From positions 248,001-312,000 of the forward strand of contig NZ_QNUJ01000001.1 in assembly GCF_003574625.1 (NCBI RefSeq): a stretch of 64,000 nucleotides of DNA, read 5' to 3'. Positions 1 to 64,000 of the stretch are shown piece after piece (the first letter of the stretch is position 1; each line of letters opens with the position of its first letter). A model generated the notes under the pieces. The model worked only from the letters and a program-made list of their open reading frames with translations. It was not told the DNA's origin and did no database searches. Both the position numbers and the translations under genes were made by a program. Origin of the DNA: Shinella zoogloeoides (lineage in GTDB: Bacteria > Pseudomonadota > Alphaproteobacteria > Rhizobiales > Rhizobiaceae).

Positions 1-102
1 CCTGTAATCCTGGAAACGGGGGAGGCGAAGCAGGTGCCGTTCGCCGGCAAGTTCCACGGTGTCGGGCTGGCGCGACAGAAACCGAAAAACCGACCGTGCC
101 AT
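1..102 (-). CDS. GNAT acetyltransferase, RimJ-like (partial, N-terminus only)
   Basis: Only the first 34 codons lie in the window; the gene runs off the left edge. On the minus strand an ATG at 102-100 is preceded by a GGAGG ribosome binding site. It opens a frame beginning MARSVFRFLSRQPDTVELAG and continuing through ERHLLRLPRFQDYR to the edge. That N-terminus resembles the rhizobial ribosomal-protein-alanine acetyltransferase (RimJ) type of GNAT protein, which acetylates the N-terminus of a ribosomal protein. It lies downstream of thrC and the M16 peptidase on the same strand, with the oppositely oriented DUF1127 gene between. The acetyl-CoA binding motif is outside the window, so the assignment rests on the N-terminus alone. 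Confidence 0.6.
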   Translation of the reverse strand, partial: MARSVFRFLSRQPDTVELAGERHLLRLPRFQDYR

Positions 103-360
103 TCAGTCCTCCGCGCGCCGTCCTCGTGGCGGCCCCTTTCTCACAAAGACTATGCCGAGAGCCTCGCCGGCGTCAAATGAAACGGGGCAGTCCTATGGCG
201 CCGGCGACACCCCTTTTTCGTTCGCGTCGCCGGGCCGATTCGGGCCTGCTTCGGTGCTATGCAAAAGCCGCATGTCAGCGGTGTGAGCATATGCATTTTC
301 TTTAGGCAGGAGGTCGCTTATCTATTGATCAACGCAAGGGAAACACAAAGGAATTGAACG
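103..360. other. Intergenic region between divergent genes
   Basis: This 258-bp spacer separates the RimJ-like gene (minus) from the DUF1127 gene (plus) and must hold both promoters. The last 80 bp are richer in A+T. No open frame here has a convincing start or coding character. Confidence 0.4.
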
Positions 361-510
361 ATGAACATCTTCGCAAAGCTCAAGAAGAATGCCGCTGACC
401 GCCGCGCCGTCCGTGAACTCGGCGCCCTCGACGACCGCGCCCTGCAGGACCTCGGCATCTCCCGCTCGAACATCCAGGCTGCCGTCAAGGGCATGGTCGT
501 TTTCGGCTGA
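361..510 (+). CDS. DUF1127 micro-protein (49 aa)
   Basis: This short gene encodes 49 residues beginning MNIFAKLKKNAADRRAVREL. The segment RRAVRELGALDDRALQDLGI is the arginine-rich helical DUF1127 signature, with the usual L-x-x-L-(D/S)-x-R-x-L-x-D-L-G-I pattern. Proteins of this family are very common in Rhizobiales. Longer members have been linked to RNA turnover and to phosphate and carbon metabolism, but this one has no assigned role. An AAGGA ribosome binding site lies about 8 bp before the ATG. It stands alone as a single-gene unit, closed by a good intrinsic terminator at 635-660. Confidence 0.85.
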   Translation: MNIFAKLKKNAADRRAVRELGALDDRALQDLGISRSNIQAAVKGMVVFG

Positions 511-634
511 TACGGCCTGGGGCCAACGCCCCGCGCCATGAGGGATGACATCGGCGCGCCAGATCCGGCAGCGCCAGTCCGGTCATCCCGCCCCATTCAT
601 CGGGACCTCTCTCCTCCCAGGGTCCCGATCAGGC

Positions 635-660
635 AACCCGCCGCAAGGCGGGTTTTATTT
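635..660 (+). terminator. Intrinsic terminator after the DUF1127 gene
   Basis: A perfect 8-bp stem (AACCCGCC / GGCGGGTT) with a GCAA tetraloop is followed by TTTATTT. It lies 125 bp after the DUF1127 stop and faces the end of the convergent M16 peptidase gene. A second small hairpin at 662-675 has no T-run. Confidence 0.75.
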
Positions 661-703
661 TGCCCGCTTGCGGGCTCCCAAGGATATCGGAAAAGGCGCG
701 GCT

Positions 704-1996
704 TCAGCTCGCCGCGCGGTCGATGGTCCCGCGCGAGAGCGAGCGCGTGATGTCGCCGGCCGGGACCAGGTGTTCCAGCGGGCCGATGGCCGAGATCGTC
801 GGCACCGTGTCGAAGAACAGGCGTCCGGCAAGGTCCGTCAGGCGCTCAATGGTGATGCCGGCGAGGCGCTCCATCAGCTCCTCGTTCGGGATCGGGCGGC
901 CGTAGAGCATCATCTGGCGGGCGATCTGGCCGGCGCGGGCGGCCGGGCTTTCCTGGCCCATCAGGAGCTGGGCGCGGATCTGCGCGCGGGCGCGCTCGAT
1001 TTCCTGCTGGTCGATCGTCTCGGACGACTTCTTCAATTCGTCGAAGATGACGGGCATCAGCTCGGGCAGGTTCTCGCCGCCGGTCGCGGCATGGATGCCG
1101 AAGATGCCGGTATCGGAAAAGCCCCAGTGGAAGGCGTAGATCGAGTAGCAGAGGCCGCGATGCTCGCGCACTTCCTGGAAGAGGCGCGAGGACATGCCGC
1201 CGCCGAGGATGTTGGCGAGAATCTGCGAACAGTAGAAGTCGCGGGCGTGGTAGGCCTTGCCCTCGAAGCCGAGCAGCACCTGCGCGTCCATGAGGTCGCG
1301 CGTCTCGCGGATATCGCCACCGGTATAGCGGGCCGGTTCGAAGACCGGGGAGATTTTCGGCGCGGTCGGCAGCGAGGAGAAACGGTCCTCGACCTGGCGC
1401 ACGAATTCGTCATGGTTCACCGCGCCGGCCGCCACCACGAACATGCGGTCCGTCGTGTAGTTGCGGTCGAGATAGGAGCGGATCTCGCCGGGCGAGAAGG
1501 ACAGTACCGTGTCCGGCGTGCCGAGGATGGCGCGGCCGATGATCTGGTCGCGATAGGCGACCTCGGAGAACTTGTCGAAGACCACGTCGTCCGGCGTGTC
1601 GTTCGCCGCGCCGATTTCCTGGAGGATGACGTGCTTCTCGCGGCGCAACTCTTCCTCGTCGAAGACGGATTCCGTCAGGATGTCGGCGAGGATGTCGACC
1701 GCGAGCGGGACATGGTCCTTGAGCACGCGGGCATAGTAGGAGGTGGTTTCCGTCGAGGTGGCGGCGTTGACCTCGCCGCCGACATTCTCGATTTCCTCGG
1801 CGATCTGGCGGGCGGAGCGGCGCTCCGTGCCTTTGAAGGCCATGTGTTCCAGAAGGTGGGCGATGCCGTGCTCGTCCGTGGTTTCGTTGCGTGACCCCGA
1901 CTTGATCCACACGCCGAGAGCGACGCTCTCCAGATGCGGCATGTTTTCGGTCACCACGGTCAACCCGGACGCAAGCCGGGTGCACTCAACTTTCAT
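704..1996 (-). CDS. M16 family zinc metallopeptidase (processing-peptidase type)
   Basis: The product (about 430 aa) is a pitrilysin/M16-family peptidase of the mitochondrial-processing-peptidase beta type. The inverted zinc motif HLLEH (H47, E50, H51 from the start used here) sits in the standard context GIAHLLEHMAFKGT, and the distal glutamate region (about 120-130, EEELRREKHVILQEI) is present. The second, non-catalytic M16 domain follows with the expected R/Y region (GGGMSSRLFQEVREHRGLCYSIYAF). Several starts are possible: GTG at 2005, ATG at 1999 and ATG at 1996. The last gives MKVECTRLASG and has AGAAAG at suitable spacing. It starts about 20 bp after thrC ends, so the two are probably co-transcribed. 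The substrate is unknown. Confidence 0.88.
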   Translation of the reverse strand: MKVECTRLASGLTVVTENMPHLESVALGVWIKSGSRNETTDEHGIAHLLEHMAFKGTERRSARQIAEEIENVGGEVNAATSTETTSYYARVLKDHVPLAVDILADILTESVFDEEELRREKHVILQEIGAANDTPDDVVFDKFSEVAYRDQIIGRAILGTPDTVLSFSPGEIRSYLDRNYTTDRMFVVAAGAVNHDEFVRQVEDRFSSLPTAPKISPVFEPARYTGGDIRETRDLMDAQVLLGFEGKAYHARDFYCSQILANILGGGMSSRLFQEVREHRGLCYSIYAFHWGFSDTGIFGIHAATGGENLPELMPVIFDELKKSSETIDQQEIERARAQIRAQLLMGQESPAARAGQIARQMMLYGRPIPNEELMERLAGITIERLTDLAGRLFFDTVPTISAIGPLEHLVPAGDITRSLSRGTIDRAAS

Positions 1997-2016
1997 CATA
2001 CGCACTTTCTGCGATT

Positions 2017-3414
2017 CTATCCCCGAACCCGCGTATGCTTCCCGATGAAGGCTTCCACCGCATCGAGTTCCGCTTCGAGGACGTCGAACCGCTCCTCCCT
2101 TTGCATGAGGTCAGCAAGCCACGTCGGAAGCGCCGGGTCAATACCGCATGCCGATTTTACTGCGGCGGGGAATTTCGCGGGATGCGCGGTGGCGAGCGTC
2201 ACCATCGGCGCGTTCGGCTTCTCGTGCTTGGCGGCGACGAAGACGCCGATGGCCGAATGCGGGTCGAGCAGGTATCCGGTCGCAGCCAGCGTGTCCTTGA
2301 TCGTCTGCGCTACCTGCTTTTCCGAGGCGCGGCCGGCGCGGAACTTCTTGCGGATCGTCTTCAGCGCGTGATCGCCGATCTCGAAGGCGCCGGACTGCTT
2401 GAGGCTCGCCATGGCGCGGCGCACGGCGCCGGCGTCACGGTCGTGGGCTTCGAACAGCAGCCGTTCGAAATTCGACGAGATCTGGATGTCCATGGAGGGC
2501 GATGTGGTCGCCTTGACGTCCTTCATCTCGTAGCGGCCGGTCTTCAGCGTGCGGGCGAGAATGTCGTTCTCGTTCGTCGCGATCACCAGCTTGTCGATGG
2601 GAAGGCCCATGCGCTTGGCGGCGTAACCGGCGAAGATATCGCCGAAATTGCCGGTCGGCACGGTGAAGGAGATCTTCCGGTCCGGCCCGCCGAGCGCGAC
2701 GGCCGTCGTGAAGTAATAGACGATCTGGGCCATGATGCGCGCCCAGTTGATCGAGTTGACGCCCGAGAGCTTCACGCCGTCGCGGAACTTCGTGTCGTTG
2801 AACATCGCTTTCACGAGGTTCTGGCAGTCGTCGAAATTGCCCTTGACGGCGAGCGCGTGGACGTTCTTGTCCTTCGAGGTGGTCATCTGGCGCTGCTGCA
2901 CCGGCGAGACCTTGCCTTCGGGGAAAAGGATGAAGATATCGGTGCGCTCGCGACCGGCAAAGGCGTCGATGGCGGCGCCCCCGGTATCGCCCGAGGTGGC
3001 GCCGACGATGGTGGCGCGCTCGCCGCGGGCGGCCAGCGCATGGTCCATCAGGCGGGCGAGAAGCTGCATCGCCACGTCCTTGAAGGCGAGCGTCGTGCCG
3101 TGGAAGAGTTCCATGACGAAGGAATTCGGCCCGGTCTGGACGAGCGGCACGACCGCCGGGTGGCGGAAGGTGGCATAGGCCTCGTCGATCATCGCCCGGA
3201 ACTTTTCGGCAGGAATGTCGCCCTCGACGAAGGGAAGAAGCACTGTGAAGGCGATTTCCTGATAGGACTTGCCGCGCAGCGCCCGGATGTCCTTCTTCGA
3301 GAAGGACGGCCATTCGCGGGGCACGTAGAGGCCGCCATCACGGGCAAGGCCCGCCAGAAGCGCATCGGAGAAACCGAGGGAAGGGGCCTCGCCCCGGGTC
3401 GAAACATAATCCAC
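2017..3414 (-). CDS. thrC: Threonine synthase
   Basis: This pyridoxal-phosphate enzyme converts O-phosphohomoserine to threonine, the last step of threonine synthesis. The 465-aa product has the N-terminal YVSTRGEAPSLGFSDALLAG segment, the cofactor-lysine region TLAFKDVAMQLLARL and the glycine-rich SGDTGGAA loop. An upstream ATG at 3546 would add 44 residues unlike the family. The GTG at 3414-3412 has AAGGA eight bases ahead and gives the typical start (M)DYVSTRGEA, so it is preferred. The gene heads an apparent operon with the M16 peptidase. The upstream gap of 220 bp is shared with the divergent lipoprotein gene. Confidence 0.95.
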   Translation of the reverse strand: MDYVSTRGEAPSLGFSDALLAGLARDGGLYVPREWPSFSKKDIRALRGKSYQEIAFTVLLPFVEGDIPAEKFRAMIDEAYATFRHPAVVPLVQTGPNSFVMELFHGTTLAFKDVAMQLLARLMDHALAARGERATIVGATSGDTGGAAIDAFAGRERTDIFILFPEGKVSPVQQRQMTTSKDKNVHALAVKGNFDDCQNLVKAMFNDTKFRDGVKLSGVNSINWARIMAQIVYYFTTAVALGGPDRKISFTVPTGNFGDIFAGYAAKRMGLPIDKLVIATNENDILARTLKTGRYEMKDVKATTSPSMDIQISSNFERLLFEAHDRDAGAVRRAMASLKQSGAFEIGDHALKTIRKKFRAGRASEKQVAQTIKDTLAATGYLLDPHSAIGVFVAAKHEKPNAPMVTLATAHPAKFPAAVKSACGIDPALPTWLADLMQREERFDVLEAELDAVEAFIGKHTRVRG

Positions 3415-3634
3415 GTCGCACGTCCTTGGATTTGCAAATGCCGTTGCGTCCGGCCCGTCCCGATGAAGCGAGGCGGGCCTCTCCGAATTTCTGAGGGCGG
3501 TTTCATTCGACAATCGATTTTTCGCCGCGTCGCTGCTATAGACCATCGCCTAGGGTCGTGAAAAGGCCCGTAAAACGAGTTCCGAAAGGCTTGGACGCCG
3601 GGGGCGGGGCCTGATCGCAGGGGTAGAACGTATC

Positions 3635-4210
3635 GTGTTTGGAATGACCATCCGCCGTTTTCTCGGCATCTCCCTTCTCGCCGTCGTCGCCGGCTGCAAC
3701 CAGACCGACAAGCCAGCAGATCTCGGCGTGACGAGCGATCCGTCGGGCGTGCAGGCTGCCACGCAGCAGCAGACGCAGGTCGCGGTGATCCAGGGCTCGT
3801 GCCCGCAGGTCTTCCTGCGCGACGGCACCGCCGTCCTGCAGCGCTACGGCAAGGGCGCCAAGGACGATCCGCAGAACCTTGCCTACCAGGTGACGCTCGG
3901 CGACACGACGCGCCAGTGCGTGCTGAACGAGAACCAGCTCGTCATGACGATCATGGTGCAAGGCCGCATCGTCGTCGGCCCGGCCGGTGCCGGCGGTACG
4001 GTAACGCTGCCGATCCGCGTCGCGGTCATGGACGGCGAGACCTCGCATTATTCCCAGCTCGTGCAGTTCCCGGTCACGATTCCGGCCGATGGTAGCGCGG
4101 CCCAGTTCATCTTCACCCAGAGCAATGTCGCGATCCCCGGCGGCTCCGGCAGCTTCACCAAGGCCTATGTCGGCTTTGAAGAGGGATCGGCGAAGAAGCG
4201 GAAGAAGTAA
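3635..4210 (+). CDS. Putative lipoprotein (191 aa)
   Basis: The product has a short signal sequence (RRFLGISLLAVVAGC) ending in a lipobox, with the lipidated cysteine at about residue 21. The mature part is a soluble beta-rich domain with two further cysteines (SCPQVFLRDG and RQCVLNENQ) that could pair. A GTG at 3635 and an ATG at 3644 are both possible starts. It is divergent from thrC and ends at a strong bidirectional terminator. It looks like one of the conserved rhizobial envelope lipoproteins of unknown function. Confidence 0.75.
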   Translation: MFGMTIRRFLGISLLAVVAGCNQTDKPADLGVTSDPSGVQAATQQQTQVAVIQGSCPQVFLRDGTAVLQRYGKGAKDDPQNLAYQVTLGDTTRQCVLNENQLVMTIMVQGRIVVGPAGAGGTVTLPIRVAVMDGETSHYSQLVQFPVTIPADGSAAQFIFTQSNVAIPGGSGSFTKAYVGFEEGSAKKRKK

Positions 4211-4221
4211 CCGCTTCTGCA

Positions 4222-4276
4222 CATCTCAAAAGAAAAGGCCGCGGAACATCGTCCCGCGGCCTTTTCTTTTGAGATG
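4222..4276. terminator. Bidirectional intrinsic terminator, 23-bp perfect stem
   Basis: The arms 4222-4244 and 4254-4276 are perfect reverse complements and enclose a 9-nt loop. The GC-rich core (GGCCGCGG) is flanked by AAAAGAAAA on the left and TTTTCTTTT on the right, so it can terminate in both directions. It lies between the convergent lipoprotein and HAD phosphatase genes. Confidence 0.9.
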
Positions 4277-4286
4277 ATCGGAAGGC

Positions 4287-4976
4287 TCAGATCGCTTCCT
4301 GCCATTCGGCGAGCGCGGCGATGACGTCCGGCAGCTCGCTCATGCGCGAGATGACGGTTTCCGCGCCGGCTTCCGTCAGGCGGTCGGCATGGGAAGGGTA
4401 GGTGTGCGAGGCGCCGGTGAAGCCGACGACGCGCATGCCGGCGGCGCGGGCTCCCGCAATGCCGTGAACCGAATCCTCGATGACCAGCGTGCGCGCCGGA
4501 TTCGCGCCGAACTGCTTTGCGCCGTGCAGGAAGATATCCGGCTTCGGCTTCACGCGGTCGGCGCCGAGATCCTTGGCCGAATAGACATAGGGGCCGAAGA
4601 CCTCCCGAAGCCCGACCTTCGAGAGCATCATGTCGAGGCGGTGCGAGGCCGAATTCGAACAGATGCAATAGGGCCTGGGGATGCGCGAGAGCATCGACTT
4701 GACGCCGTCGATGGCCTTCACCTCCTGCGCGAGGCGCAGGTCGAGCAGCTTTTCCGACTTGTCGAGCAGGGTGGCCGAGAGAGGGATGGAGGCTTCGCGC
4801 TCGACGGTGAGCAGGATGTTGTGCCAGGTCATGCCGGCAAAGCGCTCGCCCATTTCCTCGACGCCGATCGGGTAGCCCGCATCCGTCAGCAGCGCCGATT
4901 CCACTTCCGCCGCGATGATTTCCGAATCGACGAGAACCCCGTCGCAATCGAAGATGATGAGATCGAAACCGTTCAT
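4287..4976 (-). CDS. HAD-superfamily phosphatase (beta-phosphoglucomutase-like)
   Basis: The 229-aa product has all four HAD motifs: DCDGVLVDSE near the N-terminus (nucleophile and acid/base Asp), CSNSASHRLD (motif II), the lysine in VKPKPDIFLHGAKQFG, and VIEDSVHGIAGARAAGM (motif III). The alpha-helical C1 cap follows motif I. This places it with the phosphoglycolate phosphatase/beta-phosphoglucomutase-like subfamily; the substrate cannot be told from sequence. An upstream start at 5018 would add 14 residues, but the ATG at 4976 puts motif I at the expected distance from the N-terminus. It is monocistronic, with the terminator at 4222-4276. Confidence 0.85.
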   Translation of the reverse strand: MNGFDLIIFDCDGVLVDSEIIAAEVESALLTDAGYPIGVEEMGERFAGMTWHNILLTVEREASIPLSATLLDKSEKLLDLRLAQEVKAIDGVKSMLSRIPRPYCICSNSASHRLDMMLSKVGLREVFGPYVYSAKDLGADRVKPKPDIFLHGAKQFGANPARTLVIEDSVHGIAGARAAGMRVVGFTGASHTYPSHADRLTEAGAETVISRMSELPDVIAALAEWQEAI

Positions 4977-5142
4977 GAGCTGCTGTCTTTCATAGGGGCA
5001 AGTCCGGGAGGGCTGCATCCGGAATTACGGAAGAACGAAGGGGCGCAGGGCGCCCGTGAGGCCGCGGTTTCCCTACACGAAAGGGGGGCGTGGGACAATT
5101 GCCGATTCGGGGAGGGAGCCATGCGTGGCGGCCGGGAGCGGC

Positions 5143-5287
5143 TGCCCCTCATCCCGCTGCCGCGACCTTCTCCCCGCAAGCGGGGAGAAGGGCATTGCCG
5201 CACCGCTTTCCCTCTTTGGGCAGAACGTTGCCATGACTTCCTTCTCCCCGCCTGCGGGCGAAGGTGCCGGCAGGCGGATGAGGGGCA
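5143..5287. repeat. RIME-like intergenic mosaic repeat (copy 1)
   Basis: The element begins TGCCCCTCAT and ends with the reverse complement GATGAGGGGCA. Inside are two hairpin blocks, CCTTCTCCCCGC...GCGGGGAGAAGG and CTTCTCCCCGC...GCGGGCGAAGG. This is the layout of the rhizobial intergenic mosaic elements (RIME). A second copy lies at 13556-13675. The repeat sits between the HAD phosphatase and the ArsR-like gene. Confidence 0.75.
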
Positions 5288-5298
5288 TTCGCCAGCCC

Positions 5299-5976
5299 TC
5301 ACGGAAACAATGCCGTGAACTTCCGCTCGCCTTCTGCCGTGAAGCGGATGGCGCGGCTGTCCTTCTCACGCTTCGCCCAGCCATCGGCGATGAAGCGGGC
5401 GAGCAGGGCCTCGCCGAGCGAGCCGGCGAGATGCGAGCGGCGTTCGCTCCAGTCGAGGCAGGTGCGGCAGACCGGGCGGCGTTGCGCCCTGAGGGTGGGG
5501 ACGTCGATGCCAAGCGCCGCCACGCGCGCTTCGCCGGAAGCCGTCAGCTCGGCATCGTCGCCGTCGAGCGTGACGTCGCCGTCGGCCACCATCCGGTCCA
5601 GCATGCGCACGCCGAAATCGCCGGCAAGGTGGTTGTAGCAGACCCGCGCCCGGCGCAGCGCCGGATCCTTCGGGCCGGGGCGGGTGCGCAGCAGGCCGCG
5701 GTTCGCCGCAAAACCCATGATGCTTTCGAGCAGCAGCCCCACCTCGTCGTCAGCAAGCGCGAAATAGCGGTGCCGCCCCTGCTTGCGCTGGGCGACGAGC
5801 CCGCCGGCTTCCAGCTTGGCAAGGTGGGAGCTGGCCGTCTGCAGCGTGACGCCCGCCGCGCCGGCAAGCTCGGTTGCCGTCAGCGCCTGCCCGCCCATCA
5901 GCGCGGTCAGCATGTTGGCGCGCGCGGGATCGCCGATCAGTGCGCCGATCTGGGAAATGTCCGGTCCTTCTTTCAT
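5299..5976 (-). CDS. ArsR-type winged-helix regulator with C-terminal extension
   Basis: The 225-aa product has an N-terminal ArsR winged helix: residues 1-90 include DPARANMLTALMGGQALTATELA, the recognition helix TLQTASSHLAKLEAGGLVAQ and the wing GRHRYFALAD. A further 130 residues with a small Cys-x2-Cys (VCRTCLDWSERR) may sense a ligand. The usual CVC metal site of ArsR/SmtB is absent. The ATG at 5976 is divergent from the NIPSNAP/ABM pair 72 bp away, the classic position for a local repressor of that pair. A longer in-frame start at 6357 would run through the neighbour and is rejected. Confidence 0.82.
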   Translation of the reverse strand: MKEGPDISQIGALIGDPARANMLTALMGGQALTATELAGAAGVTLQTASSHLAKLEAGGLVAQRKQGRHRYFALADDEVGLLLESIMGFAANRGLLRTRPGPKDPALRRARVCYNHLAGDFGVRMLDRMVADGDVTLDGDDAELTASGEARVAALGIDVPTLRAQRRPVCRTCLDWSERRSHLAGSLGEALLARFIADGWAKREKDSRAIRFTAEGERKFTALFP

Positions 5977-6048
5977 ACTTCGATGATAGCCGAAGCATTG
6001 GCGTCGGGCAATGTGGGAAAAGGGATCATCGCAATCAAGGAGACGAAG

Positions 6049-6378
6049 ATGATCACCTGCTTCATTCGCTACGAGATCGACCCCTTCAAGAAGGATGCCT
6101 TCGCCGAATACTCCCGCAACTGGGGCCAGGTGATCCCGCGCTGCGGGGCCGATCTCATCGGCTACTTCGCCCCGCACGAGGGCTCGGCGACCACGGCCTA
6201 CGGCGTCTACAATATCGAGAGCCTTGCGGCCTATGAGGCCTATCGCGCCCGGCTTGCCGCCGATCCGCTCGGCCGGGAGAACTATGAATTCTCCCGCAGG
6301 GAGCGCTTCATCCTGAAGGAGGACCGCATCTTTCTCAGGAACGCGTCGCTGCCCCATGCGCCGAGGGTGACGCCATGA
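6049..6378 (+). CDS. NIPSNAP family protein
   Basis: The 109-aa product (MITCFIRYEIDPFKKDAFAEYSRN...) has the ferredoxin-like alpha+beta fold signature of NIPSNAP/ABM proteins: an ITCFIRYEIDP first strand, W in NWGQVIPRCGADLIGYFAPHEG, and the closing R-E-R-F-I segment. AAGGAG precedes the ATG. Its stop overlaps the start of the next gene by 4 bp (ATGA), so the two are translationally coupled. Small proteins of this fold often act on quinones or reactive electrophiles; a specific reaction is not supported. Confidence 0.85.
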   Translation: MITCFIRYEIDPFKKDAFAEYSRNWGQVIPRCGADLIGYFAPHEGSATTAYGVYNIESLAAYEAYRARLAADPLGRENYEFSRRERFILKEDRIFLRNASLPHAPRVTP

Positions 6379-6722
6379 TCGCGGTCATCTTCGAGGTCGT
6401 GCCCGCGCCCGGCCGCATGGACCTCTATCTCGACACGGCGCGCGACCTCCGCCCGCTGCTCGACGGCATCGAGGGCTTCATTTCCATCGAGCGCTTTCGC
6501 AGCCTCACCGATCCGACACGGCTGCTTTCGCTCTCCTTCTGGCGCGACGAGGCGGCGGTGAAGGCGTGGCGCACCACCGAGGAACATCGCGCTGCCCAGT
6601 CGCTCGGCCGGGGCGGTGTCTTCGACGCCTATCGGCTGCGCATTGCCAGCGTCGTGCGCGACTACGGCCTCAACGACCGGAACGAGGCGCCGGAGGACAG
6701 CCGCGCCTTCCACGCGGCATGA
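6375..6722 (+). CDS. Antibiotic-biosynthesis-monooxygenase (ABM) domain protein
   Basis: The 115-aa product is a dimeric ferredoxin-like ABM domain (MIAVIFEVVPAPGRMDLYLDTARDLRPLLDGIEGFISIERF) followed by the usual W-x-x-T-E-E-H motif (AWRTTEEHRAAQ). It overlaps the NIPSNAP gene by 4 bp. Together with the divergent ArsR-type regulator they form a compact, probably inducible unit. ABM proteins include heme-degrading and quinol-oxidising members; no heme ligands can be assigned here. Confidence 0.85.
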   Translation: MIAVIFEVVPAPGRMDLYLDTARDLRPLLDGIEGFISIERFRSLTDPTRLLSLSFWRDEAAVKAWRTTEEHRAAQSLGRGGVFDAYRLRIASVVRDYGLNDRNEAPEDSRAFHAA

Positions 6723-6724
6723 GG

Positions 6725-6757
6725 ACGATGCGGTCCGCATATGGCGGGCCGCATCGT
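6725..6757. terminator. Hairpin between convergent ABM and vWA genes
   Basis: A 14-bp stem with one internal mismatch (6725-6738 with 6744-6757) encloses a 5-nt loop. It is followed by CTTT on the plus strand only, so its strength as an intrinsic terminator is moderate. Confidence 0.5.
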
Positions 6758-6765
6758 CTTTCGGA

Positions 6766-8430
6766 TCACTGCACCGTCACCTCGGCCCGCTCGCCGGCCT
6801 TGACGGTCGCCTTCGCTTCCTTGGGCGCGACGTCGCCCTCGTATTTCACCGCGACGATGTAGTCCCCGGGCGGCACCGTGTCCTGCCATTCCGCGCCGTA
6901 ATTGATCGACACGGACTTGCGGTTGCCCTGGATGTCCTTCGCGGCGCTGAGGATCTCGATGGAATTGGCCCCCGGCGCGGTGATCGCCAGAACCCCGGCA
7001 TTGATGTTGACGACGACTTCCTTCATCTCGCCGGCCTTGACGGTGAAGGGGATTTCCCCCGTCGCCGAGCCGAGCTTGGCCGTCAGCACATGGTCGCCGG
7101 CCGGAATGTCGAGCTTCGTGCCGGTGCCGTAGCCGTAGGCGACGCTCTTGCGGCTGCCGTCGATCGCCTTTTCCGGCGCCACGATCTCGAAGAAGACATT
7201 GCCGGAATCGACCTCCGGCCCGCCTTCCGCATAGACCGCCTTGTTGAGGACGATGCCCGCGCCGATGACGAGGTCGCGCGCGATCTCCTCGCCGGCCTTC
7301 ACCGCGATGGTTTCCTCCACCTTGGAGGGGCCGATGGTGCCCTGCAGCTTCACCTCGCCGGCCGGAGCATAGAATTTCGCCGTGCCGTAATAGGTGCTGG
7401 AGTAGCTGCCGAAGGAGACCTGGATCGCGCCGTTCGAGTCGGGCTCGGCGTCAGTCGGCGTGCGCCGCGCGGTGACGGTCATATGCCCGGAATCGAAGTT
7501 CACGAAGGGCTTTGCCACCTCGCCGGCCTTCACCTCGAAGGGAACCTGCCGTTCGATCGCGCTCTGCAGTGTCACGACGGCGATGTATCTGCCCGGCGGG
7601 TAGCTGCCGGAATAGGCGCCCTTGTACTGGCTGTCGATATAGTCGCCGGCCGGCTTGCCGTCGGCACCGGCATTGTAGATCAGCCAGTGGACGTCATCAT
7701 TGTCGCCGAGCGACGGCCCACCTTCCGAAAGCACGCTGTCGGCCGCGGTGTTGAATTCGACGGCCGGCTCCGGCGTGGTCTCGACCACTTCCGGCTCGGG
7801 CTTGGACATCGGCGCTTCCGCTACCGTCTCCGTCAGCGCGGCGACGAGCTGGCCGGCATCCGATGCCTGGAAATATTTGCCGCCGGTATTTTCCGCAAGG
7901 CAGGCGACCTGCTTGCCTTCCTCCTCCGTCAGGCCGAAGCCCACGACATGGGTGGTGAAGTCGACGCCCTTGCTTTCGAGCGCGGAGGCGAGGGCGCAGG
8001 GATCGGCCTCGCAGGTCTCCAGCCCGTCCGTCACTAGAACCACCGTCGCCTTCTCCTCGGTATATTTGAGGATGTCGGCGGCCTGTTCGACGGACTGCGT
8101 GAGCGGCGTCTTGCCCTTCGGGTTGAGGCCGTTGACGAAGGCGGTGATGGCGTTTTCGGTGCCTGCGGCCGGCGGCACGGCCAGCTCGATATCGCTGCAA
8201 GAGCCTTTTTCACGATGGCCGTAGACCATCAGGCCAAGCTCTGTGCCCGTCGGCACGGACTTCAGCACCGAGCCGAGCGTCTCGCGGGCGATCTCGATCT
8301 TGCTGCGCCCGCCGATCTGGCCCCACATGGAGCCGGAGGCATCGAGCACGATCATCGTCTTGTCGGCGGCAAGCGTCCCGCTGGCGGCAAGCAGCCCCGC
8401 CAGAAGCATGAAAACGGCTCTCAATCGCAC
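6766..8430 (-). CDS. Secreted von Willebrand factor A domain protein with C-terminal beta repeats
   Basis: The 554-aa product starts with a signal peptide (MRLRAVFMLLAGLLAASGTLAA). A vWA domain follows, whose MIDAS motif DASGSMWG begins about residue 30 and is completed by T-P-L-T and VTDGLETC; the two cysteines in DGLETCEADPC may pair. After about residue 215 there are roughly 80-90-residue beta-sandwich units, each ending in a VKAGE-like stretch (VKAGEVAKP, VKAGEEIAR, VKAGEMKEV, VKAGERAEV). Proteins of this build are periplasmic or surface metal-dependent adhesion/scaffold proteins. The partner is unknown. Confidence 0.85.
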   Translation of the reverse strand: MRLRAVFMLLAGLLAASGTLAADKTMIVLDASGSMWGQIGGRSKIEIARETLGSVLKSVPTGTELGLMVYGHREKGSCSDIELAVPPAAGTENAITAFVNGLNPKGKTPLTQSVEQAADILKYTEEKATVVLVTDGLETCEADPCALASALESKGVDFTTHVVGFGLTEEEGKQVACLAENTGGKYFQASDAGQLVAALTETVAEAPMSKPEPEVVETTPEPAVEFNTAADSVLSEGGPSLGDNDDVHWLIYNAGADGKPAGDYIDSQYKGAYSGSYPPGRYIAVVTLQSAIERQVPFEVKAGEVAKPFVNFDSGHMTVTARRTPTDAEPDSNGAIQVSFGSYSSTYYGTAKFYAPAGEVKLQGTIGPSKVEETIAVKAGEEIARDLVIGAGIVLNKAVYAEGGPEVDSGNVFFEIVAPEKAIDGSRKSVAYGYGTGTKLDIPAGDHVLTAKLGSATGEIPFTVKAGEMKEVVVNINAGVLAITAPGANSIEILSAAKDIQGNRKSVSINYGAEWQDTVPPGDYIVAVKYEGDVAPKEAKATVKAGERAEVTVQ

Positions 8431-9796
<1,366 letters not shown>

Positions 9797-10094
9797 CCGG
9801 CTGACGACCCTTCGACCCTTTCTCCAGCTGCGGCCTCCGGTGTTCCCTGCACCGGGGGCTGTGGCTTTTGTGGCCGGCGCTGCAGCCCTCATCCGGGCTG
9901 CCGACAAAAGCGTTGTACTTTCCTCCTGCGCGCACATTTACGGTGCCGCGTTCAAACGATGTTAACCATCGCCCGCTTACTGTGATCCGGCAAACACATC
10001 AGGCCAAGCAACGGAAATCGTTGCGAAAGCCGAGGCCGATCAACCGGCCGGATATCGCTTTTCCGGTTTTTGTACCTTCAGTCCCGGAAATGCG
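9797..10094. other. Intergenic region downstream of ccrM
   Basis: About 300 bp without a credible gene. It has a CCGGTG...CACCGG hairpin near 9838-9857, which is GC-rich with no long T-run, and a TTAACCAT octamer near 9961. It ends at the terminator of the convergent HAD gene. Confidence 0.4.
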
Positions 10095-10128
10095 AAAACG
10101 CCCGGAGCCTTGCGGCTCCGGGCGTTTC
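10095..10128. terminator. Intrinsic terminator between ccrM and the HAD gene
   Basis: A 14-bp perfect stem (10096-10109 with 10114-10127) has a TTGC loop. It ends in TTTT on the minus strand and TTT on the plus strand. It most likely terminates the minus-strand mutY-HAD operon and may also stop read-through from ccrM. Confidence 0.8.
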
Positions 10129-10152
10129 GGTTTCGGGCCGGATGTGGCCGGA

Positions 10153-10770
10153 TCAGAGCGCGATGCCGTGCGCGGCAAGGTCGCTCTTCAGCTTTTCAGC
10201 ACCGGTGAACAGCACGGCGTTCCAGCCCGCCATGCGCGCGCCCTCGACATTGGCCGGTGCATCGTCGATGAAGAGCGTATGGGCGGGCGAAAGGCCGAAG
10301 TCGCGGCTGTGCTTCTCGTAGATCGCAAGATCCGGCTTGATGAGTCCGATCTCGCCCGAGACGGTGACGCCGCGCGGCTTGTCGAGGAAGGGGTACATCC
10401 TGCGCGCCTCCTTGAAGGTGTCGGCGGCGAAATTGGTCAGCATGGTGACGTCGCGTCCCTGTGAGATCAGCGTCTCCAGGATCGCAACGCTCTCCACATA
10501 GGCGGGCGAGACCATCTCGTGCCAGTGCTTGCGGAAGGCGCGGATCTGCTCGACGCGCTCGGGATGCGCCTCGATCAGCAGCGCCTCGGCATCCTCCCAC
10601 CGGCGCCCGCGGTCCTGCTCCAGGTTCCAGTCATGCGTACAGACATTGGCGAAGAACCAGTTGCGCTCCGCTTCGTCGGGGATCAGCCGCGCGAAGGGGA
10701 TATGCGGATCGTAGTGGATCAGCACCCGGCCGATGTCGAAGACGATGTGGCGGATTTCGATGCTGCTCAT
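10153..10770 (-). CDS. HAD-superfamily hydrolase (haloacid-dehalogenase-like)
   Basis: The 205-aa product has HAD motif I as VFDIGRVLIHYDP (Asp nucleophile present; the usual second Asp is replaced by G-R). Motif II is MLTNFAADTF, the motif III lysine is in LIKPDLAIYEKHSRDFG, and the terminal acidic motif is LFIDDAPANVEGARMAGW. It belongs to the phosphatase/dehalogenase-like group close to YihX (HAD-like alpha-D-glucose-1-phosphate phosphatase). The start ATG at 10770 has GAGGAAA ahead and overlaps the mutY stop by 4 bp, so it is translated from the mutY message. Confidence 0.85.
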   Translation of the reverse strand: MSSIEIRHIVFDIGRVLIHYDPHIPFARLIPDEAERNWFFANVCTHDWNLEQDRGRRWEDAEALLIEAHPERVEQIRAFRKHWHEMVSPAYVESVAILETLISQGRDVTMLTNFAADTFKEARRMYPFLDKPRGVTVSGEIGLIKPDLAIYEKHSRDFGLSPAHTLFIDDAPANVEGARMAGWNAVLFTGAEKLKSDLAAHGIAL

Positions 10771-11861
10771 GCTTTCCTCTTTTTTTGAAATGCGTCCGGT
10801 ATGGCTTGCGTGATGGCCTTCTTCATGACGGTCGGCAGCGCCTCGCCGTCGAGCGTTTCCTTCGGCTGCCACCATCCCGCGCCCGCCTGCGCATCCCGCG
10901 GAACCACGGAGCGGTAGACGCTGAGGCGCAGTTCGAAATGCGTGAAGACATGGACGACGGTGCCGCAGGCCTGCCAGTCCGCCGAAAAGGGCGCGGCGGA
11001 GATATCGGTCTCCCCGTCGATCCGCGCCGTCCAGGCGCTGCCCGGCACTTCCGTCATGCCGCCGAGAAGGCCGCTTTCCCCCCGCTTGCGCAGGAAGACG
11101 GCGCCGGTCTCGTCCTCGGCAACAAAGGCCGCGCCGAGCCGGACGGGCTTTTCCTTCTTCGCCGCCTTGCGCGGATAGAGCTCGGGGTCATCGCGCCCCA
11201 GCACCCGGCAGTCCGAGTTGAACGGACAGAGCGCGCAGGCAGGGCGGCGCGGCGTGCAGATCGTCGCGCCGAGGTCCATCATCGCCTGGGCGAAGTCGCC
11301 CGGCCGGTCCTCCGGCGTCATTTCGGCCACCAGCGCGCGCATTTCCGGCTTTGCCGCCGGAAGCGGCGTCTCGATGGCGTGAAGGCGCGAGACGACGCGC
11401 TCGACATTGCCGTCGAGCACCGCGCTCTTCCGGTTGAAGGCGATGGCGGCGATGGCCGCCGCCGTATAGTCGCCGATGCCGGGCAGGGCCTTCAATCCCT
11501 CTTCCGTGTCGGGAAAGACCCCGCCATGCTCGAAGGCGACGGCTTCGGCGCATTTCTTGAGGTTGCGGGCGCGGGCGTAATAGCCGAGGCCGGCCCAGGA
11601 CTTCATCACGTCCTCGTTGTCGGCCTTCGCGAGTTCCGTCACGGTTGGCCAGCGCGCGGTGAAGAGCGCGAAATAGGATTTGACCGCCTGCACGGTGGTC
11701 TGCTGCAGCATGACCTCGGAAAGCCAGATGCGGTAGGGATCGGGCGCAATCCCCCGCGCCGCCATCGGCGGGCTGACGCGCCACGGCAGATCGCGGTGGT
11801 GCCGGTCGTACCAGGCGAGAAGCAGGTCGGCGGGCGCCGCGGTCCGGTGGGATTGGGTCAT
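10767..11861 (-). CDS. mutY: A/G-specific adenine glycosylase
   Basis: The 364-aa product removes adenine mispaired with 8-oxoguanine. Visible signatures are the catalytic Glu region SEVMLQQTTVQAV, the helix-hairpin-helix LPGIGDYTAAAIAAIAF, the catalytic Asp in VLDGNVERVVSR and the 4Fe-4S ligands C-x6-C-x2-C-x5-C (CTPRRPACALCPFNSDC). The C-terminal third is the NUDIX-like 8-oxoG recognition domain (VFLRKRGESGLLGGMTEVP). The start at 11861 (MTQSHRT) fits the family better than the in-frame start at 11918. It is the first gene of a two-gene operon with the HAD hydrolase. Confidence 0.95.
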   Translation of the reverse strand: MTQSHRTAAPADLLLAWYDRHHRDLPWRVSPPMAARGIAPDPYRIWLSEVMLQQTTVQAVKSYFALFTARWPTVTELAKADNEDVMKSWAGLGYYARARNLKKCAEAVAFEHGGVFPDTEEGLKALPGIGDYTAAAIAAIAFNRKSAVLDGNVERVVSRLHAIETPLPAAKPEMRALVAEMTPEDRPGDFAQAMMDLGATICTPRRPACALCPFNSDCRVLGRDDPELYPRKAAKKEKPVRLGAAFVAEDETGAVFLRKRGESGLLGGMTEVPGSAWTARIDGETDISAAPFSADWQACGTVVHVFTHFELRLSVYRSVVPRDAQAGAGWWQPKETLDGEALPTVMKKAITQAIPDAFQKKRKA

Positions 11862-12027
11862 GGTCTGCCTGAAACGGGATCGGGGCGCTTCTATAGCCTG
11901 ACAGGGCGGCGCGCGCAAAACCGCTGCACATTTCTGCTGGAATTGCTCTATAACTGGCCGAGTGGTCCGCGATGTTCAAGGCATCCTGCGGGCGAGAACA
12001 GGAATATTTTCCCGCAAGGGGTAGGCC

Positions 12028-12546
12028 GTGAACGCGAAAATGCCCGCACGCCAGTCGAGACGCGGTGTCGTCCAGATCAGCGAGGTCGCCAACGACCTCA
12101 TCGATCCCGTGCTGGCAAAGCGCGCCGGCATCAACACGATGCTGCTCGGCTCGTGGGAGGAGATCGCCGGCGCCGAGTTCGCCGAATGCACGCGGCCCGA
12201 GCGCATCGCCTGGCCGCGCCGCGCCTCGGAAATGGCGGGCGAGGGCGGTGGTCACCAGCCGGGCGTGCTGACCATCGCCTGCGAGGGCGCGCGCGCGCTC
12301 TTCCTCAGCCACCAGCAGGGCGAGATCATCCAGCGCATCAACGGCTTCTTCGGCTTTCCCGCCGTCAGTCAGGTGAGGATCGTGCAGAAACCGGTGGCGT
12401 TGCATCCGCGCCATCGTCCCCGGCCGCGTCCGCTGACCGGCGCTGCGGCCCGCCATCTCGACGAACTGGTCGAGGGCATCGAGGGCGAGGCGCTGAAGGC
12501 GGCGCTGAAGCGCCTCGGCACCGCCGTGCTCGGCCGGCGCCGCTGA
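12028..12546 (+). CDS. DUF721/DciA family protein
   Basis: The 172-aa product contains the DUF721 core (about 20-120: ISEVANDLIDPVLAKRAGINTMLLGSWEEIAG, then GVLTIACEGARALFLSHQQGEIIQRINGFFG). The family includes DciA, which loads the replicative helicase DnaB in bacteria lacking DnaC, so a role at replication initiation is likely by family. The start is a GTG at 12028 with AAGGGG upstream; an ATG at 12040 is the alternative. It lies between divergent mutY and the DsbA-like gene. Confidence 0.85.
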   Translation: MNAKMPARQSRRGVVQISEVANDLIDPVLAKRAGINTMLLGSWEEIAGAEFAECTRPERIAWPRRASEMAGEGGGHQPGVLTIACEGARALFLSHQQGEIIQRINGFFGFPAVSQVRIVQKPVALHPRHRPRPRPLTGAAARHLDELVEGIEGEALKAALKRLGTAVLGRRR

Positions 12547-12662
12547 TCATCGAACGGTCACAATTCTTTGAAGTTACTGGCCTTCACACCGCTTGTTCGC
12601 GCCCGAAAGCAGGTATAACGGGAGAGCGAAAGAATTTTACATCCCTTCCGACAGGAGAGACC

Positions 12663-13487
12663 ATGTCCCTTTCCGAAATGAGCCTGATGAAGCGTCTTCT
12701 GACCGGCGCCGCCGTTGCGGCGCTCGCCGTGACGCTGGCCGCCTGCTCCGACGAGAAGAAGGAGACCGCCAAGGCTCCCGAGACCAGCCAGACGACGGGC
12801 GAGACCGCAAGCTCGACGCCGGCGACCGCCTCGGGCACGTCGAACGAGACTACGGCGGCAACGACCGAAACGGCGGCAGCGCCCGCCGCTGCCGTGGACG
12901 TCCCGTCTTCCGAGGGCAGCGTGGACATGGCCGAGGTGCTGAAGCCCGGCGCCCTGCCGGACATGGCGCTCGGCGAGGCGAATGCGCCCGTCACCATCGT
13001 CGAATACATGTCGACGACCTGCCCGCACTGCGCGGACTTCCACAACAAGACCTTCGACGCGATCAAGACGAAATATGTCGACAGCGGCAAGGTCCGTTTC
13101 ATCGTGCGCGAATTCCCGTTCGACCCGCGTGCCGCGGCCGCCTTCATGCTGGCGCGCTGCAACCCGCAGGACACGACGAAGCTCACCGAGGCTGCGCAGT
13201 ATTTCCCGATGCTTTCCATGCTGATGAAGCAGCAGGAAACCTGGGCCGCCGCGCAGGATGGCCGCGAAGCGCTGCTGCAGATGTCCAAGCTCGCCGGTTT
13301 TACACAGGAGAGCTTCCAGGCCTGCTTGACGAACCAGAAACTTCTGGATGATGTGAACGCGGTACGGGAACGTGCCGCCAAGGAATTCGGGGTCGCCGCG
13401 ACGCCGACGTTCCTGATCAACGGCAAGCGCTACGCGGGGGACATGTCGGTTGACACCATGTCGGCCCTCATCGACAGCATGCTCTGA
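12663..13487 (+). CDS. DsbA-family thioredoxin-fold lipoprotein
   Basis: The 274-aa product has a lipoprotein signal sequence (LLTGAAVAALAVTLAAC) and then a long Thr/Ala/Glu-rich, low-complexity linker (about 30-80) that spaces the domain from the membrane. The DsbA/DsbG-like thioredoxin fold has the active site CPHC in YMSTTCPHCADFHNKTF and the cis-Pro loop GVAATPTFLINGKRYAG. It is an envelope thiol-disulfide exchange protein; whether it oxidises or reduces is not clear. AGGAG precedes the ATG and a strong terminator follows. Its neighbourhood (DUF721, smc) is conserved in rhizobia. Confidence 0.9.
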   Translation: MSLSEMSLMKRLLTGAAVAALAVTLAACSDEKKETAKAPETSQTTGETASSTPATASGTSNETTAATTETAAAPAAAVDVPSSEGSVDMAEVLKPGALPDMALGEANAPVTIVEYMSTTCPHCADFHNKTFDAIKTKYVDSGKVRFIVREFPFDPRAAAAFMLARCNPQDTTKLTEAAQYFPMLSMLMKQQETWAAAQDGREALLQMSKLAGFTQESFQACLTNQKLLDDVNAVRERAAKEFGVAATPTFLINGKRYAGDMSVDTMSALIDSML

Positions 13488-13506
13488 TCCTTCGACCGGA
13501 TTTTCG

Positions 13507-13545
13507 GCGGGCGACGGCGGGAGCCGTGCGCCCGCTTTTTATTTT
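13507..13545 (+). terminator. Intrinsic terminator after the DsbA-like gene
   Basis: The stem GCGGGCG-ACGGC pairs with GCCGT-G-CGCCCGC (one bulged G) around a GGGA loop and is followed by TTTTTATTTT. It lies 20 bp after the stop codon. Confidence 0.85.
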
Positions 13546-13555
13546 GCGGCGGCGT

Positions 13556-13675
13556 TGCCCCTCATCCTCCTGCCGGGACCTTCTCCTTGGCCGCGGGGAG
13601 AAGGAGGAAAACGGCGCGTCCATCGTTCCTCGCCCCGTTTACGGGGAGAGGATGCCGGCAGGCAGGTGAGGGGCA
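13556..13675. repeat. RIME-like intergenic mosaic repeat (copy 2)
   Basis: This has the same outer ends as the copy at 5143-5287 (TGCCCCTCATC and GTGAGGGGCA) and the same inner hairpin blocks (CCTTCTCC...GGAGAAGG, then CCCCGTTTACGGGG). It lies in the spacer just before smc, so the smc leader must be read through or start inside the repeat. Confidence 0.75.
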
Positions 13676-13721
13676 TCCTTCGCCGTGCGAAGGAAGGGTT
13701 TCCCGCCCTTGCCGGTGCCGC

Positions 13722-16700
13722 ATGAAATTCACCAAGCTCCGCCTCCTCGGCTTCAAGTCCTTCGTCGAGCCCACCGAATTCGTCATCGAGCGGGGCCTGA
13801 CCGGCGTCGTCGGGCCGAACGGCTGCGGCAAGTCGAACCTCGTCGAGGCGCTGCGCTGGGTGATGGGGGAAAACTCCTACAAGAACATGCGCGCGTCTGG
13901 CATGGACGACGTCATCTTCTCCGGCTCCGGCAACCGCCCGGCGAGGAACACCGCAGAAGTCGGCCTCTATCTCGACAATTCCGACCGCACCGCGCCCGCC
14001 GCCTTCAACAACGAGGACGAGATCCAGGTGACGCGCCGCATCGAGCGCGAGAACGGCTCGGTCTACCGCATCAACGGCAAGGAGGCGCGCGCCAAGGATG
14101 TGCAGCTCCTCTTCGCCGACGCCTCCACCGGCGCCCGCTCGCCCTCCATGGTGGGGCAGGGCCGTATCGGCGAATTGATCCAGGCCAAGCCCCAGGCCCG
14201 CCGCCAGCTTCTCGAAGAGGCGGCCGGCATTTCGGGCCTTCATTCCCGCCGGCACGAGGCGGAGCTGCGCCTGCGTGCCGCCGAGACCAATCTGGAGCGG
14301 CTCGACGATGTCACCTCGCAGCTGGAAAGCCAGATCGAGAGCCTGAAGCGCCAGTCGCGGCAGGCGAGCCGCTTCAAGGCGCTTTCGGCCGATATCCGCC
14401 GCCACGAGGCGATGCTCTTGCATATCCGCTGGGCTCAGGCCAAGGAGGCCGAGGGCGAGGCGGAAAGCCAGCTCAACCAGGCGACCTCGCTCGTCGCCGA
14501 GCGCGCCAATGCGCAGATGCAGGCGGCCAAGGACCAGGCCGTCGCCAGCCTGAAGCTGCCGGAACTGCGCGAGAACGAGGCCAAGCTCGCCGCCGTCCTC
14601 CAGCGCCTGCAGATCGCCCGCGCGCAGCTCGAAGAGGATTCCGCCCGGCTGCTCCGCCGCCGCGACGAACTCACCCGCCGCCTCGCCCAGCTCGCCGAGG
14701 ATATTTCCCGCGAGGAGCGCATGGTGGCCGATAATGCCGCCGTGCTGGAACGGCTGACGGCCGAGGAGGAGGAGATCGGCGAGATCCTCGCCGAGGCCGA
14801 CGAACGCGCCGAAGCGGCCCGCGAGACGATGGACGAGGCCGCCGCGAAGCTTGCCGAAAGCGAAGCCGCCCTTGCCGCCGTCACCGCCGAGCGGGCGGAG
14901 GCGCAGGCCGTGCGCAACCAGCTCGAAAAGGCGATCCGCGACCTTTCCGAACGCCATCTCCGGCTCGGCCAGCAGTTCGACGCGCAGGCGCGCGAACTGG
15001 AGGAGATGGACGCCCGCATTGCGGGGCTTCCCGATCCGGAAGAGCGCCGCGTCGCCGTGCAGTCCGCCGAAGAGGCGCTGGAGGCGGCCGGCGACATGCT
15101 CGTCGCTGTCGAAGAGGCCCTGGAAGAAGCCCGTTTCAACGAATCCGCCCTGCGCGGTCCGGTCGATGCCGCCCGCGCCCGGCTTGCCGGGATCGAGACG
15201 GAAGCCCGCACCATCCGCCGTATGCTGGAAGCCGGTGCCGCCGGTGGCTCCTTCGCGCCGGTCGTGGAGGAGGTCGATGTCGACCGCGGTTATGAGACCG
15301 CGCTCGGTGCCGCGCTTGGCGACGATCTCGATTCGCCTGCGGATGTGGATGCGCCCGTTCACTGGCGGCTGTCGGGAGACCCCGTCGGCGATCCGGCCCT
15401 GCCAGATGGCGTCCCGGCGCTGATCGCCCATGTCCGTGCGCCAAAAGTCCTGCACCGCCGGCTTACCCAGATCGGCCTTGCCGCCAGCGTGGAGCTGGCG
15501 CTGTCCCTGCTGCCGAAGCTGAAGCCGGGCCAGCGGCTCGTTACGCGCGACGGCGCGGTCTTCCGCTGGGACGGCCACGTCACCGGCGCGGATGCGCCGA
15601 GCGCCGCCGCCCTCCGCCTCGAGCAGAAGAACCGCCTCGCCGAACTGGAGACCGAGGCAGAGGACGCCCGCGCGGCGCTCGCCGAAGCGGAAGCCGATCT
15701 AGCCCGCGCGGCCGAGACGATCCGCGCCGAGACGCAGCGCCAGCAGGCGGCGCGCGAGGCGCAGCGGGGCGCTGCCCGCACGCTGGCCGAGGCCCGCGAG
15801 GCGCTGGAAGCGGCCGAGCGCGCCTCCGGCGACCTCATCCGCCGCCGCGCCGTGCTCTCGGAAACGCGCGCCCAGATCGAGGCGCAGGTGGAGGAGGCCG
15901 CGGAAAGCCTGGAGGATGCCCGCGCCGCGCTGGAAGACGCACCGGACCTCGCCGATCTCGATCTGCGCCTGCGCACCCACACGATGGATGTCGCGACCGA
16001 CCGGGCGACGCTGGCCGAAGCCCGCGCCGCCCATGACGGCCTCGCCCGCGAGATGGCCGACCGCCGCCGCCGGCTGATGGCCATCTCGGCCGAGCGCGAG
16101 ACGTGGAAGAGCCGCGCCGCCAATGCGCAAAGCCATATCGCCACCCTGCGCGAGCGCGAAGGCGAGGCGCGCGAGGAGATGGAAGAGCTCATCGAGGCCC
16201 CCGACGAGATCGAGGAGAAGCGCCGCGAGCTCCTGACCGGCCTCACCAATGCCGAGGCCGCCCGCCGCGAAGCCGCCGACGCCCTCCAGGAGGCCGAGAA
16301 CCACCAGCGCGAGGCCGACCGCATGGCCGCGACGGCCCTTTCGCAGCTTGCCGAAGCCCGCGAGGCGCGTGGCCGCTCGGAAGAACGTCTCGTCTCCGCC
16401 CGCGAGCGCCGCGTCGAGGGCGAGGCGCGCATTCGCGAGGCGCTGTCCTGCGCGCCGCACGAGGCCCTGCGCCTCACCGGCCATCCGGCCGATGCCCCGC
16501 TGCCCGATCCGCGCGAACGCGAACGGGAGCTGGACCGGCTGAAGATGGAGCGCGAGCGCCTCGGCGCGGTGAACCTGCGCGCCGAGGAAGAGCAGAAGGA
16601 CCTCACCGAAAAGCTCGACGCGCTCGTTGCCGAGCGCGAGGATATCATCGAGGCGGTGCGCAAGCTGCGCTCGGCGATCCAGAGCCTCAACCGCGAGGGC

Positions 16701-17186
16701 CGCGAGCGCCTGCTCGCCGCCTTCGATGTCGTCAACGTGCAGTTCCAGCGCCTCTTCACCCACCTCTTCGGCGGCGGTACGGCGGAGCTGCAACTGATCG
16801 AGAGCGACGACCCGCTCGATGCCGGCCTCGAAATCCTCGCTCGCCCGCCGGGCAAGAAGCCGCAGACCATGACGCTGCTTTCCGGCGGCGAGCAGGCGCT
16901 GACGGCCATGGCGCTGATCTTCGCCGTCTTCCTCACCAATCCCGCGCCGATCTGCGTGCTGGACGAAGTGGATGCACCACTCGACGACCACAATGTCGAG
17001 CGCTACTGCAACCTGATGGACGAGATGGCGGCCTCCACCGAGACCCGCTTCGTCATCATCACCCACAACCCCATCACCATGGCCCGCATGAACCGCCTCT
17101 TCGGCGTCACCATGGCCGAGCAGGGCGTGTCGCAGCTGGTCTCTGTGGACCTGCAGACGGCCGAGCAGCTTCGCGAAGCCTCCTGA
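13722..17186 (+). CDS. smc: Chromosome segregation protein SMC
   Basis: The 1154-aa product is the chromosome condensation ATPase. The N-terminal Walker A GPNGCGKSN is at residues 31-39, followed by two long coiled-coil arms (about 170-490 and 660-1000, rich in E/R/A heptads). Between them is a hinge (about 500-650, VDRGYETALGAALGDDLD). The C-terminal ABC signature TLLSGGEQALTAMALIF and Walker B ICVLDEVDAPLDD complete the ATPase head. The start ATG at 13722 gives the family-typical MKFTKLRLLGFKSFVEP; earlier in-frame codons read through the RIME repeat. There is no strong ribosome binding site. The core ScpA/ScpB are not in the window; the ScpB-like gene at 36591 is a separate, mobile version. 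Confidence 0.96.
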   Translation: MKFTKLRLLGFKSFVEPTEFVIERGLTGVVGPNGCGKSNLVEALRWVMGENSYKNMRASGMDDVIFSGSGNRPARNTAEVGLYLDNSDRTAPAAFNNEDEIQVTRRIERENGSVYRINGKEARAKDVQLLFADASTGARSPSMVGQGRIGELIQAKPQARRQLLEEAAGISGLHSRRHEAELRLRAAETNLERLDDVTSQLESQIESLKRQSRQASRFKALSADIRRHEAMLLHIRWAQAKEAEGEAESQLNQATSLVAERANAQMQAAKDQAVASLKLPELRENEAKLAAVLQRLQIARAQLEEDSARLLRRRDELTRRLAQLAEDISREERMVADNAAVLERLTAEEEEIGEILAEADERAEAARETMDEAAAKLAESEAALAAVTAERAEAQAVRNQLEKAIRDLSERHLRLGQQFDAQARELEEMDARIAGLPDPEERRVAVQSAEEALEAAGDMLVAVEEALEEARFNESALRGPVDAARARLAGIETEARTIRRMLEAGAAGGSFAPVVEEVDVDRGYETALGAALGDDLDSPADVDAPVHWRLSGDPVGDPALPDGVPALIAHVRAPKVLHRRLTQIGLAASVELALSLLPKLKPGQRLVTRDGAVFRWDGHVTGADAPSAAALRLEQKNRLAELETEAEDARAALAEAEADLARAAETIRAETQRQQAAREAQRGAARTLAEAREALEAAERASGDLIRRRAVLSETRAQIEAQVEEAAESLEDARAALEDAPDLADLDLRLRTHTMDVATDRATLAEARAAHDGLAREMADRRRRLMAISAERETWKSRAANAQSHIATLREREGEAREEMEELIEAPDEIEEKRRELLTGLTNAEAARREAADALQEAENHQREADRMAATALSQLAEAREARGRSEERLVSARERRVEGEARIREALSCAPHEALRLTGHPADAPLPDPRERERELDRLKMERERLGAVNLRAEEEQKDLTEKLDALVAEREDIIEAVRKLRSAIQSLNREGRERLLAAFDVVNVQFQRLFTHLFGGGTAELQLIESDDPLDAGLEILARPPGKKPQTMTLLSGGEQALTAMALIFAVFLTNPAPICVLDEVDAPLDDHNVERYCNLMDEMAASTETRFVIITHNPITMARMNRLFGVTMAEQGVSQLVSVDLQTAEQLREAS

Positions 17187-17265
17187 TCGCCGGGAACAAA
17201 AGCCTTTCCAATGCGTTGACCGCCGCCCGCACGTTGCGGCGGGACTATGCAATTGGGGATCACAC

Positions 17266-17412
17266 GTGAGCAGAAACGCACTTTACATGATCATCGGCGC
17301 CCTCATCGTCGTGGTGGCCGGGTTTTCCTATTATGCCTGGCAGCAGGAAAAGAAGCCGGACGGCGTGGAAATCCGGCTGGACGACAAGGGGCTTTCCATC
17401 GAGGGGAACTGA
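17266..17412 (+). CDS. Small single-pass membrane protein (48 aa)
   Basis: The frame opens at a GTG (17266) with GGGGAT upstream and encodes MSRNALYMIIGALIVVVAGF, then SYYAWQQEKKPDGVEIRLDD and KGLSIEGN. One transmembrane helix (about residues 6-25) is followed by a charged tail of about 20 residues, so the tail is probably in the periplasm. It sits 80 bp after smc. Small proteins of this shape are common in Rhizobiales near ppdK; the function is unknown. Confidence 0.7.
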   Translation: MSRNALYMIIGALIVVVAGFSYYAWQQEKKPDGVEIRLDDKGLSIEGN

Positions 17413-17574
17413 GCCGCCGATTGCCGCCGTGCCCGACGGGCACGGCCATAGCCTCCTCTCGTGATGTTGCATTGCCGTTGCAAAATTGATGCAATGCAGC
17501 AAATTTCCCATCCTACCGCGTTTTCAAAGGGATGCAGTTCCTGTAGATTGCGGGGACGCATTTGGGAGGCGTCG

Positions 17575-20244
<2,670 letters not shown>

Positions 20245-20270
20245 ACGGCGGAAGCGCGAAGGCGCTCGCC

Positions 20271-20528
20271 TTAGCGGTGCCGGTGGTCGCGCACGATGAT
20301 GACGGGCGGCGGCATGTAGAGCGCGTCGCGGCTCGCCTGCCGCAGCGCATAACGCCGGTCGAGGTCGATGCGTTGCAGGCATTCCGCAAAGGCATCCGTG
20401 CGGGGGCGGAAGCCGTAGGAGACGCAGCGATCCTCATCGGCCGCGCGCATTTCCTCCGCCGTCTGGCAGCCGGCGATGACGACGGCGATGGCCGCAAGGG
20501 CGGCGAGCTTTGGAAACATCGTGGACAT
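20271..20528 (-). CDS. Small lipoprotein (85 aa)
   Basis: A short signal peptide (MFPKLAALAAIAVVIAGC) ends in a clear lipobox (VIAGC). The mature part is about 60 residues, with two more cysteines (EDRCVSYGF and FAECLQRIDLDRRYALR). The second half (DAFAECLQRIDLDRRYALRQ) is typical of small rhizobial lipoproteins of unknown role. It is convergent with ppdK, 26 bp apart, with only a weak AAGGCG/CGCCTT hairpin between. Confidence 0.75.
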   Translation of the reverse strand: MSTMFPKLAALAAIAVVIAGCQTAEEMRAADEDRCVSYGFRPRTDAFAECLQRIDLDRRYALRQASRDALYMPPPVIIVRDHRHR

Positions 20529-20590
20529 GCGGCCTCCGGCGGTCTGTTGACCCCATGGAGATAGGCTTGCCCGGGCGCTGCGGCAAGCCC

Positions 20591-20971
20591 TCAGATGCGT
20601 TCGAGCACGTCGATGAAGGCGTCGGCGAAGCGCTTGAGGTCCTGCGTCGAATCGTCAGGGCTCTCGACCCGGATCGCGGCGCCTTCCGCATCGAGCAGGG
20701 CGAACACCACTTCGAGCGATCCTGCGTCTCCCTTCGGCACGCGTAGCGCCGCAATCCGCAGGCAATCCTCCGCAAGGCCGGAGGCGGGCAGCTCGAAGAG
20801 GAAATCCCCGCCCACCTGGCCGGCGGCGCTGCGCACGGCCTCGGTGAAGGTTTCCGCATCGCCGGCAAAGCCGTCGAGCGAAAGTTCCAGTTCCAGAAGC
20901 TCCAGGGGGAGGGCGGGCTCGCCAGCATTGGTGGCGACAGGTGTGTCGGCGGCTGTCTGCGTCGGCAACAT
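20591..20971 (-). CDS. Hypothetical protein (126 aa)
   Basis: The frame encodes 126 residues, acidic overall, with alternating hydrophobic pattern (LELLELELSLDGFAGDAETFTEAVRSAAGQ...LEVVFALLDAEGAAI). There is no signal peptide, membrane segment or recognisable motif. It shows GC3-rich coding bias like its neighbours. It is in the same orientation as the small lipoprotein 62 bp downstream. I do not recognise the family. Confidence 0.55.
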   Translation of the reverse strand: MLPTQTAADTPVATNAGEPALPLELLELELSLDGFAGDAETFTEAVRSAAGQVGGDFLFELPASGLAEDCLRIAALRVPKGDAGSLEVVFALLDAEGAAIRVESPDDSTQDLKRFADAFIDVLERI

Positions 20972-21209
20972 CGTCAGGCTCCTAGCGCAATTCCAGCGAA
21001 GCGGTCCTGCCGCCGGAACTGCATCGAATGAAATTCCCCCGTTCGTGAAAACTCGTTAACGAGCGTGGCAAATTTGCGGCACGCAAGGATATTTGCCGCG
21101 CGAGGCCGGAAAGTCACAGCCACGATGCCGCAGCGGAGCGGTGGAAAACCGCGCCCTGTTGCGCTAGGAAAAGAGCGCGGCAGCGGCGCCGCGAGCATCC
21201 GGTGAGGCC

Positions 21210-22121
21210 ATGGCGATCACGATCCAGTATGAACGGCCCGTTTCCCTCGCGGCGCACTGGGCCCGGCGTCTGGCGCTGTTTTCCTGCATGCTCTTCGTCG
21301 CCGTCGTGCTGTCGCATCGCTTCGGCCCGCTCACCACGCCGCATTTCCTGGCGCTCGCCGGCTTTGCCTGCGCCATGGCGGCGGTCGCCGTGCTGCTGGC
21401 CGCATTCGGCCTTGCGCGCCTCTGGCAGGTCGGCGCGCGGGGCGGCAAGGCATCGCTCGTCGCGCTGCTTTTTTCGCTGCTGCCGCTCGGCGTCGCGGGC
21501 GCGGCCGGCTATTCCTATTTCTACAAGCCGGCGCTCTTCGACGTGACGACCGATACCGCCGCGCCTCCGCCATGGCTCGCCGTGCCGTCCGCCGAACAGG
21601 ACTGGCTGCCGCGGGCCGGCGCCGTGACGCCGCGTGACCGTGAAATCCAGCTCGAAGCCTATCCCGCCCTTTCCGGCCGGCGCTACGAAGGCGCGCTCGA
21701 TCGCGTCTATCAGGGCGTGCGCAAGGTCGCAGCCGCCTATGGCATCACCATCACCGCGGAAGACGGGCTCGACAATATTCTCGCCGATCTCGAGGACCTG
21801 GTGGTCGATCCGAGCAAGGCGGCGCAAAGCTCTGACGCCCTCGGCGAAGTGCCCATCCCCGAAGCCCGCCCGCTGGAAACGCCCATCAAGCCGCATATCG
21901 GCGGCGCTGGCGACGTGCTCCTGCAGGGGGAGTGGCGCTCGCCCGTCTTCGGCTTCCGCTTCGATGTGGTGATCCGCCTGCGCGAGGAAGCGGAGACGAC
22001 GCTGGTCGACATGCGCGCTGCCTCCCGCTACGGCCCGCACGACCTCGGCATCGGGGCGGATCTGGTGGAAGGCTACCTCAAGGCGCTCGATGCCGAATTG
22101 CTGGGCATCGCCGGCGACTAG
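21210..22121 (+). CDS. DUF1499 membrane protein
   Basis: The 303-aa product has three hydrophobic helices in the first 105 residues (LALFSCMLFVAVVLS, FLALAGFACAMAAVAVLLAAFGLA, VALLFSLLPLGVAGAAGYSYF). A soluble DUF1499 domain of about 170 residues follows, with the typical YPALSGRRYEGALDRVYQGVRKVAAAYG start and the D-M-R-A-A-S-R-Y-G-P-H-D-L-G end. The latter (SRYGPHDLGIGADLVEGYL) is the most conserved part of the family. The function is unknown. Confidence 0.85.
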   Translation: MAITIQYERPVSLAAHWARRLALFSCMLFVAVVLSHRFGPLTTPHFLALAGFACAMAAVAVLLAAFGLARLWQVGARGGKASLVALLFSLLPLGVAGAAGYSYFYKPALFDVTTDTAAPPPWLAVPSAEQDWLPRAGAVTPRDREIQLEAYPALSGRRYEGALDRVYQGVRKVAAAYGITITAEDGLDNILADLEDLVVDPSKAAQSSDALGEVPIPEARPLETPIKPHIGGAGDVLLQGEWRSPVFGFRFDVVIRLREEAETTLVDMRAASRYGPHDLGIGADLVEGYLKALDAELLGIAGD

Positions 22122-22142
22122 CGCCTGCCTTGTGACGCATGT

Positions 22143-23090
22143 TCAAAGGCCGGGAGCGGGGAAATAGAGCCCCTTCAGCGAAGGCGGTCCCTCCGTCACC
22201 ACCTCGCCGCGCGCGACGAGATCCTCCAGATGCGCCAGCACCGAAAGCGCCGCCGCCCCGTGCAGTCGCGGATCGGTCTCGCGGTAGATGACCTTCACCA
22301 TGTCGGCGATCAGTCGGTCGCCGGCGCGGATGCGTTCGCGCACCGCCCGCTCGCGCATGCGCCGGTGGGTGCGCAGCCCGCGAAGGAAGGAGGCCGGCTC
22401 CGTCACCGGCCCGCCATGGCCGGGAAAATAGATGCGGTCGTCCCGTTCCAGCAGCCGCTCCAGGGAGGCCATGTAGTCCGCCATCGCGCCGTCCGGCGGG
22501 GCGACGATGGTCGTCGCCCAGGCCATGACATGATCGGCGGAAAAGACGATGCCGTCCGGCCCGTCGAGTGCGAAGGCGGCGTGATTGGCCGTGTGGCCGG
22601 GGGTCAGCAGCGCCGTCAGCGCCCAGCCGTCGCCCTCGACGGTCTCGCCGTGGCCGAGCGCGATGTCCGGCGAAAAATCCGTGTCCGCGCTTTCGGCGAA
22701 GGGATTACGCTCGCCGGCATGGAGCGGCCGGGCGGCGCGGTGCGGCCCTTCGGCGACGATGAGCGCCCCCGTTTCCGCCTTCAGCCGCCGGGCGAGGGGA
22801 GAGTGGTCGCGGTGCGTGTGGCTGACGGCGATATGCGTCACCTCGCGGCCGGCAAGCGCCTGCATCAGCGCGCGGAAATGCGCCTCGTCCTCCGGTCCGG
22901 GATCGATCACCGCCACCGAGCGGTCGCCGACGATATAGCTGTTGGTGCCATGGAAGGTGAAGGGGCTGGGATTGTTGACGGTGAGGCGCTGCACACGCGG
23001 TGCGACCGACACCGCCTCGCCATAGGCCGGCTTGAAGGCGAGGTCGAAATGCGGTGCGTCGTCCTTCCCGTCGCTCGCTTTACCCGTCAC
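22143..23090 (-). CDS. MBL-fold metallo-hydrolase (LACTB2/RNase-Z-like)
   Basis: The 315-aa product has the metallo-beta-lactamase ligands HTHRDHS (H-x-H-x-D-H), a histidine in TPGHTANHAAF and one in YFPGHGGPV, with Asp in FSADHVMAW. The C-terminal winged-helix-like region (HLEDLVARGEVV) is typical of LACTB2-type MBL hydrolases. The start is inferred as a GTG at 23090 that overlaps the stop of the cupin gene (GTGA). Upstream codons would read back through the cupin gene in another frame. The substrate is unknown. Confidence 0.85.
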   Translation of the reverse strand: MTGKASDGKDDAPHFDLAFKPAYGEAVSVAPRVQRLTVNNPSPFTFHGTNSYIVGDRSVAVIDPGPEDEAHFRALMQALAGREVTHIAVSHTHRDHSPLARRLKAETGALIVAEGPHRAARPLHAGERNPFAESADTDFSPDIALGHGETVEGDGWALTALLTPGHTANHAAFALDGPDGIVFSADHVMAWATTIVAPPDGAMADYMASLERLLERDDRIYFPGHGGPVTEPASFLRGLRTHRRMRERAVRERIRAGDRLIADMVKVIYRETDPRLHGAAALSVLAHLEDLVARGEVVTEGPPSLKGLYFPAPGL

Positions 23091-23383
23091 TTGTATTCGA
23101 TCTCGATGAAGCTCATCGGCTTGTCGCCGCCATTGACGACATTGTGCGCCACGCCCGCCTCGCGGCGATAGACGGCACCGGTCTTGGTGTGGACGCGCCG
23201 CTCGCCGGTCTCCTCCTCGATGAGGAAGTCGCAATCCGTCATCGGCACCACGACATAGCCGAGCCCGTGCACATGATGGCCGGTATCGGCGCCCGGCTCG
23301 AAATCCCAGCGCGTGACGCGCACCACCGCGTCGTCGAGAAGAACGGTGGGCACGGCCGGCGGGCGGGCGCGGAACTGGGACAT
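23087..23383 (-). CDS. Small cupin protein (98 aa)
   Basis: This is a single cupin barrel with motif 1 as G-x-x-T-G-H-H-V-H-G-L-G-Y (metal-ligand histidines) and a motif 2-like AHNVVNGGDKPMSFIEIEY. GAGGAG precedes the ATG at 23383. The overlap with the MBL gene means the two are translated together. It may be a small dioxygenase or sugar-binding cupin; no specific substrate is supported. Confidence 0.82.
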   Translation of the reverse strand: MSQFRARPPAVPTVLLDDAVVRVTRWDFEPGADTGHHVHGLGYVVVPMTDCDFLIEEETGERRVHTKTGAVYRREAGVAHNVVNGGDKPMSFIEIEYK

Positions 23384-23587
23384 GGCGGCTCCTCGGGAAG
23401 ACGGCGGCAGAGGCTTTGGCTTGCAGCCGGGCGGATGATCTCTCCGCCGGAGCCTATCGCCGCAGCACCGGCCTGCCAAGCGGCAAACCCGCCGGAATCG
23501 CCGCTCGCCCCTTTAGAATAATCGCGCAAAATCGGAACTTAAGCATTGTCCGCGCCCTCCCGCTTTGCTATCAGGCTCCCGCCGTGT

Positions 23588-23662
23588 TGGGGCGTCGCCA
23601 AGCGGTAAGGCACCGGTTTTTGGTACCGGCATTCCCAGGTTCGAATCCTGGCGCCCCAGCCA
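23588..23662 (+). tRNA. tRNA-Gln (anticodon TTG)
   Basis: A complete cloverleaf with encoded CCA. The acceptor TGGGGCG pairs with CGCCCCA, the anticodon stem-loop CCGGT-TTTTGGT-ACCGG reads TTG, and the T-arm is CCAGGTTCGAATCCTGG. It is the left boundary of the island, with the integrase gene 167 bp downstream. That is the usual arrangement for tyrosine recombinases targeting a tRNA 3' end. Confidence 0.95.
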
Positions 23663-23733
23663 GTACTTCCTTATTTCAAGTCAAATCCCGGTTCTCCAGC
23701 ACTTCCGAGTTAGCTGGGAATCGAATTCGGGGC

Positions 23734-23782
23734 ACTGTCGTACAGGATTGTCTTACACGACTGTCGTACACAGCTGTCTTAC
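23734..23782 (+). repeat. Four direct repeats at 13-bp period before the integrase gene
   Basis: The 10-mers ACTGTCGTAC (23734), ATTGTCTTAC (23747), ACTGTCGTAC (23760) and GCTGTCTTAC (23773) are spaced exactly 13 bp apart, with consensus RYTGTCKTAC. They lie between the tRNA-Gln and the recombinase start, where arm-type sites or a recombinase autoregulatory site are expected. Confidence 0.8.
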
Positions 23783-23828
23783 GGGAAGGCGGACAAGATC
23801 CTGCTCACCCTTTCAGAGAGGGTTCAGC

Positions 23829-25850
23829 ATGACGGCAATTCAACACGTCTTCAAACGCGGTTCGGTCTACTGGTGGCGGCGGCGTTTACCGAATGGAATC
23901 GGTGCTCGTGCTTGGATGCGGCTCGAATTGAGCCTGCACACCAAGGAGATGGAGCTGGCAAGGAGAATCGCGCCCGAGGTTGCGCTCGCCAGTGATTGTC
24001 TTTTGCCAGCCTTGAAGAGCAAGATGATTTCTCCCGAAGACGCCAAGAGGATACTGATTCAGGTTGCGACGAAGCACAGCCATTATCTCGACGCCATAAC
24101 GTCCGGCCGTGACGCCCAGAAATCCCGCAGAAGCGAGACCGTGTCGGCATGGGCCATTCGGCTCTATGCGGCCCAAGGGGAGAATGCTGCCATCGGTCCG
24201 ATCGAGGAGCGCGCGTTGTACGCGGCCGGTCTGGACAACAGCATGATCGACGAGGTCAGGAATTGCCTTGAATTCCACAGGACATCCGGCTTCGCCCGCC
24301 CCGGCAGACAGAAACTCGAAGGTATCTTGAAGCAGTACAACATCCCACTTGTCGACGGTCATTTCCGGGAGGCAGAATCAATCTACATGCGCGGTATGGC
24401 GGCAGCGCTCCTTAACACGGAGCGGCGTTGGTCTGGGGTGCGGGAAGACGATCTTGCACTTGTGCAGGCCGCGCTGTCCGCTCAGGTCGTGCTACCGACC
24501 GCGATAGCCGCGACGGCGCCCTATGCACGGCCGGTCCCCGAGGAATTTCCGCTGGCTGCACAGACTCCGGCCATAGCCTGTCCGGTGGCCTGGCAACCCG
24601 GCGGGACTACAGCCGCCCAGCCTGCCGCGACACAAGAAGTTGAGGGAGATGATACCGACGGTGCCGACCTCGAAGAGGAGATGTTCGATACGGAAGGCCG
24701 TGGCCTTGTCGAACTTGTGACAAGGGCAGCGGGTGAGTGGCTGGCATCGGGCGACTGGAACAACAAGACCTGCAAGCAGCATATCGCCCTTGCAAATCTT
24801 TTCGTCCGATTCATGGGACATGATGATCCTCGAAGAATGCGGCAGTCGCACATCGCCGATTTCAAGAGTATTTTCTACAAAATGCCGAAGCACTACGGGA
24901 AATCTCCGAAGGATTTCGATTGTAGCGTCGCTGAAATCCTGAAGCGCGCGGAGAATTTGTCCGCCGATGAAAGAGGATTTTCCACCAGCACAATCAACAG
25001 ACACATGACGCAGATGGGAAATATTGTCGACGTCTGCAAGCATGCAGGTTACCCCTTCGGTCACTATGAAGGTGTTGCAGGACTGCGATCGAAGAGGAAG
25101 GGAGACGTTCGCGACGAGCGAGGCCGGTTCAGCACTGATGAACTCTCGGCTTTATTTAGTCTTCCTATCTGGAACGGCTCGGCAAGCGAGAGCGAACGAC
25201 TGGATAACGGTGAGACTGTTTTTCATGATGCGGCCTATTGGTTGCCGCTTATGGCGGTTTATAACGGCGCGCGGCGTGAGGAGAATTGCGGGCTTTTGCT
25301 TAGTGAAATTGACGACGATGGTGAATTGCCGTGTTTTCGCATCGAAAACAACTGGATTCGCAAGTTGAAGAATCCCCAATCAAAGCGCCGTACCCCGATT
25401 CACGCGGAACTTGTTCGATTGGGCTTTCTCGAATATGTGGCCGCGCTGCGTAGCTCTGGCCACAAACTGCTATTTCCGGAATTGCGAGCGGCGAATAGTG
25501 CAACGCCGATGGGAGACGTCTTCGACGACAACTGGCAGAAAATGCGTGCCGCTGCGCTGTCAAACGCCAAGGAGGAGGGGAAGGTGTTTCATTCCCTGCG
25601 ACATTGGTGCAACAACGAAATGAAGCAGGGGGATATTCGGCCTGAAATAAGGAAAGACATCCTCGGTCATTCGAACGATGACGTGAACGAAGGTCGCTAC
25701 ACAGATCCTGCACGATTGAGGGTTATGGCGCAGGCACTGTCCGTAGTTCCCGTACCGAGCGCCAAGCTGTTGCCTCATCCAATCAGGTTGATCAAGCAGG
25801 TCGTCAATCACGAGAAACGCCTCGGGCGGTCGAAGAAGTCGGACTCGTGA
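23829..25850 (+). CDS. Tyrosine recombinase/integrase (large, 673 aa)
   Basis: The catalytic domain is at the C-terminus. Residues of the R-H-R-H-Y set are seen in YNGARREENCGLLL (Arg I), FHSLRHWCNNEM (H-x-x-R), DILGHSNDDVNEGRY (His and Tyr nucleophile). A SAM-like core-binding domain precedes it (about 375-460). The N-terminus (VFKRGSVYWWRRRLPNG) is the arm-binding type found in large integrases, followed by a long linker rich in Ala/Pro/Glu. It should insert and excise the island at the tRNA-Gln. The start at 23829 gives MTAIQHVFKRG; earlier in-frame codons run back into the tRNA. Confidence 0.92.
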   Translation: MTAIQHVFKRGSVYWWRRRLPNGIGARAWMRLELSLHTKEMELARRIAPEVALASDCLLPALKSKMISPEDAKRILIQVATKHSHYLDAITSGRDAQKSRRSETVSAWAIRLYAAQGENAAIGPIEERALYAAGLDNSMIDEVRNCLEFHRTSGFARPGRQKLEGILKQYNIPLVDGHFREAESIYMRGMAAALLNTERRWSGVREDDLALVQAALSAQVVLPTAIAATAPYARPVPEEFPLAAQTPAIACPVAWQPGGTTAAQPAATQEVEGDDTDGADLEEEMFDTEGRGLVELVTRAAGEWLASGDWNNKTCKQHIALANLFVRFMGHDDPRRMRQSHIADFKSIFYKMPKHYGKSPKDFDCSVAEILKRAENLSADERGFSTSTINRHMTQMGNIVDVCKHAGYPFGHYEGVAGLRSKRKGDVRDERGRFSTDELSALFSLPIWNGSASESERLDNGETVFHDAAYWLPLMAVYNGARREENCGLLLSEIDDDGELPCFRIENNWIRKLKNPQSKRRTPIHAELVRLGFLEYVAALRSSGHKLLFPELRAANSATPMGDVFDDNWQKMRAAALSNAKEEGKVFHSLRHWCNNEMKQGDIRPEIRKDILGHSNDDVNEGRYTDPARLRVMAQALSVVPVPSAKLLPHPIRLIKQVVNHEKRLGRSKKSDS

Positions 25851-26196
25851 TCGTCTTGCGGCAGGAGCGGATGCTCTGCGGGCGAATTTGGGTCTCGATG
25901 CGCCAGTTGAGATGAAAGACGTCCGACGCGGAAATAATTGCCGGATCGTGACTGCTGGCGATTGAAAAATCAATCAATGATTGCATTTTGAGGGGTGCGA
26001 CGGGGATGCATTTGTGGTGCGTCAACTTGTCGCAGTTTTGGCATTTTGAAGCGAATCCGCACTTCGGAAAACCCAATAAAATCAGTAAAAGATATTTGTA
26101 ATCAATAGCTTATGTGTGTCGTCGATTTGACAGGTGGACCTCATGGAACGATCATGGAGGTACAGCAAACGTGCTGGATAACCGAAAGGATCACAT
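25851..26196. other. AT-rich intergenic region after the integrase
   Basis: There is no credible gene here. It contains the dyad CAATCA-A-TGATTG (around 25971-25983) and a GATTG/CAATC stem beside it. Three GCATTT(T)G stretches follow within about 60 bp, giving a repetitive look. It probably carries the promoter of the 26197 gene and possibly a protein-binding region. Confidence 0.4.
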
Positions 26197-27153
26197 ATGA
26201 GTACAGTCATCAAGTTGAAGGGTCACAATCAGAAGAAGGGGAAGGGAAAGCCAGTTGCCGCGGCTTCGGCGACCGTCGGCGAACAAGACAACGCGCTCCG
26301 GCGCGCGTTGGAGAAGATCGTTGCGCTGAACCGGGATTCTACCCATCACGCCTTCGAGCTCGGCGCCTGCTTTGCCGAAATCAAGGCGCTCGTCCCGGAA
26401 CGGGGCTTCGGCAGGTGCCTCAAGGTCTTCACGGACTACACCGTCCGTTCCGCCTGGAACTACATCTCGGTCCATGAGCGGCTCGGGGACTATCGGGACG
26501 CTCTGCTGAAGCATGCGATTCTGCCGACGGTGATGTTCGAGCTGGCCAAGGGCGAGCCCGCGCAGATCGAGGCGGTCATCGCGCAGATGGAGAGCGGCGA
26601 GCGCATCAAGGTCAAGGACGTCAGGGAGATGCTCGGCACGAAGCCGAAGCGCAAGAGCGATGCTGCCATCCTCAATGCAGGAGGTCCGGCCGGTCTTCGC
26701 AAGGTCGCGGAGTGGAAGATCGATCGGGATGCCGTTCAGTTCGGCCAACTGATGTCGGCGGTGCTCGATCAGGTTGAGAAGGCGCTGGAGCCGCTTGCTC
26801 GCGGGCGCGCCGTCCGGAAGGGCGCGCTTCAGGACAAGATCGTTCATGACTGCCGGCACGCGCACGATCTCGTCAACAGCATCGCCGCGCCGCTCCAGCC
26901 TCAAATGATCAAAAGCGACAACTGGCGGCCGGCCAGGCTTCCGGAAGGGACCGTCTGGCGCGAGGTCCAGATGCTGCTTCACCGTATGGGCGGGGTCGAG
27001 TCCTGGCCGGCCCGCGACGACTTCGTTCCCTGGCTTCAGAATGAAGTCGTGCCGCTGCTGCGCTTCGTCGTCCACGGCGAGCCGTTGCCTGGCGAGGTCG
27101 AAGACGTCGATGAAGAAGCCACCGTTGAACAGGTTGAGCGTCGGGCAGCCTGA
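26197..27153 (+). CDS. Island-encoded DNA-binding-like protein (DUF3102-like), function unknown
   Basis: The 318-aa product has a basic N-terminus (KLKGHNQKKGKGKP). A helical region follows that resembles DUF3102/ParB-adjacent proteins: FELGACFAEIKALVPERGFGRCLKVFTDYTVRSAWNYISVHERLGD, where the F-x-x-Y...R-S-A-W-N-Y-I piece looks like a helix-turn-helix, and HAILPTVMFELAKGEPAQIEAVI. The C-terminal half is helical without motifs. AAAGGA precedes the ATG. A good terminator follows. Such proteins often sit on mobile elements as replication, partition or regulatory factors; a precise role is not supported. Confidence 0.65.
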   Translation: MSTVIKLKGHNQKKGKGKPVAAASATVGEQDNALRRALEKIVALNRDSTHHAFELGACFAEIKALVPERGFGRCLKVFTDYTVRSAWNYISVHERLGDYRDALLKHAILPTVMFELAKGEPAQIEAVIAQMESGERIKVKDVREMLGTKPKRKSDAAILNAGGPAGLRKVAEWKIDRDAVQFGQLMSAVLDQVEKALEPLARGRAVRKGALQDKIVHDCRHAHDLVNSIAAPLQPQMIKSDNWRPARLPEGTVWREVQMLLHRMGGVESWPARDDFVPWLQNEVVPLLRFVVHGEPLPGEVEDVDEEATVEQVERRAA

Positions 27154-27176
27154 TACCGTGCTCGCCTGCAAAATCC

Positions 27177-27207
27177 AAAGGCCCCCGCGATCGTGCGGGG
27201 CCTTTTT
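27177..27207. terminator. Bidirectional intrinsic terminator
   Basis: AAAGGCCCC-CGC pairs with GCG-GGGCCTTTTT around a GATCGT loop, with one bulged C. It lies between the convergent 26197 gene and the 27224 gene; the T-run favours plus-strand termination and the A-run the other direction. Confidence 0.8.
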
Positions 27208-27223
27208 GCGTTTGGGGGCAGGT

Positions 27224-27883
27224 TTATGCGGTGGGAGCAGTATGCTTCCCGGATGTGTCGTCTTGCGTCGCCGCGGCCGACGCGGTCCACTCGCTGACGA
27301 GGATCGGGAAACTCGCGCCGGTCGCCGGACACCAGACAACCCCCCTCGGCAGGTCGAGTGCGATAATGGCGCGTTCGCTGAGGCCCTCAGGAGCGGTGAT
27401 CCTTCTGGTGAACGCGGCGAGGGCCTTGTGTGCCGATGCGCCATCCGCGCCGTTGTCGAAGCTCATGGTGTATCCCTCACCCGAGCCCAGGCCGTCGCAG
27501 GGGAAAATCCTGTAGCGGTATCGATAGCTTCGAATAGTGCCGTTGCGGCCGATCTTGCGGGTGACATAGGGCTCGAAATCCTTCGGGTCGCGGTCGCCGG
27601 CATGCCACCGGCCGATGACGACGATCTGCCGATGGCGGATGAGATCGCGTTCGGCCGACCGCCGAATCTCCGCCTCGAAAGCCGCCGCCTTCATAGCCAG
27701 CGGGTGTTCCGCCGATACAGGTTCTCCGTTCAGGAAGGTATGCAGGGTATCAGGCGTTACGACGATTGCGGCATCCTCGCCCGGCAGCAGCAGTTTGCCT
27801 CGATAGGAAAGCTTGCTTTTCGCCCTGGCCTTCAGCGCGTCATCGAATGCGTTCGGGAAGTCGGGTGTATCCAGTGTCAGCAT
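27224..27883 (-). CDS. Hypothetical protein, paralogue of the gene at 28867
   Basis: The 219-aa product is clearly related along its length to the 216-aa product at 28867-29517. Shared landmarks are TPDFP near the N-terminus, GKLL-x-PGEDAAI-x-VTPD, a (I/V)GRW, FEPY, IFP-x-D and a closing LP-x-GVVWCP...FPILV-x-EW. There is no signal peptide or membrane segment and no known catalytic motif. It is the last gene of the four-cistron operon, starting one base after the preceding stop (TAG-ATG). I do not recognise the family. Two copies bracketing a methyltransferase gene suggest a restriction-modification or defence-related role, but that is inference. Confidence 0.65.
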   Translation of the reverse strand: MLTLDTPDFPNAFDDALKARAKSKLSYRGKLLLPGEDAAIVVTPDTLHTFLNGEPVSAEHPLAMKAAAFEAEIRRSAERDLIRHRQIVVIGRWHAGDRDPKDFEPYVTRKIGRNGTIRSYRYRYRIFPCDGLGSGEGYTMSFDNGADGASAHKALAAFTRRITAPEGLSERAIIALDLPRGVVWCPATGASFPILVSEWTASAAATQDDTSGKHTAPTA

Positions 27884-28324
27884 CTATTGAACCGCAAGCG
27901 CCCGCTCTATCACCCCAGCAAGCGCGCCATCGCCGTACATGCCTTCGAAGTCTGCTGAGGAGACCCGCGGCATTCCGGGATTGCGTCGACGAATGTGGCA
28001 GCTGTCTTCAAGAATGGTCCGCCCGAACGGCAGATATTCCACTTTGATGCGGTAGCCGTCCACATAGTCGAGCCTGTAGCCCTTATCGGAACTTATTTCT
28101 CCTCCATGTTTGTATGCCGCCCTTTGCAGCTCCTCCTCTATGAGGGCGTAAGCGCTTTCGTCCCTTCGCCCTGAAGCATCTCTCGAACCGAACCGGCGCG
28201 GGCCCGCCAAGGCAAGAAGTTCTATGAGAAGACGAAGCTCGAAACCGGGCGGCAGGGCCTCGTCAATCCAGATGTAGACGACATCCTCGTCGCAATATTC
28301 GTTATGATGATGCTCGATGATCAT
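27884..28324 (-). CDS. Hypothetical protein (146 aa) in the methyltransferase operon
   Basis: The frame starts at an ATG (28324) that overlaps the methyltransferase stop by 4 bp (ATGA) and ends one base before the next start. The product begins MIIEHHHNEYCDEDVVYIWI and is acidic and histidine-rich at the N-terminus. It then has an amphipathic helical region (PPGFELRLLIELLALAG, ESAYALIEEELQRAAY) and a beta-rich end (GYRIKVEYLPFGRTILE). No known family is recognised. A much longer frame running through the methyltransferase region from 29122 is an artefact of the frameshifted methyltransferase. Confidence 0.6.
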   Translation of the reverse strand: MIIEHHHNEYCDEDVVYIWIDEALPPGFELRLLIELLALAGPRRFGSRDASGRRDESAYALIEEELQRAAYKHGGEISSDKGYRLDYVDGYRIKVEYLPFGRTILEDSCHIRRRNPGMPRVSSADFEGMYGDGALAGVIERALAVQ

Positions 28325-28870
28325 ATTCCATGTCTTCCATGGTTGTCCGGGTTCGTTGTTGCCGGATAGCCGGTCGCGAGAAGGATTGCATTGCCGATCA
28401 TCTGAGGGATGAACGGCACGACGGCGTTGCCGATGGCGCGTATTCTGGCCATCATACCCGATCGCATCGAGTGCAGAGAGCAGGCGTTCCAGTCCGCGAG
28501 AGCGAATTTGGGAGATGTTTTCCAGAATGACGAGTCGTGGAGCGAGTTCTTCCGCAAGGCGGATGACCTCCCGCCAGAGCCCCGTCCTTGATCCGTCAAT
28601 GCCTTCGCCGCGACCGGCGATGCTGACGTCCTGGCAGGGAAAGCCGGCGCAGATGACGTCGACCGCGATGCCGTCGTGTTTGAGAATGTCGGCGTTGAGC
28701 GTTCGAACGTCATGATAGATGGGCGCTTCCGGCCAATGCTTTGATAGAATGCGGCGTTGGAATTCTGCGATCCCGCAGAAGGCGACGGTCCTGAACCCGC
28801 CCGTGCGCTCCAGCCCGAGACTGAAACCGCCAATTCCACTGAACGGGTCGAGAACACGCAGACTGGTCAT
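28321..28870 (-). pseudogene. DNA cytosine-5 methyltransferase, internally deleted and frameshifted
   Basis: From ATG 28870 the frame shows motif I (LDPFSGIGGFSLGLE), motif IV with the catalytic cysteine (AGFPCQDVS, Cys79) and motif VI (VILENIS). It then reads LSALDAIGYDG and leaves the family pattern near 28450. The next frame over carries a typical C-terminal motif X (RIRAIGNAVVPFIPQMIGNAILLATGY) and ends at 28321. Motif VIII and the target-recognition domain are missing, and the two parts are out of frame. The whole is about 180 codons against 300-450 for active enzymes. The ATG overlaps the upstream stop, as in an intact operon. It cannot be an active methylase as read. Confidence 0.85.
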
Positions 28871-29517
28871 GCGGGCTCCCGCTTGCGCGCCTTCCTGTCC
28901 TTCCAGCCCGTAAAGCGGTTCCACTCCGCGACAAGGATCGGAAACTCGGGAACTTGCGGCGGACACCACACGACACCGAGCGGCAGGTTGAACAGCCCGA
29001 TCAGCATCTCGTGCAGATGGGGATATGTCGTGATCGCCTCGCTGAAAGAGACAAGCGTTCGGCGTGCGAGCGTCCCGCTCATCGTCCGGTTGAGATTCAC
29101 GACGCAATGGACCTTCGGCCAAGCGTCGTCGCGCGGAAAAATCTGATATTCATACTGACGGCTTTGCGTGGAGCCGTCATGCTCGGTCCTGTTAAGGAGA
29201 TAGGGCTCGAACACACTCTTGTCCTGGCCGTCGCCGCTCCACCGGCCGACAATGGCGATCTTGCGGCAGAAGAGGCTGAGGTCGCCAGCCATTTCGCTTC
29301 GGATTTTCTCCTCGTGCCTGGTCGCCAACGCCATCAGCGGATGACCGGCCGGCGCGGGCTTTCCATCGAGAAGGATACTGAGAGCGTCCGGCGTGACAAT
29401 GATCGCCGCATCCTCGCCCGGAGCGAGGAGCTTGCCCTGATATTCGATCTTCCGCTTCTTGCTGCTCTCGCATGCCTTCTCGAATTGCGCCGGGAAGTCT
29501 GGTGTCTTTAGTATCAT
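28867..29517 (-). CDS. Hypothetical protein, paralogue of the gene at 27224
   Basis: The 216-aa product is the first gene of the operon and shares the landmarks listed for the 27224 gene (TPDFP, PGEDAAIIVTPD, VGRW, FEPY, IFPRD, LPLGVVWCP, FPILVAEWN). It is more basic and has a KDRKARKREP tail. Its stop overlaps the methyltransferase start by 4 bp. The two paralogues have diverged considerably, so the duplication is old. No family or reaction is recognised. Confidence 0.65.
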   Translation of the reverse strand: MILKTPDFPAQFEKACESSKKRKIEYQGKLLAPGEDAAIIVTPDALSILLDGKPAPAGHPLMALATRHEEKIRSEMAGDLSLFCRKIAIVGRWSGDGQDKSVFEPYLLNRTEHDGSTQSRQYEYQIFPRDDAWPKVHCVVNLNRTMSGTLARRTLVSFSEAITTYPHLHEMLIGLFNLPLGVVWCPPQVPEFPILVAEWNRFTGWKDRKARKREPA

Positions 29518-30268
29518 CTCGTAGCTACTCCGTACTTGTTGCTATAAGAAAATGAGAACTGCAAAAATCACCAAGCACAACCCCTATTATGACTATTTTT
29601 ATATTATATCGAAGGAGCGAGGCCAAATCCTTTATTTTCAGGGTATGAGAGTGCCGCTAATTTCTGGACTGCCGGCCGTTTGGAAGGGGAGGCGAAAAAA
29701 GTCAATGTTGACAATTGTTTTGCTATTGACAGGCTCGAATTCCTGCCGAACCATTGGTGTCGCAGCGTATGGTTTCCGAACCAAAAGGATTGAAGTTTCC
29801 GAGTGCAGTATCGCGTAAACGGAGAAAAATTGGAATAAGATGGCGAACCTCGCAGTAAGTCTCCAGCGAAAGCGAAGAAACGGCCGGCGAGCAAGGTGGA
29901 GGCTCAGCGGGCGAAGGATTTGCAGGCGATCGGTGATTATTTCAATCGGGCTCTTGGTCTGGTCTGATCGAATGTCGGCAGACGAGGTGTGGTCGCGCCG
30001 CCTGGCCGGTCTTCTCTCACGAGGGTGCGAGAAGGATGCGCTAGGGGCATGCTCTAGCGTTCCGAAGGCGACCCGCGTTCGGCATTAACCATACCGGAGC
30101 TCTATCTGTTCCGGATGTGTTCCGCCGGCTTGCCGGAAGGGAATCTCCGGGCTATGCCAGTCTGGTCTGTGGAAACTGAAACCTCTGAAGACACTTAGCG
30201 GCCCCCGAGGATGTTGGCGCATCCGCCGAGGGCCTGACCAGAAACCTTCTGTTGAAAGGCTACCGGCT
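29518..30268. other. Gene-poor region, AT-rich at its left end
   Basis: About 750 bp without a convincing intact gene. The first 300 bp are AT-rich and probably hold the promoter of the minus-strand methyltransferase operon. The only coding-like signal is the frameshifted micro-gene at 29840-29967. The remaining 300 bp are GC-rich with several short dyads and no start-plus-ribosome-site combination of useful length. Confidence 0.45.
29840..29967 (+). pseudogene. Possible frameshifted micro-gene
   Basis: An ATG at 29840 (MAN...) loses frame after three codons. The next frame continues PRSKSPAKAKKRPASKVEAQ and ends in RAKDLQAIGDYFNRALGLV at 29967. One missing base would restore a 42-aa basic, helical peptide with good codon bias. 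Either it is a decayed small gene or the resemblance is chance. Confidence 0.3.
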
Positions 30269-30370
30269 ATGTCGACCCTTAAATGCTTCGCTTCCCGGGT
30301 GGAAGCTTCTTCTCCCCGTTCTCCTGTCGAGAACCGCCGCTCCGTGTCGATGTCGCGCGGCCGCGGCTGA
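30269..30370 (+). CDS. Possible 33-aa leader peptide
   Basis: An ATG at 30269 with AAAGG upstream encodes MSTLKCFASRVEASSPRSPV followed by ENRRSVSMSRGRG. It lies 110 bp before the PD-(D/E)xK-like gene and ends 30 bp before the 30401-30423 dyad. It is serine- and arginine-rich, with no family. It could be a leader peptide or noise. Confidence 0.25.
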   Translation: MSTLKCFASRVEASSPRSPVENRRSVSMSRGRG

Positions 30371-30400
30371 TCGCAACCGATCGTCCGTTCTGCGAAGTCC

Positions 30401-30423
30401 GATGCGGAAATCGTTTCCGCATC
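30401..30423. promoter_or_regulatory. Perfect inverted repeat upstream of the AAA+/M41 operon
   Basis: The 10-bp arms GATGCGGAAA and TTTCCGCATC have a TCG spacer. The repeat ends 60 bp before the first start codon and has no following T-run, so it is more likely an operator or leader hairpin than a terminator. Confidence 0.5.
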
Positions 30424-30482
30424 CGTGGACCTGTGTCCGCCGTTCGCAGGGCTGGTGATCCCGATCCTTCGACAGGAGAGAT

Positions 30483-31370
30483 ATGATGGACCTGAACACA
30501 GATAATGGCGTGCCGACGCCAATCTATCCCCACACGGCCGATCTCGCGGTCCTGCTGCCGTCCCTTGAGGCTCTCGTCGACGAGATCGTCGCGACGGGTC
30601 TGTCGCGCGATGCCCTTAGTCGGGCGCTCGATGCGGGCATGATCGAGGTGACCGCCGTGCTACGCGCCGTGCCGGCCGCCGAGGGCAAGCTGCTGGAGCG
30701 CGGCATCGCCTTGGTTGCCGGCCGCAATCCCGATCTCGTCGTGCTGACGCAGAACCTGCGCCTGCCGGTCACGAAGGCCGCCAGCGAACTCGTCGAGATG
30801 AACGATCCGGCATTGTACCGCTCGCTCAGTCTCGATGCCGATAGCGGCGGGCGCAAGACTTACACGCCTGATCTACTGATCCTGAACCGCAGGACCGAGG
30901 TCGCGCATCTGGTCGACGTGAAGAGAAGCCTCGGCTCGTACGAGTTGTCTCGCATCGCCGAACTGAAAAGCAGGATGCTGGCGGCGGCACTGGTCGTTCC
31001 CGATTTGCTCTATAAAGAGCATCGCAGGCTGCGGGCGAAAGAGGTCCGGGTGGTCGTCCTCAATGCGGAAAACCAGCGCGCCGATATCGACGGCGGTGTC
31101 TGGCCGCTCTCGCATCTCGATCATCTTCTTGAGGTTACCGGAGCCGGCGAGGCCATGGCGCATCTGCGCGAGCTTTTCCAGCGCCGGGTCGAGGAGAACT
31201 GGTCGGCGGCGCTGGCCAGCTGTCGGCAGGTTACTTCTGCCGGCAATGCCCGGAAAGCGTCGACGCTTCATTGCGATGGCGACGACGTCTGCGGAACAGA
31301 GACTCGGGGCCGGCCGCGGCTTCCCGTCGCGATAGGCTTTGCGCGCGCGCCGCGGGCCGCCAGCCCGTAG
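30483..31370 (+). CDS. Putative PD-(D/E)xK-like protein, first gene of the AAA+/M41 operon
   Basis: The 295-aa product is of unknown family. Residues 127-147 read TPDLLILNRRTEVAHLVDVK, in which D130 and D145-x-K147 on adjoining hydrophobic strands resemble the PD-(D/E)xK nuclease core (P-D...D-x-K). The region before it is helical, and after it comes a long helix (ELSRIAELKSRMLAAALVV). AGGAG precedes ATG-ATG. The gap to the next gene is 81 bp. The nuclease reading is inference from the motif only. It shares the operon with the 115-aa, AAA+ and M41 genes. Confidence 0.6.
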   Translation: MMDLNTDNGVPTPIYPHTADLAVLLPSLEALVDEIVATGLSRDALSRALDAGMIEVTAVLRAVPAAEGKLLERGIALVAGRNPDLVVLTQNLRLPVTKAASELVEMNDPALYRSLSLDADSGGRKTYTPDLLILNRRTEVAHLVDVKRSLGSYELSRIAELKSRMLAAALVVPDLLYKEHRRLRAKEVRVVVLNAENQRADIDGGVWPLSHLDHLLEVTGAGEAMAHLRELFQRRVEENWSAALASCRQVTSAGNARKASTLHCDGDDVCGTETRGRPRLPVAIGFARAPRAASP

Positions 31371-31451
31371 CTGCCCGGACCACACCTTCTTCCCTTGCTG
31401 AAACTGTTTTGACGCCTGGTCCTTCGGACAGGCGATGAGGAGACGTCTGCC

Positions 31452-31799
31452 ATGACGCAACCCGCTTCCAATGTCATTCCCTTCCCGATCACGCGAACCC
31501 TGCCGGTGATGACGGCGCCGTCTTTGCAGGAGCGGGCGGCCGCGTTCACCGCTGCGGTCGAATCTGCCGGTGAGCACAGCGCCCTGTCTGAGGACTGCGC
31601 TGCACATGTCGCCGCGGTCGTGCGCGCCTCGATCCGGTTTGCCCGCCGCAAGGGCGTTCGTCTCGATAGCCTGCCGCCGCAGTTGCGCGTCTGGCTGATC
31701 GATCTCTGCAATCAGGGTGACCCGACCTGCCGCATGATCCGCGACTGGCTTTCCGGAAACCGCCTGTTCTGTGCGTCCCTCGTGAAGGAGACTGTATGA
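31452..31799 (+). CDS. Hypothetical protein (115 aa) in the AAA+/M41 operon
   Basis: The product has an extended N-terminus (NVIPFPITRTLPVMTAPS) and then a helical domain (LQERAAAFTAAVESAGEHSALSEDCAAHVAAVVRASIRFARRKGVRLDSLPPQLRVWLIDLC). It has three cysteines. GAGGAG precedes the ATG, and its stop overlaps the AAA+ start (ATGA), so it is coupled to it. No family is recognised; the tight coupling suggests a partner or adaptor of the AAA+ protein. Confidence 0.6.
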   Translation: MTQPASNVIPFPITRTLPVMTAPSLQERAAAFTAAVESAGEHSALSEDCAAHVAAVVRASIRFARRKGVRLDSLPPQLRVWLIDLCNQGDPTCRMIRDWLSGNRLFCASLVKETV

Positions 31800-33826
31800 T
31801 GGACACGCTGACGGATCGGATGACGCGCTATCTCCTGAAGCGCCTTCGCCGCCGCGCCGTGCTGACGCTCTATGAGCGGGCGGGCGATGCGGGATTGCTG
31901 ACGTCCGCCTTCATCGAGGGGGAGGAGCGGAAAGGGACGATCTGGAAGGTGACCGATCAGGCCTGGCATTTGCTGACCGGCAATCCCGATCGGGATCGCG
32001 CGACCGTCGCGCGGATGATGGGCGTGGGCCGCGCTCCTCGTCAACGCGCCGACGAACCCATCACCTTTATCGTGCCGGATGAGGATGCGGTCGACGGAGT
32101 TGTGACGTTCGAATGCCGAACCGTGGGCGCATCGGAGGATCAGCCGAAGGGCAGGCGAAGGAAAGTCCAAAGGGTCAGCACAGCGGGTAGCCGAAGCGCT
32201 GGCACGCTGGATATCGACTTTCCCTATGTCACTGCGCTTCTTCGCGAGCATCTGCCGCCGCCAAATCCCGTCCGTGCGGCCGTTGCGCTGCTCGTTGCCC
32301 GCGCCGTCGGCGCCAGTCTGCCTGATATACAGACGCTGATCGAGGCGCTGCGTCCCGCAGCGCCGTTTGTCCTGTTGAAGGCGCCCGTGCCGCGCTTCGA
32401 GCTGTGCCTCGGCATGATGCTTGAGGATGGCTTGCTCCTGCCGTTCCGGGCGGCGCTCGAAGACGTGCTTCGTGATAATCCTCTGTCCGGCCGGTACAGG
32501 CAGCAGCAGTCCGCGGTGAATCGGCGCAAGCTGAAGACGCTTTCGGGTATCGCAGTCGAGAATACGGACGATCAGGACATCCGGAAGCAGTTTCGTCAGG
32601 CGCTCCTCGATGAGCCTGCGCCGATCCTCCTTGCCGACGAGACCCGTTCCGCCCTGACGCCGGTCGTCACCGAGACCGCCGATCTCGTCCTCGAATGTGG
32701 TGGGATCGATTATGAGATGCTCGCGGAGCTGCTGCATGTCTGCTGTGGCACTCCCCCGAAGCAAAGCCTGATCGCCATGGATGACATGGCGTTCGATCCG
32801 GAAAGCCTGACCCTCGACGACGTCGCGCTTGCAGTTCGCCCGGGGAGGGCGGTCGAGCAGACGCTGTCGGTGCTGGCCATGCTCGCCGAGCGCTCGGCGG
32901 CCGAGGAAGAGGAAGAGCGGGAGGGCAAGGATGAGCGAGGCCGGAAACAGCGGTCGGGAAAGGGGCGGGCCAGCGAGACGACGTCGCAAAGGAATGCCGG
33001 AAAGAAGAAGCCGCAGGATGTCGGTATCGAAGTGATCGAGCCGGTCACCCCGCCGGATAGCGACGCGGCCGCGGCTGATGCGGCGGGAACACCGTCACAG
33101 CAGGATCGTCTGCTGTCCGTCGAGACGCTTGCCGGTTACGGCCCGGCGCGTGACTGGGCGCTCAACCTCAAGGCTGATTTGCTGCTCTGGAAGCAGGGGA
33201 AACTGCGCTGGGACGAGATGACGACGAAGCTTCTGTTGTCGGGGCCGCCCGGAACCGGCAAGACGATCTTTGCCCGGGCGCTCTGCAACACGCTCGAGGT
33301 TCCCTTGCTGGCGACATCGGTCGCCCGCTGGCTCGAGCCCGGCTATCTCGGCGATGTGCTGACACGCATGTCGGCATCCTTCATCGTCGCCACGGAGCGC
33401 GCGCCGTCAATCCTGTTCATCGACGAGTTGGACAATATTGGCAGGCGGCAGGGCGCGGGCAGCAGAAACTACGACGACTACTGGGCGTCGCTGATCAACC
33501 GCATGCTCGAACTGCTGGACGGGGCTTCGAAGACGGAAGGCATCATCGTCGTCGGGGCCACCAACCTTCCGGAGAGGATCGATCCGGCGCTGTTGCGCTC
33601 CGGCCGGCTGGAAACCCACGTCCAGATTCCAATGCCCAACCTGGAGGCATTGGTGGGCATCCTCGGTCATCACCTCGGCTCCGATCTCCATGCGGTGCTC
33701 GCTTCCGCGCCTGTGGCGTACGCACGGCGACGTCTGCGCCCGCCGCCGCCCATAAATGGTAAGCCGCCAGTCCGGCATGAGCCGGATTACAAGCCGCAAG
33801 CAGAGAAAGGACGCCGTCATGACTGA
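31796..33826 (+). CDS. AAA+ ATPase, FtsH-type ATPase module with long N-terminal region
   Basis: The 676-aa product has about 440 N-terminal residues of no recognised family, soluble, ending in a low-complexity charged stretch (EEEEEREGKDERGRKQ, KGRASETTSQRNAGKKK). A AAA+ core follows: Walker A LLSGPPGTGKTIFA near 482-489, Walker B SILFIDELDNIG near 539-546, sensor-1 VGATNLPERIDPALL and an arginine finger in RSGRLETHVQI. The alpha-helical lid that should follow is missing; the protein ends in a basic tail. The lid and an M41 domain are in the next gene. No transmembrane helix is seen, unlike FtsH itself. An AAGGAG site precedes ATG-ATG. Confidence 0.85.
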   Translation: MMDTLTDRMTRYLLKRLRRRAVLTLYERAGDAGLLTSAFIEGEERKGTIWKVTDQAWHLLTGNPDRDRATVARMMGVGRAPRQRADEPITFIVPDEDAVDGVVTFECRTVGASEDQPKGRRRKVQRVSTAGSRSAGTLDIDFPYVTALLREHLPPPNPVRAAVALLVARAVGASLPDIQTLIEALRPAAPFVLLKAPVPRFELCLGMMLEDGLLLPFRAALEDVLRDNPLSGRYRQQQSAVNRRKLKTLSGIAVENTDDQDIRKQFRQALLDEPAPILLADETRSALTPVVTETADLVLECGGIDYEMLAELLHVCCGTPPKQSLIAMDDMAFDPESLTLDDVALAVRPGRAVEQTLSVLAMLAERSAAEEEEEREGKDERGRKQRSGKGRASETTSQRNAGKKKPQDVGIEVIEPVTPPDSDAAAADAAGTPSQQDRLLSVETLAGYGPARDWALNLKADLLLWKQGKLRWDEMTTKLLLSGPPGTGKTIFARALCNTLEVPLLATSVARWLEPGYLGDVLTRMSASFIVATERAPSILFIDELDNIGRRQGAGSRNYDDYWASLINRMLELLDGASKTEGIIVVGATNLPERIDPALLRSGRLETHVQIPMPNLEALVGILGHHLGSDLHAVLASAPVAYARRRLRPPPPINGKPPVRHEPDYKPQAEKGRRHD

Positions 33827-34562
33827 AGCTGCCGATCATTCCCGGTCTCCGGGTAGCTTGCGTCCGCTCGCACTGCTGGCGCTTGGCCGGACGGGCGCCG
33901 ATATCGAGCGTCTCGTTCGCGAAGTCAGGAGCAAGCTGCGGCGTGAAGGACGAGCGATGGTCTGGGACGATCTCGAAACGGCCCTGCGCGATGGACAGGC
34001 GGCGATGTCCGACGATCTGCGCCGGCGGGCAAGCGTGCATGAGGCGGGACATGCATTGGTCTACACGTTGACCGGCATTGCCGAGGTGCAGGCCGCGAGC
34101 ATCGGTCTCCACGGCCTCGGTATGGTCGCAACCGTCGCGAACGATTGTTTGCCGCAGAACGAGACCTGGCTGACGAACGCGATGGCCGCGATCCTGGCGG
34201 GGCGGACGGCGGAGCTGTTGCTGTTCGGCGAAACGCTTGCAGGGGCTGGCGGTGCAGATGAGAGCGATCTGGCGCGGGCGACGGACATGGCGCTGGCCGC
34301 GGAGACGCGGCTCGGCTTCTCCCGCCATCAACCGCTGCTCTACCGCCCGCCCACCGCGGCGATGAACGAGCTCGCCCTTGATCGCGACCTAGCCGAGCGG
34401 GTTCATGCACGGCTCCTTGCTGCCGAGGCCATTGCAAGGCAACTGCTGGAGGAGCATCGGAACCTGCACCGCGAGATCGCCACACGTCTGAGTGCAGTCG
34501 GGATCATGTCGGGCGACGAACTGCGGGAAATAATCAACGCCGCAAAGTGCGAGGCTGGCTGA
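33819..34562 (+). CDS. M41 (FtsH-type) zinc peptidase with AAA lid
   Basis: The 247-aa product begins with the helical AAA+ lid (LGRTGADIERLVREVRSKLRRE, about 22-43), then an M41 peptidase. The zinc motif is HEAGH (H74, E75, H78) in RRRASVHEAGHALVYTL. The third ligand is D150 in GGADESDLARATDMA, equivalent to FtsH's G-A-x-N-D-I-x-x-A-T. The start ATG at 33819 has AGAAAGGA seven bases ahead and overlaps the AAA+ stop by 8 bp. Its own ribosome site shows it is a real second cistron, not a frameshift fragment. Together with the AAA+ protein it could rebuild a soluble FtsH-like protease. Confidence 0.85.
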   Translation: MTEAADHSRSPGSLRPLALLALGRTGADIERLVREVRSKLRREGRAMVWDDLETALRDGQAAMSDDLRRRASVHEAGHALVYTLTGIAEVQAASIGLHGLGMVATVANDCLPQNETWLTNAMAAILAGRTAELLLFGETLAGAGGADESDLARATDMALAAETRLGFSRHQPLLYRPPTAAMNELALDRDLAERVHARLLAAEAIARQLLEEHRNLHREIATRLSAVGIMSGDELREIINAAKCEAG

Positions 34563-34742
34563 CTCGAATACGTCGCCGACATGGTCGATCAACGTGCGGG
34601 GGCGGCATTGCGCCGTGTCCGCACGTCGTTCTGCATCAAGTCGATTTGCGCCGATCCGATGTGGGTTGCGGGCATGTTGAAACACATCATCTCAATTTAC
34701 CCTGACGCGATTCCCGGCAGGAAATCCGCGTTGCCGGATTGG

Positions 34743-34825
34743 GAAACCGCGATTCAGTGGCAAACCCCGTTTGCAGGAAACGGCGTTTGCGGGCGAGGGG
34801 AAGCGCGGTCTGCAAACCTCGTTTG
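34743..34825. promoter_or_regulatory. Cluster of AAAC-N3-GTTT palindromes (operator candidate)
   Basis: Three close matches to (C/G)AAAC-N3-GTTTG lie here: CAAACCCCGTTTG (34761-34773), GAAACGGCGTTTG (34777-34789) and CAAACCTCGTTTG (34813-34825). A weaker one, GAAACCGCGATTC, is at 34743-34755. They fall 54-136 bp before the 34879 gene. A fourth good copy, AAAACGACGTTTG, is at 35336-35348 after that gene. Confidence 0.65.
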
Positions 34826-34878
34826 TCACTTGCATCGCCGCCGGCGAGGCTGGGTCTCCAACACAAGGAGACAAGCAT

Positions 34879-35220
34879 ATGGCCAGGAAATCGATACGAC
34901 AGAGGAATGCCGAGCAGCGGGTTCGCCAGCAGAGGGTGAGGGACGATGCCCGGGAGAACAGGCGGCCGACGCGGGACGATATCGCCCGCACGTTATTGTG
35001 GCAGATGATCGTGACGGCGAAACAGAAGAAAAAACGCGACGAGATACTCGACAGGCTCTGCGACGAGATCGTCGCCGAACTGGTGCTCCAGGGCTTCGAT
35101 ATGTGCGAGAGCGAGGTCGTGTTCGAGGCGCTGGCGGAGAAGTACGAGCCCGACATAAGGCCCTTCCGTATCAAGCGATATCTGGAGGGGAAGGCTTGTA
35201 CCCGCGGGGACCAGCAGTGA
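34879..35220 (+). CDS. Hypothetical basic protein (113 aa)
   Basis: The product is highly charged and helical (MARKSIRQRNAEQRVRQQRV..., then TLLWQMIVTAKQKKKRDEILDRLCDEIVAEL and a C-terminal EPDIRPFRIKRYLEGK). AAGGAG lies five to nine bases before the ATG. It stands behind the palindrome cluster and ahead of a 410-bp gap, so it is probably a regulated, single-gene unit. No family is recognised; a small nucleic-acid-binding or regulatory protein is possible. Confidence 0.6.
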   Translation: MARKSIRQRNAEQRVRQQRVRDDARENRRPTRDDIARTLLWQMIVTAKQKKKRDEILDRLCDEIVAELVLQGFDMCESEVVFEALAEKYEPDIRPFRIKRYLEGKACTRGDQQ

Positions 35221-35631
35221 TGCGCTGTCTGTCGGTGTCCAGGCCGCCTTCTAGGCGATTGATCCGGCATGCCCCCCGCATCCTCTCGGCAAACGATGTC
35301 GTCTAATATTCTGCGCTCTCTCCCCATTACTTCGCAAAACGACGTTTGCAAAAGGATGCGGGCGACCCCTTCATAAAAGGGTGAGGGTCATTCAATGATC
35401 TCGGAGGAGGAGGTCTCGTTTGCCGAGCCAAATGACTCGTATCATTGTCTCAGATTATTGGTGACGTTAGGCCTCTCGAAGAGTTGGGAGTTATCGCCAG
35501 TTTAGTCGCCAATTGGGAATTTAATATCGCGTAAATGATTGATAATGCAATCTTATCCATCATTATACACGAAAGACAAGCTGTGCGGTTAACGTACAAA
35601 TCTCTGGCACAATCCGCACAACTGGCCTAGG
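35221..35631. other. AT-rich spacer with one operator-like palindrome
   Basis: A 410-bp region without a gene. It contains AAAACGACGTTTG at 35336-35348 (see the cluster at 34743), then an AT-rich stretch (35440-35610) that probably holds the promoter of the DUF1403-ScpB pair. No transcript or coding signal is otherwise seen. Confidence 0.5.
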
Positions 35632-36594
35632 ATGCCGGTCATGGATTTGCCCGTCGCCTCGCCCGTTGCCGTCCCGGCCTTCACCGCCGCCCTGCCCGGC
35701 TGGGCGCTGCCGCGCGGGCGCGAGCCGGACGCGCTTGCGGCGGCCTTTTCTGCCGGCATCGCGTTGAAATCGCTGGATGATCTTGTCCGCTCCGCGCCCG
35801 CCTGGGCCGGCTGCTGGCGCTCCCGCCAGGCCCTCAAATGTGCCGCCGTCGCGGTGCGGCTGATGGGTCGCAGCGAGGACGAGCCGGCGTTGCGCGATGC
35901 CGTTCTGCTGACGGGCGCCGGCGACGATCCGGGGCCGGCCGGCCGGATGCTTTTGGCTACCAAAAGACTTTCCGTCCGAAAGCCCGCCTTCTCCTCGAAG
36001 GCGGTGGCGGAGCTCGCCGATCTGTTGGGGCTGGCCTGGGACGATCGGCTCACCGCGGCCGTCGACCATGCCGACGACGCGCTGCAATCCGGCCGTCCGG
36101 CGCCGTTCGCGGCTGCGGACCTGGTCACGGCCATCCACGCCGCGCGCCCGGATGCCGAGCCGCTCGCCTGGATGCTTGCCGACCTGCTGATCGCCGCGTT
36201 GCTGAAATGGGATTGTGCCGTGCCGCTGCTGATGGCGGAGCGCTACGGGCCGGCCTTCAAGACGCTTGGGGGCAGGGGCCGCGTGCGCCCGGGGGAACCC
36301 GCCTTTGCCCGCGCCGTCTGCCTTGCTCTCGTCGAGGCAACAGGCGCCGCCCTGCGCACCGCCGGCGAGATTTCTCGCCGCGCCGAGACGCTGATCGTCA
36401 CCGCACCAAAGGTTCGCACCAAGGGCGCCGGCGCCGTCATCCAGGCGCTTCTCAATGAGGACGCCGTGGCGGCCTCGGCGCCCGGCAGCAATCTCTCGCG
36501 CTGGGCAGCGACCCGGCTGTTCGACAGGCTGGAAGGCTTTGGCGCCGTCCGCGAATTGTCCGGTCGCAGTTCGTTCCGGATCTATGGGTTATGA
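35632..36594 (+). CDS. DUF1403 family protein
   Basis: The 320-aa product ([68 protein letters not shown]...) matches the DUF1403 family, which occurs on rhizobial plasmids and islands beside a ScpB-like gene. The pattern is mostly helical. ATGs at 35632 and 35641 are both possible starts. Its stop overlaps the ScpB-like start (TATGA). Function unknown; the constant pairing points to a chromosome- or plasmid-maintenance role. Confidence 0.75.
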
Positions 36595-37301
36595 TGATGA
36601 GCGAACCAGAGACGGCCAGCACGCGACGAGGCCGCAGATCGACATCGGAGGACGAAGTCCTCCTGGATCGAGAACTGGTGGATCTGCCGCCGGACCTGCG
36701 CTGGCGCGAATGGATGCTGAGGGTCGAGGCGGTGATCTTTGCCGCGGCCGAGCCGGTCGGCCGTGAGACGCTGGCGCGCGTCGTCGGCAAGGACTGCAGC
36801 ATCGACCTCTTGATCGACGACCTGCAGGAGGAACTCCGTGACCGGCCCTACGAGATCGTCTTCGTCGCCGGCGGCTGGCAGCACCGAACGCGCTCGCGTT
36901 TCGCCGTTTCGATCAGGGCGTCGCAGGCCTCGACGCGGAGCGCGGCGCCGGCGCTGTCCGACTTCGAGGCCATGGTGCTGATGGCGATCGCCTATTTCCA
37001 GCCGATCACCCGCGGCGACCTGTCGAAAATCTTCGGCAAGGAGGTCAGCCGCGACACGATCGGTGCGCTGCGTGGCGCCGGCTTCCTCGCCTCCGGCCCG
37101 CGCAGCCCGACGCCGGGTGCGCCCTATACCTATGTCACGACGAAACAGTTCCTCACCGCGTTTGCTATGGAGACGCTGCGCGACCTGCCGGATATTGAGG
37201 CGCTGGAGGATGCGGGGCTCTTAGGTCGAGGAACGTTGCACTATGGTGAGCGAGCGCCGGCCAAGTTGATCGGGGATGATGAAGAGCCCCAAGATGTATA
37301 G
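36591..37301 (+). CDS. ScpB-like segregation/condensation protein (mobile version)
   Basis: The 236-aa product has the two winged-helix modules of ScpB. The first is [68 protein letters not shown] and the second starts [39 protein letters not shown]. In condensin complexes ScpB binds the kleisin ScpA on SMC. No ScpA or SMC lies on the island, so it must use the host SMC or do something else. It overlaps the DUF1403 gene by 4 bp. Confidence 0.8.
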
Positions 37302-37358
37302 GTAGCGTTGTCAAGGGTCGGTATCGCGTGATTATCGGTACTCGTTGGGCTTGACGAA

Positions 37359-37892
37359 ATGGCTCCTAATTTGGCTAGAATGGCTTGCGAAGAACGAACG
37401 GGGAACATATCTTTAGTGTCAAAGGGCGGCCATTCTTCATATGAAGGCTTGATGTTTGCCGTCGGCGTCCTGGCGGGACTGATCTTTGCAATCTGCGTAT
37501 TGGTTGGGTTCCATTTGGGGCCGGAGGATCTTCAGAGCGTGACAATGTCCTATGCTGACTTAGCTGCGATAATGTTGGGAGCCGTGTCAGTCATCGTCAC
37601 GGTGCTTGGTGTGGGGATCGCTGTGCTGGCCCTATGGGGGTATGCGCAGTTTAAGCAATCAGCCGCGAAGGCTGCCCACGATCACGTAGATGACGAACTA
37701 AAGGCAGGAGTACTCCGTGACCAAATCAGCCATTTGATCGTGGCGGAAGTTACCAAGCAAATGGACGACGGCAAGCTTCGCAAGATTATGGAGGAGCGCG
37801 TCGACCGACAGAGAATGCTAGGCGCGAGTCAACGCGCGGCAGAGCAGGCCTCTGATCTGATCGGCGATGAGGAAAAAGAATATGGCGAGTGA
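37359..37892 (+). CDS. Two-helix membrane protein upstream of the ImmA/IrrE gene
   Basis: The 177-aa product has two transmembrane helices (FAVGVLAGLIFAICVLVGF and LAAIMLGAVSVIVTVLGVGI) and a cytoplasmic helical tail (about 100-177) with charged heptads. There is no catalytic motif. It ends 9 bp before the ImmA/IrrE start, so the two are likely one unit. Such small membrane proteins with a cytosolic coil are common effectors in phage-defence loci, but no family is recognised here. Confidence 0.65.
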   Translation: MAPNLARMACEERTGNISLVSKGGHSSYEGLMFAVGVLAGLIFAICVLVGFHLGPEDLQSVTMSYADLAAIMLGAVSVIVTVLGVGIAVLALWGYAQFKQSAAKAAHDHVDDELKAGVLRDQISHLIVAEVTKQMDDGKLRKIMEERVDRQRMLGASQRAAEQASDLIGDEEKEYGE

Positions 37893-37901
37893 GGTTCGAA
37901 A

Positions 37902-38402
37902 ATGATGAGTAGGGAGTGGTCAAGTCTGCCACCTGCCACCAGAGCTTCGCTCGAAGAAGTCCAAGCAGCCGTGCCTGTCAAATTGTCGGCTCTCGCACGA
38001 CTTCTGGGGCTGACGATTAAATCTGCGACGCTGGCCGCAGGAATTTCCGGGGAGATACGCCCGGATCCGGCTAATCCGGGTCGGTACGTCATCAGGGTCA
38101 ATCGGCATGATTCACCTGAGCGGCAGCGCTTCACCATCGCTCATGAGATTGGACACTTCCTACTGCACAGAGAGCAGATTGGGGACGGCATCACTGACGA
38201 TGTACTCTATCGTTCAACGCTTTCCGATCGAAGGGAGGCAGAGGCCAATCGAATTGCTGCCGACATATTGATGCCTGATCGCTTAATCAACCAGGCTCTT
38301 GACAGAGCAAAACTTATTGGTGTGGATGACGTCCCTGAGTACCTTGCTCGTCAATTTGAAGTATCAGATGCTGCGATGAAAATTCGACTCGGTTTGAAAT
38401 AG
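37902..38402 (+). CDS. ImmA/IrrE family metallopeptidase
   Basis: The 166-aa product has the zinc motif HEIGH (H81, E82, H85) in RFTIAHEIGHFLLHREQ and the following E-A-E-A-N-R-I-A-A-D-I-L-M-P signature that supplies the third ligand. Members such as ImmA cleave a specific repressor to switch on mobile-element or stress genes. No helix-turn-helix domain is fused. It lies between the membrane protein and the beta-family gene, 17 bp from the latter. Confidence 0.88.
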   Translation: MMSREWSSLPPATRASLEEVQAAVPVKLSALARLLGLTIKSATLAAGISGEIRPDPANPGRYVIRVNRHDSPERQRFTIAHEIGHFLLHREQIGDGITDDVLYRSTLSDRREAEANRIAADILMPDRLINQALDRAKLIGVDDVPEYLARQFEVSDAAMKIRLGLK

Positions 38403-38419
38403 CGGGAGGGGCGAGCTAG

Positions 38420-39490
38420 TTGCGCGATCTACATGACGTCAGTTACGTACCTCTATTGTCTGTCCGGCCGGCGGAGCTTCGCGCACTGAAAGAGCTTCCG
38501 AATAGGAGCAAAGACCGTCTCTTTCCATATTCTACATTGCGCCCTTGGACGAGCGCGCGCCACCTCGACACTGTTCTTTCCAAGATCGACGAGGCCTACC
38601 CTGATCGTCCGCTGATCGTCGATGCTGGTTTACCGGATGCGGGGGAGACGGGGACACGGCCAGTGCATTTGGAGTTGCAGGAGTTGCGAGAACCGACCGA
38701 TGGCTATCGGAATTGGTTTGAATTCCTTGAAGGCAGGGAGAATTTCGTTCCTGCCTTGCAGTTGTCGGATCCGGACGAGCTCGAGCGACAAATCGAACTG
38801 TTGGCGTCGCTCGGCCGTGGGATAGCCGCGAGGTTTCCAAGTCACCTGTTTGGGACGGCGGCGGGTGTCGCCCAGGCAATCGGGGAATATGTGCCCGGTG
38901 ATCAAATTTGCATCGTCCTCGATTTTGAGCAGGCTAGCCGGCATTTGCTTACTCAAGCATTGACTACGAAGAACACGATCGAAAACATACTTGAGGCCGT
39001 TCCCGCGTGTGCGGTATCGATTTCAGCCTCGTCGTTCCCTATGGATTTTACAGACCGTACCGAGCAGGAGATATACGAGCGGCGTTTCTTCAACGAAGTT
39101 CGAGAACAGCTGCCGGGCTCAAATCTCATCTACAGCGATCGCGGCAGCGCACGGGCTGAACGTCAGAATGGCGGCGGCGGAGCTCCCGCCCCTCGGGTTG
39201 ACCTCGCCACGGTGGGACAATGGGGCTTCTTCAGAGAGATCGATGTTGGCGACCGTGACCAAGCCTACTTCGATGCTGCTACCCGTGCCATCAACTCCCC
39301 ATACTGGGACGAGGATCTCCATGTATGGGGAACGCAGATGGTGCAGAGAACCGCGGCGGGAGATGAAACAGCCATCGTGTCGCCGGCGCGCTCAACCGCT
39401 GCGCGAATCAACATACATCTTCAGCAGCAACTCTTTTATGACGACCCAAATAGTAAATATGACACCGACGAGGATTGGAGCGACGATTGA
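38420..39490 (+). CDS. Beta family protein (T4 beta-protein-like)
   Basis: The 356-aa product starts at a TTG with GGAGGGG eight bases ahead. It opens YVPLLSVRPAELRALKELPNRSKDRLFPYSTLRPW, the start of the phage T4 'beta protein' family (PF14350-type). The family is predicted to be a TIM-barrel-like protein and is repeatedly found beside ImmA/IrrE and sce7725/sce7726-type genes. An acidic tail (YDTDEDWSDD) closes it. No function has been shown for the family. The gene ends 7 bp before the convergent sce7726-like gene. Confidence 0.8.
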   Translation: MRDLHDVSYVPLLSVRPAELRALKELPNRSKDRLFPYSTLRPWTSARHLDTVLSKIDEAYPDRPLIVDAGLPDAGETGTRPVHLELQELREPTDGYRNWFEFLEGRENFVPALQLSDPDELERQIELLASLGRGIAARFPSHLFGTAAGVAQAIGEYVPGDQICIVLDFEQASRHLLTQALTTKNTIENILEAVPACAVSISASSFPMDFTDRTEQEIYERRFFNEVREQLPGSNLIYSDRGSARAERQNGGGGAPAPRVDLATVGQWGFFREIDVGDRDQAYFDAATRAINSPYWDEDLHVWGTQMVQRTAAGDETAIVSPARSTAARINIHLQQQLFYDDPNSKYDTDEDWSDD

Positions 39491-39497
39491 AATGATC

Positions 39498-40235
39498 TTA
39501 GCTCGGATGCGCAGACTGCCGACGCGATAACCAGAGTTCCCACCGCGATTTCTGTTCTTCGCTATGATCATTTGCGCGCTTGCGGGTCGATGCGAAGCGG
39601 CTGAGAACCGGGAGGTAGCTAGCTGCTACCGTCCTACGTCGCGAAACGAGTGCCCAGAACGATTTGCTGGTTGCGCTGTAGCGCTGCTTAAACTCAGCAA
39701 GGAGAGCTGAGCGTAGTTCATCTAACGGGTGTCCTCGTAGAACTTCCATAAGTTCGCGACGCGAATGGCGCCCATCGAACCGCATAGCGAGCCGTTGCAG
39801 CGTCGTCTTCGGCAACGCGTGGAGAATTGCGGACTTCCTGGTCTCTTCGTCAGGCCGGTCAAGCGACTGTCGACCTCGAACCTCAGTTATGAATCCCGCG
39901 TCGGAAATAGAGTACAGCGAAACCGCCGCACAAAGCATTTTTGCCGCGGACGCGCGGTGCTTTTCCGCGACGAGTACATAGACATCGTCGAACACTTGAA
40001 GATAGGCGGCCGTTTGACCCTGTAGGCGCGATAAAGAATCGAACTCGCTCTTGATCTCCACACCTACGAACCGCCCGCGTTCAAGGATTGCAAGATCAGC
40101 CCGACGCGTCGCCCCGTGCACCTGATACTCGTTCGAAACCAACGAGCGGCGAGTGATCTTGCCGTCACTCAGCAAGAACTCCAAAAATTTCGCTTTTAGC
40201 GTGGCCTCGGTGGCACGAGAATTGACGATATCCAT
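39498..40235 (-). CDS. sce7726-like protein with PD-(D/E)xK nuclease core
   Basis: The 245-aa product has RRADLAILERGRFVGVEIKSEFDSL. D47 and E60-x-K62 on adjoining strands form a textbook PD-(D/E)xK nuclease core, followed by a Q-T-A-A-Y-L-Q-V-F-D-D-V-Y-V-L-V helix-strand. The pattern RATEATLKAKFLEFLLSDGKITRRSLVSNEYQV matches the sce7726 family start. It is transcribed towards the beta-family gene and ends 7 bp from it. A role as nuclease effector of a defence locus is inferred from the fold and neighbours. Confidence 0.8.
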   Translation of the reverse strand: MDIVNSRATEATLKAKFLEFLLSDGKITRRSLVSNEYQVHGATRRADLAILERGRFVGVEIKSEFDSLSRLQGQTAAYLQVFDDVYVLVAEKHRASAAKMLCAAVSLYSISDAGFITEVRGRQSLDRPDEETRKSAILHALPKTTLQRLAMRFDGRHSRRELMEVLRGHPLDELRSALLAEFKQRYSATSKSFWALVSRRRTVAASYLPVLSRFASTRKRANDHSEEQKSRWELWLSRRQSAHPS

Positions 40236-40488
40236 GGCGCGACCTCTAGCCTAACAAGATGCTTCCTTGCCACTTATTTCAAGTGGTGAGTTTTCACGAA
40301 TGAGTCATCGTTCAGGGCAGGAAAGCACACCTCGATTAACGACGAGTGGATCGTCACTGCAATATTGAGCGGCAAGCCGACACTTGCCGAATCCGACGCG
40401 ACGGCTCGGGGTCACGCCGCAGGTGGCGCGTCGGATCGTGACGGAGCTGGGCCCGCGCGAGGTGACGGGAAGGTGGTTTCGGGCGTGC
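40236..40488. other. Spacer at the provisional right end of the island
   Basis: This holds the promoter of the sce7726-like gene and the 12-mer CTTATTTCAAGT (40273-40284) that also follows the tRNA-Gln. A short GC-rich frame on the plus strand (about 40360-40495), ending in RRIVTELGPREVTGRWFRAC, looks like a C-terminal gene remnant and overlaps nothing intact. Confidence 0.4.
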
Positions 40489-43053
40489 TCAAAACCTATC
40501 TGATAAGATTGCTTGGATCATGCCTCCAGCTTGGAGAATTTCCACCTCCCGCTGGGTTTGAACCGCAGCCGTTCCGACAAGTCGCGTGCGGTGCTTATCG
40601 GCATTTTGAATGACCACGCTAACTTCACCTCGTGGTGCGACGTCGGTCGCATCAACTTCGATCCTACACTGCGGGCCGATGGATATGGGAATGGCAGTAT
40701 CGATCGCGATGGGAAGTACGCCCATGCCGATCAGGTTCGTGCGATGGATCCGTTCGAAGCTGCGAGCGATGACGGCGCGCACGCCGAGCAGCGCGACACC
40801 TTTCGCCGCCCAGTCGCGCGAGGAGCCGGCGCCGTATCGCTCGCCGGCAACAAGGACAACAGAGTGGCCGTCCTGCCGGTAGCGTTCGGCGATTTCCCAG
40901 AGTGGGCCTTCCTCCATGCTCGGCGCATGAATGGTGCGTGACGCGGGGTGACCATCAATCAGGAGATTGCGGGCGGCGCGATTGTCGAAGAGGCCGCGCA
41001 CCATTGCCTCCCAATTGCCGCGCCGGGCGGCATAGACATTGAGATCGTCGGCGGGGTCGCCGCGCGAAACGAGGTGACGACCGGCATAACTTGCGGCGCT
41101 GATCTGGCCGGCCGGGGAAATATGGTCGGTCGTCATGTCGTCCCCGAGCACGAGCAGGGGGTGCGCGCTATAGGCGCCGAGGCGGCTGGCTGGCTGTGCC
41201 GAGGCAAAGGGCGGACGACGTAGATAGGTGGAGGCGTCATTCCAGGGAAAGAGCGCGGATGCAGGGGCATCGAGTGCCTGCCAGGCCTTGTTTTCGGCGG
41301 CTTGCGAAAAGGCCTGCCGGAAATCGGCCGGCTCGGAAAAGCGCTGCACGACGGTGTCGATCTCATCGGCGGAAGGCAGGAGGTCGCAAAGACGGATCAC
41401 CTCGCCCTGCGGCCCCCGTGCAACGTCCGCATTCATCGGATCGACGGCGAATTTCCCCAACAGCGACAGCGCGACAACGAGCGGCGGCGCGGCAAGGAAG
41501 CCGAATTGAAGGGCGGGATGGACGCGGCCGGGAAAATTGCGGTTGCCGGAGAGCAGGGCGGCGGCGACCGTGCCCTCGGCGATCGCCTCTGCCATGTCGG
41601 CCTGTAACGGGCCTGAATTGCCGATGCAGGTCGTGCAGCCATGGCCGACGATGCCGAAGCCGAGGGCTTCCAGGTCGGCAAGCAGGCCGCTGCGGGAGAG
41701 AAAGCGTTCCGCAGATGGCGAGCCGGGGGCGAGCGAGGTTTTGACCCAGGCCGGTGGGCGCAGGCCCAGGCGACGCGCGTTTCGCGCGACGAGCCCCGCG
41801 GCAGCCAACAGGCGCTGATCGGAGGTGTTGGTGCAGCTTGTGATGGCGGCGATGGCGATCGCACCGTCCGGGATGGTTTTTCCCGGTTCAAAGGGGCGAC
41901 CGCTTGCGGCCTCCAGCGCCTCGGCGGCGGCGGAGATCGCCACCTTGTCCTGCGGCCGGCGCGGTCCAGCGAGAAGGGGTGTGATCGCCGAAAGCTCGAG
42001 CTCAATCACGCGGCTGTATCGTGGTACTGCTGCTGGCGTGAACCAAAGGCCCAGGGCCTTTGCAGCGGCCTCAACGAAGGCACAGTGTTCGGGGCTGCGA
42101 CCCGTCTGGCGTAAATAGGCGACAGTCTGTCTGTCGATCGGGAAGAAGCCTGTCGAAGCGCCGTATTCGGGTGCCATATTGGCGACCACGGCGCGATCGC
42201 CGCAGGAGAGCGTAGAAAGGCCTTCACCGAAAAACTCGACGAACTCTCCCGAAACGCCGTGTTTCCTGAGAAGGTGCGTGACCTCAAGGGCAAGGTCCGT
42301 CGACAGCACGCCCGGCCCGAGCCGACCGGTGAGCCGGACGCCGACAACATCCGGCAGTCGGATCGTCACCGGCATCCCGAAGAAGACGCTTTCGGCTTCG
42401 AGGCCCCCGACCCCCCAGGCAAGCACGCCGATGCCGTTGATCATCGGCGTATGGCTGTCCGTTCCGATCAGCGTGTCGGGCGCGGCAAAGCGCCGGCCAT
42501 CGCGCTCCGCGACATCTATCACGGTCGCGAGCTGTTCGAGGTTCAGCGTGTGCATGATGCCGGTACCGGGTGGATGCACGCGCACGCCCGGAAGCGCGGT
42601 GGTTGCCCATTTCATCAGCCTGTAGCGCTCGCCGTTGCGCTCCATCTCGCGGCTCATATTGTGTTCGCGGGCGCCGCTGCGGCCATACCAGTCGACCGCC
42701 ACGCTGTGGTCCACGGAGACATCGATGGGAAGCATGGGCGTCAGGCTCGATGGGTCGCCGCCGGCCTCCGCGATCGCGTCGCGCATGGCGGCGATATCCA
42801 CGAGCGCCGGAACGCAGGTCGTATCGTGCATGAGGACGCGGGAGGGATGGAAATCCACCTCGGCCTCGCTCGTACCTTCGGTGAGCCAATTCCACAGCGC
42901 ATCGGTGAAGGCGGGCAGCCGGTCGGGATCGCGGCGGGCGACGTTTTCGAGGAGGATGCGCAATACGAACGGCAGGCGCTCGACATCCGCGAATGCCGCG
43001 CGAAGATCGATGGCCCCGACGGCACCAGTCGCAGTTTCGATCTGTATGGCCAT
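40489..43053 (-). CDS. Aconitate hydratase, AcnA-type (secondary, divergent)
   Basis: The 854-aa product has the 4Fe-4S ligand motifs SCTNTSDQ and GHGCTTCIGNSGPL and the aconitase signatures VDHSVAVDWYGR, GTDSHTPMINGIGVLAWGVGGLEAE and GERYGAGSSRDWAAKG. It is shorter than housekeeping AcnA (about 890 aa), and several core blocks differ (GTGIMHTLNLEQLA in place of the usual I-x-H-Q-V-N-L-E). It is therefore probably a dedicated paralogue for this cluster, perhaps acting on a citrate-like acid. The ATG at 43053 with GGAG eight bases ahead is preferred over 43065. One of the three matching 24-bp sites lies 15 bp upstream. Confidence 0.85.
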   Translation of the reverse strand: MAIQIETATGAVGAIDLRAAFADVERLPFVLRILLENVARRDPDRLPAFTDALWNWLTEGTSEAEVDFHPSRVLMHDTTCVPALVDIAAMRDAIAEAGGDPSSLTPMLPIDVSVDHSVAVDWYGRSGAREHNMSREMERNGERYRLMKWATTALPGVRVHPPGTGIMHTLNLEQLATVIDVAERDGRRFAAPDTLIGTDSHTPMINGIGVLAWGVGGLEAESVFFGMPVTIRLPDVVGVRLTGRLGPGVLSTDLALEVTHLLRKHGVSGEFVEFFGEGLSTLSCGDRAVVANMAPEYGASTGFFPIDRQTVAYLRQTGRSPEHCAFVEAAAKALGLWFTPAAVPRYSRVIELELSAITPLLAGPRRPQDKVAISAAAEALEAASGRPFEPGKTIPDGAIAIAAITSCTNTSDQRLLAAAGLVARNARRLGLRPPAWVKTSLAPGSPSAERFLSRSGLLADLEALGFGIVGHGCTTCIGNSGPLQADMAEAIAEGTVAAALLSGNRNFPGRVHPALQFGFLAAPPLVVALSLLGKFAVDPMNADVARGPQGEVIRLCDLLPSADEIDTVVQRFSEPADFRQAFSQAAENKAWQALDAPASALFPWNDASTYLRRPPFASAQPASRLGAYSAHPLLVLGDDMTTDHISPAGQISAASYAGRHLVSRGDPADDLNVYAARRGNWEAMVRGLFDNRAARNLLIDGHPASRTIHAPSMEEGPLWEIAERYRQDGHSVVLVAGERYGAGSSRDWAAKGVALLGVRAVIARSFERIHRTNLIGMGVLPIAIDTAIPISIGPQCRIEVDATDVAPRGEVSVVIQNADKHRTRLVGTAAVQTQREVEILQAGGMIQAILSDRF

Positions 43054-43067
43054 GCACAACTCCAAAT

Positions 43068-43091
43068 ATGATTTTTAATGCTTAAAAAACC
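43068..43091. promoter_or_regulatory. 24-bp regulatory site 1 (aconitase/gntR divergent region)
   Basis: This 24-bp stretch aligns with those at 44165-44188 and 45351-45374. All share TTG/ATG at the left, TTTT at positions 6-9, AAA at 19-21 and CC at 23-24. It overlaps the start of a CCAAT-T-ATTGG dyad (43090-43100). It lies between the aconitase gene and the divergent gntR gene. Confidence 0.6.
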
Positions 43092-43225
43092 AATTATTGG
43101 AGAATGTCAACGAAATATAGCGAGACCTTTGGCTTTTAACCGGCGTGATATGCAAAATTTGCCGCTTGTTGTTTCCTTTGTGCTCGCCATGGAATAACCT
43201 CCCGCCGATTGCTTCAGAAGACCGG

Positions 43226-44161
43226 ATGAAACCCATGCGCTCCAGCCAGCTCGCCCAGACCATCGCGAACGAGATCACGCTACTCGTCACCTCCGGCGAG
43301 CTTTCGGTGGGTGATCATCTGAAGACGCAGCAATTGGCCGATCGCTTCGGTGTTTCCCGCTCGCCGGTGCGCGAGGCGATGGACATGCTGGCGACGCAGG
43401 GTCTGCTGGAGCAGAAGGAAAACCGCGGCTTTTTCGTCCGGGAGACCGCGGGTGGCGTCGTTGAGCAGGTCCGTGACGATGCCGAGCCCTTCGAGGTCGC
43501 CAACGACTACCAGCGGCTGGCCGAAGACTGGCTTACGGACCGTATCCCCGCCGAAGTCACCGAGCAGATGCTGCGCGAGCGGTACGAACTGACCAAGTCG
43601 CAGCTCAACGACGTTTTGATGCGTGCGACCCGCGAAGGCTGGGCGGAGCGCAAGCAGGGATACGGTTGGCGATTCCTGCCCGTGGCGAAAACACCGGAAG
43701 CTTTCGAGCAGATCTACCGGTTCCGCATGCTGATCGAGCCGGCCGCGATGCTGGAGCCCGAATTCCGGCTCGACCGCAAGATCATCGAGGAGCAACGCCG
43801 GCTTCAGATGCGCATGCTGGATACGGATATCGAGCGGCTGCCGGCCGAACGCCTTTTGCACAATGGTGCGCTCTTCCATGAGGAGCTGATCAAGATGGCG
43901 AACAATCCGTTCTTCCACATCTCCCTGGTGCGGGTGAACCGGATGCGTCGCCTGCTCGAATACCGCTCCCGCGTCGACCGCAGCCGCACGGTGCGCCAGT
44001 GCCAGGAACATCTCGAAATTCTTGATCTTCTTGAGCGCGGCGAGGTCGTCGAGGCCTCCTACGCCATGCGCCGGCATCTCAGCGGCGCGCTCTCCAAGAA
44101 GTCGCCGATCACTTGGTCGTGGTCGCACCAGGCGCACGAAAAAGACAATCTCGAAAAATAG
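43226..44161 (+). CDS. GntR-family regulator with two winged helices and an FCD domain
   Basis: The 311-aa product has a first GntR winged helix (about 5-70: KTQQLADRFGVSRSPVREAMDMLATQGLLEQKENRGFFV) and a second one (about 95-150: VTEQMLRERYELTKSQLNDVLMRATREGWAERKQGYGWRF). An FCD-type ligand domain follows (about 160-300: IYRFRMLIEPAAMLEPEFRLD ... FHEELIKMANNPFFHISLVRVNRMRRLLEYRSRVDRSRTVRQCQEHLEILDLLERGEVVEA). Two DNA-binding units in one chain are unusual and could read the long 24-bp sites. It is divergent from the aconitase and precedes the dehydrogenase. The start at 43226 is preferred; 43235 is possible. Confidence 0.88.
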   Translation: MKPMRSSQLAQTIANEITLLVTSGELSVGDHLKTQQLADRFGVSRSPVREAMDMLATQGLLEQKENRGFFVRETAGGVVEQVRDDAEPFEVANDYQRLAEDWLTDRIPAEVTEQMLRERYELTKSQLNDVLMRATREGWAERKQGYGWRFLPVAKTPEAFEQIYRFRMLIEPAAMLEPEFRLDRKIIEEQRRLQMRMLDTDIERLPAERLLHNGALFHEELIKMANNPFFHISLVRVNRMRRLLEYRSRVDRSRTVRQCQEHLEILDLLERGEVVEASYAMRRHLSGALSKKSPITWSWSHQAHEKDNLEK

Positions 44162-44164
44162 GGA

Positions 44165-44188
44165 TTGCATTTTCAGATTTAAAAAGCC
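44165..44188. promoter_or_regulatory. 24-bp regulatory site 2 (before the dehydrogenase gene)
   Basis: This is a close match to the sites at 43068 and 45351 (TTGCATTTT at the left, AAAAAGCC at the right), followed by AATAATC. It lies 62-85 bp before the dehydrogenase start and immediately after the gntR stop. Confidence 0.6.
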
Positions 44189-44249
44189 AATAATCTGCTC
44201 GTGATGAAACGGGGCGATGTCGCTCGCCGCCTCATGGGAGATGTATCTG

Positions 44250-45341
44250 ATGAAAATATTCGTGACGCCGTGTGACGGGATCGGCCCGGAAATCACCGCG
44301 GCAACCATGGAGGTCCTTAAGGTCGCCGATGCGGCGTTCGGTCTGGGCCTCGAATACCACTTCGAGGACACCGGCTTCACGAGCCTGGAAAAGTTCGGCA
44401 CGACACTGCGCGACGAGACCATCGAGCGCGCGCGCACCTTCGACGGCGTCATCCTCGGGCCGCAGTCCCACATGGATTATCCGGCGCGCGACAAGGGCGG
44501 CGTGAACGTCTCCGCCGGTTTTCGCGTCAAGCTCGACCTCTATGCCAATGTCCGTCCGGCCCGCTCGCGCCCGTTCCTCAACGATGCGAAAAAGATGGAC
44601 CTCGTCATCATGCGCGAGGCAACGGAAGGCTTTTATCCAGACCGGAACATGTATGCCGGCACGGGCGAATTCATGCCCACCCCCGACGTCGCACTCTCTG
44701 TGCGCAAGATCACGGCATCGGCCTGCGAACGCATTGCCCGCCAGGCTTTCCTGCTTGCCATGAAGCGCAACAAGAAGGTGACGGCGGTCCACAAGGCCAA
44801 CAACTTCATCCTGACGGACGGCCTGTTCCTGCAGCAGGTGCGCAAGGTCGCCGCGGAATTCCCCGAAGTGACGCTCAACGAATTCATCATCGATGCGATG
44901 GCCGCCCATCTGGTGCGTGACCCCTCCCGCTTCGACGTGATCGTCGCGACCAACTTCTACTCGGACATCCTGTCGGATCTCGCCAGCGAGCTTTCCGGCA
45001 GCCTCGGCCTCGCCGGTTCGATCAATGCCAATGCCGAGACTGGGCTCGTCTGCGCCCAGGCACAGCATGGCTCGGCGCCCGATATCGAAAACCAGAACAT
45101 CGCCAATCCCACCTCGCTCATCCTTTCCGCGGCGATGATGCTGAGCTGGCTCGGCGAGCAGCGGGGCCTGCCACATTTCGAGGCGGCGGGGGCGGAAATC
45201 GAGCGCGCCGTCGACGAGGTTCTCGCCAATCCGGCGACCCGCACGCGCGATCTCGGCGGCACCACCAACACCGATGCGTTCGGCGCGTTTGTCGCGGGTG
45301 CGGTACGGGCCGGCGGCGAGCGGAAAGTCGCAAGTGCCTGA
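44250..45341 (+). CDS. Isocitrate/isopropylmalate dehydrogenase family enzyme
   Basis: The 363-aa product has the family start MKIFVTPCDGIGPEITAATMEVLK and the substrate/metal motifs LDLYANVRPAR, VIMREATEGFYPDRN, TAVHKANNFILTDGLF and FDVIVATNFYSDILSDLASELSGSLGLAGSINAN (Asp ligands). It belongs with tartrate dehydrogenase/D-malate and 3-isopropylmalate-type decarboxylating dehydrogenases. A hydroxy-acid substrate is implied. The ATG at 44250 with GGGAGA ahead is used; an earlier in-frame start at 44217 is less likely. Confidence 0.85.
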   Translation: MKIFVTPCDGIGPEITAATMEVLKVADAAFGLGLEYHFEDTGFTSLEKFGTTLRDETIERARTFDGVILGPQSHMDYPARDKGGVNVSAGFRVKLDLYANVRPARSRPFLNDAKKMDLVIMREATEGFYPDRNMYAGTGEFMPTPDVALSVRKITASACERIARQAFLLAMKRNKKVTAVHKANNFILTDGLFLQQVRKVAAEFPEVTLNEFIIDAMAAHLVRDPSRFDVIVATNFYSDILSDLASELSGSLGLAGSINANAETGLVCAQAQHGSAPDIENQNIANPTSLILSAAMMLSWLGEQRGLPHFEAAGAEIERAVDEVLANPATRTRDLGGTTNTDAFGAFVAGAVRAGGERKVASA

Positions 45342-45350
45342 CAAGAGTAT

Positions 45351-45374
45351 TTGCATTTTGAATTTATGAAATCC
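45351..45374. promoter_or_regulatory. 24-bp regulatory site 3 (before the ABC transporter)
   Basis: TTGCATTTTGAA at the left and GAAATCC at the right match the other two sites. It is embedded in a larger inverted repeat, GCATTTTG...CAAAATGC (45353-45381), and lies about 100 bp before the substrate-binding protein gene. Confidence 0.6.
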
Positions 45375-45471
45375 AAAATGCAAAGCATGAAGGAGGCGAG
45401 GGCAGGGAGTGGCCCTCGCATGACCTGCCCGCAGGCGCTGGACGCGCGGGCCAATCTTTGGGAGATGAGAG

Positions 45472-46578
45472 ATGAATTGCACGATATCCGCCCGCTCGGC
45501 CGTCTTTGCCATTAGCACGGCGCTCATGACCGCTTTCGGCGCATCCGCTTTTGCACAGGACGTTCCCGCCGGTTATCCGGCCAACTATGCCGAGGTCATC
45601 GCCGCGGCAAAGCAGGAGGGCACGGTCTCGGTCTATACCTCGACGGACGCCGCCCAGTCGCAGAAGCTGCAGGACGCCTTTACCAAGAAATACGGCATCA
45701 AGATCGCCTATAACGACCTCGGCACCAACGGCGCGTACAATCAGGTCATATCGGAGGCCGCCGCCGGCCAGACCACGGCCGACGTGGTCTGGAGCTCGGC
45801 CATGGACCTGCAGATGACGCTGGTCCAGGAAGGCTATGCCGCCGAATATGCCTCGCCGGAAGCCAGCCATCTGCCGGCCTGGGCCAATTACAAGAACACG
45901 CTGTTCGGCACGACGGTCGAGCCGGTCGGCGTCATCTACAACACCAAGGCGCTTTCCGAAGATAAGCTGCCGAAGACCTATGCCGAGATGATCGCCTTCC
46001 TGAAGGACAACAAGACCGAGCTTCAGGGCAAGGTCGCGACCTTCGATCCGGAAAAGAGCGGTTCGGGTTTCCTGCACCACTCCAACGATGCGCGCAATCG
46101 CCCGGATTTCTGGGATCTGGCCAAGGCCATGGGCGATGACGGCGCGAAGATTTATTCCAGCTCCGGCGGCATGAAGGAAACCGTGGTTTCCGGCGAGAAC
46201 GTCATCGCCATCAACATTATCGGCTCCTATGCGCTCGACTGGGTAAAGGAGAGCCCGAACCTCGGCGTGCATTTCGCCGCCGACTACACGCCAGCCTTCT
46301 CACGCCTTGCGCTGATCACCAAGGATGCGCCGCATGCGAATGCCGCGAAGCTCTTCGTCGATTTCATGCTGTCGGCTGAAGGGCAGTCGCTTCTCGCCGA
46401 AGGCGGCCTGCCGTCGGTGCGTGAAGACGTGACCGCCGGCCTCAACATCAAGACGCTGAACGAGCGTGTCGGCGGTGGCCTGAAGCCGATCGCTGTCGAT
46501 GAAGGCGTGCTCGAATATATGGAGCCGACCAAGCGCGTGCAGTTCCTCAACGACTGGAAAGCTGCCCTCGGCCGCTGA
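45472..46578 (+). CDS. ABC transporter substrate-binding protein (family 1, iron/organic-acid type)
   Basis: The 368-aa product has a signal peptide (about 1-28, ending ASAFAQD) and a type II periplasmic binding fold of the AfuA/FbpA/PotD-like class: EGTVSVYTSTDAAQSQKLQDAFTKKYGI, DVVWSSAMDLQM, VEPVGVIYNTKAL, HANAAKLFVDFMLSAEGQSLLAEGG. The iron-chelating tyrosine pair of FbpA is not obvious, so it may carry an organic anion. It is the first gene of the transport operon and has a regulatory site upstream. Confidence 0.88.
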   Translation: MNCTISARSAVFAISTALMTAFGASAFAQDVPAGYPANYAEVIAAAKQEGTVSVYTSTDAAQSQKLQDAFTKKYGIKIAYNDLGTNGAYNQVISEAAAGQTTADVVWSSAMDLQMTLVQEGYAAEYASPEASHLPAWANYKNTLFGTTVEPVGVIYNTKALSEDKLPKTYAEMIAFLKDNKTELQGKVATFDPEKSGSGFLHHSNDARNRPDFWDLAKAMGDDGAKIYSSSGGMKETVVSGENVIAINIIGSYALDWVKESPNLGVHFAADYTPAFSRLALITKDAPHANAAKLFVDFMLSAEGQSLLAEGGLPSVREDVTAGLNIKTLNERVGGGLKPIAVDEGVLEYMEPTKRVQFLNDWKAALGR

Positions 46579-46642
46579 TGCTTAGCCGGCCGCGGCGTCT
46601 GTTGCGCGCCGCGGCTCCGCCCCCGTTTGCGAGAGGCATAGA

Positions 46643-48403
46643 ATGTCCACCCAAATCCAAGCACCGGCTGCCGTCAACCTGACCAAAGCCGCGGCCGAAA
46701 AGAAATATCCGGCCAGGATGCCGCGGCACGGAAATGCCGGCCTGTATCGGCGTATCGTCATCGGGCTTCTGGCGATTGCCGTCCTGGCCCCCGTCGGCCT
46801 GATAATCTACCAGAGTTTCCTGACGGCCGCCTTCTTCAGTCCGCGGGCGAAATTCGGCCTCGATGCCTACAAATACGTCTTCACCGACAAGAATTTCTAC
46901 AAGGCTCTCGGGACCACCGCGGTCTTCTCCTTTGGCATGGTCGCGATCGCCGTGCCGCTTGGAGGGCTGCTCGCTTTCCTGATTACGCGCACTGACATCA
47001 AGGGTAAGCGCCTGCTCGAAATCTTCGTGCTTGTGCCTATGTTCATTTCCTCGATCGTGCTGGCCTTCGGCTACACGGTTTCCGTCGGCCCGACCGGTTT
47101 CGTCTCGCTCTTCATTCGCGGCCTCATAGGCTTCGTGCCGTGGAACATCTACAGCTTGCCTGGCATGATCCTGATCGCCGGCCTCAGCCATGTGCCGCAT
47201 GTCTATCTCTATGTTTCCTCGGCCATGCGAAACCTGCCGTCGGACCTCGAAGAGGCTGCCCGCACGACCGGTGCCTCCATCTGGCAGGTGTCGCGTGACG
47301 TGACGCTCCCCATGGTGCTGCCGGCGCTGATCTTCGCCGCGTCGCTCAACATCCTGCTCGGTTTCGAGACCTTCGGCATTCCGCTTGTTCTGGGCGATCC
47401 GAACGGCATCATGGTGCTGACGACCTATATCTACAAGCTCACCACCCTGTTCGGCACGCCAACCTATCAACTGATGGCCGTTGTCGCCGTCGTGCTCGTG
47501 CTGATCACGCTGCCGCTCGTCTGGATGCAGCGCCGGCTGCTCCGAAATGCCCGCAAATATGCCGCGATGGGTGGCAAGGGCGCCCGCGTCTCGACCCTGA
47601 AGCTCGGCACGAGCGGCCAGGTCATCGCGCTTTCGATCATCGGCTTCTGGCTTTTCGTCTCCGTTGTCCTGCCGATCGGTGGCATTGCAGTACGTGCCTT
47701 CGTCGATGCCTGGGGCGAGGGCGTCAATCTTTGGGACCAGCTTACCTTTTCGAACTTCGATCGCATGCTGGAAGTCCCGAGCCTCGTGCGTGGCATCATC
47801 AACACGGTACTGCTCTCCGTGGTCGGCGGCGCCGTCGCGGTCGGCATCTATCTGATGGTCGGCCTTGCCGGACATCGCAACTGGGGCCTGTCGAACACCG
47901 TGCTCGACTATATCGTGCTTCTTCCGCGCGCCCTCCCAGGCCTCGTGATCGGCCTCGCCTTCTTCTGGGTCTTCCTGTTCGTGCCGCTGCTTACGCCGCT
48001 GCGCCCGACGCTGGTCAGCCTCTTCATCGCCTATGTCGTCGTGGGTCTGTCCTATGGCCTGCGTCTCCTCCAAGGCACGCTGATCCAGGTTGCGCCAGAA
48101 CTGGAAGAGTCCGCCCGCACCACAGGCGCCACCATCGGCCGCACCTGGAAGGACGTGGTTATCCCGATCGTCCGGCCCGGTCTTGCCGGCGCCTGGGCGC
48201 TGATCATGATCATCTTCCTTCGTGAATATGCGACGGGCGTCTATCTCATGGGCGCTGGCACGGAAGTCATCGGCTCGCTGATGGTCTCGCTCCTGCAGAC
48301 CGGCGCCATGAACACGATCGCCGCCCTTTCCCTCATCAGCATCGTCTTGACGGGCGCAGGCCTCGCACTCGCCCTCCGTTTGGGAGCAAAAATCCATGAC
48401 TGA
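46643..48403 (+). CDS. ABC transporter permease (two fused permease domains)
   Basis: The 586-aa product carries two BPD_transp_1 domains in tandem. Each has about six helices and an EAA motif: LEEAARTTGASIWQVSRDVTLPMVLPALIFA in the first half and LEESARTTGATIGRTWKDVVIPIVRPGLAGA in the second. This duplication is typical of AfuB/FbpB/ThiP-type permeases. It ends in an 8-bp overlap with the ATPase gene. Confidence 0.92.
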   Translation: MSTQIQAPAAVNLTKAAAEKKYPARMPRHGNAGLYRRIVIGLLAIAVLAPVGLIIYQSFLTAAFFSPRAKFGLDAYKYVFTDKNFYKALGTTAVFSFGMVAIAVPLGGLLAFLITRTDIKGKRLLEIFVLVPMFISSIVLAFGYTVSVGPTGFVSLFIRGLIGFVPWNIYSLPGMILIAGLSHVPHVYLYVSSAMRNLPSDLEEAARTTGASIWQVSRDVTLPMVLPALIFAASLNILLGFETFGIPLVLGDPNGIMVLTTYIYKLTTLFGTPTYQLMAVVAVVLVLITLPLVWMQRRLLRNARKYAAMGGKGARVSTLKLGTSGQVIALSIIGFWLFVSVVLPIGGIAVRAFVDAWGEGVNLWDQLTFSNFDRMLEVPSLVRGIINTVLLSVVGGAVAVGIYLMVGLAGHRNWGLSNTVLDYIVLLPRALPGLVIGLAFFWVFLFVPLLTPLRPTLVSLFIAYVVVGLSYGLRLLQGTLIQVAPELEESARTTGATIGRTWKDVVIPIVRPGLAGAWALIMIIFLREYATGVYLMGAGTEVIGSLMVSLLQTGAMNTIAALSLISIVLTGAGLALALRLGAKIHD

Positions 48404-49472
48404 ACTCGTCGTCAGCAATGTCCAGAAATGGCTGGGCGGTCTGCAGATCCTAAAGGGCGCGTCGTTTACCGCGCAGCGCGGCTCCATCGTCGCCCTGCTC
48501 GGAGCCTCGGGCAGCGGCAAAACCACCCTGCTGCGCTGCATCGCCGGCCTCGAACAACCGGAAATCGGCCAGATCGTCATCGGCGGCAAGACCGTGCTGG
48601 ATGGCGAGAAGAAGCTGGCGCTTCCGCCCGAGCAGCGCAATATCGGCCTCGTCTTCCAGTCCTACGCACTCTGGCCGCACCGGACGGTCAAGGAAAATGT
48701 CGGCTATGGCCTGAAGTTGCGTGGCGTCACGCAGGCCGACATCGAGAAGCGCGTCCAGGCGATCCTCGACCGCATGGGTCTTGGCCACCTTGCCGATCGC
48801 TTCCCCTCGCAGCTTTCCGGCGGCCAGCAGCAGCGCGTCGCAATCTGCCGGGCGCTGGTCTATGAGCCGCGTGTGCTGCTTCTCGATGAGCCGCTTTCCA
48901 ACCTCGATGCCAAACTGCGCGAGGAGGCCCGCTACTGGATCCGCAAGCTGATCCTCGACCTCGAAATCTGCGCGATCCTCGTGACGCATGACCAGAGCGA
49001 GGCGCTTGCCGCCGCCGACAATATCCTGCTGTTGCAGGATGGCCGCATCGTCCAGCAGGGCGGGCCGCAGGAAATCTACTCCAACCCGAACAGTTTCTAT
49101 TCGGCGGATTTCCTCGGCGCGAACAACATCGTCAAGGCCAAGGTCAAATCGGTCGATGGCAAGAGTGCCGTCATCGGCGGGGAGAACTGGAGCCTCGACG
49201 GCACGGTGCGCGAGGCCGCGGGGATTGCGGCATCGGACGAGGCACGCGCGGTCATTCGCGTCGAGCAGATCAGTGTCAGCGACCAGCCGCAGGCCGGCGG
49301 TCTCGAAATGAACCTCGACGACAGCATCTATCTCGGCGACCGCTGGGAATATCGCCTGCGTCGCGGCGATTTCGTCGCCAAGGCGCATGGCGCAAAGCAG
49401 CTCTCAACCGGCACTGTCTGGGCGCGCATTCCCTCCGAAAGCGTCTGGGTCTTCTCGGCAGGCCAGCGCTAG
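48396..49472 (+). CDS. ABC transporter ATP-binding protein
   Basis: The 358-aa product has Walker A LLGASGSGKTTLLRCIAG, the Q-loop region VFQSYALWPHRTV, the signature LSGGQQQRVAICRAL, Walker B VLLLDEPLSNLDAKLRE and the H-loop ILVTHDQSEALA. A C-terminal TOBE-type regulatory domain follows from about residue 240. It drives the transporter formed with the two preceding genes (PotA/FbpC type). Confidence 0.94.
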   Translation: MTELVVSNVQKWLGGLQILKGASFTAQRGSIVALLGASGSGKTTLLRCIAGLEQPEIGQIVIGGKTVLDGEKKLALPPEQRNIGLVFQSYALWPHRTVKENVGYGLKLRGVTQADIEKRVQAILDRMGLGHLADRFPSQLSGGQQQRVAICRALVYEPRVLLLDEPLSNLDAKLREEARYWIRKLILDLEICAILVTHDQSEALAAADNILLLQDGRIVQQGGPQEIYSNPNSFYSADFLGANNIVKAKVKSVDGKSAVIGGENWSLDGTVREAAGIAASDEARAVIRVEQISVSDQPQAGGLEMNLDDSIYLGDRWEYRLRRGDFVAKAHGAKQLSTGTVWARIPSESVWVFSAGQR

Positions 49473-49486
49473 CAAGGCCGCCATTG

Positions 49487-49520
49487 GCGGTCGCCGCTCC
49501 TCCCGGCGACCGCTCCTCTT
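49487..49520 (+). terminator. Hairpin between the ABC ATPase and racemase genes
   Basis: The 10-bp arms GCGGTCGCCG (49487-49496) and CGGCGACCGC (49504-49513) enclose a 7-nt loop and are followed by TCCTCTTT. This could weaken read-through from the transporter genes into the enzyme genes or stabilise the upstream message. Confidence 0.5.
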
Positions 49521-49532
49521 TAAGGGAACGAC

Positions 49533-50192
49533 ATGTCCAGACAGCCCCGTATCACGCTCGTCCATGCGACGCCGATCGCGATGGAGCCGATCAGACTGGC
49601 CTTCGCCTCCGCTTGGCCGGAGGCCGATGTGGTCAATTTGCTCGAAGACAGCCTCTCGCCCGACCGTGCCAAAAGCAGCGACATCACCGATGCCCTGACG
49701 GACCGTGTCGTGGCGCTGACGCAATATGCCAGACAGATCGGCAGCGCCGCCGTTCTCTTCACCTGTTCAGCGTTTGGCCGGGCCATCGAGCACGCTGCCA
49801 CCGCGGTCGACATTCCGGTGCTGAAACCGAACGAGGCGATGTTCGAGGCCGCCATCCGCAAGGGCGGCCGGACTGCCATGCTCTACACCTTCCCGCCGGC
49901 GCGCGAGGGGATGGAGGTGGAATTCCACGAGGAAGCGGCGCGGCTCAATCCCGGTGCGACGATTGCAAGCTTTCTTGTCGAAGGCGCGATCGAAGCGGTC
50001 AGGGCGGGCGATATCGAAACCCACAACCGGCTTGTCGCGAACGCTGCCGCCGGGATTTCCGGTTTCGACGCGATCACCCTTGCCCATTTCTCGACGGCCC
50101 GGGCGCGTAGCGCTGTGGCGGCAGCAACCTCCATCCCGGTCCTGACGAGCCCGGACGCTGCCGTGGCGAAGTTGAAAAACCTTATCGGTTGA
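49533..50192 (+). CDS. Aspartate/glutamate racemase family protein
   Basis: The 219-aa product has the Asp/Glu/hydantoin racemase fold with the first catalytic cysteine in VLFTCSAFGRAIE and a second-half H in AITLAHFSTARA, where a cysteine is more usual. The second nucleophile therefore looks replaced, as in decarboxylase- or isomerase-like relatives (arylmalonate decarboxylase/maleate isomerase group). It opens the enzyme-coding part of the cluster. The substrate is unknown. Confidence 0.8.
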   Translation: MSRQPRITLVHATPIAMEPIRLAFASAWPEADVVNLLEDSLSPDRAKSSDITDALTDRVVALTQYARQIGSAAVLFTCSAFGRAIEHAATAVDIPVLKPNEAMFEAAIRKGGRTAMLYTFPPAREGMEVEFHEEAARLNPGATIASFLVEGAIEAVRAGDIETHNRLVANAAAGISGFDAITLAHFSTARARSAVAAATSIPVLTSPDAAVAKLKNLIG

Positions 50193-50226
50193 AAATCCCG
50201 AGCGCTCGAAAGAAAGAGAGACGGAA

Positions 50227-51498
50227 ATGCTTCTTGGCGTCATAGCTGACGATTTTACCGGAGCGAGCGATATCGCCAACACGCTCGCCAAGGGCCTGCC
50301 AGGGCAGGGTGGTCTTCGAACCGTGCAATATCTCGGCGTGCCAAGGGACAAGGCCGCCGCAGAAGTCGAGGCCGGCGTGATTGCGCTGAAGAGCCGCTCG
50401 ATCGAGCCGGCGTCTGCTATCGAACAATCGCTTGCCGCCCTTCGTTGGCTCTTGGATCAGGGCTGCAGGCAGATCGTCTTCAAGTATTGCTCGACCTTCG
50501 ATTCGACGCCGGCCGGAAACATCGGTCCCGTTGCGGAAGCGCTTGCCGGGGAACTGGGCGTCAAAGGCGTGATCGTATGCCCGGCGTTCCCTGGCGCTGG
50601 CCGGACGATCTATCAGGGCCACCTCTTCGTGAAGGATCAGCTTCTCAACGAATCGGGCCTCCAAAACCACCCACTCAACCCGATGACGGATGCGGATATC
50701 CGCCGTTGGCTAAGGCTTCAGACGACGGCTGATGTCGGGCATGTCGATATCGGCGTCGTCTACGAGGGCTCTGTGGCCGTCGAAGAGGCCTTGGCGGAGA
50801 ATGCACGGCAAGGACGCACGCTCGTCATCGTCGACGCGATCACCGATGATGATCTCGTCGCCATTGGTCGCGCCGCAGCTTCCCACCGCCTTGTCACCGG
50901 TGGCTCAGGTATCGCAATAGGCCTTGCCGCGCACTTCATCGGGCAGGGCCTTGCGTCCGGTATGGGTGCGGAGGTGATCGGGCTTGAGGGGCCGGAGGCC
51001 ATCCTCGCCGGTAGCTGCTCGGGTGCGACCCGCGGACAGGTTGATCTCCATCGTAAGAGTCATCCGACCCTCGCCATCGACGTCGCCGGCGTCATGGACG
51101 GCTCGGTGACCATGTCCAACCTTGTTTCCTTCCTTCTGCAAAACCAAGGTAGCGCGCCTCTGGTTTATTCGTCGGGCACGCCTGACGAGGTTCGGGCCAT
51201 CCAGGAGCGTTTCGGTCGGGAAAACGTCGCGACAGCGCTCGACGCGCTTTTCGCCTCCACGGCTCGAGAACTCATCAAGGCCGGCATTCGCCGGCTGGTC
51301 GTTGCAGGCGGGGAAACGTCGGGCGCGGTTGTCTCGGCGCTCGATCTCGGCGCGTTGACGATTGGAGCCGAGATTGACCCGGGCGTGCCGGTACTGCTTT
51401 CCGGCGGGGACAGGCCCGTGGCGCTCGCCCTGAAGTCCGGCAATTTCGGCACGCCCCATTTCTTCAACAAGGCGCTGGAAAGGCTTGCTGGCAAATGA
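50227..51498 (+). CDS. otnK: Four-carbon acid sugar kinase family protein (OtnK/DUF1537)
   Basis: The 423-aa product matches the four-carbon acid sugar kinase family. The N-terminal domain starts MLLGVIADDFTGASDIANTLAKGLPG (DDFTGA motif) and continues to KYCSTFDSTPAGNIG. The C-terminal domain has the glycine-rich nucleotide loop LVVAGGETSGAVVSAL and GVPVLLSGGDRPVALALKSGNFGTPHFF. Family members phosphorylate the 4-OH of D-erythronate, L-threonate and related acids. Its stop overlaps the aldolase start (ATGA). Confidence 0.9.
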   Translation: MLLGVIADDFTGASDIANTLAKGLPGQGGLRTVQYLGVPRDKAAAEVEAGVIALKSRSIEPASAIEQSLAALRWLLDQGCRQIVFKYCSTFDSTPAGNIGPVAEALAGELGVKGVIVCPAFPGAGRTIYQGHLFVKDQLLNESGLQNHPLNPMTDADIRRWLRLQTTADVGHVDIGVVYEGSVAVEEALAENARQGRTLVIVDAITDDDLVAIGRAAASHRLVTGGSGIAIGLAAHFIGQGLASGMGAEVIGLEGPEAILAGSCSGATRGQVDLHRKSHPTLAIDVAGVMDGSVTMSNLVSFLLQNQGSAPLVYSSGTPDEVRAIQERFGRENVATALDALFASTARELIKAGIRRLVVAGGETSGAVVSALDLGALTIGAEIDPGVPVLLSGGDRPVALALKSGNFGTPHFFNKALERLAGK

Positions 51499-52133
51499 GT
51501 TCGGAAAGCAGGCTGCGTGAGGAGATCGCCCGTCTTTCGAAATCGCTGTTCGATCGTGGTTTCTCCGTTGGATCCGCCGGAAACGTCAGTGCGGCGGTCG
51601 ACGACGGGATCCTGATGACACCGACGAATTCGTGCCTCGGCTTTCTCGATCCGGCGAAAATCTCGAAGCTCGACCGGGACGGCAACCATATCGCCGGCGA
51701 CAAGCCATCGAAGGAAGTGTTCCTGCACCGGGCATTCTACGAAACGCGTCCGCAGACAGGCGCGGTGGTTCACCTGCATTCGACCTTCGCCACCGCCCTT
51801 TCCTGCCTAACGGATATCGATCCGCAGGACTGCATTCCGCCGCTTACACCCTACGTCGTGATGCGCGTCGGCGAGGTGAAGTTGCTGCCCTACGTCAAGC
51901 CTGGCGATGAAGGAATGGGCGATATGATCCGGGATCTCGGCGGACGATATGCAGCCGTGCTGCTCGCCAATCATGGGCCTGTGGTCACTGGAAAGGACAT
52001 TACTTCAGCCGTCTACGCCGCCGAGGAACTCGAAGAGACCGCAAAGTTACTTGTCCTCCTGCGTGATGCGCCGAAGCGAATGCTGTCCCCTGAAAATGTC
52101 GAAGAGTTGAAGGCCGTCTTTAGCGGCTATTGA
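51495..52133 (+). CDS. otnC: Class II aldolase/decarboxylase (OtnC type)
   Basis: The 212-aa product is a zinc-dependent class II aldolase/adducin domain with the H-x-H pair in AVVHLHSTFATALSC, a third His in LLANHGPVVTGKD and the N-terminal GNVSAAVDDGILMTPT phosphate-binding stretch. In four-carbon acid-sugar pathways OtnC decarboxylates 3-oxo-tetronate 4-phosphate to dihydroxyacetone phosphate. It overlaps otnK by 4 bp. Confidence 0.9.
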   Translation: MSSESRLREEIARLSKSLFDRGFSVGSAGNVSAAVDDGILMTPTNSCLGFLDPAKISKLDRDGNHIAGDKPSKEVFLHRAFYETRPQTGAVVHLHSTFATALSCLTDIDPQDCIPPLTPYVVMRVGEVKLLPYVKPGDEGMGDMIRDLGGRYAAVLLANHGPVVTGKDITSAVYAAEELEETAKLLVLLRDAPKRMLSPENVEELKAVFSGY

Positions 52134-52143
52134 AGGAGTACCC

Positions 52144-52617
52144 ATGAAAACCGCAGATCTCGTCGACGCCCATGGCGAAGAAGTACATTTTTGCGACCTT
52201 CCCTTCGTGAAATTGGGAAAGAAGAAGTCGTTCTCCGGACCGATCATGACGGTCAAATGCTTCGAGGACAACGCGCTCCTGAAAGCCGAGCTGCAGAAGC
52301 CGGGTGAGGGCAGGGTCATGGTTGTCGACGGTGGGGCGTCGAGCCGTGTCGCGCTTCTCGGCGACCAGATCGCGATGATCCTGCGAGATAACGGTTGGGC
52401 CGGCATCGTCATCAATGGCGCGGTGCGTGACAGCGCGGAGATCAACGAGATGGTCGTCGCCGTCTTCTGCCTTTCGGTGACTCCAAAGAAGTCTGTGAAG
52501 GACGGTGCGGGAAAGGCCGGTGGCCCGGTCCACTTCGGCGGCGTTGCCTTCACCCCTGACCTTTACCTCTATGCGGACGCCGACGGCGTGCTGGTGAGCG
52601 CCCGCGATCTGCGTTGA
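52144..52617 (+). CDS. RraA/HMG-aldolase family protein
   Basis: The 157-aa product has the family core: VMVVDGGASSRVALLGDQIAMILRDNGWAGIVINGAVRDSAEI (G-D...G-x-x-G-x-V-x-x-G-x-x-R-D). RraA proteins inhibit RNase E, while relatives are 4-hydroxy-4-methyl-2-oxoglutarate/oxaloacetate aldolases. In this catabolic cluster an aldolase or decarboxylase role on a 2-oxo acid is more plausible than RNase regulation. It starts 10 bp after otnC. Confidence 0.85.
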   Translation: MKTADLVDAHGEEVHFCDLPFVKLGKKKSFSGPIMTVKCFEDNALLKAELQKPGEGRVMVVDGGASSRVALLGDQIAMILRDNGWAGIVINGAVRDSAEINEMVVAVFCLSVTPKKSVKDGAGKAGGPVHFGGVAFTPDLYLYADADGVLVSARDLR

Positions 52618-52629
52618 GGATCAGGCACC

Positions 52630-53421
52630 ATGACTCGACAGCGTTTCTCGGCCCACATCGGCTATCTCTACACTGATCTGCCGCTTGTCGAGCGGCCGGC
52701 GGCGGCCGCGCGCGATGGGTTCACCGCCATCGAGCATCCCGAACCTTGGTCGATCCCGGCGAAGGATATGCGGGCGCTTCTCGCTGATCTCGGCCTCACC
52801 TTCTCGCAGGTCACGTCAGGCATGGGCGATGCGAACAGGGGAGAGAAAGGCCTTGCCGCGCTATCCGGTCGCGAGGCCGAATTCCGCGCCGGCTTTGATC
52901 GCGCGCTTGACTATGCCGTGGCGATCGGTTGCCCCTTTGTCCATCCGATGGCCGGCGTGCCGAAGGGTGATGTTCTGGATGCCGCGGAGACCTACCGGCT
53001 CAACCTGTCCTGGGCATTGATCCGGGCACAGGGCAGCGGCGTGCGTGTCCTCGTCGAGGCGATCACTATTCCCGGCTATCATATGGGCAGCCTTGCTCTG
53101 ACCGCGCAATTGCAGGATCAGTTCCACGGCTGTTTCGACTTACTGTTCGATACATATCATGCAGCTGTCCTCGGTGAGGATCCGGTGCGCTGGGTTGCAC
53201 AGAACGCGAAACGCATCGGCCATGTCCATGCTGCCGATCATCCGGGCCGCCATGAGCCCGGAACCGGCGCGCTCGCCTTCGACCGCATCCTGGCGGCCTT
53301 GCAGGGGGCCGGCTACGCGGGCGCCATCGGCTTCGAATACATCCCCTCCGTCACGACATCCGCAAGCGCAGCCTTTCTGCCGGGCTGGAAGCGGCTTCTT
53401 TCCGAAAAGGTTTCCCCATGA
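52630..53421 (+). CDS. otnI: Hydroxypyruvate isomerase family protein (OtnI type)
   Basis: The 263-aa product is a TIM barrel of the Hyi/OtnI family: FSAHIGYLYTDLPLVERPAAAARDGFTAIEHPEPWSIPA at the start and metal-ligand regions VLVEAITIPGYHMGS, LLFDTYHAAVLGEDP, HVHAADHPGRHEPGTGALAFDRILAAL and GFEYIPSVTTSASA. In OtnKCI pathways it isomerises the 2-oxo to the 3-oxo-tetronate before or after phosphorylation. It overlaps the aldehyde dehydrogenase start by 4 bp. Confidence 0.88.
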   Translation: MTRQRFSAHIGYLYTDLPLVERPAAAARDGFTAIEHPEPWSIPAKDMRALLADLGLTFSQVTSGMGDANRGEKGLAALSGREAEFRAGFDRALDYAVAIGCPFVHPMAGVPKGDVLDAAETYRLNLSWALIRAQGSGVRVLVEAITIPGYHMGSLALTAQLQDQFHGCFDLLFDTYHAAVLGEDPVRWVAQNAKRIGHVHAADHPGRHEPGTGALAFDRILAALQGAGYAGAIGFEYIPSVTTSASAAFLPGWKRLLSEKVSP

Positions 53422-54794
53422 CGACGATCACCTCGGTCAACCCCGCCACCAACACGCCGATCAGGATCTTCGACCTGCAGGACGATGCCGCCATCGATGC
53501 TGCGCTGGCAGCGGCCTCCCGCGCACAGCACGCCTGGCGCCAGGTGCCGGTGACCGAGAGAGCCGCCTTGCTGGTCCGCATGGCGGCTGCATTGCGGTCC
53601 GGCAAGGTCCGCTACGCCGAGATGATCGTGCGCGAGATGGGCAAGCCGCTCGTCGAAGCCGAGGCCGAAATCGAGAAATGCGCCTACAACTGCGATTTCT
53701 ACGCGGAGCACGCGCCGAGCTATCTTGCCGACGAACCGGTCGCGTCCAATGCGAGTGAAAGCGTTGTTGCTTTCGAGCCACTCGGCGTGGTGCTGGCGAT
53801 CATGCCGTGGAATTATCCGTTCTGGCAGTATTTCCGCTTCGCCGCCCCGGCGCTCGCCGCTGGCAATGGGGCAATTCTCAAGCACGCCAACAACGTGCCG
53901 GAATGTGCACTCGCCGTGCAGCAGATCATGGAGGCGGCGGGCGCGCCGGTCGGTCTGACGGCGACGCTGCTCATCGACAATTCCAAGGTTGCCTCGATCA
54001 TCGCCGACGAGCGGATCGCCGCAGTCACGCTGACCGGCTCGACGGAGGTTGGCGCCATCGTCGCGGCGCAGGCCGGCAAGGCGCTGAAGAAGCAGGTTCT
54101 GGAACTTGGCGGCTCCGACCCCTTCATCGTGCTCGCCGATGCCGATCTCGAGGCGGCGGCCGAGACCGCCGTCAAGGCGCGCTATATCAATGTCGGCCAG
54201 TCCTGCGTCAACGCCAAGCGCTTCATCGTCGAGGCGGCGGTGGCCGACCACTTCTCGGATCTCTTCGTGGAGAAAGCCGCCGCGCTGAAGATCGGCGATC
54301 CCATGGAGCGCGATACGAAGATCGGCCCGATGGCCCGCGAGAACCTGCGCACCAGCCTGCACGAGCAGGTGAAGCGCTCGCTCGCCGAAGGAGCGGTGCT
54401 GAAGCTCGGCGGCGAGCCGATCGAGGGCGATGGCTTCTATTATCCGCCGACGGTGCTCGACCACGTCAAGCCCGGCATGACCGCGTTCCGTGAGGAGACC
54501 TTCGGTCCGGTCGCCGCCATCATCCGGGCAAAGGACGCCGACGAGGCCGTGGCCATGGCCAATGACAGCGAATACGGTCTTGGCGCCGCACTCTGGACGG
54601 GCGATCTCGTTCGCGCCCGCCATCTTGCCTCCCGCATCGAGTCCGGCGCCGTCTTCATCAACGGCATGACCGCTTCGGATCCACGCTACCCCTTCGGCGG
54701 CATCAAGCGTTCCGGTTACGGGCGCGAGCTTGGCGTCTACGGCATCCGCGAATTCGTCAACATCAAGACCGTCTGGATCGGTCCAGCCAAGTGA
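53418..54794 (+). CDS. Aldehyde dehydrogenase (succinate-semialdehyde dehydrogenase type)
   Basis: The 458-aa product is an NAD(P)-dependent aldehyde dehydrogenase: cofactor-binding MPWNYPFWQYFRFAAPALAAGN, TLTGSTEVGAIVAAQAG, catalytic Glu in LELGGSDPFIVL, catalytic Cys in VGQSCVNAKRFIV, and EETFGPVAAIIRAKDADEAVAMANDSEYGLGAALWT. It may oxidise a semialdehyde arising from the pathway. The N-terminus is a little short for the SSADH family (about 480 aa). Confidence 0.92.
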   Translation: MTTITSVNPATNTPIRIFDLQDDAAIDAALAAASRAQHAWRQVPVTERAALLVRMAAALRSGKVRYAEMIVREMGKPLVEAEAEIEKCAYNCDFYAEHAPSYLADEPVASNASESVVAFEPLGVVLAIMPWNYPFWQYFRFAAPALAAGNGAILKHANNVPECALAVQQIMEAAGAPVGLTATLLIDNSKVASIIADERIAAVTLTGSTEVGAIVAAQAGKALKKQVLELGGSDPFIVLADADLEAAAETAVKARYINVGQSCVNAKRFIVEAAVADHFSDLFVEKAAALKIGDPMERDTKIGPMARENLRTSLHEQVKRSLAEGAVLKLGGEPIEGDGFYYPPTVLDHVKPGMTAFREETFGPVAAIIRAKDADEAVAMANDSEYGLGAALWTGDLVRARHLASRIESGAVFINGMTASDPRYPFGGIKRSGYGRELGVYGIREFVNIKTVWIGPAK

Positions 54795-54802
54795 GGTCCC
54801 GT

Positions 54803-55222
54803 ATGTCTGAACCCGCTATCCTGCGCCCGCGTGAACTCAAGACGAACGATCGTGGAAACGGTGCGCGCACCACCCCGTTGGTCACGCGCAAATGCGGCTC
54901 CACCAGCATGATCAACGGCATTACAGCCTTCGATCCGGGCGCGGCAATTGGTTTGCACAAACACAATTGCGAGGAAAGCGTGACGATCCTCGACGGTCAG
55001 GCCATCGCCGAGATCGATGGCGTCCGCTATCCGCTCGGCCCCAATGACACGACATGGATCCCTGCGAACGTGCCGCATCGCTTCATCAACGCGTCGGACA
55101 CCGAACCGATGCGGATCTTCTGGGTCTATGCCTCGATCGATGCCACCCGCACGATGATCGCGACTGGCGAGGAGCACTCGATCGATGCTGAGCATGGTCA
55201 TAGGCGGGGAGAAACGGAATGA
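54803..55222 (+). CDS. Cupin protein (139 aa)
   Basis: This is a single-domain cupin with ligand motif LHKHNCEESVTILDGQAIAEIDG (H-x-H...E) and motif 2 IPANVPHRFINASDTEPMRIFWVYA. The ATG at 54803 has GAGG upstream; a GTG at 54791 is the alternative. It overlaps the next gene by 4 bp. It may bind or isomerise a sugar acid; the reaction is not known. Confidence 0.85.
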   Translation: MSEPAILRPRELKTNDRGNGARTTPLVTRKCGSTSMINGITAFDPGAAIGLHKHNCEESVTILDGQAIAEIDGVRYPLGPNDTTWIPANVPHRFINASDTEPMRIFWVYASIDATRTMIATGEEHSIDAEHGHRRGETE

Positions 55223-55518
55223 TCCGAGAAATCGCCGAACTGACAATCACGACGGGACAGGAGATCGATTTCGAGCGCGGCGTCGAAAAAGCCGCACCAC
55301 TCTTTCTGCGCGCGAAAGGGTGCCACGGTGTGTCGCTTCAGCGCGTGATGGAAAACCCCGGCATCTATCGTCTCGTCGTCGAATGGGAGACCGTCGAGGA
55401 CCATATGATCGGTTTTCGCAGTTCTGCCGACTTTCAGACATGGCGTGGATTGGTCGGTACATATTTTGCCGCGCCCCCGGTCGTCACGCACACGCAAGAG
55501 GTCGCGTGCTACAGGTGA
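55219..55518 (+). CDS. ABM-domain protein (99 aa)
   Basis: A dimeric ferredoxin-like ABM/heme-degrading-type fold: IAELTITTGQEIDFERGVEKAAPLFLRAKGCHGVSLQRVMENPGIYRLVVEWETVEDHMIGFRSSADFQTWRGLVG, with the typical V-E-W-E-T-V-E-D-H motif. It starts within the cupin stop and its own stop shares a base with the next ATG. The role is unclear; the tight coupling places it in the same operon. Confidence 0.85.
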   Translation: MIREIAELTITTGQEIDFERGVEKAAPLFLRAKGCHGVSLQRVMENPGIYRLVVEWETVEDHMIGFRSSADFQTWRGLVGTYFAAPPVVTHTQEVACYR

Positions 55519-56567
55519 TGAGGCCGAACGTCATGAGGTCAGCGGGTCTGTTTGCGCTGACGCTCGCCATAGCCGCCATTGGCGGTTACCTGATGTGGCT
55601 GTTGCATATGCCGCTCGCGTGGTTGATCGGGGCAATGCTGGTCACGGCTCTGTCCGCATTCCTGCGAATCCCGGTGTCCTTGCCGAAACATGCCCGGCCA
55701 CCCATGACAGCGGTGATCGGTGCGATGCTTGGCACGTCGTTTTCCCCGGACATCTTCCAGCACGCTGGCTCTTGGATCGTTTCTCTTGCCGGCCTTGTCG
55801 TTTTCATTGCTGTGACCGGTGGGCTGGCCTTCCTCTATTTCCGACGTGTCGCCCGGCTCGATCCGGTCACCGCCTATTTCTCGGCGATGCCCGGCGGGCT
55901 TGTGGAGATGATAACGCTTGGCTCTGAAAAGGGTGGCGATGAGCGTATGATTGCGCTCATCCATGCCGCCCGGATTTTTCTGGTGGTCCTGACCCTGCCG
56001 TTCCTGATCGAGACTTTGACCGGTTTCGACATCGGCCGCACGGGCGCAACGTCTACGGCCTCGGCGACCGTCGCGTTTGACGATCTCTTGTGGTTCGCCG
56101 CCGCCGTGATCGGAGGGGTGACACTCGGAACTGTCCTGCGGTTGCCGGCCCGCTTTCTCGTCGGCCCCATGCTCCTGAGTGCAGCGTTGCATCTTGCCGG
56201 CGTCACGGATTTCGAGTTGCCGGCAGTGGCGCTCGCGGGCGCGCAGGTCGTCATCGGCGCGACCATCGGCTGCCGCTTTGCGGGGGCCTCGCCTCGCATC
56301 GTGCTGCAGGCCATGGTGTTCTCGGTGGGCGCCACCTTCATTATGTTGCTCGGCACAGCCGCATTCGCCTCGACACTCGCCCTTGTCGGCGGGGATCGCT
56401 TCATTGCCTATGTGCTGGCCTACTCCCCCGGTGGCGTTGCTGAGATGAGCCTGATCGCGCTTTCGCTCAATGTCGAGGTGCCCTTCGTCGTTCTGCATCA
56501 CATTGTTCGCGTGCTAACGGTCGTGGCGGGTGCAGGCGTGACGTTTCGGTTTCTCCTTAGCCGATGA
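55518..56567 (+). CDS. AbrB family membrane protein
   Basis: The 349-aa product has about ten transmembrane segments in two similar halves, each with an A-P/PGG motif (YFSAMPGGLVEMITLGSEKGGDERMIALIHAARI and LAYSPGGVAEMSLIALSLNVEVPFVVLHHIVRV). This is the AbrB/COG3180 family, named after the E. coli aidB-regulator relative and thought to be transport proteins. The ATG at 55518 shares its A with the preceding stop. As the last gene of the cluster it may export or import an intermediate. Confidence 0.88.
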   Translation: MRPNVMRSAGLFALTLAIAAIGGYLMWLLHMPLAWLIGAMLVTALSAFLRIPVSLPKHARPPMTAVIGAMLGTSFSPDIFQHAGSWIVSLAGLVVFIAVTGGLAFLYFRRVARLDPVTAYFSAMPGGLVEMITLGSEKGGDERMIALIHAARIFLVVLTLPFLIETLTGFDIGRTGATSTASATVAFDDLLWFAAAVIGGVTLGTVLRLPARFLVGPMLLSAALHLAGVTDFELPAVALAGAQVVIGATIGCRFAGASPRIVLQAMVFSVGATFIMLLGTAAFASTLALVGGDRFIAYVLAYSPGGVAEMSLIALSLNVEVPFVVLHHIVRVLTVVAGAGVTFRFLLSR

Positions 56568-56587
56568 TTTGAAGCAGGTTTTCAATG

Positions 56588-56626
56588 CGGCTACGGTTCT
56601 AATCGGCTGGTCGCCGGTTCGATTCC
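56588..56626 (+). other. tRNA-Arg(TCT)-like 3' fragment
   Basis: The stretch runs from GGTTCTAATCGGCTGGTCGC to a GGTTCGATTCC T-loop (56613-56623). This is close to the anticodon-arm-to-T-loop part of a rhizobial tRNA-Arg(TCT). The 5' half is absent and the T-stem 3' strand does not pair, so it is a relic rather than a gene. Confidence 0.4.
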
Positions 56627-56693
56627 TTTCAAGAGCGGGCTGAAACTCGGAAACCCCGGACGGGACGCGCTCATTTACAAGGCTACCAAATAG

Positions 56694-56708
56694 GGATAAG
56701 ATTTATCC
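56694..56708. promoter_or_regulatory. Rrf2-site candidate 1 (GGATAAGATTTATCC)
   Basis: A perfect dyad (GGATAA-GAT-TTATCC) is followed by GTAAT, 27 bp before the Rrf2 gene start. It matches a site before the CMD-family gene at 60089-60103. Confidence 0.65.
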
Positions 56709-56735
56709 GTAATTCAAAAGCTTGGGCGCTCCCGC

Positions 56736-57224
56736 ATGATTCTCAAGAGCCAAGTCGAATGGGCGCTCCACTGTTGCGCCATTCTCGCTGGCCTGCCTGA
56801 AGGGCGATATCTGTCGACCAAAGCGCTGGCGGAATTCCACGGGCTTCCAAAGGAATATCTTTCCAAAGCCCTGCAAAGCCTGTCACAGGCAGGTCTTGTT
56901 CACACGACGCTTGGCCCGTCGGGGGGCTACCGTCTGGCGAAGCCGCCGGCAGAGCTTACATTTCTGGATGTCGTCGAGGCGGTCGAGGGGACCGGGCGGA
57001 CATTCGTTTGCCAAAACATCCGGGCCAACAATCCCTGCCGACCGAAAGGCTACTGCGAGAGTGGCCCATGCGCCGTGGCGAGGATCATGTGGGAGGCTGA
57101 CGAAGCCTGGCGGGCAGCTCTTCGCAGGGTCACGCTTGCCGACCTTGCGACGATACTGGAGCAGGAGATCGATCCGGGCATCTGGGCCGGAACCTTCGAC
57201 TGGGTGTTAAAACGCGCCGGGTAG
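56736..57224 (+). CDS. Rrf2 family transcriptional regulator
   Basis: The 162-aa product has the Rrf2 winged helix (SQVEWALHCCAILAGLPEGRYLSTKALAEFHGLPKEYLSKALQSLSQAGLVHTTLGPSGGYRLAKPP). A C-terminal segment carries four cysteines (VCQNIRANNPCRPKGYCESGPC), spaced suitably for an iron-sulfur cluster or redox sensing. A perfect dyad lies upstream. It overlaps the convergent channel gene by 18 bp at the 3' end. Confidence 0.9.
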   Translation: MILKSQVEWALHCCAILAGLPEGRYLSTKALAEFHGLPKEYLSKALQSLSQAGLVHTTLGPSGGYRLAKPPAELTFLDVVEAVEGTGRTFVCQNIRANNPCRPKGYCESGPCAVARIMWEADEAWRAALRRVTLADLATILEQEIDPGIWAGTFDWVLKRAG

Positions 57225-58232
57225 AATGGCGAGTGGTCTTGCCTGGCTGTCATCACGCATCTCGTTCGGGACAACGAGGTAGGCGTGGGCCGGCACGGCG
57301 AAGTGAAGACCATGCGACCCACAATGGCGGCTGACGACATCGATGACCTCGTTGCGCGCCGGTGTGCGATCGGCCGGGCTGAGAACGCGGAACTGCAATT
57401 CGACATCCACCGCGATCGCATCGATGCCCTTCAACGCGGCCACAGGAGGCGGTTCCTGGACGATGTACCGGCAATCCTTGAGTGCGGATGTCAGAACAGC
57501 ACCGATTGCAGAAGGATGCCGGTCGGCCACAATGCGGATGACCAGCGTGACGAGATGCGATTCATCCGGGCGCGTGAGATTGGTGAGGCTGAGTTTTGCG
57601 AGAGCGCTGTTGGGCACTATGACGACGTTGTGTGCCGGCGTGAGGATTTGCGTCGAGCGCCAGTTGTTCTGGATGACGCGTCCTTCTGTACCATCCGCGA
57701 GCTGGATCCAGTCCTCTATCGAAAACGGGCGGCCAAGCGTGAGGGCCACGCCTGAAAACAGGTCGCCCAAGGTGTTCTGCAATGCAAGGCCCAGGATGAT
57801 GGCGACGACACCGGAGGTCGCGACGAGTGTCCCGATCGGTGCGCCAAATACAAAGCCGATGATGGAGAGAGTGACGCCGAGGTAAACGCCGGCGACGATC
57901 AGATCCTGGATCAACCTCGCCTCCTGCGGCCTGCGATCGAGGACGATGTAGAGGCGCACAAATCCGATCGTCGCCCATGCGAGATGAACCCACCAGAGAA
58001 TGCGCGCGGATGTGCCGAGATAGGCATTCACGCCGTCCAGTTCACCTGCCGTTCCCCGATGCGGAAGAATACCGGACGACAGCAGGGTGACTGTCATCGC
58101 TGTAAAAAAAAGGATTTGAACGATAAGGCGCGCCGTCGGTCGACCCTTGCCCTGCGCATGCCAGACAATGATGCCGATCACACCAAGGAGATCGACGATT
58201 GGGAATGTGAGAGAGGGCAGGTCGCCGGCCAT
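57207..58232 (-). CDS. MscS-family mechanosensitive channel
   Basis: The 341-aa product has four to five N-terminal helices and then the MscS pore helix and beta domain: LVATSGVVAIILGLALQNTLGDLFSGVALTLGRPFSIEDWIQLADGTEGRVIQNNWRSTQILTPAHNVVIVPNSALAKLSLTNLTRP. Residues G-L-A-L-Q-N-T-L-G-D-L-F-S-G are the family signature. It releases solutes at hypo-osmotic shock or acts in signalling. The start at 58232 has GGAG ahead; 58283 is the alternative. Confidence 0.9.
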   Translation of the reverse strand: MAGDLPSLTFPIVDLLGVIGIIVWHAQGKGRPTARLIVQILFFTAMTVTLLSSGILPHRGTAGELDGVNAYLGTSARILWWVHLAWATIGFVRLYIVLDRRPQEARLIQDLIVAGVYLGVTLSIIGFVFGAPIGTLVATSGVVAIILGLALQNTLGDLFSGVALTLGRPFSIEDWIQLADGTEGRVIQNNWRSTQILTPAHNVVIVPNSALAKLSLTNLTRPDESHLVTLVIRIVADRHPSAIGAVLTSALKDCRYIVQEPPPVAALKGIDAIAVDVELQFRVLSPADRTPARNEVIDVVSRHCGSHGLHFAVPAHAYLVVPNEMRDDSQARPLAILPGAF

Positions 58233-58301
58233 GCGGGTCGCTCCGGGATGATGAGGAAGAAGGGCCGGATGTGGTTGTTGCATCCGACCCTGCTGAGGCC
58301 G

Positions 58302-58724
58302 TCACTTCCTGAGCGGGAAGGTCAGGTCCTTCTGATCGGTGTCGACCACGAAGACGGCAAGGAGCTTGGCGGGCTTCTCGTCGCTGCCATTCTTGCTGAC
58401 GCCGTGGCGGTCGCCCGGCATCTCGGAGAAGTTTTCGCCGGCCTTGTATTCCCTGACCGGACCGTCATTGACCTGGCTGAGGATCGATCCTTCCAGCACC
58501 GTGGCATAGATGAAGGCACTTTCAGGATGCGTGTGCGCGTCCGAATAGCCACCCGGACCGTATTCGACGAGAACGCCTTTGAGGCTCTTGCCCGGCACAG
58601 TGGGCAATTGATGCTCATAGACAAGGGTGACCTTGGATGCCGAACCGCCCGGTGCATCGTGCGCGGCGGCGCCACCAGCGGCGAGCGCCGTGATGGCCAT
58701 CGCGGCAAATGTCTTACTGATCAT
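58302..58724 (-). CDS. Secreted cupin protein (140 aa)
   Basis: A signal peptide (MISKTFAAMAITALAAGGAAAH) precedes a single cupin barrel with GYSDAHTHPESAFIYATVLEGSILSQVNDGPVREYKAGENFSEMPGDRHGVSKN (H-x-H...E...H). AAAGGAAG precedes the ATG at 58724. It follows the NmrA-type gene with overlapping 5' extensions (24 bp between stop and start), so co-transcription is likely. Confidence 0.85.
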   Translation of the reverse strand: MISKTFAAMAITALAAGGAAAHDAPGGSASKVTLVYEHQLPTVPGKSLKGVLVEYGPGGYSDAHTHPESAFIYATVLEGSILSQVNDGPVREYKAGENFSEMPGDRHGVSKNGSDEKPAKLLAVFVVDTDQKDLTFPLRK

Positions 58725-58747
58725 GATATTCTTCCTTTCAAGACGGG

Positions 58748-59500
58748 TCATTTGCGTGGCGCGGTGGCGAACCACTGTTCGAAGCCGATTTTGCCTAGGC
58801 GTGGATTGTCGTCGGAGACGAGCGAGCCATCTTCCAGGTGCGCGCCAAAATATCTGGCCTGCGGATCGGCAACGACCTGCCGGGTATCACCCGTCGATTC
58901 CAGATAGCGGGCGACCAGCTCGTTGAGCCGGAAGCGCTCGGGGCCCGCAATCTCGATCAGTCCATTCATGGGGTTTCCAAGCGCCACGTCGACCATCGCG
59001 TCCGCGACGTCATCGGAGGCGATCGGCTGAACAAAGGCCGGGGACAGATGAACCTTGCCCTCGATCAGGGCCGACTGGGCGATCCCGGCGAGAAACTCCA
59101 TGAACTGGGTGGAGTGGACAATCGTGTAGGGAATGCCGGCCTCGCGGATCAGCTTTTCCTGAATGAGTTTGGCCCGGAAGTAGCCACTTTCCTGCAGGCG
59201 CTCCGTCCCTACGACGGACAGCGCGACGTGGTGTTTCACGCCGGCGCGCTTTTCTGCTGCAAGCAGGTTGCGACCGGAAGTCTCGAAAAACTCCATCACC
59301 GCCTTGTCTTCGAACGACGGGGAATTGGCGAGATCGAGGACGACCTCGGCCCCGGCGAGCGCTTCGGCGAGACCTTCGCCGGTGATTGTATTGACCCCGG
59401 TGTTCGGCGAGGCAGCGATCACGTCGTGGCCTTTTGCCCGCAGACGTTCCGTGGTCTTCGAACCGATCAGGCCGGTTCCGCCGATGATGACGATTTTCAT
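58748..59500 (-). CDS. NmrA-type NAD(P)-binding oxidoreductase
   Basis: The 250-aa product is an atypical short-chain dehydrogenase with the dinucleotide motif VIIGGTGLIGSKTTERL and the NmrA-like HSTQFMEFLAGIA and IASDDVADAMVDVALG segments. The Tyr-x3-Lys catalytic pair is seen as SGYFRAKLIQEK. Such proteins serve as NAD(P)H-quinone reductases or redox sensors. It is transcribed with the cupin gene and lies after the CMD-family gene. Confidence 0.88.
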   Translation of the reverse strand: MKIVIIGGTGLIGSKTTERLRAKGHDVIAASPNTGVNTITGEGLAEALAGAEVVLDLANSPSFEDKAVMEFFETSGRNLLAAEKRAGVKHHVALSVVGTERLQESGYFRAKLIQEKLIREAGIPYTIVHSTQFMEFLAGIAQSALIEGKVHLSPAFVQPIASDDVADAMVDVALGNPMNGLIEIAGPERFRLNELVARYLESTGDTRQVVADPQARYFGAHLEDGSLVSDDNPRLGKIGFEQWFATAPRK

Positions 59501-59571
59501 GATCTTCCCTCTGTCTGCTGTTTTTACATCATTATCCGGCGCAGAAGCGCCACCGTGTCGACTGGAAATGC

Positions 59572-60051
59572 TCAGTTGAGGCCGGCCCTTTCCAGGCCGT
59601 AAAGCTTGTCCGCCGAGCCGGGTACGGCCTTGAAGGCGATGCTGGCGCGGTTCCAGGCATTGATGGCCATGATCGAGAAAGTCAGGTCGGAAATTTCCTT
59701 CTCGGAAAGCTGGCCACGGACCCGTTCGTACAGTTCGTCGGGAATGCCGCCCTTGGGCAGCTCGGTGACGGCTTCGGTCCAGGCCAGCGCCGCCCGCTCA
59801 CGGGGCGCGAACAAGTTGGATTCACGCCAGATCGCGACGTGATAGAGGCGCAGTTCGCTCTCGCCGTGGATCTTCGCTTCCTTCACATGCATGTCGAGGC
59901 AAAAGCCGCAGCCATTGATCTGGGAAGCACGAATATTGACGAGGTCGCGGATCGACTGCTCGATCACGCTGTCCTTCAACGACATGCTGAGTTCAGAGAC
60001 TTTCTTGAAAAATTCAGGCGACTGGGCGGCATAGTTCAGGCGCTGCGTCAT
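59572..60051 (-). CDS. Carboxymuconolactone decarboxylase/AhpD-like protein
   Basis: The 159-aa product has the AhpD-type redox motif C-x-x-C-x-x-x-H as INGCGFCLDMHVKEAKIHGESELRLYHVAIW, the signature of CMD-family alkylhydroperoxidases. The NmrA, cupin and CMD genes on one strand look like an oxidative-stress or quinone-defence unit. Its promoter region has the same dyad as the Rrf2 gene, so Rrf2 control is likely. The gap to the NmrA gene is 71 bp. Confidence 0.88.
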   Translation of the reverse strand: MTQRLNYAAQSPEFFKKVSELSMSLKDSVIEQSIRDLVNIRASQINGCGFCLDMHVKEAKIHGESELRLYHVAIWRESNLFAPRERAALAWTEAVTELPKGGIPDELYERVRGQLSEKEISDLTFSIMAINAWNRASIAFKAVPGSADKLYGLERAGLN

Positions 60052-60078
60052 GGCGTTCTCCTCTATTAAGGACTTAAA

Positions 60079-60103
60079 ATATCCTTATGGATATAGAATA
60101 TCC
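60079..60103. promoter_or_regulatory. Rrf2-site candidate 2 (GGATATAGAATATCC)
   Basis: A perfect dyad GGATAT-AGA-ATATCC at 60089-60103, followed by GTAAT, overlaps a second one, ATATCC-TTAT-GGATAT (60079-60094). It lies 28-52 bp before the CMD-family start and about 90 bp before the divergent LysR start. Confidence 0.65.
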
Positions 60104-60191
60104 GTAATGGATGGACGCGCAATCGAAACCGGTCTAAGGTTTCGGCATAACGCTTATTCGTATTGGTATGGGGCACAGAAAGGCGATCGGG

Positions 60192-61106
60192 ATGGATGTC
60201 GTTTCAGCGCTGAGATCGTTCCTCCGAGTTGCGGAGACCGGGTCGTTCTCTGCTGCAGCGCTTGATCTCGGGCTGACCCAGCCGGCGGTGTCGAGGCAGG
60301 TGTCTTCGCTCGAGGAGCACTACAGCACCCGACTGTTTCACCGGACAACCAACGCACTGCGCCTGACCGTCGAGGGAGAGCAGATGATCCCGATGGCGCA
60401 AAAGGTTATCGACGCGGTGGAAGCGCTTGGCGAAACGGCCTCGCCGGACGGCATCGTGACTTCTGGTAGGGTCAAGATGAGCCTGCCAGCAGCGCTTGGC
60501 CTCTACATCAGCGATCAGCTTCCCGCCTTCCTGGCGGGCCGGCCTGGTTTGTCAGTCGATATCGTCTTTCGCGAACATTCTTCTGACCTCGTTGGCGAGG
60601 GCATCGATCTCGAAGTTCGCATAGGCGATGTATCCGATAGCAGTCTGATCTGTCGCCGGATCGGCTGGACGACCGCCTTCCTCGTCGCGGCGCCCGGCTA
60701 TCTCCAAAGGCGCGGTATTCCGGGCCATCCGTTTGAAATCCCGAGCCATGATTGCATCTGCTACAACCGGGGCGGCGAGGAACGGTCCTGGAGCTTTTCG
60801 AACGGGGCCGACATCGAGAGGGTCAAGCTCACTCCCAGGTTGATGTTCAACAATACGGTAGCGGTGCGCCGGGCCGCGCTCGCCGGCGGCGGGCTGGCTG
60901 TGCTGTCCCACATTCTGGCAGCCGATGACATCGCCACAGGGTGCCTTGTCGAAGTGATGCCCGCCTTTCGACCCGAACGGTTGCCGATCTCCGTCGTCTA
61001 CGCCTCGCGTCGCAATCTCCCGCTGCGTGTCCGCGCCGTTCTGGAGTTCCTGGTCGATACCGTTAGCCGGGATGAACTGATGGGGGAGGTGGCAGCAACT
61101 GCGTGA
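60192..61106 (+). CDS. LysR family transcriptional regulator
   Basis: The 304-aa product has the LysR helix-turn-helix (MDVVSALRSFLRVAETGSFSAAALDLGLTQPAVSRQVSSLEEHYSTRLFHRTTNALRLTVEG) and a type-2 periplasmic-like effector domain. It is divergent from the CMD gene, the classic location for a regulator of the CMD-NmrA-cupin genes. The Rrf2-like dyad lies between, so two regulators may act there. Confidence 0.92.
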   Translation: MDVVSALRSFLRVAETGSFSAAALDLGLTQPAVSRQVSSLEEHYSTRLFHRTTNALRLTVEGEQMIPMAQKVIDAVEALGETASPDGIVTSGRVKMSLPAALGLYISDQLPAFLAGRPGLSVDIVFREHSSDLVGEGIDLEVRIGDVSDSSLICRRIGWTTAFLVAAPGYLQRRGIPGHPFEIPSHDCICYNRGGEERSWSFSNGADIERVKLTPRLMFNNTVAVRRAALAGGGLAVLSHILAADDIATGCLVEVMPAFRPERLPISVVYASRRNLPLRVRAVLEFLVDTVSRDELMGEVAATA

Positions 61107-61211
61107 TGTCAGAAGTCTCGCAAGCTAGCTAATCGCGAGTTAGGGGGGCCGACGGATGACGTCGGTTCGGATCTATTCAAGAGCATTGAGAACAGCGAAG
61201 CGAATAGCTCG

Positions 61212-62225
61212 TTAGGTTGTGGTCCGGACGAGGCTGAGCTTTTGAAGAACCTCTCGGGGCGCCGGCATGCGCCAAACGGTCTGGAAGCACTCGACGACAT
61301 TGGCGGAGGTTACGGCGAGGCCGGGAAGAGCAATCCAGGCCGGCGGTAATCGACCGAGGAGGGTGCTCACCACAATGGAGGCGGCTGTTTCTCCTTGGCG
61401 GAAAGGCTGCTGGGCGGCGATGGCGACCAGCGGTTCGTGCGCCGCAAGCGCGATCGCCGCATCGTGGCCGAGATCGGCCGTTACCATCGGAAGGCGACGA
61501 TCCAATGCGCGAAGCGCCTCTATCGCGGCGATGGCGGGCGTATCCCAGACGACGAAGAGGCCTGCGAGGTCGGGGCGCTCGGTAAGAAGGGCGTGGGTGG
61601 TCAGGCCAGCATCCGCCAAGGTCGAAAACCGCCGGATGCGTAGATTCACATCCGGGCGATTGACTTGCATCCATTTCACGAAGGCTATCTCGCGCTCGTT
61701 CGTCGCGAAGAAGTCGGCGTCGTAGCCGAGTACACCAACCTCGGCGCCGTTAGGCACATGCGGCGAAAGCCCCTCGGCGGCGATTTTGCCAAGGCCGAAA
61801 TTGTCTGCCGAGACGAGCGAGATGTAATCCTTGCCCGGCAGGAGGCCTGTCGGCGCATTGTCGAGAAGGACGAGCTTGATGCCGGCCGCCGCGACTCGGG
61901 CGTGGGCAGCGGCGACCTTCGAATTGGCGACAGGCAGCGAGATGATGGCGTCCGGCACCTCGCCGATCAACCGGTCCAGCGCTTCGATCTGCACCTCCGG
62001 CGTGAACGCGCAGTCGACGACCTCGATGACGGCGATACCGCAATTGCCGAGTGTTCCGACGATGCCGGAAATCTGCTGTTTCGCCCAGTCGCTGGCCAGC
62101 GTATGCAGCACAATCGCCACCCGGAAGCCGCCGGCCCGCGCCCGCGCCATGTCCTCGGGCAAAAGCAGGACCCGCTCGGGCGCCGAGGCCCGCTCTCCAT
62201 GCGGTCCGAGACCGGTAATGGTCAT
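61212..62225 (-). CDS. Sugar-binding-protein-like (RbsB-type) without signal peptide
   Basis: The 337-aa product is a type I periplasmic-binding fold (RVAIVLHTLASDWAKQQISGIVGTLGNCGIAVIEVVDCAFTPEVQIEALDRLIGEVPDAIISLPVANSK...). This matches ABC sugar-binding proteins (peripla_BP_4). GAGGAGG precedes the ATG at 62225, giving MTITGLGPHGERA, with no signal peptide or membrane anchor; even the upstream start (62270) adds none. It follows a ROK regulator by 10 bp, so it may be a cytosolic sensor partner. Confidence 0.8.
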   Translation of the reverse strand: MTITGLGPHGERASAPERVLLLPEDMARARAGGFRVAIVLHTLASDWAKQQISGIVGTLGNCGIAVIEVVDCAFTPEVQIEALDRLIGEVPDAIISLPVANSKVAAAHARVAAAGIKLVLLDNAPTGLLPGKDYISLVSADNFGLGKIAAEGLSPHVPNGAEVGVLGYDADFFATNEREIAFVKWMQVNRPDVNLRIRRFSTLADAGLTTHALLTERPDLAGLFVVWDTPAIAAIEALRALDRRLPMVTADLGHDAAIALAAHEPLVAIAAQQPFRQGETAASIVVSTLLGRLPPAWIALPGLAVTSANVVECFQTVWRMPAPREVLQKLSLVRTTT

Positions 62226-62235
62226 TGCATCCTCC

Positions 62236-63588
62236 TCACATGTCCGGGGGACGGACAGTATTTCCCTCAAATGTCCTGCGGTCCATGATCTGGGCCTTCA
62301 TCTGCTGGAACAGTGGATGGGCCTGCGGCCTGCCTGCCATGATCCAATCGCGCAGCAGCGAAGGCCCGAAGAGGCCTTCGGCGGCGACGATCGCGGCGCC
62401 GACGAGGCCCGACGAATTGCCCATCTGGGAGCGCACGATCTGCAGGTCGCGGCTTACCAGCGGATGACAGGCGCCGTAGATCGCCTCGCGGGCCGAGGCG
62501 AGCAGGATGTCGTTCGTCTGTGCAATCGAGCCCGAGAGCACGATGAGTTCGGGATTGAGCATATTGGCGAGCGTGGCGACGACCTGGCCGATCAGGCGCC
62601 CGCTCTGGGATAGAATGTCGATCGCCGCTACGTCGCCCATCTGCGCGGCCTGCGCGACCTCGAGTGCAGTGACGGGGCTGCCTCGTCGCAGATGATCGGC
62701 AAGGGTGGGGCTAAGGCCGCGTTCGGCGGCAAGCCTGCCCTCCTGCGCGATATGGTCTGATCCGGCCATGGCCTCGAGCGTGCCGCTCCGCTCGCCCGCC
62801 GTCACGGGTACGGAGCCGATGAGGCCGACCGCGCCCTGCGCGCCGCGGAAGAGTTCACCGTTGCTGGCGAGGCCGGCGCCGATGCGTTTGCCGACCTTGA
62901 CGAACAGCATGGTGCGGTTGCTCTCACCAGCGCCCGCATGCAGTTCGCCCATCGTCATCGTTTCGACGCTGGAGCGCAGCCATACCGGTGCATCGAAGGT
63001 GGCGACGAGCGTCTCGACCAGGGGAAAACTGTCCCAGCCCGGCAATACGGCGGGCGTGGTGCGCTGGAAAAACACTTCCCCACCATCGGGCACGGCGCCG
63101 GGAACGGATATCGAGATGCCATAAAGCGGCGGGTTTGCCTGCCGCTCCAGAATCCAGCGGAAAAGCGTCACGAGACGGTCTGCAAGGCCGGGCGCCGGCT
63201 GGGTGAGTTCGGTCGCCTCGTGGTGTTCCATAATGAGGGAGCCGGCGAGATCGGCAATGCCGACGCCAAGCGCGGTCTGATCGAGCGTGGCGACGAGAAT
63301 GCGGCCGCGGTCGGCGGCAAAGCGCACGAGGCGCGGCGCGCGGCCGCCGGTGGCGGCGCCCAGTTCGCTTTCGTCAACCAGGCCGAGTTCACCCAGCGTG
63401 CCGAGCCGGTCCGCGACCACGGCGCGGCCGAGTTCGCTTTGCCGCTCGATCTCCTGGCGGGTCGTCGCGCGGCCGGTCCTGACGAGATTGAGGATGTCCA
63501 CGAGGCTCGGGGCAGCGGTTTCCGAGACGCTGGGGCGCCCCTTGCGTCGCGGGCGGATGTCCGCCTCCACAGATGCCATCCTTGGCAT
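62236..63588 (-). CDS. ROK family transcriptional regulator
   Basis: The 450-aa product has an N-terminal winged helix (SLVDILNLVRTGRATTRQEIERQSELGRAVVADRLGTLGELGLVDES) and a ROK sugar-kinase-like domain with VGKRIGAGLASNGELFRGAQGAVGLIGS. The usual zinc loop of ROK proteins (G-H-...C-x-C-G-x-x-G-C) is replaced by GSVPVTAGERSGTLEAMAG, so the zinc-binding His and Cys are missing. It is divergent from the sugar isomerase-like gene with a 31-bp dyad between them. It is likely a repressor of one or both flanking units. Confidence 0.88.
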   Translation of the reverse strand: MPRMASVEADIRPRRKGRPSVSETAAPSLVDILNLVRTGRATTRQEIERQSELGRAVVADRLGTLGELGLVDESELGAATGGRAPRLVRFAADRGRILVATLDQTALGVGIADLAGSLIMEHHEATELTQPAPGLADRLVTLFRWILERQANPPLYGISISVPGAVPDGGEVFFQRTTPAVLPGWDSFPLVETLVATFDAPVWLRSSVETMTMGELHAGAGESNRTMLFVKVGKRIGAGLASNGELFRGAQGAVGLIGSVPVTAGERSGTLEAMAGSDHIAQEGRLAAERGLSPTLADHLRRGSPVTALEVAQAAQMGDVAAIDILSQSGRLIGQVVATLANMLNPELIVLSGSIAQTNDILLASAREAIYGACHPLVSRDLQIVRSQMGNSSGLVGAAIVAAEGLFGPSLLRDWIMAGRPQAHPLFQQMKAQIMDRRTFEGNTVRPPDM

Positions 63589-63659
63589 GACCGCATCCTT
63601 TCCCCGCGATTCCGATCCTCGCCCGATGTGATAGCTAGCCAGCTTTCGGCTGGCAACTC

Positions 63660-63690
63660 TAATCTTTTGTATTAAATCTGCAAAAGATTA
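63660..63690. promoter_or_regulatory. Inverted repeat, probable ROK operator
   Basis: The 10-bp arms TAATCTTTTG and CAAAAGATTA have an 11-bp spacer, in the divergent promoter region of the ROK and isomerase genes. TTGACA at 63714-63719 follows. The AT-rich form with T and A runs resembles NagC/Mlc-type ROK sites. Confidence 0.65.
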
Positions 63691-63781
63691 CGATGATATG
63701 CGTGTAAATTATTGACATAGATTTTTTGTCACCGTAAGACGGAGCCACTGAAGTCGAGACGGTCACTGGGAGGAGGCGCCG

Positions 63782-64000
63782 ATGTCGGAGTTCAAGCTCG
63801 CCTATCATGCGAATTGCTGGGGCAACCTTGGCGGGGACGCCGTTGGCGTTACGTCGATCACCAATCTTGCCTATCGAACCTTCGGCGACATGCGCCGTGC
63901 CTTTGCCGATATCGCGTCAGCCGGTTACGAAGGTGTCGAACTGTTCGACGGCAATTTGCTGGATTTCAGCGCCGCTGAGATGCGGGCGCTGCTTGGCGAC
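63782..64000 (+). CDS. Sugar phosphate isomerase/epimerase-like protein (partial, N-terminus)
   Basis: The first 73 codons are in the window; the gene runs off the right edge. It begins MSEFKLAYHANCWGNLGGDA and continues with FGDMRRAFADIASAGYEGVELFDGNLLDF, the first strands of a xylose-isomerase-like TIM barrel. GGAGG precedes the ATG. It is divergent from the ROK gene and likely opens a sugar or inositol catabolic operon. Confidence 0.75.
   Translation, partial: MSEFKLAYHANCWGNLGGDAVGVTSITNLAYRTFGDMRRAFADIASAGYEGVELFDGNLLDFSAAEMRALLGD

Follow-up and report, generated by a model that had tools for sequence, protein, structure and literature searches.

The gop-beta-cII cassette of satellite phage P4 consists of gop, beta, and a convergent cII. 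The gop product has 133 aa and, by eye, two hydrophobic stretches, and the P4 record assigns cII to the sce7726 family. In the account given in PMC9122126, this system guards against lambda and P1, and toxicity of gop without beta is cited. In a second relative, PD-lambda-2, a HigB-like protein and an HTH-peptidase protein are accompanied by a third protein with kinship to a P4 antitoxin. As described in PMC9519451, the second protein is toxic alone and is rescued by the first, and the third, beta-like protein is required for defense, not for neutralization. PMC2701414 also predicts systems of three parts, in which a COG2856 protease is joined by an Xre protein and a toxin, and describes ImmA as needed for the repressor ImmR to be inactivated by proteolysis. 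Here we compare with these systems a four-gene locus of Shinella zoogloeoides, located in a window of 64,000 nucleotides whose numbering is used throughout. The locus looks like an unrecognized version of gop-beta-cII with a metalloprotease as the partner of a small membrane protein.

Layout and genomic site of the cassette

Gene A (MemA; 37359..37892, forward strand) encodes a 177-aa protein with two hydrophobic transmembrane helices and a charged tail of helical character; translation could alternatively start from a GTG at 37416. Gene B (37902..38402, forward strand) encodes a 166-aa ImmA/IrrE (M78) zinc protease that lacks an HTH domain. Gene C (38420..39490, forward strand) begins with TTG and encodes a 356-aa Beta protein with an acidic, W-containing C-terminal tail. 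Gene D (39498..40235, reverse strand), convergent with gene C, encodes a 245-aa protein of the sce7726/'cll' family with PD-(D/E)xK-type residues E36, D47, E60, and K62. The four ORFs are complete and are separated by 9, 17, and 7 bp. The first-pass annotation had described four adjacent genes here, for a two-helix membrane protein, an ImmA/IrrE peptidase with a HEIGH motif, a T4 beta-type protein with a TTG start, and a convergent PD-(D/E)xK-type protein (D47, E60, K62), and everything in this description agrees with our analysis except the mention of T4. Gene C matches Beta_protein PF14350 (E 1.5e-56) and the PADLOC 'beta' model (E 8.1e-42), and far more weakly the PADLOC PD-Lambda-2_C model (E 1.8e-7). 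It aligns with P4 beta at 26% over 94% of C, and its four matches among 50,697 phage records are three P4 entries and one Pasteurella phage. A T4 origin of beta is thereby ruled out.

The cassette also lies on a stretch of lower GC, as had been remarked, with values of 0.55-0.56 in 2-kb blocks across 37001-40000 versus 0.63 immediately outside (36001-38000, 40001-42000). GC is similarly low in window blocks at ~24-27 kb and 28-30 kb. Promoter- and terminator-like sites occur in numbers near the shuffle means, and the direct repeats, inspected as possible attachment repeats, look like chance. The right edge is formed by a C-terminal remnant of an RHE_PE00001-type gene (40399..40485, forward strand), recognized by tblastn at 70% over 30 residues (E 7.8e-5 with a search set of two sequences). 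A beta-sce7726 pair adjoins an RHE_PE00001-type gene in plasmids of Neorhizobium (where this label is based on domains), A. tumefaciens (where beta is truncated), and S. fredii.

Plasmid p1_Teo12 of Shinella zoogloeoides is 98.2% identical over window positions 22001-37216, the former being the start of the query and the latter lying inside an ScpB ORF. Past 37216, this plasmid, from a close relative, carries Lamassu-like genes resembling LmuA, LmuC, and LmuB, together with AbiC/AbiP- and DpdE-like genes. Similarity to Shinella sp. PSBB067 likewise stops at 37216 and is followed by genes that appear transporter-like by eye. On the right side, acnA is similar to a different Shinella plasmid, starting at 40699. 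PF14350 occurs in 3 of 21 genomes of the genus and is absent from the one genome of the same species. Because homology breaks at 37216, relatives hold alternative contents at the site, and PF14350 is patchily distributed, the locus is, judged by sequence comparison, an accessory cassette, and its site appears to receive defense-type genes in at least one relative. The earlier proposal of a defense locus thus gains support from homology and context, namely the PADLOC beta and cll matches and the defense-type genes at the site in that relative.

Comparison with gop-beta-cII and PD-lambda-2

The locus shares with gop-beta-cII a hairpin membrane protein, Beta, and a convergent sce7726 protein in identical order. 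The first-pass annotation could name no published mechanism for beta and sce7726 families; the view that the two together lack a named system is not supported, since the P4 cassette contains both. The two loci differ in that an ImmA/IrrE gene lies between the membrane protein and beta here, whereas P4 has none beside beta, and in that gene A is not recognizable as Gop by sequence. Searches of Pfam and NCBIfam with gene A returned weak sub-cut-off matches alone, and no PADLOC model, gop included, matched at E <= 0.1; as a positive control, P4 gop matched the gop model at 4.8e-70. Two tests with hhalign gave probabilities of 0.5-0.6% for gene A and gop, so sequence kinship is not detectable. The gops hardly align among themselves (P4-Pmp11, E 0.17), so gene A and gop may still share an origin. 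An hmmsearch on the same question gave E 0.0076 for P4 gop, a value that means little with a search set of three sequences. Alignment with the other two-helix proteins (L082, L091, L104) reached an hhalign probability of 42% over 29 columns. Gene A encodes a hairpin membrane protein upstream of beta, with one ImmA gene intervening; it occupies the place and has the shape of Gop, and gene B is additional with respect to the gop-beta-cII layout.

Gene B contains Peptidase_M78 as its sole Pfam domain (E 1.3e-22), with HEIGH at residues 81-85, and all 18 aligned rows preserve H81, E82, and H85 of its HExxH motif. It matches the PADLOC PD-Lambda-2_B model at E 2.9e-8, with the peptidase part alone covered. 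Its nearest solved relatives by sequence are the M78 regulatory proteases CapP (7t5t, E 4.7e-14) and IrrE (3dte, E 1.2e-13). CapP acts with the repressor CapH in CBASS; the cassette, in contrast, has no CapH or CBASS gene. Like PD-lambda-2, the locus combines a gene for a small partner with M78 protease and beta genes in a single operon. However, the partner here is a membrane hairpin rather than HigB, and gene A has no PADLOC match. Gene B is M78 only, has no HTH, and belongs to another ImmA clade. In addition, the betas of PD-lambda-2 fall in the other main beta clade, and the present locus has a convergent D. By strict tests of sequence, the locus therefore appears to be neither gop-beta-cII, because gop is unmatched, nor PD-lambda-2, because HigB and HTH are unmatched, but intermediate. 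No paper on the A-B-beta arrangement was found in open PubMed Central texts.

Recurrence and descent of the gene set

Three overlapping samples, each containing the genome under study, were searched for PF14350. It was detected in 24 of 394 genomes at the family level, 22 of them above the cut-off, in 13 of 398 at the phylum level, and in 12 of 385 at the class level. Purpose-built profiles were used to annotate 53 beta loci. The genome searches contributed 47 of these, the window among them, and similarity searches the other six (P4, Pmp11, three plasmids, and one MAG). This set excludes the sub-cut-off matches in G106 and G236, four fragment matches (one in G754, three in G1044), L005 (taken to be the L076 plasmid), two other P4 entries, and plasmid matches in Persicobacter and Aeromonas. 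A, B, and beta stand on one strand in 15 of the 53 loci (13/47 plus 2/6), so that A-profile kin directly precede ImmA and beta in 14 genome or plasmid loci besides the window. The recurring association that had been set as a check is thus observed; a convergent D is present in eight of these 15 loci, and profile searches found no D in the other seven. In one of the 15, L075, ImmA is split over two ORFs. Scanning viral contigs with A-B-type betas yielded 10 loci, nine of them A-B-beta, although this set is partly selected for the A-B type because the query was built from A-B-type betas. The tenth, L140, opens at the contig end with ImmA-beta, and D is found in four of the 10. Scans of viral contigs with three single betas returned no relative, that with P4 beta returned three near-copies, and a scan of genome contigs returned one relative. 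Beta loci were found on plasmids and on phage-like contigs. Totals for the genome under study are one PF14350, one sce7726, and two M78 genes, three of these four being in this cassette; with the recurrence, these counts rule out a chance neighborhood of four genes.

The A profile matched in 17 of 388 family genomes, seven times at beta loci. At nine of the ten remaining matches, ImmA directly follows A; it is absent at the weakest match (L127). Eight of the ten are A-B pairs with no beta or D within the 8-12 kb examined, and at L135 the contig stops just after ImmA. Because A-B stands without beta or D in eight loci, we regard it as a unit in its own right. The surroundings of the free-standing pairs look ordinary, with no visible defense island. 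Pairwise distances between the proteins co-vary (beta-ImmA, r 0.89; beta-A, 0.83; ImmA-A, 0.83) in 23 of 25 loci, L075 and L140 lacking the full set. With D included, r is 0.88 for beta-D and 0.81 for ImmA-D (n = 10), and none of 2000 permutations reached the observed r for any of these correlations. Such co-variation would equally arise from block descent of the cassette.

A tree was built from 50 betas longer than 300 aa, the fragments L003, L068, and L105 being excluded. A two-helix protein plus a short ImmA accompanies 18 of these betas, 15 assigned by the A profile and three (L082, L091, L104) by position and hydropathy. An ImmA longer than 230 aa accompanies 14, a short ImmA only accompanies one, two belong to gop loci by name, and 15 have no ImmA directly upstream; for five of these last (L004, L076, L078, L079, L098), an M78 gene lies elsewhere in the stretch. 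The 15 A-B betas form a single clade (support 100/99). They share one side of the tree (97/97) with the gop betas, the L082 group, and six betas without ImmA, which places gene C on the P4 side. The other side (100/99) holds all 14 long-ImmA betas and eight betas without ImmA. Of three long ImmA proteins scanned in Pfam, two have an HTH, the exception being L064 (255 aa); each of three scanned in PADLOC matches PD-Lambda-2_B. At L085, a PD-Lambda-2_A match (E 4.4e-27) precedes the PD-Lambda-2_B match. In an ImmA tree of 56 rows, the 14 long beta-linked ImmAs likewise form one clade (97/89), and the short ImmAs group with four longer ones (99/94). Beta-linked and free-standing short ImmAs are intermixed, with many unresolved branches.

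The C-terminus of Beta varies with the partner genes. An acidic stretch with W within the last five residues is present in all 25 A-B-type betas (15 plus 10 viral, the viral set including two near-identical pairs), and 24 have W-x-D. This tail was found in none of the 14 long-ImmA betas (L090 has a W near its end and no acids) and none of the four betas of the L082 group. Among the 15 betas without adjacent ImmA, it occurs in L103, and L098 has W without acids. Of the named gop betas, that of Pmp11 has the acidic W tail; the tail is not universal, because that of P4 is acidic with no W. Another genome of the same genus encodes a beta (L162) with the tail DDDWEGEF, preceded by a gop-like 135-aa hairpin and followed by D. 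Gop-type loci lack an ImmA neighbor of beta and yet can carry this tail, so the acidic tail more likely contacts the membrane protein than the protease. The Beta model (pLDDT 83.8, pTM 0.85) shows alternating strands and helices, with the tail below 50. Of the 17 Foldseek matches at E <= 0.001, with TMq of 0.31-0.41, 12 are entries for KDO8P synthase, a TIM barrel. The model points to a resemblance to barrel enzymes at low TM, and we claim no enzyme activity. By sequence, Beta has no convincing relative in the PDB (best E 0.96).

Candidate mechanism and alternatives

We infer every functional step for this locus from the published behavior of its relatives together with gene content, recurrence, and conserved residues. 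Our proposal, which we judge about evenly balanced between right and wrong, is a mobile anti-phage (abortive-infection) module of the gop-beta-cII kind, in which a membrane effector, A, is controlled by B and Beta and D is optional. As the effector, A would be an inner-membrane hairpin that harms the membrane or halts growth once released, and the zinc protease B and Beta would control it. A and B would form a toxin-antitoxin-like pair able to exist alone, which Beta would tie to phage infection. The disordered acidic W tail of Beta probably docks on the membrane partner, keeping it quiet. Infection would then lift the restraint by Beta, the switch being cleavage by B of A, Beta, or another protein, and D would be an accessory nuclease. 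It is more likely that the membrane protein is the effector and that beta is the sensor or restraint. Sbash gp30/gp31 and lambda RexAB, as described in PMC6426596, are similar in proposed principle alone, a cytosolic protein activating a membrane channel upon infection. However, the membrane proteins in that description are predicted to have four helices, a protease is absent, and homology is not claimed.

A and B may instead play each other's roles, because the toxic protein of PD-lambda-2 is the ImmA-bearing one, not its partner. B would then be the toxin and A an antitoxin holding the protease at the membrane until infection frees B to cut an essential protein. PD-lambda-2, in which the partner neutralizes the ImmA-bearing protein (PMC9519451), is a precedent for this arrangement, and both the occurrence of A-B without beta and the retention of HExxH in all 18 rows are consistent with it. 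However, B lacks the HTH of the PD-lambda-2 protein and lies in a different ImmA clade, and at P4-type loci beta is accompanied by a hairpin protein without a neighboring ImmA gene. We consider the swapped arrangement possible but unlikely. The eight free-standing A-B pairs and the location of beta loci on plasmids and phage-like contigs could also indicate a stabilizing or addiction toxin-antitoxin module of mobile elements, regulated by beta and D and unrelated to phage defense. This is improbable given that the close beta systems protect against phage, as reported in PMC9122126 and PMC9519451, and that defense-type genes occupy the same site in a relative.

Gene D bears on a further alternative, in which infection is detected by the peptidase and beta, A serves as a sensor or anchor, and the nuclease destroys the DNA of phage or cell. 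Gene D matches the sce7726 family NF033832 (E 3e-29) and PADLOC 'cll' (E 7.1e-34), and E36, D47, E60, and K62 are invariant in eight of eight aligned D sequences. Its model (pLDDT 87.0) has one Foldseek match at E <= 0.001, 3dnx (E 1.9e-4), a protein of unknown function whose fold is presumably nuclease-like, and by sequence it has no convincing relative in the PDB (best E 0.25). D is also convergent to beta in 35 of the 50 loci of the beta tree. These features would suit a killing nuclease, the working end that the first-pass annotation had favored. Yet profile searches found no D in 7 of 15 genome or plasmid loci and 6 of 10 viral loci of the A-B-beta type. Because D is missing from many loci of the same arrangement, a nuclease as the working end is unsupported, and we regard this alternative as very improbable; by family, residues, and predicted fold, D is an optional, putative PD-(D/E)xK nuclease. 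That A and B are a membrane signaling pair steering transcription elsewhere, with no toxic part, is scarcely credible: M78 proteases are known regulators, as with ImmA on ImmR (PMC2701414), but the cassette has no HTH partner, and ImmA and beta diverge, rather than sharing an operon, at the single Azospirillum plasmid locus where a sigma-70 gene adjoins the ImmA set.

The preferred reading, a membrane effector under control of B and Beta, predicts a simple membrane-effector/protease pair that occurs with and without beta. It also offers a comparative handle on Beta, with partner-dependent parts (tail, effector, protease) set against a constant core. More broadly, and tentatively, since we lean slightly against it, gop-beta-cII and PD-lambda-2 may be two ends of one modular family in which Beta is an adaptor that turns varied toxin-antitoxin-like units into phage defense. 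The hairpin/ImmA pair would then be a free-standing toxin-antitoxin type, one that we did not find described, and beta would touch the membrane partner through its acidic tail. If true, this would link two separately described defense systems for which no worked-out mechanism was found in the literature searched. Candidate units in such a family include the Gop hairpin, the membrane hairpin with a bare ImmA, HigB with an HTH-ImmA, and perhaps DUF6932 or an acetyltransferase with ImmA.

Gene Orders around Beta

A different Shinella genome from that of the window carries a Gop-like hairpin followed by beta and a convergent cll gene (locus L162, 3816-6072), and this gene order is the P4-type arrangement, as in gop-beta-cII of the satellite phage. 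Other partners are found upstream of beta elsewhere. Locus L084 (4295-7120) carries a row consisting of a DUF6932 gene, an HTH-ImmA-type gene, beta, and a convergent cll gene, with DUF6932 assigned by domain scan at this locus only; the same row was judged by eye in L065 and L095. The position of DUF6932 is taken by a DUF4917 gene in L089 and by an acetyltransferase gene in L090.

Beta Loci on Plasmids and Phage-like Contigs

The beta-sce7726 pair adjoins RHE_PE00001-type genes in three rhizobial plasmids (L002, L003, and L005). ScpB and DUF1403 also adjoin the pair in L005, and likewise in the window. On an Azospirillum plasmid (L004, 3008-6813), beta-sce7726 is divergent from three genes, which encode ImmA, a small protein, and a sigma-70 factor. 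The full set of membrane protein, ImmA/IrrE protease, beta, and sce7726 genes is present on two phage-like contigs of about 12 kb (L142 and L143), where one gene matches phrog_4352 and, in L142, also weakly matches a minor head/receptor-binding family.

The Cassette Site and Its Surroundings

Where the window has the cassette, the aligned stretch of a Shinella relative (L150, 17746-26537) carries Lamassu-like LmuA/LmuC/LmuB, AbiC/AbiP-like, and DpdE-like genes. Elsewhere in the window, an integrase-type ORF (23565-25850; DUF6538 plus a weak Phage_integrase match) lies beside a tRNA-Gln (23588-23662), and a C5 DNA methylase is encoded at 27884-29122; this region is probably an integrative element. 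An FtsH-like protein is split over two overlapping ORFs (31796-34562), one encoding an AAA ATPase of 676 aa and the other an M41 peptidase of 268 aa.
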